A DNA stretch of 44,331 bases from Gemmatimonadota bacterium. GTDB taxonomy: Bacteria; Gemmatimonadota; Gemmatimonadetes; Gemmatimonadales; Gemmatimonadaceae. Under the pieces are notes generated by a model, which saw only the letters and a program-made list of their open reading frames with translations, did not search any database and had not been told where the DNA came from. The DNA lies in contig CANHTA010000001.1 of assembly GCA_947463135.1 (NCBI GenBank), positions 1 through 44,331 on the forward strand, read 5' to 3'. The position numbers and the translations under genes are program-made. This document shows, one piece after another, positions 1 to 44,331 of the stretch (positions are counted from its first letter, which is position 1; each line of letters opens with the position of its first letter).

Positions 1-877
1 CACGCAGCGAGTCGGCTTGGGCCCGTTGGGCAGAGGTCTGGACGCTCCGCACGCGGACACGTGAGGAATCGGGGCGCGTGATGATAATGTCCTCCACCCC
101 GAAGGTGCTTTCCGATGCGTACGGCTTATCAAACACCACTTTGACCATGCCACTGTCCATCGGCGTCACGGAGGCAACCCGTAATCCCACGGTGTCATGC
201 GGGAAGCTGTAAAACTCGATATCGGCCGATTGGGTGAGCGTGACCCGGACCGAGTCCCACGCTTCAATGGGGTCTAAGGCGCGATTGCTGTTCCGATCGC
301 CGTACGCGCGCACCAGATAGGGCCCCGGCGGTACGTACTGCAGCAGATAGCGCCCCTTGGTATCGGCCACCGCCTGATACGTCGTGCTATCTGCCGCGAC
401 CGCTTCGATAATCGCCCCCGACAGCCCGGCGCCCGCCACCCAGTCAAAGGCCACCCCGGCAATGCGCGTGGTGGGAATCGGCCCACCGGTACTGAACACC
501 AACTGCATCGTGGTGTCGATCGCGTTGTTGCGGAGGTCCTGCAGGCCATTCTTGATCATGACCGAATACACGGTGTTCGGCTTCCAGCCCTTGGAGGGGC
601 GGATTTCGAGTTTAGAGCGCCCCCATTTGACCTTCGGAATACCACTGCGCGGGCTGATAAAGACCAGATCGGCCAAGTCTTTCGCCCCAATGGGGGTCTC
701 GCTGATGACTTCGTCGAACTGCAACACCATGGCGTTCAGCTTCGCCCCCACGGCGGCATTCTCCGGGGTCACCTTCAGCAACATGGGCGGCGCCAGATCC
801 GGCGCGCCGCCGGGGGGTGCCCCCTGATTGGCGCACGCCGTAAGCAAGAGCAGCGCTGCCGCGTGAAGTCGCCTCAC
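1..877 (-). CDS. Ig-like domain lipoprotein, C-terminus cut by window edge
   Basis: This is the third gene of a leftward unit after the BON gene and valS, and the window edge removes its 3' end; about 292 codons are visible. A GTG start at 877 gives a short signal peptide ending in a lipobox (LLLTAC), so the product should be a lipoprotein. An in-frame GTG at 895 overlaps the valS stop (GTGA) and is the alternative start. The next ~110 residues (PENAAVGAKLNAMVLQFDE onward) resemble the Big_5/SbsA Ig-like fold. They are followed by a carboxypeptidase-regulatory-like segment (GAIIEAVAAD...DTKGRYLLQYVPPGPY). This layout is common in predicted surface lipoproteins of Gemmatimonadota and Bacteroidota. 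The specific function is unknown. Confidence 0.75.
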   Translation of the reverse strand, partial: MRRLHAAALLLLTACANQGAPPGGAPDLAPPMLLKVTPENAAVGAKLNAMVLQFDEVISETPIGAKDLADLVFISPRSGIPKVKWGRSKLEIRPSKGWKPNTVYSVMIKNGLQDLRNNAIDTTMQLVFSTGGPIPTTRIAGVAFDWVAGAGLSGAIIEAVAADSTTYQAVADTKGRYLLQYVPPGPYLVRAYGDRNSNRALDPIEAWDSVRVTLTQSADIEFYSFPHDTVGLRVASVTPMDSGMVKVVFDKPYASESTFGVEDIIITRPDSSRVRVRSVQTSAQRAQADSLR

Positions 878-891
878 TGTCCGAGCGGTGA

Positions 892-3654
<2,763 letters not shown>

Positions 3655-3699
3655 GGCCCAAGATAACACGGCGGGGCCGCCGCCTGACCTACGCCGGGC

Positions 3700-4221
3700 T
3701 CACGATCGCGGGGGCGGGCCGTATTGCGTTAACCGATGGCTGTTTGAGGCCCCGGGGCCCCGGATCGCCAGCTGATCGACCACGGCATGGACCCCGGGAA
3801 CCCCCCGGGCGAGGGTGAGGGCGTGCGCGATCTCGCCGGTACTATCGACCCAGCCTGTGAGTTCGATGGTCCCCAGCCCAACGGCGCCAATGTCGATGGT
3901 GCTCGTGACGAGCACCGGGTCGTGGCAAAAGACCTCAAGCACGCGAGCCTCTAGCTCCTCATGCGAGGGGACCACTGGGCGGCGCGGTCGTTCCCGGTTC
4001 GGGAATGCCCCGTTCAGGCGCTCCTCACTCAGGCCCTCCTCGTCACGGCGGGCAGGGTTCCGGGGCACCCGGGGACCGCGCGGTCGGCCGAGGAGGCCGG
4101 GGAGGCCGCCAACCCGTGCGGCGACCAGCACGCCAAGGGCCACGCCGGTAACGGCACCGAGGGCCAGCAACACCACCGACGAGGGAGGCGTCGGACGACG
4201 TCGGATTGGGGAACGCACCAT
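3700..4221 (-). CDS. BON-domain membrane protein
   Basis: This is a 173-residue protein. A basic N-terminus precedes one hydrophobic segment (about residues 14-36), which acts as a membrane anchor or uncleaved signal. A Pro/Arg-rich linker follows, then a single BON-like domain (about 91-153) with the typical ending pattern GVPGVHAVVDQLAI. BON domains are proposed to bind phospholipid or envelope surfaces, so an envelope role is inferred. The ATG at 4221 was chosen because a strong GGAGGTG ribosome-binding site (4227-4233) lies five bases upstream. The gene is first in the leftward unit leading to valS and is divergent from thrS. Confidence 0.75.
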   Translation of the reverse strand: MVRSPIRRRPTPPSSVVLLALGAVTGVALGVLVAARVGGLPGLLGRPRGPRVPRNPARRDEEGLSEERLNGAFPNRERPRRPVVPSHEELEARVLEVFCHDPVLVTSTIDIGAVGLGTIELTGWVDSTGEIAHALTLARGVPGVHAVVDQLAIRGPGASNSHRLTQYGPPPRS

Positions 4222-4348
4222 GATTGCACCTCCGTGACACCACGCCGGTCCCTGAAGATCGGGGCGCCGATCGTGGCGTGGCTCCTCGTGCAAGGATAAC
4301 TTGAACGGCCTCGCTCAACGAGGGCGTCCACCTTTTTGCCCGCTTCTG
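4222..4348. promoter_or_regulatory. Divergent promoter region between BON/valS and thrS
   Basis: This 127-bp region must hold promoters for both directions. It contains a perfect inverted repeat, GATCGG-GGCG-CCGATC (4257-4272), and a small stem CCTCG-CTCAA-CGAGG (4311-4325). The sequence AAGGATAAC just before 4301 could be a ribosome-binding site for a TTG start, or a -10-like element. I see no clear -35/-10 pair and no T-box architecture. Confidence 0.35.
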
Positions 4349-6373
4349 ATGACTGCCGGTTTGCACTCTGCCGCTGACGCTGCTGCCCACGCGCACATCG
4401 TCCTCACGCTGCCCGATGGCTCCACACGCGAGGTCCCGCCCGGAACACTGGCGCGCGACGTGGTTGGTTCAATCGGCGCCCGCCTCCTCCAGGCGTCGCT
4501 CGCGGTGGCGGTGGACGGGGACGTGATGGATCTCATGACCCCACTGCGCGCGTCGGGTTCCTTTGTGGTGATCACCGACAAGGATCCCCGGGCGTTGCAG
4601 GTGTTACGCCACTCCGGCGCACACATCCTTGCCACGGCAGTGCGCCGGCTGCGCCCGGATGCCAACATCGGATTCGGTCCCGCCATTGATGACGGGTTCT
4701 ACTACGACTTCGAGGTGGACAAGCCGTTCACGCCGGATGACCTCGCCGCGTTTGAAGCCGAGATGAAAGCGGTGGTGGCGGCCAAATATCCGTTCCTCCG
4801 GGAGGAAGTGTCGCTCGAAGAGGCGCGTCGTCGTTTTGCCGACGATCCGCTCAAGCTCGAGCGGCTGGATGATTTCGAGGGGAGCGATGAGGTCATCTCC
4901 ACGTACACGGATGGCCCCTTCATCGACCTCTGTCGCGGTCCGCACGTCCCGGATACCTCGTATCTCAAGCATTTCAAACTGCTCACCACGGCTGGCGCAT
5001 ATTGGCGTGGTGATGTGAAGCGCCAGATGCTGCAGCGCATTTACGCGACGGCCTTTTTCAAGAAGGACGAACTCGAGCAGCATCTGCACAATCTCGAGGA
5101 AGCGAAAAAGCGTGACCATCGGGTGCTCGGCAAGGCGCTCGACCTGTTCCAGCTGTTTCCGGTGGCGCCGGGCGCGGTCTTCTGGACGCCCAAGGGCACA
5201 ACGCTGTACAACACAATTGAAGCGTTTGTGCGCGAACGCCAGCAGGACGCGTTTCAGGAAATCAAAACGCCCCTGCTGTACAACAAGGCGCTCTGGGAAC
5301 AGTCCGGGCATTGGGGGAAGTACAAGGAGAACATGTTTCTCGTGCTGGACAGTGAAACGGGTGAGCACGATATGTCGCTCAAGCCGATGAACTGTCCCTC
5401 GCATCATTTGTACTTTGGGTCCAGCAAGCATTCGTACCGCGACTTGCCGATGCGCTACGTCACGTTTGACGTGCTGCATCGCAATGAGCTCTCCGGCGCG
5501 TTGTCCGGACTCACGCGGGTGCGTCAGTTTGCGCAGGACGATTGTCACGTGTACCTGCGTGAGGATCAGATCGCTGACGAGGTGAAGTTCCTCATGGATT
5601 TCATCCTCGGGTATTACGACACCTTCGGTCTCACGGCCAAGCTGAAATTCGCCACGCGTCCGGAGCAGCGGATTGGCTCGGACGCGTTGTGGGACCGTGC
5701 GGAAGACGCGCTGCGTGCGGCGCTCGATAGCACGGGCCGCCCCTACGAGATGAAGGAAGGGGACGGCGCCTTTTACGGCCCGAAGATCGACTTTGACGTG
5801 ATGGACAGCATCGGTCGCGCCTGGCAGTTGGGTACCATCCAGCTGGACTACAATGCGCCCGAGCGGTTTGACCTCACGTATACGGGTGAGGACAATGCGC
5901 CCCACCGCCCGGTGGTCATCCATCGCGCGGTGAGTGGCTCGTTTGAGCGCTTCATCGCCATCCTGATTGAGCATTTCGCGGGCGTATTCCCCGTGTGGCT
6001 CTCACCGGAGCAGGTGCGCGTGATTCCCATCGCGAGCGATTACAATGCCCATGCCGACGCGCTCGTGGCGCGCATGAAAGCCGCCGGAATTCGCGCCACG
6101 CTTGATGCCCGCAATGAGACGCTCAACTACCGCGTGCGCGAGGGCGAGGTCAATAAGGTCCCGTATATGTGTGTGATCGGGCGGCGGGAGGCTGAGGAGG
6201 ACACCGTGGCGTTGCGCTCCCGTGGCGCCGGGAAGAAGCAGGAGATCATGTCCTCCGATGCCTTTGTGGCCCGCGTGTTACGCGAGATCGCCGATCGCAC
6301 GCTCACGATACCTGCCGTGGTGATCGCCGCGGCCACCGACGCGGCGGTGCAACCCCCGGAGGCGGTTACGTGA
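4349..6373 (+). CDS. thrS: Threonine--tRNA ligase
   Basis: Class II cytosolic synthetase that charges tRNA-Thr. The 674-residue protein has an N-terminal TGS domain (HIVLTLPDGSTREVPPG...), then the alanyl/threonyl second additional (editing) domain and the class II catalytic core. The zinc/threonine ligands are visible: C349 in KPMNCPSHH, H400 in DDCHVYL and H525 in VVIHRAVSGSFER, the last also covering motif 3. A C-terminal anticodon-binding domain follows. ATG 4349 is preferred on homology, but it lacks a clear ribosome-binding site. A TTG at 4301, preceded by AAGGA, would add 16 residues. The usual downstream infC-rpmI-rplT genes are absent; the stop overlaps the next gene instead. Confidence 0.97.
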   Translation: MTAGLHSAADAAAHAHIVLTLPDGSTREVPPGTLARDVVGSIGARLLQASLAVAVDGDVMDLMTPLRASGSFVVITDKDPRALQVLRHSGAHILATAVRRLRPDANIGFGPAIDDGFYYDFEVDKPFTPDDLAAFEAEMKAVVAAKYPFLREEVSLEEARRRFADDPLKLERLDDFEGSDEVISTYTDGPFIDLCRGPHVPDTSYLKHFKLLTTAGAYWRGDVKRQMLQRIYATAFFKKDELEQHLHNLEEAKKRDHRVLGKALDLFQLFPVAPGAVFWTPKGTTLYNTIEAFVRERQQDAFQEIKTPLLYNKALWEQSGHWGKYKENMFLVLDSETGEHDMSLKPMNCPSHHLYFGSSKHSYRDLPMRYVTFDVLHRNELSGALSGLTRVRQFAQDDCHVYLREDQIADEVKFLMDFILGYYDTFGLTAKLKFATRPEQRIGSDALWDRAEDALRAALDSTGRPYEMKEGDGAFYGPKIDFDVMDSIGRAWQLGTIQLDYNAPERFDLTYTGEDNAPHRPVVIHRAVSGSFERFIAILIEHFAGVFPVWLSPEQVRVIPIASDYNAHADALVARMKAAGIRATLDARNETLNYRVREGEVNKVPYMCVIGRREAEEDTVALRSRGAGKKQEIMSSDAFVARVLREIADRTLTIPAVVIAAATDAAVQPPEAVT

Positions 6374-7617
6374 CCCCGGAGGCGCTGCTCGACCTGTTCG
6401 TGCTGGCGCCGGTTGGTTTCGTGGCGGTGGACGAAACAGGGCGGGTTGAGGTGGCCAATCTCGCGGCACGCACGCTCCTCACACCGTTTACGCCGCACGG
6501 GGCCCTCGAGGACTTGTTTGTGGCCGTGGACACGGTGGCCCCCGATCTGGGTTCCCGTGTGCGGGCATTCGGGGCGCCGCGCGGGGTGGTGGTGGATGCC
6601 CTCGAACTGTTGGCGCCGGGCATGTCGTGCGGGGTGTACCTGTCCGTGGTGAAGGTGGCGCCTGGGCGCCTCGTGGCCGTCGTCAGCGACGCCGGTGCCC
6701 TCGCGACGGCCCGTGCGCTGTTGTCGCAGGCCGAGCAGCGCCTGCGCGCGGTGGCGGGCGCGGTGCGTGAGTATGCCATCTTCACGGTTTCCACCGACGG
6801 CGTCGTGGCGTCATGGAGTGAGGCGGCGGAGCGGGTGCACCAGTGGCCGGCGGCGGCCATCGTGGGACAGCCCATGGCGCTCCTCTTGCCACCGGAGAGC
6901 GGTGAGGCGTCCCTCGTGCCGAACACGCTGGCGCTGGCGGATCGGAATGGATGGTGCGAAGCCGAGGGGCATCGCGCGCGTCAGGATGGCACGCTGTTTA
7001 TGGCGAGCACCGTGGTCACAGCGCTGCGCGGCACCGATGGGCGCGTGACCGGGTATTCCGTCGTCACGCGTGACGTATCGGAGCGTCGGCGTCTCGAGGA
7101 GAGTGTCCGCGACGAGGCCTCCACCACCACCGATTACCTCACCGGTGTTGCCGCACGCCGCACGTTTTTTGAATTGGCCTCGTCGGAAGTGGCGCGCGCA
7201 CGCCGCTACAGTCAGCCACTCACCATGTTGTTGGTGGATCCCGATCACTTCCGCGATCTCAGCCAGCAGTACGGCGACGCGTTCGGGCACGAATGGTTGC
7301 GGGCCATCGCGTGGGTCTGTCGTCAGGAATCCCGGACCACGGATGTGGTGGGTCGGGTGGGCGGTGAATCGTTTGCGGTGTTGTTGCCCAGCACAGAGCT
7401 GTCCGGTGGGTTGGTGCTGGCGGAGCGTATCCGCGAACGGATGCAACGGCATCTGTTCGGCGGTGAGCGTCACGGGGTTCGCTGCACCGTGTCTATCGGG
7501 GTGGCGGAGGTCTCCGACGCCGTGATCAGCGTTGATGGGTTGCTCACCGCCACCGGTACGGCCGTGCAGCGCGCGCAGCAGGCGGGGATGAATCTGGTGG
7601 TTGGCTACGACGCGTAG
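6370..7617 (+). CDS. PAS-GGDEF protein with degenerate GGDEF motif
   Basis: A 415-residue predicted cytosolic signalling protein that begins at a GTG overlapping the thrS stop (GTGA), so its translation is probably coupled to thrS. Residues 1-110 look like a degenerate PAS sensor. Residues 120-240 form a clearer PAS/PAC domain (REYAIFTVSTDGVVASWSEA ... VVTRDVSERRRLEE). Residues 250-415 are a GGDEF domain. The signature reads GGESF at 331-335, so the fourth, catalytic acidic position is Ser. The DxDxFKxxND segment reads DPDHFRDLSQQYGD, and the nucleotide-contacting Asn is not conserved. Cyclic-di-GMP synthesis is therefore doubtful; a nucleotide-sensing or scaffold role is possible but unproven. 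Confidence 0.85.
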   Translation: MTPEALLDLFVLAPVGFVAVDETGRVEVANLAARTLLTPFTPHGALEDLFVAVDTVAPDLGSRVRAFGAPRGVVVDALELLAPGMSCGVYLSVVKVAPGRLVAVVSDAGALATARALLSQAEQRLRAVAGAVREYAIFTVSTDGVVASWSEAAERVHQWPAAAIVGQPMALLLPPESGEASLVPNTLALADRNGWCEAEGHRARQDGTLFMASTVVTALRGTDGRVTGYSVVTRDVSERRRLEESVRDEASTTTDYLTGVAARRTFFELASSEVARARRYSQPLTMLLVDPDHFRDLSQQYGDAFGHEWLRAIAWVCRQESRTTDVVGRVGGESFAVLLPSTELSGGLVLAERIRERMQRHLFGGERHGVRCTVSIGVAEVSDAVISVDGLLTATGTAVQRAQQAGMNLVVGYDA

Positions 7618-7837
7618 GGCGCCGCACACGCCTCCTTGCGCCGTCGCCCCGACCGTGCATGTAACAGCGAGGTCCACCGCGGTGATACGCCGGCGTGGGA
7701 CGAGGAGTCGTCCACTTGGGACAAGTAGCGGTCGGCGAATTTCTGCCGCATCGCGTGGGGCCTTGTGCCGATTTCGCGGTGCACCCGGTTATTTTTGACA
7801 GGATGTCACTGTCCGTTTCCGTCACCTCTTGTCATCC
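7618..7837. promoter_or_regulatory. Intergenic region upstream of thiolase gene
   Basis: This 220-bp stretch separates the thrS unit from the acyl-CoA gene run. It has a stem-loop with one bulge (GTGG-G-ACGA / TCGTCCAC, loop GGAG, 7695-7715) that may end the upstream transcript, although no T-tract follows. Near the thiolase start lies TTGACA (7795-7800), which overlaps a perfect inverted repeat TGACA-GGA-TGTCA (7796-7808). A -35 box or operator is plausible, but no good -10 sits at the right spacing. I see no convincing gene here. Confidence 0.35.
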
Positions 7838-9046
7838 ATGAACGATCTCACTCGCCAGCCTGTGATCGTCGGTGCCGCGCGCACGCCGATCGGGCGGTAT
7901 CTCGGGGGCCTTGCGTCCCTGTCTGCGCCGGAGCTCGGCGCCATTGCCATCCGCGCCGCTCTCGAGCGCAGCGGGGTTGCCCCGGGCGCGGTGCAGGAGG
8001 TGATCATGGGGCATGTGCTGCAGGGCGGTACGGGTCAGGCTCCCGGGCGCCAGGCCATGCTGAAGGCGGGCGTGCCCGCAACGGCCTCTGCCGTGACGAT
8101 CAACAAAGTGTGTGGGTCCGGGCTCAAGGCCGTGATGCTGGCTGCTCAGGCCATCAAGGCGGGCGATGCGCAGGTGCTGATCGCCGGCGGGCAAGAGAGC
8201 ATGAGCAATGCGCCACACTACGTGTACGGCATGCGTGGTGGCGTGAAGCTTGGTGATCAAACGCTGGTTGATGGCATGATCAAGGATGGGCTTTGGTGCC
8301 CAACGTGTAATGTGCACATGGGCGTGCACGCGGAATACACCGCCACGAAGGCTGGCGTCTCGCGGGCGCAACAAGATGCGTTCGCCGCTGGCTCTCACGC
8401 GAAAGCGGTGGCGGCGCAGCAGGCGGGCAAGTTTGCGGCGGAGATCGTGCCGGTGGAGATTCCCGGCCGCAAGGGACCAACGGTGGTCGCCACCGATGAG
8501 GGCCCGCGCGCTGATACCACCGCGGCATCGCTGTCGTCATTGCGTCCGGCATTCCCCTCCTCGGCAGATCACAGCACGTTGTCGGTGACCGCCGGCAATG
8601 CGTCGTCGCTCAACGATGGTGCGGCCGCTGTGGTGGTGACGTCCGAGGCGTACGCCCGTGAGCATGGTCTCCCGATTCTTGCGCGCATTACCGCCTACGC
8701 CACGGGCGCCGGCGCGCCGCAGGATTTGTTCTTTGCCCCCATTACGGCGGTGAAGAATCTGATGGCGAAGGTGGGTACCACGATCGAGGACTACGACCTC
8801 ATCGAAGCCAACGAAGCCTTTGCGTCGCAGGCGCTCGCTGATGGCCTCGGTTTGTCGTGGGACGATGCACGCGTGAATGTGAACGGGGGGGCGATCGCCC
8901 TTGGGCATCCGATCGGGGCGAGTGGAGCACGCGTGCTGGTCACGCTGTTGCACGCGCTGGCCGATCGTGGGAAAACCACCGGCATTGCCACGCTCTGTCT
9001 GGGCGGTGGGGATGCCGTGGCGCTGTCGGTTGAGCGCGTTCGCTAA
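7838..9046 (+). CDS. Acetyl-CoA C-acetyltransferase (thiolase)
   Basis: A 402-residue thiolase. These enzymes interconvert two acetyl-CoA with acetoacetyl-CoA, or cleave 3-ketoacyl-CoA. The nucleophile is C92 (NKVCGSGLK), the catalytic His is H357 ([16 protein letters not shown]) and the second Cys is C387 (LCLGGGDA). The N-terminus [13 protein letters not shown] is typical. ATG 7838 is used; a TTG nine bases upstream is possible but unlikely. An unusual [10 protein letters not shown] stretch, with an extra CxxC, lies in the loop region before the pantetheine-binding segment. The genes that follow (3-hydroxyacyl-CoA and acyl-CoA dehydrogenases) suggest short-chain acyl-CoA metabolism. The sequence alone does not settle a biosynthetic or degradative direction. 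Confidence 0.93.
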
Positions 9047-9070
9047 GTCACGACTCCGTCTCCGCCATTT

Positions 9071-9937
9071 GTGAACGTGGCCGTACGGGTCCCGTGGCGG
9101 CTGCTGAGTTTCGGCATCGCGTGGATCCTGGCACAGGGGATCGCCGAGTCGGTGCTCGGGCCACTTGCCGGCGTGGTGGCGCGCCGCATTGGCGAGTCGG
9201 TGCCCGTGTACCCATGGAGTACGCTGATCGGCGTCGCCGTAGCCTGTTGGGTGGCGCTCCGATTTGTCGACGATGTGCCGTGGTCGGTGATGGCCTTGGG
9301 CGATGGCGTCTGGCACTGGCGACGGCTTTGCTCTGGCGCGCTGGTTGGCGCCGCGGCCATTCTGGCGACGGCGTCCATCTTGTGGCTGCTCGGGGCGCTG
9401 CACTTTGAGCGGGTGCCAACGCGCACGGCCGATGGCGTGGCGGTGGTGTCCGACGGATGGATCGGGACAGCGCTGCGGCTGCTGTGGGTATTGGGGCCGG
9501 CGGCGCTCTGGGAGGAGTTGGTCTTCCGTGGCTACCTGTATGCGGTGGCCAGCGAAGCCGCGGGACGGTGGGTGGCCCGGCTCAGCTCGAGCGTGGCGTT
9601 CGGGGCGGTGCACCTCATGAATCCCGGGGCCAATGCGCGTACCACCGTGGTGGTGGTCCTCGCCGGTCTCTGCCTCTGCCTTGTGCGTGAGCGCGCGAAT
9701 AGTCTCCCGGCCGCGTGGAGCGCTCACCTCGCGTGGAATTGGGTCATGGCGGCGCTCTTGCACGTTCCGGTGAGCGGTTTGCCGTTTGCCACACCGGGCT
9801 ACCGCGCGGTCCCGCGCGGGTCGGATTGGATCACCGGCGGCGCGTGGGGCCCGGAAGGCGGGCTCGTGGCAATGCTGGTGTTGGGGACAGCGATGGCGGT
9901 TGGGCTTCGCCGCCGTGACGGACTGATACAGACCTAA
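9071..9937 (+). CDS. CPBP family intramembrane metalloprotease
   Basis: A 288-residue polytopic membrane protein of the CPBP (CAAX protease/bacteriocin-processing, Rce1-like, 'Abi') family. The conserved motifs are present: EELVFR (E148, E149, R153), AFGAVH (H181) and HLAWN (H219, N223). Several hydrophobic segments surround them. The family includes glutamate-dependent intramembrane proteases, but bacterial substrates are mostly unknown. GTG at 9071 is taken as the start; another GTG lies six bases later. It sits 24 bp after the thiolase gene and 20 bp before the 3-hydroxyacyl-CoA dehydrogenase gene, which suggests co-transcription. It has no evident metabolic link to that pathway. Confidence 0.88.
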
Positions 9938-9957
9938 CTTTTCGGAGTGACTTCGAT

Positions 9958-10824
9958 ATGCAGGATGCGTTGCAGGTCGTTGGAGATCGCGCGGCGGTGG
10001 TGGGTGCCGGGCAGATGGGGAATGGCATTGCGCATGTCTTCGCGACGAGTGGTCATGCCGTCACGTTGATTGACGTGAACGCCGGTGCACTGGCCAAGGG
10101 CCGCGACACGATTGCCGGCAATCTCGAGCGACAGGTGAAGAAGGGGGTGCTCACGGCGGCTGTTGCCGAGGCGGCGCTCGCGCGCATTACTACCGCCACG
10201 TCACTCGATGCGGTGGCGGACGCCAGCATTGTTGTTGAGGCGGCCACCGAACGGACCGATCTCAAGTTCCGCATTTTTGAAGAACTCGATCAGTTCGCAC
10301 CGTTTGGGGCCATTCTCGCCAGTAACACCAGTTCGATTTCCATCACCGAGATTGCGGCGCGCACGAAGCGCCCTGAGCAGGTCATCGGGATGCACTTTAT
10401 GAATCCGGTGCCGGTTATGCAGCTGGTGGAGGTCATTCGTGGGCTCGCCACCAGTGACGCCACCACCGAGCAGGTGCTGCGCCTCGCGAAGGGACTGGGG
10501 AAGACCCCGGTGGAAGTGAATGACTACCCGGGCTTTGTGGCCAATCGCATCCTCATGCCCATGATCAACGAAGCGATCTACTGCGTCATGGAAGGGGTTG
10601 GCACACCGGACGCCATCGACACCGTGATGAAGCTCGGCATGAATCATCCCATGGGACCGTTGGCGTTGGCTGACTTCATTGGCCTCGATACCTGTCTCGC
10701 GATTCTCGAGGTGCTCCATACGGGGCTCGGCGATCCGAAATACCGTCCCTGCCCGCTGTTGCGGAAGTACGTGGCGGCCGGCTGGTACGGACGGAAGTCC
10801 GGTCGCGGTTTTTACCAGTACTGA
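9958..10824 (+). CDS. 3-hydroxybutyryl-CoA dehydrogenase
   Basis: A 288-residue NAD-dependent 3-hydroxyacyl-CoA dehydrogenase of the single-domain Hbd/PaaH type, interconverting 3-hydroxyacyl-CoA and 3-ketoacyl-CoA. The Rossmann motif GAGQMGNG lies near residues 16-23. SNTSSISI and [15 protein letters not shown] are the family's substrate and catalytic segments. [16 protein letters not shown] marks the start of the C-terminal domain. No crotonase is fused to it. A GGAG ribosome-binding site lies about ten bases before the ATG. The acyl-CoA dehydrogenase gene begins six bases after its stop, so the two are surely co-transcribed. An enoyl-CoA hydratase is not found in the window. Confidence 0.95.
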
Positions 10825-10830
10825 TCCGCC

Positions 10831-12015
10831 ATGTCACTGCTCGATCTGACCGCCACACAACAGGAAATTCAGGCGCTGGCGCGCGCCTATGCGCAGCGCG
10901 AACTCGTCGCAATGGCCGGGGAACGTGATCAGGCGTCCCGCTTTGATCGCGTGATGGTGACGCAGATGGCCGAGTTGGGCTTCTTTGGCATGCTCATTCC
11001 GGAGCGTTTTGACGGCCTTGAGCTTGACGCGCAGAGTTACCTCCTGGCGCTGGAAGAGATTGCCGTGGCCGATGCGTCGGCGGCTGTGTTGCTGAGCGTA
11101 CATAACTCGCTCCCCACGCAAATGATTCTCAACTTCGGCACTGCGGCGCAGCAACAGCGCTTCCTGCCGCCGATGGCGCGCGGAGAATGGCTGGGTGCGT
11201 TTGCCCTGTCGGAGCCGGAAGCCGGATCCGATGCGGCGGCGCTGCGTTGTCAGGCGGTGCGCGATGGCGACGACTGGCTGCTGAGTGGCACGAAGGCGTG
11301 GGTGTCCCACGGGAACGAAGCCGGCGTCATTCTCTGTATGGCACGCACCGATTCCCCCGATGCGCGGAAGGGGAGCCGGGGGATCTCCACGTTTATCCTG
11401 ACCCCCGATCTGCCCGGCTTCCATCTGGCCAAGAAGGAAAACAAGATGGGGCTCCGTGCGTCGCCAACGCTGCAGATCAACCTTGATGGGTGCCGCGTGC
11501 CGGGGGATCGGCTTCTGGGTGATGAAGGGAAGGGCTTCGGCTATGCACTGGGCTCGCTCGATCACGGGCGACTGGGGATCGCGGCGCAGGCCATCGGGAT
11601 TGCCCGGGCAGCTCTCGAGGCCTCGGTGAAGTACGCCGGCGAGCGGAAGCAGTTCAATACGCCCATTGCGGACTTTCAGGCAATCCAATTCAAGCTCGCC
11701 GATATGGCGACGCGCATTACGGCGGCCCGCACGTTGGTACATGCGGCGGCCGCCGCCAAAGAGCGCGGTGAGAAAATCACCCGCTTCAGCAGCATGGCCA
11801 AGCTCTTTGCCACCGAGACCGCCATGTGGGTGACCACGCAAGCCGTGCAGGTGTTTGGCGGCTATGGCTACGTAACCGACTACCCGGTTGAACGCTTTTT
11901 CCGCGACGCGAAAGTGACTGAAATTTACGAAGGCACTTCGGAGATTCAGCGCATCGTGATCGCCCGTGAAACGCTGGCCGCTGCGGCTGCGCACGACGGC
12001 TCGCTCCCCGACTGA
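10831..12015 (+). CDS. Acyl-CoA dehydrogenase (short-chain/butyryl type)
   Basis: A 394-residue FAD enzyme that oxidises acyl-CoA to trans-2-enoyl-CoA. ACAD signatures are present: LGAFALSEPEAGSDAAAL (flavin and substrate loop), GERKQFNTPIADFQAIQFKLADM and the C-terminal QVFGGYGYVTDYPVERFFRDAK. The catalytic base is E367 in EIYEGTSEIQR, the position used by short-chain and butyryl-CoA dehydrogenases. It needs an electron-transfer flavoprotein, which is not encoded here. Next to the hydroxyacyl-CoA dehydrogenase and upstream of leucine dehydrogenase, it could act on butyryl-CoA or on branched-chain acyl-CoAs from leucine breakdown; the exact substrate is inferred only. Confidence 0.94.
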   Translation: MSLLDLTATQQEIQALARAYAQRELVAMAGERDQASRFDRVMVTQMAELGFFGMLIPERFDGLELDAQSYLLALEEIAVADASAAVLLSVHNSLPTQMILNFGTAAQQQRFLPPMARGEWLGAFALSEPEAGSDAAALRCQAVRDGDDWLLSGTKAWVSHGNEAGVILCMARTDSPDARKGSRGISTFILTPDLPGFHLAKKENKMGLRASPTLQINLDGCRVPGDRLLGDEGKGFGYALGSLDHGRLGIAAQAIGIARAALEASVKYAGERKQFNTPIADFQAIQFKLADMATRITAARTLVHAAAAAKERGEKITRFSSMAKLFATETAMWVTTQAVQVFGGYGYVTDYPVERFFRDAKVTEIYEGTSEIQRIVIARETLAAAAAHDGSLPD

Positions 12016-12032
12016 CCTTCTGGTACTCAACC

Positions 12033-13109
12033 ATGCGCTATTTTGAACGAATTGCCGAGATGGGCCATGAACAGGTGGTGTTCTGCCACGATAAGGCCTC
12101 CGGCTACCGTGGCATCATTGCCATTCACGACACCACCCTTGGCCCCGCGCTCGGCGGCTGTCGTTTCTGGAACTACGCAACCGAAGACGAGGCCATCGTG
12201 GATGCGTTGCGCCTCTCCCGCGGCATGACCTACAAGAACGCCGTGGCGGGGCTCAATCTCGGCGGCGGGAAGTCGGTCATCATTGGCGACAACACCACGG
12301 CCAATCGCGAGATGCTGTTCCGCGCGCACGGCCGCTTCGTGGATTCGCTCGGTGGTCGCTATGTCACGGCGGAGGACGTCGGGACCACGGTGGAAGACAT
12401 GGACTTCGTCCATATGGAAACCACCCATGTCACCGGCATCGGTTCGAAGTCGGGTGACCCCTCATCGGTAACGGCGCATGGCGTGTTCCGCGCCATTCAG
12501 GCCTCGGCCTGTCAGCGCTGGGGGCGCGACGATCTCGCCGGACGGACCGTGGCGTTGCAGGGGCTTGGGAATGTGGGGTTCCACCTCGCGAGGGAATTGC
12601 ATGCCGCTGGCGCGCACCTCATGGTGACTGACATCGACCCGCGGCGTATCCAGCGTGCGGTGGATGAGCTGGGGGCCACGGCGGTGGCTTTGACGGATAT
12701 CTATGGGGTGAAGGCCGATATCTTCACGCCCTGCGCGCTTGGCGGCATTCTCAACGACGACACCATTCCGCAACTCAACGTGGAAATTGTGGCCGGCGCG
12801 GCAAACAACCAGCTGCTTGAAGACCGCCATGGCGATGCGCTGGAAGCTCGCAACATTTTGTATGCGCCCGACTACGTGGCGAATGCCGGTGGCGTCATCA
12901 ACGTGTACAGTGAACTCACCGGGTGGAGCCGTGATCGTGCCCTCCGGAAGGCCGACGAGATTTACCAAACCGTGCGTAGTGTCTTCCGTCTGGCGTCTGA
13001 AACCGGTATTCCAACGTATCGGGCCGCCGATCGGGTGGCGGAGCAGCGCATCCAGGCGGTGCGCGGTATGATCAAGACGTGGCCGCAATATCCCAACAAG
13101 GAATCCTGA
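12033..13109 (+). CDS. Leucine dehydrogenase (Glu/Leu/Phe/Val dehydrogenase family)
   Basis: A 358-residue NAD-dependent amino acid dehydrogenase that deaminates leucine and other branched-chain amino acids to the 2-oxo acids. Lysines K68 and K80 lie in MTYKNAVAGLNLGGGKS, at the same numbers as the catalytic lysines described for Bacillus-type leucine dehydrogenases. The NAD-binding Rossmann motif is QGLGNVG. The N-terminal TTLGPALGGCR is typical of the leucine/phenylalanine branch rather than of glutamate dehydrogenases. The gene lies 17 bp after the acyl-CoA dehydrogenase gene. This fits a branched-chain amino acid catabolic context, but the 2-oxoacid dehydrogenase complex is not in the window. 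Confidence 0.92.
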   Translation: MRYFERIAEMGHEQVVFCHDKASGYRGIIAIHDTTLGPALGGCRFWNYATEDEAIVDALRLSRGMTYKNAVAGLNLGGGKSVIIGDNTTANREMLFRAHGRFVDSLGGRYVTAEDVGTTVEDMDFVHMETTHVTGIGSKSGDPSSVTAHGVFRAIQASACQRWGRDDLAGRTVALQGLGNVGFHLARELHAAGAHLMVTDIDPRRIQRAVDELGATAVALTDIYGVKADIFTPCALGGILNDDTIPQLNVEIVAGAANNQLLEDRHGDALEARNILYAPDYVANAGGVINVYSELTGWSRDRALRKADEIYQTVRSVFRLASETGIPTYRAADRVAEQRIQAVRGMIKTWPQYPNKES

Positions 13110-13132
13110 GCAGCACAGGGAGCAATCTGATC

Positions 13133-13621
13133 ATGACTACTGTGGTACCGCGCGGGGAGCGTATCCCCATCGCGTCCGATCACGCGGGCTTCGAGCTCAA
13201 GGAACGGCTGCGTGTGGCCCTTGGTGACATGGGCTTCAATGTGGCCGATATCGGCACGCACAGCACGGCGAGCACCGATTATCCCGACTATGCCCATCCA
13301 CTGGCGCAGGAAGTCTCCGAGGGCGCCTCTGCCCGCGGGATCTTGCTGTGCGGTACCGGCCTCGGCATGTCCTACGTGGCGAATCGGTATCCCGGTGTGC
13401 GGGCCGCCGTGGCGTGGAACCCCGAGGTGGCGGCGCTCGCGCGCAAGCACAACGATGCAAACATTCTCGTGCTGCCGGCACGGTTCGTGGCCGATGAAGA
13501 TGCGTTGGCCATTCTTCAGGCATGGCTCACCACGCCGTTCGAGGGCGGACGGCATCAGGGCCGCGTGAGCAAAATTGAGCGGGATGAACTCGAGGCGGAT
13601 GCCTCAGGGAGTACGACATGA
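13133..13621 (+). CDS. rpiB: Ribose-5-phosphate isomerase B
   Basis: A 162-residue RpiB/LacA-B family sugar-phosphate isomerase that interconverts ribose 5-phosphate and ribulose 5-phosphate. The SDHAGF motif (residues 15-20), the anion-hole loop [10 protein letters not shown] with C73, and KHNDANIL are all typical. ATG 13133, with GGGAG about eleven bases upstream, is chosen over an earlier in-frame start that would overlap the leucine dehydrogenase end. Its stop overlaps the glyA start (ATGA), so the two are translationally coupled. The rpiB-glyA pairing also occurs in other phyla. Confidence 0.95.
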
Positions 13622-14910
13622 GTACCGGAGCCAGTGCCACCTGGTCGCAATGGGATCGACTGCCACCAGGCGATGCGCTCTCGCACGCGGATCCGGTCAT
13701 CGCGCAGCTGATTGAGGAGGAAATCCAGCGGCAAAGCGATGGGCTTGAGCTGATTGCCAGCGAGAACTTCGTATCGCCGGCGGTGATGGAAGCGGTGGGA
13801 TCGCCGCTCACCAACAAGTACGCGGAAGGACTCCCCGGCAAGCGCTACTACGGTGGCTGTGACGTGGTGGACAAAGTGGAGCAGCTGGCCATTGACCGCG
13901 TGAAGCAGCTGTTCGGCGCCGAGCATGCCAACGTGCAGCCGCACAGCGGGGCGTCGGCCAATGCGGCCGTGTTCCTCGCCTTTCTCAAGCCTGGCGACAC
14001 CTTCCTCGGCATGGACTTGTCGCAGGGCGGTCACCTCACGCATGGCTCACCGGTGAATTTCTCCGGATTGCTGTACAAGGCCGTGTCGTACGGCGTCACC
14101 GAGGACGGCATCATTGATTACGAGCAGATGCGGGCGCAGGCGCGCACGCACCGCCCGAAGATGATTATTGCCGGCTACAGTGCGTACTCGCGTCGCATTG
14201 ACTGGCAAGCATTCGCCGATATCGCCAAGGAAGTGGGGGCGATCTTCCTCGTGGATATGGCCCACTTCGCCGGACTGGCGGCCACCGGGGTGTATCCGTC
14301 GCCCGTGCCCTACGCCGACGTCGTCACAAGCACCACGCACAAAACGCTGCGTGGGCCGCGGGGCGGCATCATTCTCTGCAAGGCGGAACATGCCAAGGCG
14401 ATTGACAAGGCGATGTTTCCCGGCATGCAAGGCGGCCCGCTGGAGCATGTGATCGCGGGGAAAGCGGTTGCCTTTCACGAGGCGTTGCAACCGTCGTTTA
14501 CGGCGTATTGCCATCAGGTGGTGAACAATGCCCAGGTGCTCGCGCACGCACTCATGGCGCGTGGATATCACGTGGTATCCGGCGGCACCGAGAATCACCT
14601 GATGCTCGTGGACCTTCGTAGCAAGGGGCTCACCGGGAAGGTGGCCGAAAAGGTGCTGGACGAGGCAGGCATTACGGTCAACAAGAATACCGTGCCAAAG
14701 GAAACGCAGTCGCCGTTTGTCACCAGCGGGATTCGTATCGGCACGCCTGCCGTGACAACCCGCGGCATGGGAGCGGAGGCGATGCAGGAGATTGCCGTGC
14801 TGATCGATCGCGTCCTTTCCAACCCGGACGATAGCGACACGATCGCGGCAGTGAAGGCTGACGTGAAGGCGCTGGCTGACCGGTTCCCGCTGTACCGGTC
14901 GGTGAAGTAG
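13618..14910 (+). CDS. glyA: Serine hydroxymethyltransferase
   Basis: A 430-residue PLP enzyme that converts serine and tetrahydrofolate to glycine and 5,10-methylene-tetrahydrofolate, the main source of one-carbon units. The cofactor lysine is K242 in [13 protein letters not shown]. Other family signatures are [27 protein letters not shown] and [12 protein letters not shown]. The N-terminus is about ten residues longer than in E. coli. The start overlaps the rpiB stop (ATGA). A strong stem-loop 50 bp downstream probably ends this transcript. Confidence 0.98.
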
Positions 14911-14959
14911 CGGACGGAGACTGACCGGGAACCCGGGCAAGGAGTTGTCTGCGGTAGTC

Positions 14960-14992
14960 CGGGCCTCCAGTATTCTTCGGGCTGGAGGCCTG
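14960..14992 (+). terminator. Stem-loop after glyA, likely terminator
   Basis: A nine-base-pair perfect stem (GGCCTCCAG / CTGGAGGCC) extends to eleven pairs with one G-T wobble, around an 11-base loop. No T-tract follows. It may be a GC-rich intrinsic terminator or an RNA-stabilising 3' hairpin. Its place just after the long acyl-CoA/rpiB/glyA run supports an end-of-transcript role. Confidence 0.5.
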
Positions 14993-15039
14993 CAGGTTGT
15001 TGGTACATCCAGCGCACACCACGTTCAGGAGCAGCGGCA

Positions 15040-15423
15040 GTGACCGAGTTGGCGTTCCGTGAAGGCATCATGGACCAGATCCGTCTGCGCGAGCAGCGGT
15101 TTGACGAGCGCGCGTATCTCTTCGTGCTCGCGGCACTCGAACATTGCCAAACGCACCTCTCGGAGCGTCGCCATATCACCGGTCCGGAACTCGCGCACGC
15201 CTGTCGCGAACTGGCCTTGCAGCGCTTCGGGGTGATGGCGGGGATGGTGCTCGATCACTGGGGAGTGAAGGCTACCAGCGACATCGGCGACATCGTGTTC
15301 ACGCTGGTGGACATGGGCTTGCTGGTCAGTCAGCCACAGGATTCGCGAACCGACTTTTTGGGCGTGTTCGAGTTTGAGCGCGCCTTCGGCCGCGAGTATC
15401 CGTGGAGCACGGCGCACGTGTGA
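15040..15423 (+). CDS. Minf_1886 family protein of unknown function
   Basis: A 127-residue protein. The segment RFDERAYLFVLAALEH near the N-terminus, followed by the ITGPELAHACRELALQRFG block and a C-terminal TDFLGVFEFERAF, matches the uncharacterised Minf_1886 family. As I recall it, that family occurs in Planctomycetes, Verrucomicrobia and Gemmatimonadota. The start is the GTG at 15040, with AGGAG eight bases upstream. It lacks signal peptides and membrane segments, so it should be cytosolic. It lies seven bases before the nnr start. No function is established, and the neighbours do not point to one. Confidence 0.8.
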   Translation: MTELAFREGIMDQIRLREQRFDERAYLFVLAALEHCQTHLSERRHITGPELAHACRELALQRFGVMAGMVLDHWGVKATSDIGDIVFTLVDMGLLVSQPQDSRTDFLGVFEFERAFGREYPWSTAHV

Positions 15424-15430
15424 CCATCCG

Positions 15431-17053
15431 GTGACGGCGCTGCGCGTCACCACGGCTGCCGAATCGGCGGCACGCGACCAGGCGGCGATCGCCGCTGGCG
15501 TCCCGTCGTTTGAGCTCATGCGAAACGCGGGCAGTGCCAGTGCCGCGCTCATCCTGCGCGAGTACAGCGACCGTCTGGCGCACGGTGTGGCGCTCTACGT
15601 GGGCAGCGGCAACAACGGTGGGGATGCTTACATCGTCGCGGCGCAACTCGCGCGTGCGGGTGTGTCGGTCCGCATGCAGATAACCGCCGCGCCCCGTACA
15701 GCGGACGCCCTTCGCGCCAAGTCCATCGCGGACTCGTACGGCGCATACTCTGCCCCCACTGGCCACGAGCGCGTGGTGGTGGACGGATTGCTGGGCACGG
15801 GGCATCGTGGGGCGCTGCGCGATGGCATCGCCGCGGCCTGTGCGCGCATGGCGGTTGCGCGCCACGCGGGTGCCACGATAGTCGCGCTCGACCTGCCGAG
15901 CGGCCTCGATGCCAGCACGGGTGAGATTGCGGATGGCAGCGTGGCCGCGCACGACACCCTCTGTTTTGGCACGATCAAGCGCGGGGTGTTGCTGGCGCGA
16001 GCGCATGCCGGCCGTGTGGTGTTGCTCGATATCGGCCTGCCGCACGGCGACGAGGGCGATGAGCGTGACGATGGCGCCGTTGGCGACGATGGCGCTCACG
16101 GCGACGAGGGCGCTCACGGCGACGACCACGCGTGGCGGCTGGCGAGTGCGGGTGCGTTGGCGCGCTGGGTACCGCGGGTGGCGTGGGACGCGCATAAGGG
16201 GCGTCGTGGTCGCGTGATTGTTGTGGGAGGCCAGGAGGGGATGGCCGGTGCGGTGGTGCTCGCGTCACGGGGCGCACTGGCCGCCGGTGCGGGGGTGGTG
16301 CACGCCTTGGTGGAGGCGCCGAGCGTTGCCGCGGTGCAGGGGCAGGTGCCGCAGGCCATCGCGGAGTCGTGGTCTGCGCGCGACACACTCCGGCGGTGCC
16401 ATGCGATGGCCATAGGACCCGGGCTTGGTCGCGACGGGTCCAGCGCGTTGCTGCTCCGCGAGCTGTTCACCGCCTTGGAGGGGCAGGCGGTGGTGCTTGA
16501 CGCCGATGCCCTCTGGCTGATCGCCATGGCGGCACGGGAGGACGGGATGGACGCGGCGTCGTGGTTACGGCGCTGGATGTCAGCGACGTCGACGGTGGTG
16601 TGCACGCCGCACGTGGGGGAGTTCGCGCAACTGCTTGGGCACGACGTGCCGTTGGCCTGGGATGCCCGGGTTGATGCCGTACGCGCCTTCGCGGTGCGCG
16701 CTGGCGTGACGATGCTCCTCAAGGGGACGCCAACCGTGGTGGTCGCACCGCAGGGGCGGGACACCATGGTGGTGCCATACGGTACGCCGCTGTTGGCCAC
16801 CGGCGGCAGCGGTGATCTGCTCACGGGATTCCTTGTGGCGCTCATGGGGCAGGGGATGCCGCCGGTACGTGCAGCGATCTGCGCCGCCACCGTGCACGGT
16901 CGTGCCGCGGAACTGGCCACCGCGCGATTGGGTGGTGTGCGCGGTGGCACGCTGGAGCAGCTCCTGCAGGCCGTACCCGAGGCGTGGCGTACGGTGGAGC
17001 GCCCCGAGCGCCTGCCGCCGAATGTGCTGGCGTATCTGGTTGCACCGCAGTGA
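15431..17053 (+). CDS. nnr: Bifunctional NAD(P)H-hydrate epimerase/dehydratase
   Basis: A 540-residue metabolite-repair enzyme. The N-terminal half epimerises damaged NAD(P)HX; the C-terminal half is the ADP-dependent dehydratase that restores NAD(P)H. Epimerase motifs are GNNGGD (60-65), VVVDGLLGTG and LDLPSGLDASTG (around 153-163). Dehydratase motifs are KGRRGRVIVVGG, AIGPGLGRD, TPHVGEF and the catalytic LATGGSGDLLTG (GSGD at 459-462). The GTG at 15431 is chosen; longer in-frame versions would run into the preceding gene. The linker (about 204-233) is unusually Asp/Gly/His-rich and made of short tandem repeats. The stop overlaps the next gene (GTGA). Confidence 0.94.
   Translation: MTALRVTTAAESAARDQAAIAAGVPSFELMRNAGSASAALILREYSDRLAHGVALYVGSGNNGGDAYIVAAQLARAGVSVRMQITAAPRTADALRAKSIADSYGAYSAPTGHERVVVDGLLGTGHRGALRDGIAAACARMAVARHAGATIVALDLPSGLDASTGEIADGSVAAHDTLCFGTIKRGVLLARAHAGRVVLLDIGLPHGDEGDERDDGAVGDDGAHGDEGAHGDDHAWRLASAGALARWVPRVAWDAHKGRRGRVIVVGGQEGMAGAVVLASRGALAAGAGVVHALVEAPSVAAVQGQVPQAIAESWSARDTLRRCHAMAIGPGLGRDGSSALLLRELFTALEGQAVVLDADALWLIAMAAREDGMDAASWLRRWMSATSTVVCTPHVGEFAQLLGHDVPLAWDARVDAVRAFAVRAGVTMLLKGTPTVVVAPQGRDTMVVPYGTPLLATGGSGDLLTGFLVALMGQGMPPVRAAICAATVHGRAAELATARLGGVRGGTLEQLLQAVPEAWRTVERPERLPPNVLAYLVAPQ
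16073..16126 (+). repeat. Three 18-bp tandem repeats inside nnr
   Basis: Three copies of an 18-bp unit encode GAVGDD, GAHGDE and GAHGDD in the linker between the epimerase and dehydratase domains. The last two copies share 17 identical bases (16091-16107 and 16109-16125). The unit length keeps the reading frame, so copy number could vary between strains. Confidence 0.8.
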
Positions 17054-18732
17054 GCCGCGCCGGCGTGGCGGTTGCTTCCCTCGTGGCGTTCACCGCCGTG
17101 GCGTTCACCGCGGCGGGGTGCGCGGCGGGGCGTTCCGCCGCCGGGGGGGAATCGGGTGCACCGGGCGGATTCGGTCGGCGGGAGGAGCGTCAACGCATTG
17201 GCAGCTTTTCCACCGTGCAGGCGGTGGCGGTGTCGCGCCGCTACGTGTTTGCCGCGGGCGGGAGTGGGATTGCGATCTACGATCGCCTCCTCAATCACTG
17301 GCTGCCGCCGCTCACACGCGATGACGGGCTGGTGGATCAGCAGATCACGGTGGTGGCCGGCGATCCGGTTGAGGAAGCGCTGTGGCTGGGCGTGCCCGGT
17401 GGGGTGTTGCTGTACCGGCCGCAAACCGAGCAGCTGCAGCGCACGCTCATCACCGGCGTCCCGGAGCTCATTGCCTTCGACCGCACCGGCACCGGAGACG
17501 CCCTCGTGCGGGCCGGCGGTTCGTGGACGCGCATCTCGCGGGTGGGGATAGCGTCGCCCATGGCGCGTCCGCCGCTACCAAGCACGTTGCTGGTGCCGCG
17601 CACCTTGAACGATCTGTACACGCAGTTTCCGTCGTTGCGTATGCAACCCTCGCTGCTCTTGCGCAGTCAACCAAGCGACCGGCCACTGCGGAACGTGCAG
17701 ATTCTCAGCGGCGCGGCGTCGCCGGATCGCGTGAGCGAGGTGTTCCTTGGCACGGCCGGGGACGGCCTGTTTCGCCTGGATCCCGCCTTCATGCAGTCGA
17801 CACCGCTCCCGTATGGACTGCTCGAACCCGGCGTCGGGGCACTGACGCTGGCCGCCGACGGCGTATGGGCGGCCGGGCTTGGCCAATCTCCCGATCGCGG
17901 TGGCTTATCGTTTGTCGCGCGCGATTTACAGCGCTATCGCTGGATTGAAGGCACCATTGCCGTCCCGCTCGTGAGTGTCCGGACGCATGCGCTCACCACG
18001 CGTGGCCCGCGGGCGTGGATGGGTACCAATCGCGGACTCGTGCGGGTGCGTCTCGATGGTGCGCCGCGTATTCAGGCGTGGGGCGTACTGGATGGGCTCC
18101 CCGATGACCGCGTGCTGTCGGTCGCCACGCGTGACGACGGCGTGTGGGCGGGCACCGCGCGCGGCTTGGTGTATGTCACGGACAGCACGGACGTTCGGAC
18201 GGTGCGCACCCGCGGACTCGGCGTCCGGTTGCTCGACAACATCCCGGTGCATGCCCTGCAGTTTACCGGCGACACCTTGTGGGTGGGAACAGAGAGCGGG
18301 CTGCTGGCGCTCGCGTCGCCCAATGGTCAGGCCGCGACCGCGATCTCGCGTCCGCTGGGCAGTGATCCCGCCTTGCGTCGCGCGGTGCGCGCGCTGGCGT
18401 GGAGCGATACCGTGCTGCTGGCCGCCACCGATGATGCGGTGCTGCTCCTTGCGCCACGGGGCGGGGTGGAGCCCACGCGGGTGGATGCGCTCGACGTGCG
18501 GCTGGTGGGACGCGTGACGCGGGTGGCCATCGACGATCGCACCATGTGGCTGGCCGGCAGCGAGGGGGTGGTGATGGTGTCACGGCGCGATGGGGCCACA
18601 CGGGTGCTGCGTGTGCCCGGGGATGTTCCGGGGCCGGTGCTTGACCTCGTCGCCGACCGGGAGTGGCTCTGGGTGGGCACACCGCAGGGGCTGGTCCGCT
18701 TTCGTCGTCGTGGCGACGGTGGGCTGCCCTGA
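17050..18732 (+). CDS. Beta-propeller lipoprotein (Reg_prop-like)
   Basis: A 560-residue predicted lipoprotein. The GTG start overlaps the nnr stop. Its signal peptide is hydrophobic and ends in a lipobox (FTAAGC). The rest is a series of short repeats such as TRDDGLVDQQITVVAGDP, AWMGTNRGLVRVRLDGAPR, DDGVWAGTARGLVYVTD and LWVGTESGLLALASP. These match the blades of two-component-regulator propellers, the sensor domains of hybrid histidine kinases and ligand-binding periplasmic proteins. No kinase or DNA-binding domain follows, so it is a stand-alone exported propeller. It may bind a ligand or partner at the envelope; the function is unknown. Confidence 0.78.
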   Translation: MSRAGVAVASLVAFTAVAFTAAGCAAGRSAAGGESGAPGGFGRREERQRIGSFSTVQAVAVSRRYVFAAGGSGIAIYDRLLNHWLPPLTRDDGLVDQQITVVAGDPVEEALWLGVPGGVLLYRPQTEQLQRTLITGVPELIAFDRTGTGDALVRAGGSWTRISRVGIASPMARPPLPSTLLVPRTLNDLYTQFPSLRMQPSLLLRSQPSDRPLRNVQILSGAASPDRVSEVFLGTAGDGLFRLDPAFMQSTPLPYGLLEPGVGALTLAADGVWAAGLGQSPDRGGLSFVARDLQRYRWIEGTIAVPLVSVRTHALTTRGPRAWMGTNRGLVRVRLDGAPRIQAWGVLDGLPDDRVLSVATRDDGVWAGTARGLVYVTDSTDVRTVRTRGLGVRLLDNIPVHALQFTGDTLWVGTESGLLALASPNGQAATAISRPLGSDPALRRAVRALAWSDTVLLAATDDAVLLLAPRGGVEPTRVDALDVRLVGRVTRVAIDDRTMWLAGSEGVVMVSRRDGATRVLRVPGDVPGPVLDLVADREWLWVGTPQGLVRFRRRGDGGLP

Positions 18733-18748
18733 TGCCAAGGGAGGGACG

Positions 18749-19708
18749 GTGAGTCATACGCCACGACCGCATCAGGCCATGGGGGCCGGGGCGGAGTTTG
18801 ATACGATCCGCGGGCTAATGGCGCGCTGGGGCGATCTGGCGGTGGATATCGGCGACGATGCGGCCGTGCTCCCCGACTCACCCGGGGTGCGGGTGATCAG
18901 TACCGATGCCTGTGTGGAGGAGGTGCATTTCCGCCGCGCGTGGATATCGGCCCGCGAGGTTGGCACGCGGGCCGCCGCGGCGGCGCTGAGTGATCTGGCC
19001 GCCATGGGGGCGCGCCCCGAGTCGGTGCTCATCGCCTTTATGGTCCCCGAGGCGTGGCGTGACGCTCTGGGCGATGTGGCGGATGGCATGGGCGAGGTCA
19101 TCCGTGCCGCCGGCGCGCGCATCGTGGGCGGCAACCTCACCCGCGGGTCGGTGTTTTCGGTGACCACCACGGTGCTGGGTGTGGCCAATCGGGCGGTGGG
19201 GCGCCATGGGGCCCAGGTGGGCGATGTGGTAGTGGTGACGGGGCTGCTCGGCGGCCCTGGTGCCGCGCTGGAGGCGTGGAACCGCGGGGAAAGCCCGACG
19301 GCATGGGCACGCGGGCGTTTTGCCGCACCGGTGCCACGCTGGGCTGAGGGCGCGGCGTTGGCCGCGGCCGGCGCGACGGCCATGATTGATGTGAGTGATG
19401 GGGTGCTGGCGGATGCCGGACATGTCGCCGCGGCCAGCGGCGTGCAGCTGCGGCTCGACCCGGCGCGGCTGCCGTTGGGCCCCGGGATAGAGGCCGCCAA
19501 CGCGATGCAGAGCGGAGAGGAATACGAACTCCTGGCCACGGTGCCGGCCAACCGGTATGACCGGTTGGCCGCGGGCTGGCGCGCCACCTTTGCTGTGCCG
19601 CTCACGGTGATCGGCACGGTGGTGGCCTGTCCCCCCACGGGCGCGACGCGGCCGGCGGAGGGGGCGCAGGGGTTCGATCATTTCGCCCCACCATCGCCGC
19701 CGCGTTGA
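18749..19708 (+). CDS. thiL: Thiamine-monophosphate kinase
   Basis: A 319-residue cytosolic enzyme that phosphorylates thiamine monophosphate to the active cofactor thiamine diphosphate. Family motifs seen are DIGDDAAVL, VEEVHFRRAW, SDLAAMGARP, GGNLTRG and MIDVSDGVLADAGH, the ATP and Mg-binding segments of the PurM/ThiL superfamily. The GTG start at 18749 is chosen for the GGGAGGG just upstream; an ATG nine codons later is a possible alternative. No TPP riboswitch or other thi gene is visible. The gene begins 16 bp after the propeller lipoprotein. Confidence 0.94.
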   Translation: MSHTPRPHQAMGAGAEFDTIRGLMARWGDLAVDIGDDAAVLPDSPGVRVISTDACVEEVHFRRAWISAREVGTRAAAAALSDLAAMGARPESVLIAFMVPEAWRDALGDVADGMGEVIRAAGARIVGGNLTRGSVFSVTTTVLGVANRAVGRHGAQVGDVVVVTGLLGGPGAALEAWNRGESPTAWARGRFAAPVPRWAEGAALAAAGATAMIDVSDGVLADAGHVAAASGVQLRLDPARLPLGPGIEAANAMQSGEEYELLATVPANRYDRLAAGWRATFAVPLTVIGTVVACPPTGATRPAEGAQGFDHFAPPSPPR

Positions 19709-19739
19709 AATCGCGTACCGAGTCGGCGAGCTTGCATAG

Positions 19740-20516
19740 ATGCGTACTGCGTGGACGGCGTTGGCTCTGGGTGTAGGCACCATTCTCTTCGGCAGCATCA
19801 CGCTGTTGGCGGAGTTGCTAGGCCGTCCGCATGGTCCGGACAGCATTTTTGCCAAGACGCCACGCTGGTGGGCGTCATGGCTGTTGAAAGCCGCCGGCGT
19901 GAAGGTGGTGGTGCACGGGGGGGACACCCTTGCACCGGGCGCGCCGCGGGTGTTCGTGGCGAATCACGTGAGTTGGTTTGACATTCCTTCCATGATTGCC
20001 GCGCTGCCGCATTATGGGTTTGTCGCCAAGCGGGAGCTCGAAAAAGTGCCCTTTTTCGGGGCCGCGGCGCGCGCAGTGGGCGTGATCTACATCGATCGGG
20101 AAAACCGGAAGGCGGCGTTCAGCGCGTATGAAGACGCCGCGGCGAAAATCCGCCGGGGACATGCCGTGCTCGTGTATCCCGAGGGCACGCGCGGCTACGG
20201 CTACGCCCTGCGACCCTTCAAAAAGGGCCCGTTTGTCCTCGCCATCAGCTCCGGCGCACCCATCGTGCCGGTGGTGATTTACGGTACGATCGAAGTCAAT
20301 CCGCGTACCGAATTCCGCGCCTCACCCGGCACGGTGCACATCCACTTGCTTGAGCCGATCCCAACCGAGGGGCTGACCTATGCCGACCGGACTGAACTGG
20401 CCGATCGGGTGCAGCAGCGCATGGCCGATTGCTTGCAGCGTCACCATGGTGTTGAGCCGGCCATTGAACCGGTGACCCCATCGGGTGCACGCCAGCCACA
20501 ACCCATGCCTGTTTAG
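19740..20516 (+). CDS. plsC: 1-acyl-sn-glycerol-3-phosphate acyltransferase
   Basis: A 258-residue membrane-associated acyltransferase that makes phosphatidic acid from lysophosphatidic acid. The catalytic H-x4-D motif is NHVSWFD (H76, D81). The glycerol-phosphate motif is YPEGTRG (E148). VPFFGAAARAVGVIYIDR and GAPIVPVVIYG are the other two conserved blocks. A hydrophobic N-terminal segment (about 8-27) should anchor it to the inner membrane. Length is near that of E. coli PlsC. It lies 31 bp after thiL and 75 bp before eno. Confidence 0.93.
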   Translation: MRTAWTALALGVGTILFGSITLLAELLGRPHGPDSIFAKTPRWWASWLLKAAGVKVVVHGGDTLAPGAPRVFVANHVSWFDIPSMIAALPHYGFVAKRELEKVPFFGAAARAVGVIYIDRENRKAAFSAYEDAAAKIRRGHAVLVYPEGTRGYGYALRPFKKGPFVLAISSGAPIVPVVIYGTIEVNPRTEFRASPGTVHIHLLEPIPTEGLTYADRTELADRVQQRMADCLQRHHGVEPAIEPVTPSGARQPQPMPV

Positions 20517-20539
20517 CGCAGAGTGTTTGCGTGTTCCTG

Positions 20540-22176
<1,637 letters not shown>

Positions 22177-22186
22177 CGCGTTGGGG

Positions 22187-22214
22187 TTGACTCTGCGAGT
22201 GTACGCGCTAGCTT
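22187..22214 (+). promoter_or_regulatory. Predicted promoter of the initiator tRNA gene
   Basis: TTGACT (22187-22192) and TAGCTT (22209-22214) are separated by 16 bases. This places transcription initiation about five bases before the mature tRNA 5' end. It is the best-matched sigma-70-type promoter noticed in the window. Confidence 0.6.
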
Positions 22215-22225
22215 CTTCTTTCTGA

Positions 22226-22299
<74 letters not shown>

Positions 22300-22307
22300 T
22301 CTGCACT

Positions 22308-22334
22308 CGGCCGGTCCGCAAGGGCCGGCCGTTT
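22308..22334 (+). terminator. Stem-loop after tRNA-fMet
   Basis: A ten-base-pair stem (CGGCCGGTCC / GGGCCGGCCG, one G-T pair) closes a GCAA tetraloop of the GNRA class. It is followed by TTTGCG. It begins nine bases after the tRNA and probably ends its transcript, though the T-run is short. Confidence 0.6.
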
Positions 22335-22343
22335 GCGTCCCGG

Positions 22344-22372
22344 CACTCGAGTTTCGGGTTTGCGATCGAGTG
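22344..22372. repeat. Inverted repeat between the two tRNA genes
   Basis: CACTCGA and TCGAGTG form a perfect seven-base inverted repeat with a 15-base spacer. It lies 28 bp before the second tRNA gene, in the region where its promoter should be. It could be an operator or a minor hairpin; the role is unknown. Confidence 0.35.
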
Positions 22373-22399
22373 GGGATTGTGAGAAATTACGAAAGAAGG

Positions 22400-22473
22400 G
22401 GCAGGGTAGCTCAGCCGGTTAGAGCGCACGACTCATAATCGTGAGGTCGAGAGTTCGAGTCTCTCTCCTGCTA
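22400..22473 (+). tRNA. tRNA-Met (CAU), probably elongator
   Basis: A 74-base cloverleaf. The acceptor is GGCAGGG / TCCTGCT with G-T pairs at both ends, the D-arm is GCTC...GAGC and the anticodon loop is CTCATAA in a CACGA/TCGTG stem. The T-arm is GAGAG / CTCTC, the discriminator is A and no CCA is encoded. Initiator features are absent. A CAU tRNA can also be tRNA-Ile2, where lysidine is added to C34. The GCGCACGACTCATAATCGTG region looks more like elongator methionine tRNAs, but the identity is not certain. Confidence 0.85.
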
Positions 22474-22501
22474 TTGGTGTCACGGTACAAACACGCAATT
22501 A

Positions 22502-22538
22502 CACAAGCGGCCAACTCTCATCGAGTTGGCCGCTTGTG
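22502..22538. terminator. 16-bp perfect hairpin between convergent genes
   Basis: CACAAGCGGCCAACTC pairs perfectly with its complement around a five-base TCATC loop. It lies 28 bases after the second tRNA gene and 67 bases past the stop of the leftward lipoprotein gene. It could therefore end transcription from both sides. No T-tract is present on either strand. Confidence 0.65.
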
Positions 22539-22605
22539 CGTTCCACCCTTACACAGACCACGCGCCGTGCGGCGGCCTGCGTTGGTGTGCCCCTTTATGC
22601 GCTGG

Positions 22606-24564
22606 TTAACGCGGCGGGAAGTACACCACGTAAATCCGGTAGATCCCGTTCTGATCGCGCACCATGCCGGGGACTGAACCCGGACCCACCGCGGTGGTCT
22701 GACGGGTCCACGTGGTCCCATTGGTGCTGGTCGCGATGTACGTCGTATCGGAGCGCGGATCGGGTACACCCATGGGGCGGGTCTTGAACGCCATCGCATA
22801 GCTGTTCGCGCCAACGGTGATGGGGCTTGGGTCGCAGATGATTCCCGCCGAGCTCGGCGGAATGGCTACCGACCGCGTGCCGAAGGTGAGGCCGTCGGTG
22901 GATGTGGCATAGGTGATCCCCTCGCCACACGCGTACAAGTAGTACGTCGATCCGATACGCAGGGCCCCGGGGATGCTGGCGCCCGAGGAGCGTGTCCCTG
23001 CGTCCGACGTGTACGGGAAGGTGAGGCCCGTGGCATCGGTTGAGGTGGCGCTGAACACCGACGGGTTTGACGCAACGGTTTGCGCGTACAACATGCGGAT
23101 CCGCCCGTCGGCGAGCACCATGGGAAACGGATCGGTAATCGACGACGAGGCGGTAAAGGCGGTGCCCCGCTGCACGAACGATTCCCCGTGGTTGGTTGAT
23201 TCGGCCACCCCCATCTTCCACTGGTTGTTGGGTTGGCTGGTGGCCGGGTCGCCGCTGCGCGTGTTGTTCATGAGGTAGTACAGCAGAATGCGGCCGTCGG
23301 GCATGAGCACCGGCGATGGGTCCACGACCTCGAGCGCATCCCCGTTGCTGATGACGACCGTTTTGAATTGCCACGGGCCGGTGAGCGACGCGCTGTAGTA
23401 CATGCGCAGCGTCAAGAGGCTGCTCACCGTCACCGCCACTGATGCCGATTTCCCCTCGGCGGTCGCCGTGACGGTTGCCGTCCCCGGCCCGATCCCACCC
23501 ACGCGACCGCTGGCGTTTACCTGCACCACCGTCGGGGCGCTGGTGGACCAGGTCACCGTGCGGTCGGTGAGGGTATTCCCGTTGTCGTCGCGCACGGTGG
23601 CCGTCAGCTGTGCCATACTGTCCGTGTACAGCTGCAGGCTCGATGCGGTGAGCGAGATGCTGCCAACGGGGGCGCGCTCCACGGTGACCACCGTGGAGGC
23701 GGTGCGCCCTTCCACGGAGGCCGTCATGGTTGCCGTGCCCGGCACGACTGCGGACACCACGCCGGCGGTGCTGATGTTGGCCACGGCCGTCGCATTGGAC
23801 TGCCAGGTGACCGCGCGACCTGTGAGCGCGCCACCGGCACTGTCACGCGCGCTGGCGATGAGCTGGAGGGTGGCGCCCACGCGGATGGTGGGCGTGGCAG
23901 GCGTAATGACGACGCTGGCCACGGGGACGGGGGTAACCGTGACGGTGGCGGTCGCCGAACGCCCCTCCGCCGTGGCGGTAATCGTGGTCGTCCCTGCGGC
24001 AATCGCCGTGACGCCGCCGGACGCGGAGACCGTGGCGATGGTGGCAGCGGCGGTGCTCCAGGTGACGGGGCGACCCGTTAGCGCAGCCCCGGCGGCGTCC
24101 CGCGCGGCGGCGGTGAGCGTGCAGCTCCCACCAACCACCAAGGCGCAGCTCGCCGGGGTAACCGACAGCGTGGCGATGGGAATGGGCGTCACCGTGATGG
24201 TGGCGGTGCCGCTGCGTCCTTCACTGGTGGCCGTGATCGAAGCCGATCCGGGCGCCACCGCGCTCACCACGCCATTCGCCACCGTGGCAATCGTCGGGGC
24301 CGACGTGGCCCACGATACGCTCCGGTCGCTCAGGACCCGCCCCGCCGCATCGGTGGGCGCGGCCACCAACGTACACGTCGCGGCGGGAACAAGGGCACAG
24401 GTGGTTGGCGTCACCGTTACCGACGCAACCGGTGCCGGTGTGGTACCGCCTCCCGGGGTGGTGGGCGTGCCGCTACCACCATCGCCACTGGCGCAGGCTG
24501 ACAGCCCCAAGGCAAGAGCGGCGACCAAGACCGCAGGAACAGGGACAACGAGACGTCGGATCAC
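22606..24564 (-). CDS. Lipoprotein with four Big_2 repeats and a beta-propeller
   Basis: A 652-residue exported lipoprotein. The GTG at 24564 begins a signal peptide with the lipobox GLSAC. After a Gly/Thr/Pro linker come four tandem Big_2 (BID_2) Ig-like repeats of about 83-85 residues. The first two carry a Cys pair absent from the others (TTCALVPAATC, ASCALVVGGSC). The C-terminal ~280 residues contain repeated blade-like motifs (VDPSPVLMPDGRILLYYL, DPFPMVLADGRIRMLYA, ICDPSPITVG), suggesting a five-bladed propeller as in GH43/GH32/sialidase-like proteins. Glycan binding or hydrolysis is possible, but I cannot identify the catalytic acids. It is monocistronic here. Confidence 0.8.
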   Translation of the reverse strand: MIRRLVVPVPAVLVAALALGLSACASGDGGSGTPTTPGGGTTPAPVASVTVTPTTCALVPAATCTLVAAPTDAAGRVLSDRSVSWATSAPTIATVANGVVSAVAPGSASITATSEGRSGTATITVTPIPIATLSVTPASCALVVGGSCTLTAAARDAAGAALTGRPVTWSTAAATIATVSASGGVTAIAAGTTTITATAEGRSATATVTVTPVPVASVVITPATPTIRVGATLQLIASARDSAGGALTGRAVTWQSNATAVANISTAGVVSAVVPGTATMTASVEGRTASTVVTVERAPVGSISLTASSLQLYTDSMAQLTATVRDDNGNTLTDRTVTWSTSAPTVVQVNASGRVGGIGPGTATVTATAEGKSASVAVTVSSLLTLRMYYSASLTGPWQFKTVVISNGDALEVVDPSPVLMPDGRILLYYLMNNTRSGDPATSQPNNQWKMGVAESTNHGESFVQRGTAFTASSSITDPFPMVLADGRIRMLYAQTVASNPSVFSATSTDATGLTFPYTSDAGTRSSGASIPGALRIGSTYYLYACGEGITYATSTDGLTFGTRSVAIPPSSAGIICDPSPITVGANSYAMAFKTRPMGVPDPRSDTTYIATSTNGTTWTRQTTAVGPGSVPGMVRDQNGIYRIYVVYFPPR

Positions 24565-24812
24565 GGTGGTAGGGTGAGGGTGGAACAGGTGTGGTTTCCG
24601 AAGAAACCATGCCGATGACACCAGCCTCAACAGGATACGGCGCGGATTTGCGAGGCACTAGCCGTGCGTGTCACACGTCCGTCTCAGCGTTGCCTGGGGA
24701 CGCGGTCCCCGGAGCACGCTCGGAATTCCCGGGTTCACTGGCGGGTCCCCTGTTGCGTGGTAACTTCAGAGGGCTTGGGCTCCCAGACCGCTGTTTCCCT
24801 GAGGGAACTTCT
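24565..24812. promoter_or_regulatory. Divergent promoter region with two palindromes
   Basis: This 248-bp region lies between the leftward Big_2 lipoprotein and the rightward M20 operon. TGGTTTC-CGAA-GAAACCA (24592-24609) is a perfect seven-base-pair inverted repeat 28 bp before the lipoprotein start. In the leftward RNA its loop would be UUCG closed by C-G, a very stable tetraloop. GGGGAC-GCG-GTCCCC (24696-24710) is a perfect operator-like palindrome near the middle. No consensus promoter is clear on either strand, and no gene is visible. Confidence 0.45.
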
Positions 24813-26261
24813 ATGCTTCGCGTTCTCCGCTCGTCTCCGCTCGCTTGGGCCGTTGGGCTGCCGTTCGCGTACGCCGCGTGGTGCACCACGGCCACGGTCA
24901 CGGCCGCCACGGCCGGTGCGCAGCCCCTGACGGATTCCACCGCCCTCTTGCTCTCGCGCCTGATTCAGGCGAACAGCAGTAATCCGCCGGGGCATACCCA
25001 GCAGATCGCGGACATTCTTGGCCCGCTGTTTCGTGCGCGCGGTTTTCAGGTGGACATCGTCCCCACGCCCGACTCAGCCAAGGTCCACTTCTTTGCCCGC
25101 TTGAAAGGCAACGGGTCGAAGAAGCCGCTCCTGCTTGCGGCACATGCCGATGTGGTGGGGGTGGAACGTGAAAAGTGGAGCGTTGACCCGTTTGCCGGCG
25201 TGATCAAAGACGGTGCGGTGTACGGGCGTGGTGCGATCGACTTCAAGGGCGGCATCGCCGTGTTCGCGCGGGCCGCGCTGTTGCTGGCGGATCGGAAGGT
25301 ACCCCTCGACCGCGACGTCATCTTCCTGGCCGAGGCCGACGAGGAGGGTGCACCGATGAACACCAGCTGGTTGGCGCGGCAGCACTGGGACAAGATGGAC
25401 GCCGAGTTTGCGTTGAATGAGGGGGGATGGATCATCAAGCGCGAGGACGGCCGCGTGCAGTATGTGAGCATCTCCACCTCCGACAAGCGCGTGATGAATG
25501 TGGTGCTCACGGCAAAGGGCACAAGCACGCATGCGTCCATGCCGTTGCCGGACAATGCGCTCGTGACGATTGGCCGCGCGCTGGCCAAGCTTGGCAGTTA
25601 CGAAACGCCATTGGAGTTCACCCCCGATTCCCGTCGCTTTTTTGAAACGCTTGCGGCGACCAGTGATGCGGCGTCGGGCAAGCTGTTTACGGAGCTGTTG
25701 CACGGTACCGCGGCGCAGGTCTCTGCGGCGGATCGTGCGATCTCACGGGACGCGCTGCTCCATTCGCTGATGCGCAACACGATTGCGCCGGTGATTGTTG
25801 CTGGCGGATTCCGCAGCAATGTCATTCCGGGGTCGGCCGAGGCGACGCTCAACGTGCGTCTCATCCCCGGGAGTGATCCGGAGGCCTTTGTGCAGTCCCT
25901 CCGCACCTTGTTCAACGACCCGTTACTCACGGTCACGATGGCGTCGGCACCTGCTGCGGCCACCGCGGCGTCGGCCGATACCTCCTTGCTGTATCGTGCG
26001 TTGGCGGCTGAGGCGAAAGCGCAGTGGCCAGAGGCGCAGGTGACGCCCTATCTGTTTCAGGCCGGGACCGACGCGGCTGCGTGGCGGTCACGCGGTATTC
26101 CGGTGTTTGGCATTTATCCGTACCCAATCAGTAACGACGAGTTGCGCCGCATGCATGGCAATGATGAACGGGTGAGCGTTGAGTCGCTCCGGCAGGGTAC
26201 CGAGATGCTGTATCGCACGCTGGTGCGTGTGGCGGGTTCAACTGCCGGGCGGTCACGATGA
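24813..26261 (+). CDS. M20 family metallopeptidase, exported
   Basis: A 482-residue dizinc carboxypeptidase/aminoacylase-like enzyme. Its signal peptide runs to about residue 35 (ATAGAQP). Metal and catalytic motifs are LLAAHADVVGV (HxD), GRGAIDFKGG (bridging Asp), AEADEEGA (catalytic Glu and ligand Glu) and the late HGNDERVS (His). The middle holds the lid/dimerisation domain (TSTHASMPLPDNALVTIGRA). GAGGGAA precedes the ATG by seven bases. It probably trims short peptides or N-acyl amino acids in the periplasm. Its stop overlaps the next gene (ATGA), so it is translationally coupled to the DUF1592 haem protein. Confidence 0.92.
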   Translation: MLRVLRSSPLAWAVGLPFAYAAWCTTATVTAATAGAQPLTDSTALLLSRLIQANSSNPPGHTQQIADILGPLFRARGFQVDIVPTPDSAKVHFFARLKGNGSKKPLLLAAHADVVGVEREKWSVDPFAGVIKDGAVYGRGAIDFKGGIAVFARAALLLADRKVPLDRDVIFLAEADEEGAPMNTSWLARQHWDKMDAEFALNEGGWIIKREDGRVQYVSISTSDKRVMNVVLTAKGTSTHASMPLPDNALVTIGRALAKLGSYETPLEFTPDSRRFFETLAATSDAASGKLFTELLHGTAAQVSAADRAISRDALLHSLMRNTIAPVIVAGGFRSNVIPGSAEATLNVRLIPGSDPEAFVQSLRTLFNDPLLTVTMASAPAAATAASADTSLLYRALAAEAKAQWPEAQVTPYLFQAGTDAAAWRSRGIPVFGIYPYPISNDELRRMHGNDERVSVESLRQGTEMLYRTLVRVAGSTAGRSR

Positions 26262-28849
26262 AAGCCGCGGTGACCGTGGGCGCCGGTACGCTGATCCTCG
26301 CTCTCGCGGTGGGCAGCACGATGCAGGCGGATCTGGGCGATGCGCGCAACGATGTCCGTACTCGCGCAGCTGCCGGGTTGGCGGTGGGCGTGGTGTCGCC
26401 CGCGACGTATCTTGCCCCCGCTGCCCCAGTGCCGCTGGCACGGTACCGCGCCACCCTCAACCATCTGCGCCCGTCGGTCGGCGGGCATGCCCGCACCACG
26501 CGTACGCTCGCCCCGGTGGTGCTTAACGAGGTGGTGAAAAAGAATTGCGCCGGCTGTCACAGCGACCAGCGCAAGATGGGGAACTTCTCCCTGCAATCGT
26601 TTGACTTGGCCACGGTTGGCGCCACGTCGCCGATCATCGCCGAGAAGATGATCGGGAAGCTCCGCACCGGGATGATGCCGCCCCCGGGGCGCCCGCGCCC
26701 GGCTGGTGACACGCTCGAGGTGCTCACCGAAACGCTGGAACGGCAGATGGACGCGCTCGCCGTGCGGAAGCCGGATATCGGCCGACGCTCGTTTCAGCGC
26801 TTAAACCGCGCGGAGTACGAGAGAGCCATTAAGGACCTGCTCACGCTCTCGGTCAACGCCGAGTCGTGGCTGCCGCTGGATACCAAGAGCGCAAACTTCG
26901 ATAACATTGCCGATGTGCAGATCCCCTCGGCCACGGTCCTCGAGGCGTATCTCGATGCGGCGAGCGCGGTGAGCCGTATGGCGGTGGGCGATGCGAAGGC
27001 CACCGTGTCAACCTCGACGTACAAGGTGTCGCGTCTCGCGAATCAGAATGATTACGAGGGGAACACGCCGGTGGGGACACGTGGAGGAACGGCCGCCACG
27101 CACTACTTCCCAGCCGACGGCGCCTATGTGTTCTCGGTGTCGCTGCACTCCACGCCCATTGGACAGCTGGTTGGCGGGAACGCACCGTTTGATGAGCAGC
27201 TCGAATTCTCCGTGGATGGCCAGCGCGTGGCGCTGCTCGACATTGATCGCGGCATGCACGAGAGTGAGCCCAATGGGCTCGATCTCAAAACGGTCCCCAT
27301 CACGGTGAAGGCGGGTCCGCATGTGATCGCTGCGGCGTATGTCCGCACCTTTGAAGGACCGGTGGAAGACCTGATGACGCCGATCGGCAACAGCCTGCCG
27401 GATACGCAAATCGGGATTCAGGACGCGATCACCATTCAGGGACACATGAAGTTGCTGAGTGTGACCGGCCCCTTCAATCCCACGGGGGTGTCTGACACGC
27501 CCAGCCGCCGTCGCGTGTTTACCTGCCGTCCGCTCAGTGCCGCCGAACAGCGTCCGTGTGCGGAAAAGATTGTGAATCGCCTGGGCTCGCTGGCGTATCG
27601 TCGTCCACTCACCGTGACGGATCGCACGGCGATCATGCGCTTCTATGACGAAGAGGCGAAGGACGGGGGATTTGAAAACGGCGTGCGGGGGGCGGTGGAA
27701 GCCATCCTGGCCAGCCCGGCCTTTGTCTTCCGCGCCGAGGAAGTGGCCGCCACAGCCAAGCCGGGTGCGAAGGTCGCAGTGGCTTCAACCGACCTGGCAT
27801 CACGCCTGAGCTTTTTCTTGTGGGGCACTCTCCCCGATTCCACACTCAACAGCGTGGCGCAGCGCGGCCTGCTGAATGACACGACGGTGTTGGTGGCACA
27901 GGCGAAGCGCATGTTGGCCGATCCGCGTGCCGATGCGCTCGCCACCCGATTCGCGTCACAATGGCTGCGGCTTCAGGACATTGAGAAGGTGCATCCCGAT
28001 CCGTTGCTGTATCCGGCGTTTAATTTGCAGCTCGCCAAGAACCTGCAGCAGGAAACCGAGCTGTTCATGGCCAGCTTGGTGCGCGAGAACCGGAGCCTGC
28101 TGGACATGTACACGGCCGATTACACGTATGTGAACGACGAGCTGGCCCGGCACTACGGCATGACCGACGTGGTGGGGCGCGAGTTCCGCCGTGTCACCCA
28201 CACCGACAAGAACCGCGTCGGCATTCTCGGCCACGGCAGCGTGCTGCTGCTCACGTCGCAGGGCAATCGCACGTCGCCGGTGTTGCGTGGCAAGTGGGTG
28301 ATGGAAGTGCTCATGGGGTCGCCGCCACCGCCGCCGCCGCCCAACGTGCCCGATCTCGAAGTGACTGGCGCCAGCAAGGAAGGGCGCATGCTCACCACAC
28401 GCCAGCGTATGGAAGAGCACCGCGATAACGCGTCGTGCCGCTCCTGTCACCAGTTCATCGATCCGATCGGGCTCGCGCTTGATAACTTTGACGTGATCGG
28501 TCAGTGGCGCATCAAGGAGAACAACATGCCGCTGGATACCCGCGGCGATTACTACGATGGCACCAAGATCACCGGCCCGCGCGAACTGCAGCAGGTGTTA
28601 CTCAAGCGCCCCGTACCGCTGGTGCGCACATTCGTGACGAACCTCATGGCCTACGCCGTGGGCCGGCGCGTGGAGTACTCGGATGGGCCGGCAATCCGCA
28701 AGATCGAAGCGTCGGTGAAGGCCCGGAACTACCGTATTCAAGATGTCGTGCTGGGTGTGGTGAAGAGTGACGCGTTCCGGATGCGTATGGTGCCGGTCGC
28801 TCAGGCAGCACTCCCCGCGAGCGGGGCATCAGTCGGCCACAGCCGCTGA
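26258..28849 (+). CDS. DUF1592-type c-haem protein (planctomycete cytochrome family)
   Basis: An 863-residue exported protein starting with a hydrophobic signal segment. A c-type haem site CAGCH lies at 97-101 (VKKNCAGCHSDQRKMG), with MMPPPGRPRP after it. Then come segments matching the usual order DUF1587 (RRSFQRLNRAEYERAIKDLL), DUF1595 (SLAYRRPLTVTDR), DUF1592 (ASRLSFFLWGTLPD), DUF1588 (GILGHGSVLLLTSQGNRTSP, polyproline stretch) and DUF1585. A second Cys pair is CRSCH at 727-731 in SCRSCHQFIDPIGLALDNFD, a possible second haem site. A beta-rich region at about 250-380 may be a carbohydrate-binding fold. Family members pair with DUF1552 proteins, as here; the biochemical role is not established. 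Confidence 0.92.
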   Translation: MKAAVTVGAGTLILALAVGSTMQADLGDARNDVRTRAAAGLAVGVVSPATYLAPAAPVPLARYRATLNHLRPSVGGHARTTRTLAPVVLNEVVKKNCAGCHSDQRKMGNFSLQSFDLATVGATSPIIAEKMIGKLRTGMMPPPGRPRPAGDTLEVLTETLERQMDALAVRKPDIGRRSFQRLNRAEYERAIKDLLTLSVNAESWLPLDTKSANFDNIADVQIPSATVLEAYLDAASAVSRMAVGDAKATVSTSTYKVSRLANQNDYEGNTPVGTRGGTAATHYFPADGAYVFSVSLHSTPIGQLVGGNAPFDEQLEFSVDGQRVALLDIDRGMHESEPNGLDLKTVPITVKAGPHVIAAAYVRTFEGPVEDLMTPIGNSLPDTQIGIQDAITIQGHMKLLSVTGPFNPTGVSDTPSRRRVFTCRPLSAAEQRPCAEKIVNRLGSLAYRRPLTVTDRTAIMRFYDEEAKDGGFENGVRGAVEAILASPAFVFRAEEVAATAKPGAKVAVASTDLASRLSFFLWGTLPDSTLNSVAQRGLLNDTTVLVAQAKRMLADPRADALATRFASQWLRLQDIEKVHPDPLLYPAFNLQLAKNLQQETELFMASLVRENRSLLDMYTADYTYVNDELARHYGMTDVVGREFRRVTHTDKNRVGILGHGSVLLLTSQGNRTSPVLRGKWVMEVLMGSPPPPPPPNVPDLEVTGASKEGRMLTTRQRMEEHRDNASCRSCHQFIDPIGLALDNFDVIGQWRIKENNMPLDTRGDYYDGTKITGPRELQQVLLKRPVPLVRTFVTNLMAYAVGRRVEYSDGPAIRKIEASVKARNYRIQDVVLGVVKSDAFRMRMVPVAQAALPASGASVGHSR

Positions 28850-28881
28850 ATTTCCTGATCAACTCCTAAGGAGCAACAGCT

Positions 28882-30270
28882 ATGCAGTTCCTGACTGGAA
28901 AGGCGATGCCTCGCCGACAGTTCGTGCAGTCACTCAGCGCCACCATCGCGCTGCCGTATCTGAACGCCATGGTCCCCCGCGGCCAGAGCATCATGGGGTC
29001 AGCCAATGCGGCGCCGCGACTCATCGCCATTGAAATGGTGCACGGCGCCGCCGGCGCCAACGACATCGGCGCCAAACTCAATTTCTGGTCACCCGCCGCC
29101 ACCGGTCGTACCTTCGACCTGTCGCCGTCGGCCCTGTCCTCGCTGGAGAAGTACCGCGAGTACATGACGATCATCAGCAACACCGATGTGCGCGAAGCCG
29201 AGCCGGCGGCGCCGCCCGAGATCGGCGGCGACCATTTCCGCTCGAGCGCGACGTTCCTTACGCAGACGCACCCGAAGCAGACGGAAGGGTCCGACGTCAA
29301 GATTGCCACGTCGCTCGATCAGCTCTATGCCCAGCGCTTCGGGCAAGACACACCCATCCCGTCGATGCAGCTGTGCATTGAGAATGTCGACCAGGCCGGT
29401 GGGTGCTCGTATGGCTATGCCTGTGTGTATACCGACTCCATCAGCTGGAAGTCGCCCACTGAACCACTGCCGGTGATTCGTGATCCGCGCGTGGCCTTCG
29501 AAAAGCTGTTCGGCGTGGGCGGCAATAGCGCCGAGCGGGCCGACCGCCGTCGGTCCCGACGCAGCATTCTCGACTTCGTGTCGGGACAGATGACGTCGCT
29601 GTCCCGGGGCCTCGACGCGGACGACCGGCACCGCATGGATCGCTACCTCACGGACATCCGCGAGGTAGAGCGTCGTATTCAGATGGTAGAAGCGCGCAAC
29701 ACGAGCGGCGAAGAGCGCGAGTTGGCGGCCGCACCGGCGGGTGTTCCCGATTCGTTCAAGGAACATGTCGAACTCATGTTCGACATTCAGGCGCTCGCCT
29801 TCGCCGCCGATGTCACTCGCGTGTTCTCCTTCAAGATGAGCCGCGACGGCACCAGCCGGACGTATCCGGAGAGCGGTACCGATAAGGGCTTTCATCCCGC
29901 CTCGCACCATGGCGGTGGCGAAAAGGGTGTGCGTGACTTCCAGCTGCTCAACAAGTATCACGTGTCGATGCTGCCGTACCTGCTCGACAAACTGAAGAGC
30001 ATTCAGGAAGGCGAGAGCAACATGCTCGACAAAACGATGATTATTTACGGTTCGCCGATGGGTGATCCGAACGTGCATAATCATCGTCGCTGTCCCCTCA
30101 TGCTGCTCGGCAAGGCCGAAAACCGGCTGGCCGGGAACCTGCACATCAAAGCGCCCGATGGTACGCCGATGGCGAATGCGATGCTCAGCATGATGCACAC
30201 GCTTGGCATGAACGACCTCACCACCTTCGGGGACAGCACGGGGGCGCTGAATCTGAATGCCCATGCATAA
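28882..30270 (+). CDS. DUF1552 domain protein with Tat-like signal
   Basis: A 462-residue protein. The N-terminus has a twin-arginine-like motif (PRRQFVQSL) and a hydrophobic stretch, consistent with Tat export of a folded protein. The body is the DUF1552 domain (ANDIGAKLNFWSPAATG; DEADIR-like SLSRGLDADDRHRMDRYL; FKMSRDGTSRTYPESG; MLDKTMIIYGSPMGD). DUF1552 is related to the sulfatase-like DUF1501 group by general appearance, but no enzyme activity is known to me. An ideal AAGGAG ribosome-binding site (28868-28873) sits eight bases before the ATG. It lies 32 bp after the haem gene and overlaps the ankyrin gene by 14 bases. Confidence 0.92.
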   Translation: MQFLTGKAMPRRQFVQSLSATIALPYLNAMVPRGQSIMGSANAAPRLIAIEMVHGAAGANDIGAKLNFWSPAATGRTFDLSPSALSSLEKYREYMTIISNTDVREAEPAAPPEIGGDHFRSSATFLTQTHPKQTEGSDVKIATSLDQLYAQRFGQDTPIPSMQLCIENVDQAGGCSYGYACVYTDSISWKSPTEPLPVIRDPRVAFEKLFGVGGNSAERADRRRSRRSILDFVSGQMTSLSRGLDADDRHRMDRYLTDIREVERRIQMVEARNTSGEERELAAAPAGVPDSFKEHVELMFDIQALAFAADVTRVFSFKMSRDGTSRTYPESGTDKGFHPASHHGGGEKGVRDFQLLNKYHVSMLPYLLDKLKSIQEGESNMLDKTMIIYGSPMGDPNVHNHRRCPLMLLGKAENRLAGNLHIKAPDGTPMANAMLSMMHTLGMNDLTTFGDSTGALNLNAHA

Positions 30271-32149
30271 CCACGTGGTCACGTCGCACCGCCGTGGAGC
30301 GGGGAAGCGGCTCGCCGGCGTTGCCTGTGTGATTGGCGCGTCGCTGATGCTGTCGGCGGGTCATCCGGCATCGGACACACCGCTGGCGGATGCCGTCCTC
30401 CGCGGTGACAGCGCGGCGCTCCGCGTGCTGCTCACGCAGGGCGTAGACGTGAACGAAGTGCAGGGAGACGGGATGACCGCGTTGCATTGGGCGGCCTCGC
30501 GCGGCAACGTGAGTGCAACACGGATGCTGGTGTCGGCCGGGGCACGCGTGGATCCCGTTACGCGCAATGGCCAGTACACCCCGCTGCATCTGGCCGCACA
30601 GAATGGACGGGCGGAAGCGGTACGGGCGCTATTGTCGGCCGGGGCGAACGTGAACGCCACCACATCGTCCGGCGGCGCCTCGGCGCTGCACTTCGCTGCG
30701 ACCAGCGGCGATGCGGCAACCATCGACGCCCTGATCGAGAAGGGCGCATCGGTGAACGTGCGGGAGAAGGCGTTCGCGCAAACACCACTCATGTGGGCGG
30801 CCGCGGCCAACCGGGTATCTGCCATTGCCGCGCTCGTGAAGCGTGGGGCTGACCTCGAAGCGGAAACGCGGACGCAGAGTATTCCTGAGCAGGAAAAAAA
30901 GGATCGCGCGTTTCTGGTGACGCGCTCGCGAAAGTTGGCGGCGATCAAGTCCGCCGACGCGTTGCTCGCACCGCGGCCTGTTGCACCGGCCACCGTTGCA
31001 CCGGCTACCGCCGCACCGGCCACCGCAACACCAGCGATCGCCGCAACACCTCGTACGGCACCACCGGCGGACGCAGCGCCGGCACCGTCTGGCAACTCAG
31101 ATACGCGGATCACACCAACGGCCGGTGATCGACGTCCACGAGGACCCACGTACGGCGATCTCGTGGGGAATAAAGGCGGCAACACCGCGCTGCTGTTGGC
31201 GGTGCGCGATGGTCAGGTGGCGGCGGTGAACGCACTCCTGATGGCGGGCGCGGATATCAATCACGCCAGCGCGGGTGACAGTACGACGCCGCTGTTGATG
31301 GCCACCATCAACGGCCGGTTTGATTTGGCGAAGTCACTGCTGGACCGGGGGGCCGACCCGAAGCGCGCCAGTGTCGCCAACGCCACGCCGCTTTATGCTG
31401 TTATCAACGTGGTGTGGGCCCCGAAGGCCGCGTATCCGCAACCGGTTGCCCAGTATCAGTCCACCATTAGCTATCTCGAGCTCATGGAAGCGCTCCTCAA
31501 AGCGGGCGCCGATGTGAATGTGCGACTGTCCAAACACCTCTGGTACATGTCGTACAACTTCGATCAGCTCAGCGTGAGTACGGCGGGGGCCACGCCGTTC
31601 TGGCGCGCGGCCTATGGCACCGATCTCGACGCCATGAAGCTGCTGCTCCGGTACGGCGCCGATCCTGGCATCGCTACCATCAAGCCGGCCGGTCGTCTGC
31701 CGGGCTCCGAAGAGCTCGATGCCGATGTGGCCGCGGGGAAGGATCCCTCAGGGTTGCCCCCGGTGCCGGAGAATGGCCCGGGCGTGTACGCGATTCATGC
31801 CGCCAGCGGTGCCGGCTACGGCGAGGGCTTTGCGGCGAACGCGCATCGTCATGCTCCGGACGGGTGGATGCCGACGGTGCGGTTTCTGGTGGAAGAGCTC
31901 AAGGCCGATGTGAACGCCCGCGATTTCAAAGGCTACACCCCGCTGCATCATGCCGCCGCGCGCGGTGACAACGAGGTCATCAAGTATCTCGTGAGTAAGG
32001 GCGCGGATGTGACGGCGGTCGCACGCACCGGGCAGACCACGGTGGATATGGCGAACGGTGCAGTACAGCGTATCCCGCCGTTCCTCGACACCATCGAATT
32101 GCTGGAGAAGATGGGAGCGAAGAACAACCACAAGTGCAAGAGCTGCTAA
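30257..32149 (+). CDS. Exported ankyrin-repeat protein
   Basis: A 630-residue protein whose start overlaps the DUF1552 gene end by 14 bases. A signal peptide is followed by a first block of about five ankyrin repeats (GMTALHWAASRGNVSATRML, TPLHLAAQNGRAEAVRALL, SALHFAATSGDAATIDALI, TPLMWAAAANRVSAIAALV). Next is a Lys-rich segment and an Ala/Pro/Thr linker. A second block has at least four repeats, some with long insertions, and a final clear repeat GYTPLHHAAARGDNEVIKYL. The protein ends in KCKSC, a CxxC with no residue after it. Similar proteins accompany DUF1592/DUF1552 pairs, presumably as periplasmic scaffolds. Confidence 0.9.
   Translation: MPMHNHVVTSHRRGAGKRLAGVACVIGASLMLSAGHPASDTPLADAVLRGDSAALRVLLTQGVDVNEVQGDGMTALHWAASRGNVSATRMLVSAGARVDPVTRNGQYTPLHLAAQNGRAEAVRALLSAGANVNATTSSGGASALHFAATSGDAATIDALIEKGASVNVREKAFAQTPLMWAAAANRVSAIAALVKRGADLEAETRTQSIPEQEKKDRAFLVTRSRKLAAIKSADALLAPRPVAPATVAPATAAPATATPAIAATPRTAPPADAAPAPSGNSDTRITPTAGDRRPRGPTYGDLVGNKGGNTALLLAVRDGQVAAVNALLMAGADINHASAGDSTTPLLMATINGRFDLAKSLLDRGADPKRASVANATPLYAVINVVWAPKAAYPQPVAQYQSTISYLELMEALLKAGADVNVRLSKHLWYMSYNFDQLSVSTAGATPFWRAAYGTDLDAMKLLLRYGADPGIATIKPAGRLPGSEELDADVAAGKDPSGLPPVPENGPGVYAIHAASGAGYGEGFAANAHRHAPDGWMPTVRFLVEELKADVNARDFKGYTPLHHAAARGDNEVIKYLVSKGADVTAVARTGQTTVDMANGAVQRIPPFLDTIELLEKMGAKNNHKCKSC
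30983..31042 (+). repeat. Four 15-bp tandem repeats in ankyrin gene linker
   Basis: Four units derived from GCACCGGCCACCG plus two bases encode APATV/APATA-like pentapeptides between the two ankyrin blocks. The first three are near-identical and the fourth has drifted. The unit keeps frame, so linker length could change by slippage. Confidence 0.7.
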
Positions 32150-32153
32150 CGCC

Positions 32154-33911
32154 TTAGGGCCGCGGTGCAACCTGCTGGAGCGCTAATTTCACGGCGGCGT
32201 AGGCATCCACCACGCCGCCCGTGCGCGAGAGTGTGCCGAACCGTACCGTTGCTCCATCACCCGGGCGCCGGACCTCGAGATCGGGCAGCTTGCGCACCGA
32301 CGCCATCAGGATATCGCGCACCTGCATGGCGCTGAGCTCCGGAAAATAGGTCATCAGGAGGGCGGCGACCCCCGAGACGACCGGCGCTGCCATGCTGGTG
32401 CCGCTCTCGCGTTTTGTTCCGCCCCCAGGCACCGTGGACAAGATGTCGACGCCCGGGGCAAACAGATCCACCTGATCTCGGCCATAGTTGGAAAAGTCGG
32501 CCGCCAATGCGGGCAGTGGCTTCCAGCTTGATGCGCCGACTTCAATCCAGTTCCGCGCACGCTGGCCACCGGGAAACATCGCCGTTGGAAACGATGGCGT
32601 CTCATCACTATTCTCGCCGTCATTCCCCGCTGCGTGCACCAACAGCACGCCCTTCGATTCGGCATAGCGCACCGCCGAATCCACCGAGGCTTTGCCTGGC
32701 GAATAGCTCTTGCCGAAGCTCATGTTCACGATCTGCGCGCCGTTGTCAACGGCATAGCGGATCGCACGCGCCACATCGCTGTCCCGTTCGTCACCATCCG
32801 GCACCGCCCGCACCGCCATGATCTGCACATGCGGTGCAATGCCTTGCATCGCATCGCGATCATCCCCGCGCTGGGCACCGATAATCCCCGCCACGTGCGT
32901 ACCATGCGAGGCATCTGGGCCGGTGACGTCGCGGGTGCCTGACACTGGTGTCCCCGACCGTGGATTGAACAGCGTGTCGAGCCCGTAGCGGGCTTGCGCG
33001 TCGTAGGCCTCACCAGCACTGCGAAGTTCGGTGGCACTCAGCCCATCGGCATCAAGCTGCAGCCACAGCTGCCGTGCCTTGGCTACGTCGGCGGAGAGCG
33101 GACGGAGTGCGCTGACCGAGGCCCGCGTGATCGGCACAGAGGGCAAGGCCGTCCCAAGCGTCTGCTCCACATTGCGGAGCAGGTCGCCGATACGCGCCAC
33201 TTGCTGTCGGGTCGATTGGACCTCCTGCACTTTGTTCTGATAGGCCGACGTCAGATCGTTGCAGGCCGCGTCGCTCGGCCTCACGGTGCGTGCACCCGCG
33301 GGTTGCCGACGGCAGGCCGCGTATAAACGCGTGAGCTCGAAGGTGTCGTAGCGTACCGGTGTGCCATCGGCGGTGGCGAGGAGATTCCAACCGAAGATGT
33401 CGTCGATCACTCCGTTGCCGTCGTCATCCCGGTTGTTGTCGGCGATCTCCCGCGGGTTCTTCCAAAGCGATGCGGCAAGGCGCGTGTGGGCGGTATCCAC
33501 GCCGCCGTCCACCACCGCAACGACGACGCGCCGCTGGGGCTGACGCGTGGCGAGCAACTCGCGAATGGCCCGATCAGAACCGACGCCCATCACGCGATCG
33601 GTCTCGTAATCCAACCGATGCCAATCCGAGCGCGCCGTGTCTGCCGCTGCCGGTGCCGCAGATGCCGACGATGGTGCTGCCGCCGGTGGTGTGGCTGGTG
33701 GCGTTGACGGTGAGGCCTCCACGCGTATCGGCGCCTGGAGGACGGGCTGCATAGCCGGTTCCGGTACGGCTGGTACCGGGCCACCGGCACGGGTACAGGC
33801 GGTACCACTGAGGGTTAACGGGAGCGCCACCAGATAGGCCACCAGCAATGCCATCGGCCTCCGGGGCGTGCGGGGGCACGTGGGGAGCACGGTCTGCAAC
33901 GGCGTGGCCAT
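32154..33911 (-). CDS. Subtilisin-like S8 serine protease, exported
   Basis: A 585-residue exported protease, last gene of the leftward operon and 29 bp after the giant lipoprotein. A signal or anchor segment (about 20-38) ends in GTAC, a weak lipobox, and a Pro/Ala linker follows. The catalytic triad is complete: D135 (VVVAVVDGGVD), H336 (SHGTHVAG) and S506 (ESGTSMAAP), with oxyanion N430 (HAAGND). Asp and His are about 200 residues apart; the gap holds a calcium-site-like DDDGNG loop and a helical insertion (about 200-315). The arrangement recalls the subtilisin-like subgroup common in Bacteroidota. ATG 33911 is chosen because it keeps two arginines before the hydrophobic segment; ATG 33854, with GGAGG upstream, is an alternative. 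Confidence 0.92.
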   Translation of the reverse strand: MATPLQTVLPTCPRTPRRPMALLVAYLVALPLTLSGTACTRAGGPVPAVPEPAMQPVLQAPIRVEASPSTPPATPPAAAPSSASAAPAAADTARSDWHRLDYETDRVMGVGSDRAIRELLATRQPQRRVVVAVVDGGVDTAHTRLAASLWKNPREIADNNRDDDGNGVIDDIFGWNLLATADGTPVRYDTFELTRLYAACRRQPAGARTVRPSDAACNDLTSAYQNKVQEVQSTRQQVARIGDLLRNVEQTLGTALPSVPITRASVSALRPLSADVAKARQLWLQLDADGLSATELRSAGEAYDAQARYGLDTLFNPRSGTPVSGTRDVTGPDASHGTHVAGIIGAQRGDDRDAMQGIAPHVQIMAVRAVPDGDERDSDVARAIRYAVDNGAQIVNMSFGKSYSPGKASVDSAVRYAESKGVLLVHAAGNDGENSDETPSFPTAMFPGGQRARNWIEVGASSWKPLPALAADFSNYGRDQVDLFAPGVDILSTVPGGGTKRESGTSMAAPVVSGVAALLMTYFPELSAMQVRDILMASVRKLPDLEVRRPGDGATVRFGTLSRTGGVVDAYAAVKLALQQVAPRP

Positions 33912-33940
33912 GGTGTGGGAGTCGGGAGTCGGTGGCGCGC

Positions 33941-36900
33941 TTACGGCGTCACGGTGGCAATGAGTCTCGTACCGGAGTGTGGCAGATAGGCGTTGATCGC
34001 CACCAGCCAGACGCCGGCCGCTGGCTGCGTGAACACGCACTCTTCGTTGGACCCGAAGAGATACGGTCGGCAGTCGGCGGTGCCGGTGTTGCCCGGTTGG
34101 AAGATCGAGAGGTCAGGGTCGCCGGTCCCACCACTGATGGCTACCGTGAGCCTGGTGGCTCCAGCGGGCACATACACGGCATAGAACCTATCCGAATCGC
34201 TAACGGCATTCGTAATCGAGACCGGCGTGCCACTCTGGAGCCCCACGTGTGCGATAAAGCTGGCGATAGCACTACGCCCCTCGGCCGTGGCGGTAATGCT
34301 CACAGAGCCGGTGGTCCCCGCGGTTACCACCCCCTCGCTCGTGACTTGCGCCACAGCAGACGCGGATGAGGACCACGCCACGGGACGACCCGCAATGATA
34401 GACCCATTCACGTCGCGGAGCGTGACGGCAAGCGGCACGGCGATGCCGGTTGGTAGATAGCCGCCATTCGGGACGAGGCTCACGCTCGTGACCGAGGCGA
34501 TCGTCACGGTCACGGGCATCGTGCTGGCTTGCCCTTCCACGGTTGCGGTGATGGTGGCTGATCCGGCGGCGATCGCGGTAAGGAGACCTTGTGAAGACAC
34601 CGAGGCCACGGCGGAATTGGAACTGGTCCAGACCACGGCCCGACGGGTCAGGGTGTTCCCCGCGGCGTCCAGCGAGGTGGCGTTGAGCTGCTGAACGGCC
34701 CCAACCAACAGATTTGCCGATCGCGGCGAGATGACGACCGCCGAAACGGGAGCCGTAACCTGCACACTGGCCGATGCCCTCACCCCGTCAATGGTGGCGG
34801 TGACGGTGGTCGAACCCGCACCTGTCGCGGTGACCACACCGGCCGCCGAGATGGTCGCGACGGCGGCGTTGGCGGTGGTCCACGTCACGGCGCGCCCCAC
34901 AAGCTCCCCGCCCTGCGCGTCGTAGGCGGTGGCGACCATGACCTGTGTCCCGCCAACGGTGAGCACGGTGCCAAAGGTGTTGAGGGTAACCGTCGCCACC
35001 GTTGGGGCCGTGATCGTCACGGCCGCGGTGGCGGTGAATCCTTCAACGGTGGCCGTTACCACCACCACACCGGGGGAGGCTGCCGCCGTGAGCACGCCCT
35101 GCGCGGAGATGGTTGCAAGGGCAGGGTTACTGCTGCTCCACGAGACGGCGCGCCCGGTGATCACATTCCCCGCGGCGTCAAATGCCGTGGCGATGAACGC
35201 CTTGGTACTCACCGCTGGCATTGAAAACGTCGAGGGGGTCACGGTCACGCTGGCAATCGGTACCAAGGACACGGTGACCGTCGTGCTGGTGGTCTTGCCT
35301 TCAACGATAGCGGTGATGGTAGTGGTGCCGGCGGCGATCGCCGTGAGCACGCCTTGGCTGCTGATGGAAGCAATCGCTGATGCCGAGCTGCTCCACACCA
35401 CGCCACGACCGGTGAGCACGGCCCCGTTGGCCGCAAAGGCGGAGGCCGTAAACTGTTGGGTCGCCCCAACGAGCATGCTGAGCGAGGTTGGCGACATCGT
35501 CACGGTGGCCACCGGTACCTGACTCACGGTGATGCTGGCCGTGGCCGTTCGCCCTTCAACCGTCGCCACCATGTTCACCGTGCCGGGGGCTACCCCGGTC
35601 ACGGCGCCTTGCGTGCTGATGGTGGCGATGGCCGTATTGGCGCTGCTCCACGTGACCACACGACCCGTGAGGGGGTTGTTACTCGCGTCAAAGGCCGACG
35701 CGGTGAGTTGCTGCACGTCGCCAACCGTCAGGTTGGCGCTCGTTGGACTGACGCTCACGGACACCACCGGTACCGCCGACACCGTCACCACGGCGGCGGC
35801 GGTTCTCCCCTCAACCAGGGCGTTAATCGTGGCGCTACCGGCGGTGATGGCGGTGACCACTCCCTGCGCGGAGACGGTGGCCACCGCAGGGTTCCCGCTG
35901 CTCCACACCACGGGGCGGCCGGTGAGCGGGGTCCCACTGGCGTCGGCGGCGGAGGCCGTGAGCGACTGGGAGGCGCCCACGAGCAGGCTCAGGCTACTGG
36001 GCGTAATGGAGACGGAGGCCACGGGGACGGCCGCCACGGTAATGCTGGCAGCGGCGAGCTTCCCCTCCACGGTCGCGGTGATAATGGCGACGCCGGGGGC
36101 GACGGCCGTGACCACGCCCTGCGCCGACACCGAGGCAATGGCGGGGAGATCACTGCTCCAGAGTACGGGGCGTCCGGTGAGCAGGGTCCCGTTTGCATCG
36201 TAGGCGGCCGCGCTCAGTGACTGCGTGGCGCCGACAATCAGATTGGCGTTGGCCGGCGAAATGGTGACGGCGGTCACCGGCACCACGGTCACCGAAACAG
36301 TGGCCGTCGCCGTTTTCCCTTCCACGGTGGCCGTGACGACCGTCGTGCCGGCGGCCACCGCCGTTACGACCCCCTGTGCGGAGATGGTGGCCACCGCAGG
36401 GGTGTTGCTACTCCACGTGACCGGCCGACCGGTGAGCGCGGCGCCGTCGGCATCAGCGGCCGACGCCGTCATGGCCTGACTTTCCCCCACGCGGAGGCTC
36501 ACGGCCGCCGGGGTCACCCGCACCGACACCACCGGCACCGGCGAGACGGTCACGGTCGCCGTGGCCGACCGTCCCTCGATGGTGGCGGTGATGGTGGAAG
36601 TTCCCGCGGACACGGCCGTGAGCACACCGCCCGTGGTGATGGTGGCGACCGGTGGGGCCGCGCTGCTCCACGTGATCGTGCGCCCGGTGAGCACATTCCC
36701 GTTGCCGTCAAACGCGGTGGCGGTAAACGACTGTGTGCTGCCTACGACGAGATTGACGGTTGATGGCGTCAAGACGACCGACGCCACCGGAATGGCGGAC
36801 ACCGTGACACTGGACGTGGCGGTTCTCCCCTCCACGCTGGCCGTGATGACGGCGGTACCGGGCGCGACGGCCGTGACGAGTCCGAGTGGCGACACGGTGG

Positions 36901-39900
36901 CAACCGTTGGCGTCTCGCTGCGCCACAGGACGGGGCGTCCCGTGAGTACGGCGCCATTGGCGTCGAAGGCAGACGCACTCAGTTGTTGCGTGCCACCCGT
37001 GTTCAAGCTGACAATCGGCGGCGTGACCGCCACCACCGACACGGGCACTGCGGTCACCGTTATGGTAGCCGTGGCGGTTTTCCCTTCCACGATCGCGGTG
37101 ATCGTGGCGCTCCCTGCCGCCACCGCCGACACGACGCCCTGCGACGACACCGAGGCCACCGTGGGATTGGCACTGCTCCATGCGACGGTACGGCCAGTTA
37201 AGGCGGTGCCTTCGGTGTCAAATGCCGACGCCGCCAACTGCTGGGTTTGTCCAACGAGAACGGTGGCCGATGTGGGGGAAATACGTACCGTTGCCACCGG
37301 CACCGCCGACACGGTGACGGTGGCGGCGGCGGTTCTCCCCTCAACCAGGGCGTTAATGGTGGCGCTACCGGCGGTGATGGCGGTGACCACGCCCTGTGCG
37401 GAGACCGTGGCCACCGCAGGGTTCCCGCTGCTCCACACCACGGGGCGGCCGGTGAGCGGGGTCCCACTGGCGTCGGCGGCGGAGGCGGTGAGCGACTGGG
37501 AGGCGCCAACGACCAAGCTCAGGCTACTGGGCGTAATGGAGACGGAGGCCACGGGGACGGCCGACACGGTAACGCTGGCGGAGGCGAGCTTCCCCTCCAC
37601 GGTCGCGGTGATGATGGCGACGCCGGGGGCAACGGCCGTGACGACGCCCTGCGCCGACACCGAGGCAATGGCGGGGAGATCACTGCTCCAGATTACCGGG
37701 CGTCCGGTGAGCAGGCCCCCGTTTGCATCGTAGGCGGCCGCGCTCAGTGACTGCGTGGCGCCGACAATCAGATTGGCGTTGGCCGGCGAAATGGTGACGG
37801 CGGTCACCGGCACCACGGTCACCGAAACAGTGGCCGTTGCCGTTTTCCCTTCCACGGTGGCCGTGACGACCGCCGTGCCGGCGGCCACCGCCGTCACGAC
37901 CCCCTGCGCGGAGATGGTGGCCACCGCGGGGGTGTTGCTACTCCACGTGACCGGCCGACCGGTGAGCGCGGCGCCGTCGGCATCAGCGGCCGACGCCGTC
38001 ATGGCCTGACTTTCCCCCACGCGGAGGTTCACGGCCGCCGGGGTCACCCGCACCGACACCACCGGCACCGGCGAGACGGTCACGGTCGCCGTGGCGGACC
38101 GGCCCTCGATGGTGGCGGTGACGGTGGAACTCCCCGCAGACACGGCCGTGAGCACACCGCCCGTGGTGATGGTGGCGACCGGTGGGGCCGCGCTGCTCCA
38201 CGTGATCGTGCGCCCGGTGAGCACATTCCCGTTGCCGTCAAATGCGGTGGCCGTAAACGATTGCGTGCTGCCCACGAGAAGGCTCACGACGGACGGGGTA
38301 ATGCTCACGGTGGCGACCCCCGACGGGGTCACGGTTATGGTGGCTCGCTCCGTAATCCCCTCCACGGTGGCCGATACCGTGGCCGATCCGGGAGAGATGG
38401 CGGTGAGCATCCCCTGCGGCGACACCGCCGCAATCGCCGGCGTGGCACTGCTCCAGGTAACAGGGCGACCCGTCAGCACCGCCCCACTCGCGTCGTAGGC
38501 CGTGGCAATGAGTTGCCGCGTGCTCCCCACGAGCAACGTCGCGCTGGGCGGCGAAATGCTGATCGCCACCACCGGCAGCGGCACAATCGTGTAGATCGCC
38601 GTTGCCGTCTTGCCGTCAACCGTTGCCGTGATAGACACCGAGCCGGGCGTCACGGCGGTGAGCCCCCCCTGGGCCGAGACGGTGGCGATGGCCGGCGTGC
38701 TGCTCGTCCACACGACTGAGCGGCCGGTGAGGATGGCACCACTGGCATCAAAGGCTGACGCCGACAGCTGCACGAACGCGCCCGCGGTGTAGGTGCCCGA
38801 CGGGGGCGAAATGGTCACGGTGTTGACGGCGACCGGCACCACCGACAGCGATGCGGTTCCGGTGCGCCCTTCAACTTGGGCGGTGATCGTGGCCGTGCCC
38901 GGTGCCACCGCCGTTACCACCCCCTGAGGCGAAATACTCGCCACGGCTGGGCTATTGCTGCTCCAGATGACGGTGCGCCCGGTAAGCAGGGTGCCGTTTG
39001 CGTCGCGGGCCGACGCCGTGAGCGACTGGGTGGAGCCCACCATTACCGAGGCCGACGCCGGCGTCACACTCACGCTGGCCACCGGTGGCCGCGTGACCGT
39101 GATCGTGGCGGCCGTGGATTTGCCCTCGAGCGAGGCCACGATGAGCGCTGAACCGGCGGAGACACCGGTGACCAGCCCGGTCACCGATACCGTGGCCACC
39201 GTGGCATCAGAGCTGGTCCACGTGGGCACCCGCCCGGTGAGCACCGCACCGGTCGCATCCACGGCGGAGGCGAGCAGCACTTGGGAACTGCCAACCAGGA
39301 GATCCACCGTGCTCGGCGTAATGCTGAGGCTGGCCGTGCCCACCGTGGACACCGTCACCGTTGCCGTCGCACTCCTCCCGTCAACGGTGGCGGAGATTAC
39401 CGCCGTGCCCGGGGCGACCGCCGTGACGAGCCCCTGCGCTGATATCGTGGCCACGGCTTGATTGGCCGATGACCACACAATCGGCCGGCCGGTAATCGGA
39501 ATGCCGGTGGCGCCGCTAGCCGTCGCGGTGAGCTGCTGCGTGGCCCCTTGCAGGACGCTCACCGACGCGGGCGTGATCTGCACGGTCGTGACAACCGGTG
39601 CCGATACCACCACGCTGGCCGATGCGCTTTTCCCTTCCACCGTGGCGGTGACCACCGCGGTGCCGGGGGCCACGCCCGTGACCACACCCTGCGACGAGAT
39701 CACCGCCACCGCTGCCGCGCTCGTGCTCCACGAGACGCTGCGTCCCGTGAGCACGGTCCCCGCCGCATCGAACGCCGACGCGGTCATGGCCTGACTGGCG
39801 GCAACCGTGAGAGAGACAGACGTCGGTGCGACCGTCACACTGGCCACCGGCGGTGGGGTCACGGTGATCGTGGCGGTCGCCGACTTCCCCTCGACCAAGG

Positions 39901-41287
39901 CCGTAATGGTGACGTTCCCCGGTGCCACCGCCGTGACTAAGCCCAAGGCACTGATGGTCGCAATCGACGCGTTGGAACTCGACCAGGCCACAGACCGCCC
40001 GGTGAGGACACCTCCGTTGGCATCGTAGGCGATAGCCGTGAGCTGCACCCCAGCGCCTTGGACCACCGTTGCCGACGTGGGGTCCACCGCCACCGATGCG
40101 ACCGGTGCCGCAATGGTGACTTGGGTGGAGGCCGCATAGCCCGAGAGGCTGTCAATGGCCACGACCGTGGCCACACCCGGCGTCACACCCGTGACCACAC
40201 CCGAGCTGCGATTCACCGTGGCGATCGCTGTGGCGGAGCTTTGCCAGATGACGGGACGGTTGGCTAACACCGCGCCGGCCGCATCGAAGTAGGTTACGCT
40301 CAACTGCTGTGATTGCCCTTGATAAAACACCGGGTTGAGCGGCGAAATCAGCGAGGACGCCACACGCGGGACCACCGTGACCCGCGACGAACCGCTTTTC
40401 CCCGTGGATGGCTCGGTGGCCACGATGGTGCTCACCCCCGGCGAAACGGCCGTCACCAACCCGGCGCTGTTCACCGTGGCGACGGCGGCATTACTGCTGC
40501 TCCACACCACGGTGGGACTGGTGAGCAGGATCCCGCCCGCGTCGGTGAGCTCCGCGGTGAACTGGCGCGTGGCCTGCGCCACCAGCACGGGATCCACCGG
40601 GAGCACCGCAATGCGGGCTACGCTGGACACCACCTTCACGATGGCGGTGGCCGTCACCCCCTCGGCCGTCGCTGTTATGGTGGCGGAGCCAATGGACAGC
40701 GCCGTGACCTGGCCGGCTGCAGTGACGGTCGCAATGGTGGGATCATCGGTGCGCCACGCCACGGCAACGCCGGTGACGCCGGAATCCACTACTAACGTTG
40801 GGGTGAGCGTGGCGCTCCCCCCCACCGTGAGCGACGCCGGCACCCCCGCAATCGCCAGAGACTGCACCCCGATAACCTGCAACACGGTACTGCCACGGAG
40901 CACGTTGGGTCCCTCCACCGTCACCGCCGCGGTGATGGCCGTCTGGCCACGGCTCACCCCCTTCACTGCGCCAAGGCTGTCCACGGTGGCAACCGTAGGA
41001 GCGGACGAGCTCCATGCCACCCGCTGCGGCGCCACTTGCACCTCGCTGGTGCCGACCCGTGCCCCGAGCACCAACACCTCTCCGAGGCGCAGGGTTGCCT
41101 TCGGCGCAGTGACCCGCACCTCGTCAGGCACCAATGGCGAAACAATGGAATCGCCCGCACAGGAGCCGAGCAGGATGGCCGACAGCAGCACCGCACCGGC
41201 CCGCTGCCACGCGCGTGGCCGGGTAGAGTGGTGCGTGCGCGGCGCGAGAGGCGACGCGTGATTCGGGGCAGGCCGTTGCGGGGTCAC
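33941..41287 (-). CDS. Giant lipoprotein: 27 Big_2 repeats plus C-terminal PPC domain
   Basis: A 2448-residue surface or periplasmic protein. A long basic N-terminus leads to a hydrophobic segment and lipobox LLGSC (C43), so it should be lipid-anchored. Residues 53-2348 are 27 consecutive Big_2 (BID_2) Ig-like repeats averaging 85 residues, each with a core like AxVxWSSxNPAVATVSxxGVVTAV and an ending like ATVEGKTATATVTV. They contain no cysteine. Residues 2349-2448 form a PPC (bacterial pre-peptidase C-terminal) domain, with DPDLSIF and a Cys pair (TADCRP...NEECVF). Big_2 arrays serve as adhesins or stalks. Repeats 12-15 are nearly identical to 18-21. The GTG start lies 10 bp after the preceding gene; the S8 protease follows. 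Confidence 0.93.
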   Translation of the reverse strand: MTPQRPAPNHASPLAPRTHHSTRPRAWQRAGAVLLSAILLGSCAGDSIVSPLVPDEVRVTAPKATLRLGEVLVLGARVGTSEVQVAPQRVAWSSSAPTVATVDSLGAVKGVSRGQTAITAAVTVEGPNVLRGSTVLQVIGVQSLAIAGVPASLTVGGSATLTPTLVVDSGVTGVAVAWRTDDPTIATVTAAGQVTALSIGSATITATAEGVTATAIVKVVSSVARIAVLPVDPVLVAQATRQFTAELTDAGGILLTSPTVVWSSSNAAVATVNSAGLVTAVSPGVSTIVATEPSTGKSGSSRVTVVPRVASSLISPLNPVFYQGQSQQLSVTYFDAAGAVLANRPVIWQSSATAIATVNRSSGVVTGVTPGVATVVAIDSLSGYAASTQVTIAAPVASVAVDPTSATVVQGAGVQLTAIAYDANGGVLTGRSVAWSSSNASIATISALGLVTAVAPGNVTITALVEGKSATATITVTPPPVASVTVAPTSVSLTVAASQAMTASAFDAAGTVLTGRSVSWSTSAAAVAVISSQGVVTGVAPGTAVVTATVEGKSASASVVVSAPVVTTVQITPASVSVLQGATQQLTATASGATGIPITGRPIVWSSANQAVATISAQGLVTAVAPGTAVISATVDGRSATATVTVSTVGTASLSITPSTVDLLVGSSQVLLASAVDATGAVLTGRVPTWTSSDATVATVSVTGLVTGVSAGSALIVASLEGKSTAATITVTRPPVASVSVTPASASVMVGSTQSLTASARDANGTLLTGRTVIWSSNSPAVASISPQGVVTAVAPGTATITAQVEGRTGTASLSVVPVAVNTVTISPPSGTYTAGAFVQLSASAFDASGAILTGRSVVWTSSTPAIATVSAQGGLTAVTPGSVSITATVDGKTATAIYTIVPLPVVAISISPPSATLLVGSTRQLIATAYDASGAVLTGRPVTWSSATPAIAAVSPQGMLTAISPGSATVSATVEGITERATITVTPSGVATVSITPSVVSLLVGSTQSFTATAFDGNGNVLTGRTITWSSAAPPVATITTGGVLTAVSAGSSTVTATIEGRSATATVTVSPVPVVSVRVTPAAVNLRVGESQAMTASAADADGAALTGRPVTWSSNTPAVATISAQGVVTAVAAGTAVVTATVEGKTATATVSVTVVPVTAVTISPANANLIVGATQSLSAAAYDANGGLLTGRPVIWSSDLPAIASVSAQGVVTAVAPGVAIITATVEGKLASASVTVSAVPVASVSITPSSLSLVVGASQSLTASAADASGTPLTGRPVVWSSGNPAVATVSAQGVVTAITAGSATINALVEGRTAAATVTVSAVPVATVRISPTSATVLVGQTQQLAASAFDTEGTALTGRTVAWSSANPTVASVSSQGVVSAVAAGSATITAIVEGKTATATITVTAVPVSVVAVTPPIVSLNTGGTQQLSASAFDANGAVLTGRPVLWRSETPTVATVSPLGLVTAVAPGTAVITASVEGRTATSSVTVSAIPVASVVLTPSTVNLVVGSTQSFTATAFDGNGNVLTGRTITWSSAAPPVATITTGGVLTAVSAGTSTITATIEGRSATATVTVSPVPVVSVRVTPAAVSLRVGESQAMTASAADADGAALTGRPVTWSSNTPAVATISAQGVVTAVAAGTTVVTATVEGKTATATVSVTVVPVTAVTISPANANLIVGATQSLSAAAYDANGTLLTGRPVLWSSDLPAIASVSAQGVVTAVAPGVAIITATVEGKLAAASITVAAVPVASVSITPSSLSLLVGASQSLTASAADASGTPLTGRPVVWSSGNPAVATVSAQGVVTAITAGSATINALVEGRTAAAVVTVSAVPVVSVSVSPTSANLTVGDVQQLTASAFDASNNPLTGRVVTWSSANTAIATISTQGAVTGVAPGTVNMVATVEGRTATASITVSQVPVATVTMSPTSLSMLVGATQQFTASAFAANGAVLTGRGVVWSSSASAIASISSQGVLTAIAAGTTTITAIVEGKTTSTTVTVSLVPIASVTVTPSTFSMPAVSTKAFIATAFDAAGNVITGRAVSWSSSNPALATISAQGVLTAAASPGVVVVTATVEGFTATAAVTITAPTVATVTLNTFGTVLTVGGTQVMVATAYDAQGGELVGRAVTWTTANAAVATISAAGVVTATGAGSTTVTATIDGVRASASVQVTAPVSAVVISPRSANLLVGAVQQLNATSLDAAGNTLTRRAVVWTSSNSAVASVSSQGLLTAIAAGSATITATVEGQASTMPVTVTIASVTSVSLVPNGGYLPTGIAVPLAVTLRDVNGSIIAGRPVAWSSSASAVAQVTSEGVVTAGTTGSVSITATAEGRSAIASFIAHVGLQSGTPVSITNAVSDSDRFYAVYVPAGATRLTVAISGGTGDPDLSIFQPGNTGTADCRPYLFGSNEECVFTQPAAGVWLVAINAYLPHSGTRLIATVTP
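35795..36740 (-). repeat. Internal duplication, copy B (repeats 18-21)
   Basis: This block is nearly identical in DNA to the segment 1530 bp further right, with about a dozen differences in 420 bases compared by eye. It covers Big_2 repeats 18 to 21. The similarity drops sharply at both ends. Confidence 0.88.
37325..38270 (-). repeat. Internal duplication, copy A (repeats 12-15)
   Basis: Partner of the block 1530 bp to the left; the offset equals exactly six 255-bp repeats. Repeats 16 and 17 between the copies, and 22 and 23 after copy B, are not near-identical. A simple six-unit tandem duplication would therefore have to be followed by partial divergence or gene conversion. Confidence 0.88.
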
Positions 41288-41297
41288 GCCGGTGAGG

Positions 41298-42569
41298 TCA
41301 CAGTGAAGGAGGAGGCGTGCGTGGTGATGGTCCCGCTGCTGCCGCGCGAGCCGAGTCGGACGCAGCCCGGCGGGCCTTCCACGCCGAATCCACCATCGCC
41401 GCGCGTGCGCGCACCGCTTCGTTGTAGGCGCGCTGCGTGCTGGTCACCTTCAGGGTGTCTTCGTCAAAGCGGTGCACATCCGCCCGGTACTTCACCCGCG
41501 CCTGGGTACGAAGCACGGGTAAGGTTAGAACGGCTGTACTCAACAGCATGGAGGAGGTACACACGAGAAACGAGCTGGCCACGAATGAGCCGGCCACGTG
41601 GTACTTGCCGCCGTACGTCCCGCCATACGGCTGCGGGGCTGTGGCTCGACGGCGACAAAAGGTTGCCGAGATGATCGAGGCGGTTCCGCCGGCGGCAAGG
41701 GACCACCACGCGTCGGTGCGAAACTCGCGTAACGAGGGCCGAAGCGGAGACGGCGGAATCGTTGGCAGGGGAGGGAACGTTACCATCAGGTCGCGTTCCA
41801 CCTGCTCCCGTTGAATCTCGGCCACGAGCACCGTACTGGAGCTGCTGGACCTGCTATTGAGCGACAACGAGCCCGTCGCGGCTCTCGTGGCGGGCGCGGG
41901 GGACGGCACGGCCGGTCGACTGGCCGTCACGGATCGTCCACCAGCCCCGGTACCCGACTTGACCGATGCGCTGGCCGTTGATTTCGCCGGTGATTTCCCT
42001 GTTGCCTTGGGCTTCGGCTTCGCCGCACCCTTTGCCCCTGCCTTCGAGACGGGCTTTCGGGTGCTGCGCGCCTTGGATGCGGAGGATCGCGACGGCGCGC
42101 CACAGGTCCAACTGGCAATGCGTGCGGTCTTCGCCGCTGGGGTGAGATCCCAGCGGTCGAGGGCGCGTCGCAAACGGGTTTCCGTGTCCGGTGTCAGCTT
42201 GCCGGGAATGCACCGTAACCGTCGCAAACGGTCGATCTCAATTGGGCGGAGGCCGGTTTCAATGCCCCACGCCGCACGGTCCCACGTGAGCGTTTGCCCC
42301 GTGCTGGGTGAGGTCTTGGTGGAGGGTGGGCGGGTAGTGGAACTGGGAGCCGGCTGGGGCGCCCCCTTTGCACGCGCTTTGGACGGGGCTGGGGGCTGCC
42401 GCGTTGGCGCCGCGTCGGCGCGTGCTGGCGCGGATGAGGCGGTCACAACCATCAGGGCGAACAGCCGAACACACCGTCGCACGAGACCGTGGGCATCGCC
42501 TGTTCCGCACCCGATGGCCAAGCGTTTGGTTGCGGCGGCTCCCACACGATTCCGATTGGGGGCCGTCAT
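41298..42569 (-). CDS. Unknown exported protein with basic low-complexity linker and two membrane segments
   Basis: A 423-residue protein, first gene of the leftward operon. I do not recognise the family. A hydrophobic segment (about 35-50, FALMVVTASSAPARADA) looks like a signal peptide with a long n-region; a GTG at 42482 would give a more normal one. A Pro/Ser/Lys stretch precedes a small folded region (about 92-157) rich in Arg/Leu, with two Cys. Residues 158-243 are Ala/Lys/Ser-rich, like histone H1 tails. Near the end are two hydrophobic segments (about 287-304 and 325-352) and a charged, helical C-terminus. It lies 10 bp before the giant lipoprotein gene, so a role in its secretion, anchoring or regulation is possible but unproven. 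Confidence 0.65.
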   Translation of the reverse strand: MTAPNRNRVGAAATKRLAIGCGTGDAHGLVRRCVRLFALMVVTASSAPARADAAPTRQPPAPSKARAKGAPQPAPSSTTRPPSTKTSPSTGQTLTWDRAAWGIETGLRPIEIDRLRRLRCIPGKLTPDTETRLRRALDRWDLTPAAKTARIASWTCGAPSRSSASKARSTRKPVSKAGAKGAAKPKPKATGKSPAKSTASASVKSGTGAGGRSVTASRPAVPSPAPATRAATGSLSLNSRSSSSSTVLVAEIQREQVERDLMVTFPPLPTIPPSPLRPSLREFRTDAWWSLAAGGTASIISATFCRRRATAPQPYGGTYGGKYHVAGSFVASSFLVCTSSMLLSTAVLTLPVLRTQARVKYRADVHRFDEDTLKVTSTQRAYNEAVRARAAMVDSAWKARRAASDSARAAAAGPSPRTPPPSL

Positions 42570-42800
42570 GAGATTTGCCTGCATACACAATACATAGCGA
42601 TCGACAGGGTGTTACTCAAGAGACCGGCTCTGTCACGCACCGGTCACGTACCGATGCGCTCCGCGTGCGTTGCTCCCCCACGAACGGTCGTGGCGAGGGC
42701 TACATGCCGCGTTCTTGCTCGGCCGCGCGGTACGGGTAAGTTTCGGTGCTCAAATGAATGCCAGCTGTTCGTCCTCCCTTCAATCGCCTTCCAACATTTC
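42570..42800. promoter_or_regulatory. Divergent promoter region of the giant-lipoprotein operon
   Basis: This 231-bp region separates the leftward operon from a rightward lipoprotein gene. It holds an 11-bp tandem direct repeat, GTCACGCACCG/GTCACGTACCG (42632-42653), a possible regulator site. No clear -35/-10 pairs were found and no gene is visible. Confidence 0.3.
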
Positions 42801-43508
42801 ATGAACCGCTCCCGCGCGCGCTTCCTGTTGCTGACCATGTCGGCCGTTTTCTCGCTCTCCGCCTGCGCTGATGATCCCGTTGCCGTACCCGGAACGATCA
42901 CGGTGAGTGCCGCGCCCACCACCGTGAGTGTGCCCGTGGAAGGGAATGGATCGGTAGACGTGACCGTCGCCCGCGGCGGTGGATTTGCCGGGCCGATCTC
43001 GCTGGCCCTCACCGGCCTTCCGGCCGGCGTCACCGGGAGCTGGTCCGCCAATCCGGTGGCGGCGGGTGCCACCAGTGCCACCCTCACGCTCACGGCAGGC
43101 GCATCCGCTGCGGTGGGCACGGCGCCCCTCACGGTGCGTGCGTCCGGCAGCGGAGTGATTGACGCCACGACCTCCCTGTCGCTGGCGGTGACCCCCAAGC
43201 CTGCCATCACCCTTACGGTGACCAACCCGGCCCCGATCCCATCGCTCGCCGTTCCAACGGGTGCACAGGTGAGCATCGCGCTCACTCGCATTGGTGGGTT
43301 TACCGGTGCCGTGACGATGAGCGCTGAGGGACTCCCCAGCGGATGGACCGCGAGTTTTTCGCCAGCTTCCATTACGACGGGGAGCGGCACGCTGGCCACC
43401 ATTACTCCGCCGGCCAACCCCGCACGTGGCAGCTATCCGGTGACGTTCCGCGCTACCGCAACCGGTGTGGCCGCCGCCACCGGAACGGCCACCATCACGG
43501 TGCAGTAA
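42801..43508 (+). CDS. Small Ig-like domain lipoprotein
   Basis: A 235-residue predicted lipoprotein. A basic start (MNRSRARF) and hydrophobic stretch lead to the lipobox SLSAC. Two related domains follow, each with the pattern GGFAGPISLALTGLPAGVTG / GGFTGAVTMSAEGLPSGWTA. These resemble the NEW3/alpha-galactosidase-associated Ig-like fold rather than Big_2. There is no catalytic domain. A longer upstream reading frame exists, but the ATG at 42801 is the first that gives a signal peptide. A good terminator follows. The function is unknown; an envelope structural or binding role is likely. Confidence 0.8.
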   Translation: MNRSRARFLLLTMSAVFSLSACADDPVAVPGTITVSAAPTTVSVPVEGNGSVDVTVARGGGFAGPISLALTGLPAGVTGSWSANPVAAGATSATLTLTAGASAAVGTAPLTVRASGSGVIDATTSLSLAVTPKPAITLTVTNPAPIPSLAVPTGAQVSIALTRIGGFTGAVTMSAEGLPSGWTASFSPASITTGSGTLATITPPANPARGSYPVTFRATATGVAAATGTATITVQ

Positions 43509-43517
43509 CGCGACCAG

Positions 43518-43556
43518 CGGGGCCCCTGCCGCAGCGCGGGGGTCCCGTTGCTTTTG
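43518..43556 (+). terminator. Intrinsic terminator after small lipoprotein gene
   Basis: A ten-base-pair stem (CGGGGCCCCT / GGGGGTCCCG, with two wobble pairs) and a ten-base loop are followed by TTGCTTTTG. It starts ten bases after the stop codon. It is the most classical terminator in the window. Confidence 0.7.
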
Positions 43557-43716
43557 CGCCCCCCTACGGAGGCGCTATGGGGGGCCGAGTCGACGTCCCG
43601 ACCTGACGCCCTTGTCTGACGGTCGGTGTGATCCCTTGCCAAAGCATGCCCCGCGCCGTCATGCTCCGGAACGTCCCGTCGTTCCCGATGTCGTCTCGCA
43701 CCCGCAGGGTCGCGAC

Positions 43717-44331
43717 ATGCCGCGCCTTCGTACGCGCCTCACGCTGCTTGAGTCTGCCCGTCCGACCATGCGCCACGCCGTCAGCACCGAGGCTATTGGC
43801 CTCGGTTTCTATGCCGTGCTGCTTCTGGGTGCCTTCGTCGGTGTTCGCATACGTGATCGCATGGCGCCACCTCGGGAGGTTGACGAGTCGGTACGGTTTC
43901 TGGCCCCTCGGCGCCAGCGCGTAAGCGTGATGCCCGTGCAAGAGGCCATCCAGTTTGCCGGTCTCGCCAATCGCCGGGGGTGGTCGCGACCGGTCATCAC
44001 GCCGTCCGCAACCGGCAGCACGCCGCTCCCGCCCGAACCGCCAAACGAGATGGCGGGTGAGCTCCTCACTGGTGCGGGTGCGGTGCAGGAGGCGGAGAAA
44101 GCGTACAGCGAGGTGGAGGTGGACTCGGCTGTCGCGCTCGACCCCACGGCCGAAGGCCCCCAGTATCCACCATCGTTGCTGGAGGCTGGTGTGGAAGGGG
44201 TGGTCTACGCCCGCTTTGTGGTGGACTCCACCGGTCGGGTCGATCTCGCCTCGTTCATGGTGCTGGACTCACCCGCCGTGGAATTTGTCGCGGCGGTACG
44301 CACGGCCCTTGGTCACATGTCGTATCGCCCC
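43717..44331 (+). CDS. TonB family protein, cut by right window edge
   Basis: The visible 205 codons start at an ATG with CAGGGT upstream and run open to the last base. A basic N-terminus is followed by one membrane segment (about 27-44, GLGFYAVLLLGAFVGVR), then a periplasmic linker with Pro-rich parts. The end shows the TonB C-terminal domain: PQYPPSLLEAGVEGVVYARF, VVDSTGRVDLASFMVLDS and the start of the final helix/strand. TonB proteins carry proton-motive energy from ExbB/ExbD to outer-membrane transporters; no exbB/exbD is seen here. The last residues of the domain lie beyond the edge. Confidence 0.85.
   Translation, partial: MPRLRTRLTLLESARPTMRHAVSTEAIGLGFYAVLLLGAFVGVRIRDRMAPPREVDESVRFLAPRRQRVSVMPVQEAIQFAGLANRRGWSRPVITPSATGSTPLPPEPPNEMAGELLTGAGAVQEAEKAYSEVEVDSAVALDPTAEGPQYPPSLLEAGVEGVVYARFVVDSTGRVDLASFMVLDSPAVEFVAAVRTALGHMSYRP

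Follow-up and report, generated by a model that had tools for sequence, protein, structure and literature searches.

A conserved DUF1592-DUF1552-ankyrin gene unit of putative redox function and its recent, local M20 neighbour in a Gemmatimonadota bacterium

Results

The window analyzed here, a 44,331-nucleotide stretch of contig CANHTA010000001.1 from a Gemmatimonadota bacterium (assembly GCA_947463135.1), carries four open reading frames, all on the plus strand, between positions 24813 and 32149. The first (24813..26261) encodes an M20 peptidase/deacylase of 482 residues and is followed by the genes for a DUF1592-type cytochrome of 863 residues (26258..28849), a DUF1552 (HXXSHH) protein of 462 residues (28882..30270) and an ankyrin protein of 630 residues with a conserved C-terminal tail (30257..32149; Pfam Ank). 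All four products are predicted to be exported on the basis of N-terminal hydrophobic segments and, in the DUF1552 protein, a twin-arginine motif (R11 in 57 and R12 in 62 of 62 sequences). The M20 and DUF1592 genes share a 4-bp ATGA stop/start overlap (26258..26261) that is read directly from the DNA, and coordinates place a 32-bp gap between the DUF1592 and DUF1552 genes and a 14-bp overlap between the DUF1552 and ankyrin genes. The four coupled reading frames of the original prediction were confirmed over this span, with the overlaps and gap it had given. The ankyrin protein may be translated from a second ATG at 30263 instead of 30257, as in the relative L138, which would leave an overlap of 8 bp. 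A scan of positions 24300-32400 returned no promoter and terminator counts near chance, this type of scan being uninformative in a high-GC organism.

The M20 protein matches both the catalytic domain (PF01546, 8e-26) and the dimerization domain (PF07687) of its family above the Pfam cut-offs, and scores below the subfamily-level cut-off of each NCBIfam model among the matches listed. To place it relative to the other three genes, all distinct DUF1552 genes of the survey were inspected for an M20 gene within 8 kb, using a profile built from 14 family sequences, so that very distant M20 subfamilies could escape detection. M20 genes did not recur across phyla beside DUF1592/DUF1552 pairs: outside a hand-picked set from the genus, they were found near 1/40, 0/93, 0/42 and 0/7 DUF1552 genes (1 of 182), and near 1/35, 0/52, 0/33 and 0/7 when at least 4 kb of flank was required on both sides. 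The sole positive gene belongs to the window's own clade, and there was no recurrence beside the module in the Gemmatimonadota, Acidobacteriota, Sphingomonads and the one Planctomycete surveyed. On a DUF1552 tree of 183 sequences, one change suffices to account for the presence of M20, and the M20-module neighbourhood is restricted to a single clade within one genus.

Even there the arrangement varies. The M20 protein has an orthologue of 86% identity at locus L051, and at this locus as well as at L138 and L139 an amino-acid permease gene on the opposite strand sits between the M20 and DUF1592 genes, which amounts to three of the seven clade loci carrying both genes on one contig. L137, devoid of the permease, is sister to the permease-containing L138, with low backbone support and the direction of change not polarized. 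In three more genomes the M20 and DUF1592 genes are co-oriented and separated by a gap of ~180-200 bp, and eleven further M20 loci of ~62-71% identity (L143-L153) have no module alongside. Because seven relatives retain the ~180-bp leader that precedes the DUF1592 gene and is missing from the window, the 4-bp coupling of M20 to DUF1592 looks like a recent deletion.

The original prediction had taken the coupled M20 gene as pointing to a peptide or an N-acyl compound as the substrate; on this reading the enzyme would be a working part of the module that releases such a substrate. In its favour, the two genes overlap by four bases and run in the same direction in the window, and they are also co-oriented in the three further genomes. 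With a single M20-positive gene of the same clade in the survey, one change on the tree, a permease of opposite orientation between the two genes in three relatives and eleven M20 loci lacking the module, however, it does not hold up as a clue and we regard such a role for M20 as very improbable. That the M20 gene might accompany the module only here and be separately transcribed had been named as the outcome that would speak against it; this is essentially what the relatives display, whereas the overlap in the window makes it likely that the two genes are transcribed together there. M20 is a gene that says little about what the DUF1592-DUF1552-ankyrin set does.

The association of the other three genes, in contrast, proved real and strong, as originally claimed. 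For these partner counts, DUF1552 genes with identical C-termini entered as one, and a gene needed at least 2.5 kb of flank to be included. Gene calls beyond the window came from a GC3-based caller or from plain six-frame ORFs; since the GC3 caller overlooked DUF1552 or ankyrin genes at several loci, the counts quoted are those of the six-frame survey. A DUF1592 gene lies directly upstream of DUF1552 in 40/40, 76/81, 38/41 and 7/7 genes (161 of 169 sufficiently flanked genes from outside the genus set). In the close group, defined by a DUF1552 score above 500 and including the window, an ankyrin gene follows DUF1552 in 115 of 116 cases and ends in CxxC in 110 of 116, whereas any ankyrin is found in only 11/42 of the distant DUF1552 group. 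These three genes follow one another in this order far more often than chance would give, and gene content points to DUF1592-DUF1552-ankyrin as the real unit. One genome has 14 DUF1552 matches.

The DUF1592-type protein displays, from its N-terminus, a class I-like cytochrome c, DUF1587, a domain resembling carbohydrate-binding modules (CBM), DUF1595, DUF1592, DUF1588 and DUF1585, the five Pfam families PSD3-PSD5-PSD4-PSCyt3-PSD2 all scoring above cut-off. The N-terminal cytochrome combines CAGCH, from residue 97, with Met140, and its Cys, His and Met residues are invariant in 41 N-terminal domains; the second motif, CRSCH from residue 727, lies within DUF1588, whose CxxCH is present in 50 of 50 sequences. 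In the PDB, the N-terminal domain matched only general c-type cytochromes, and solved X183 domains were not recognized among the matches; by sequence profile, no solved structure was found for DUF1592 or DUF1552. In the AlphaFold2 model (pLDDT 84.4, pTM 0.85), residues ~250-410 (27005..27487), not covered by Pfam, resemble a CBM36/35/6-type jelly roll, the match being modest (VIA Z 9.5, rmsd 2.5, 104 aligned residues, where the best Z of unmatched models is typically 7-8) and weak by Foldseek (E 2e-3). Nothing in the structural list matched the protein outside residues 246-409, which is not evidence for a new fold.

The DUF1552 protein (Pfam 1.7e-84) models as an alkaline-phosphatase/sulfatase-superfamily fold (pLDDT 82.3, pTM 0.88), with VIA Z scores of 15.4-17.0 for the best 50 of 881 chains and of at least 8 for 420 of the 881. 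Kinship to sulfatases or DUF1501 at the level of sequence profiles was sought with hhalign, using 11 sequences per side from 18 and 20 loci after shorter or X-containing ORFs had been dropped, but found no support, the E values of 0.18 and 0.048 reflecting short unrelated stretches only. Histidines 118, 338, 342 and 399 are conserved among 62 sequences and, judging from the order of secondary-structure elements, His118 (56/62) would occupy the place of the usual Cys, Ser or Thr nucleophile. DUF1552 may nonetheless be a plain hydrolase of this superfamily acting on an ester, sulfate or phosphate, with the DUF1592 protein only supplying electrons or sensing redox state. The fold match to sulfatases and phosphatases (Z 17) and the frequent proximity of sulfatase genes to PSCyt genes in the available part of a genome survey (PMC5615132) are consistent with this alternative; with a histidine probably standing at the nucleophile position, and a near-invariant c-type cytochrome pairing that would be unexpected for a plain hydrolase, we consider it unlikely.

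The ankyrin protein terminates in CKSC (32135..32146). Cys627 and Cys630 are invariant in 66 aligned relatives. Among 109 distinct ankyrin ORFs that are not truncated, 100 end in CxxC, and the nine that do not include spurious ORFs as well as unrelated ankyrin proteins. Across 150 genomes the ankyrin tail and DUF1552 are distributed alike, both occurring in the same 56, plus one weak extra match in G139 (5e-10). Instead of being a structural subunit, the protein might conceivably mature or protect the haem protein, although this is somewhat doubtful: the dithiol is nearly universal in its group and, to go by the title of one report, the periplasmic ankyrin AnkB is said to be required for the catalase KatB in Pseudomonas, but in distant pairs the haem protein comes with no CxxC ankyrin (any ankyrin, 11/42). 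General haem insertion thus does not need the CxxC ankyrin and, absent as it is from most distant DUF1592/DUF1552 pairs, the ankyrin cannot be needed for the core chemistry.

Neighbouring genes in other genomes were also inspected. In Gemmatimonadota they include SusC, SusD-like, PQQ, creatininase and HpcH/HpaI families, creatininase being the commonest (14/40); Pfam held no family for the SusD-like, c6 and c16 neighbours. Since these families are varied, no single substrate emerges. Three Sphingobium operons encode a short DUF1592 protein devoid of the N-terminal cytochrome and the CBM-like insert, together with a membrane cytochrome of b561 type; two have a separate annotated soluble cytochrome c or c′, where the third has an unannotated gap. 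Genes annotated as acyl-CoA dehydrogenase, Rieske and steroid dehydrogenase are among the catabolic neighbours of these operons. At L236 and L237, two of five Sphingobium loci, the gene beside the pair is not an annotated b561 or cytochrome but one of VOC type or a hypothetical one. The words cytochrome and DUF are absent from the tomato Sphingobium paper.

Discussion

Gene order, co-occurrence, domain make-up and the recent, local link of M20 describe a three-gene unit, which is most likely a putative exported electron-transfer/oxidation module for substrate breakdown. In such a module, the DUF1592 protein would use its CBM-like domain to bind a substrate or polymer in the periplasm or outside the cell, and the DUF1552 protein, with its alkaline-phosphatase fold and histidine-rich conserved site, would act on the substrate or present it. 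Electrons would pass from the universal DUF1588 haem to the N-terminal cytochrome c and on to the respiratory chain, while the ankyrin protein would hold the complex together or mature it, using its terminal dithiol for thiol redox or to deliver a cofactor. As a whole, the module would break down organic substrates oxidatively and outside the cytoplasm, with the M20 enzyme working independently. We give about an even chance to the account as a whole, namely that the window encodes a conserved set of three exported proteins with this oxidative redox function, which M20 joined recently by loss of the DUF1592 leader. In its favour, besides gene order and co-occurrence, are the universal second haem motif, the cytochromes and catabolic neighbours of the Sphingobium operons, the neighbour families in Gemmatimonadota and the reports on Cbp2D considered below. 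The varied nature of the neighbour families, the modest CBM-like match (Z 9.5), the lack of an annotated b561 or cytochrome beside the pair at L236 and L237, the chance that DUF1552 is a plain hydrolase and the absence of the ankyrin from most distant pairs are points against it.

A bolder version, which we consider decidedly unlikely, is that of an undescribed exported oxidoreductase class. Here histidines would bind a redox metal at the centre of a remodelled alkaline-phosphatase fold, a two-haem cytochrome that binds the substrate would feed this protein, and an ankyrin with a terminal dithiol would mature it, the same core serving Cbp2D-type cellulose attack and a step of steroid/terpenoid breakdown in sphingomonads.

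Many bacteria of soil and water carry several copies of the DUF1592/DUF1552 pair, which, as the original prediction stated, is without assigned biochemistry: none was found under these family names in the open-access literature searched, in which no paper named DUF1552 and DUF1592 together. The triad is widely conserved yet uncharacterized, and what is new here is the modelled sulfatase-like fold of DUF1552 and the CBM-like domain of the DUF1592 protein. With the M20 clue removed and the unit fixed, its function becomes directly testable through four handles: the fold with its histidines, the CBM-like domain, the CxxC, and the b561 operons of culturable Sphingobium.

The putative redox module may connect to Cbp2D of Cellvibrio japonicus, a protein which, according to the available portions of the reports, combines a c-type cytochrome, DUF1587 and the CxxCH domain X132 (PMC8981238) and is required for growth on insoluble cellulose (PMC12542752). 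Cbp2D, TERTU_2913 and TERTU_3803 of Teredinibacter and the window protein are alike in that a single exported protein unites DUF1587 with two CxxCH domains, one of them a cytochrome domain (PMC8981238, PMC10916295, PMC12542752); Cbp2D and TERTU_3803 also have carbohydrate-binding parts, and the cbp2D deletion shows a role in polysaccharide use. The positions of the DUF domain and CxxCH in the window protein agree with the Teredinibacter X132 as compared by description (PMC10916295), and X132 would, from such descriptions, correspond to the DUF1595-1592-1588-1585 block. The window protein is not filed as a Cbp2D because CBM2 and the YceI-like X158 are absent (neither is among its Pfam matches at E 0.001); it also lacks the FN3 of Cbp2D-type proteins, for which the accessible text describes no DUF1552 or ankyrin partner. 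The domains common to Cbp2D and the DUF1592 protein (PMC8981238), and the CBM-like domain of the latter, would suit a module feeding electrons to lytic polysaccharide monooxygenases (LPMOs), as proposed for Cbp2D. We consider this very improbable: an AA10 LPMO (PF03067) was found in none of its 30 genomes searched, all 30 of which have a DUF1592-protein match, and Teredinibacter X183 domains reportedly did not drive an LPMO (PMC10916295, in the part available).

Returning to the gene unit, its nearest genomic counterparts are the PSCyt3/PSD pairs of Planctomycetes and Verrucomicrobia, which share its Pfam domains and likewise keep one gene constantly at their side; in the sections of that survey at hand, PSCyt3 genes usually adjoin a gene of unknown family and nothing is known of their function (PMC5615132). 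To this arrangement the window adds a near-obligate CxxC ankyrin, a CBM-like domain missed by Pfam and, in one clade only, M20.

With the alkaline phosphatase/sulfatase superfamily, the DUF1552 model has the fold in common (Z 17). Sequence profiles show no similarity to DUF1501 or to the local sulfatases, and a conserved histidine probably stands where the nucleophile would normally be. Finally, the AnkB-KatB pair resembles the window in joining an exported ankyrin protein to an exported haem protein; the window differs in having no catalase among these four proteins and in the terminal CxxC of its ankyrin.

A conserved DUF1592-DUF1552-ankyrin unit

Reading of the window bore out the four-gene layout of the original prediction (24813-32149, + strand), in which overlaps of 4 and 14 bases and a 32-bp gap join genes for an M20 peptidase (24813-26261), a DUF1592-type cytochrome (26258-28849), a DUF1552 protein (28882-30270) and an ankyrin protein (30257-32149). 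Pfam matches to the four products were M20 (PF01546, PF07687), the five-domain DUF1592 set, DUF1552 and ankyrin repeats, respectively. The genome carrying the window (3.55 Mb in 294 contigs, the window lying on contig 1) yielded four DUF1592 and four DUF1552 matches, and the order DUF1592, DUF1552, ankyrin was repeated at its three other places. The closest named loci to the window's DUF1552 were 81% identical and belonged to Gemmatimonas-labelled or uncultured Gemmatimonadetes assemblies, which makes an origin of the window in Gemmatimonadaceae probable.

Partners were counted for DUF1552 genes with enough flanking sequence in a Gemmatimonadota sample, named genome contigs, an Acidobacteriota sample and plasmids. 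DUF1592 lay upstream in 40/40, 76/81, 38/41 and 7/7 cases, respectively, and an ankyrin gene downstream in 36/37, 71/74, 15/37 and 1/7. Where DUF1552 scored >500 against that of the window, the ankyrin gene was present in 115 of 116 cases, 110 of these with a CxxC end; at scores of 500 or less it was present in 11 of 42, two of them with a CxxC end, both being fragments at a single locus (L212). The two terminal cysteines were invariant in a 66-sequence alignment seeded from the window protein; literature searches, which were not aimed specifically at the motif, returned no description of it. A 120-residue ankyrin tail matched in 57 of 150 genomes of the phylum: all 56 with a DUF1552 match and one more (G139, at 5e-10). 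Gene order and co-occurrence are shown by computation, and DUF1592-DUF1552-ankyrin is the real unit. Modules were also found side by side, tandemly duplicated or triplicated, at L166, L168, L171, L222, L263 and other loci.

The M20 gene is a local neighbor

Orthologues of the M20 gene (83-87% identity) were found in 10 of 30 genus genomes, the window's included, and in seven of these ten M20 and DUF1592 were neighbors on one contig. They adjoined directly in the window, with a 4-bp overlap, and in G165, G164 and G170, with a gap of ~180-200 bp; in G074, G169 and G153 an amino-acid permease gene on the opposite strand stood between them. This permease, absent in four, lies at 13294-14793 in L051, 8878-10275 (- strand) in L138 and 11029-12381 in L139. 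No DUF1592 was found on the contigs bearing the M20 orthologues of G150, G167 and G166, nor any module beside eleven more distant M20 relatives (~62-71%; L143-L153). Within 8 kb of distinct DUF1552 genes, M20 occurred in 1/40 cases in the Gemmatimonadota sample, 0/93 on named genome contigs, 0/42 in the Acidobacteriota sample and 0/7 on plasmids, the sole positive being G074. The association is thus local, and neither a recurrence of M20 beside DUF1592/DUF1552 pairs in this survey nor its use as a clue to a peptide or N-acyl substrate held up. A single change sufficed to explain the M20 state on a tree built with FastTree from 183 distinct DUF1552 sequences, and M20 is best accounted for as a recent passenger of the module.

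The 260 bases 5′ of DUF1592 were aligned for the window and seven relatives. All seven share an element directly 5′ of the start codon (CCCGCC..CCGAGGCTTTGGGATG), of which a TTCATAG-like stretch farther upstream is also part, and which is kept alike in relatives with the permease and without it. Because the window lacks this element and has the M20 stop in its place, the 4-bp coupling is read as derived, presumably through a deletion that brought the module into place after M20; the junction may instead reflect an assembly error.

Predicted structures

The DUF1552 model (66 sequences; pLDDT 82.3, pTM 0.88) matched the alkaline-phosphatase/sulfatase superfamily with a best Foldseek E of 8e-4 and, in the VIA comparison, a best Z of 17.0 over 285 aligned residues. 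By computation, DUF1552 is thus predicted to have the fold of this superfamily, and it may be a hydrolase. Among 62 sequences from several phyla, histidines were conserved at positions 118 (56), 338 (59), 342 (62) and 399 (60); the order of strands and helices would place His118 where the nucleophile-bearing helix of sulfatases begins.

In the DUF1592 model (64 sequences; pLDDT 84.4, pTM 0.85), residues 250-410 resembled CBM36/35/6 (best Z 9.5). The spacing between DUF1587 and DUF1595 was ~24 residues in four Sphingobium proteins scanned, compared to ~190 in the window protein, and these therefore have no CBM-like insert. The DUF1588 haem motif was present in 50/50 DUF1592 proteins, and the N-terminal haem motif was absent from the five Sphingobium proteins. 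CxxCH and a Met were invariant in the N-terminal domain (41 sequences), the same pattern as in class I cytochromes c.

Genomic surroundings and possible role

Recurrent neighbors at the 40 Gemmatimonadota loci were creatininase (14), SusD-like proteins (9; label assigned by eye), SusC (8), HpcH/HpaI aldolase (8), HupE (8), PQQ dehydrogenase-like proteins (7) and NHL (7). Several triads were preceded by a SusC-family TonB receptor (TIGR04056) and a SusD-like partner (L059, 16731-19901; L047, 3971-5338). In the window, a 2448-aa ORF (33941-41287, - strand) with many similar repeats, 'VSVTPASVSLTVG...ATVEGKTATATVTV', bacterial Ig-like by eye, adjoins a subtilase gene (32154-34040, - strand; Pfam S8); a second protein with the same repeats and a different C-terminal domain (22606-24630, - strand) is divergent from M20.

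On Sphingobium plasmids, a cytochrome b561-type gene closely followed the pair in three of five loci examined (L234, L235, L238), an annotated cytochrome c or c′ (L234, L238) or an unannotated gap (L235) lying between. Close to these three loci are a regulator, either a TonB-type receptor or a large gene without annotation, and steroid-like catabolic genes annotated as acyl-CoA dehydrogenases, a Rieske protein, 7-alpha-hydroxysteroid dehydrogenase and the like; the upstream protein at L238 (~400 aa) had no Pfam match. By sequence, the separate cytochrome c′ of L238 belongs to class II, with its haem motif near the C-terminus, and so is analogous rather than homologous to the N-terminal cytochrome fused to DUF1592. 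At the two remaining loci, L236 and L237, the pair has a VOC-type or hypothetical gene instead, with glyoxylate-type genes around. Novosphingobium L232, from an unannotated record, has a full-length DUF1592 protein and an ankyrin protein without CxxC, and a Planctomyces plasmid has consecutive DUF1587, DUF1592, DUF1552 and DUF1080 genes.

The module is best accounted for as an exported unit that would serve electron transfer or oxidation in the breakdown of organic substrates, with the ankyrin protein as a putative lineage-specific partner of DUF1592-DUF1552; its electron flow, its substrate and the role of the CxxC are what we infer. That it donates electrons to an LPMO is disfavored, since AA10 LPMOs occurred in 0/30 genus genomes.

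Comparison with published systems

In line with the original prediction, a published genome survey (PMC5615132) already reports that PSCyt3 genes have no known function, that their usual neighbor is a gene of an unknown family, and that some of them include carbohydrate-binding parts. Further studies describe Cbp2D as CBM2, X158, FN3, X183, DUF1587 and X132 (PMC8981238), find cbp2D essential on insoluble cellulose (PMC12542752), and, in work on lignocellulose, list a DUF1592 protein of Cellvibrio that carries CBM2 (PMC6004670). PMC10916295 presents X132 as a CxxCH domain without a characterized homologue, with a DUF at its N-terminal end printed as DUF1687, probably DUF1587. X132 may correspond to the DUF1595-1592-1588-1585 block.
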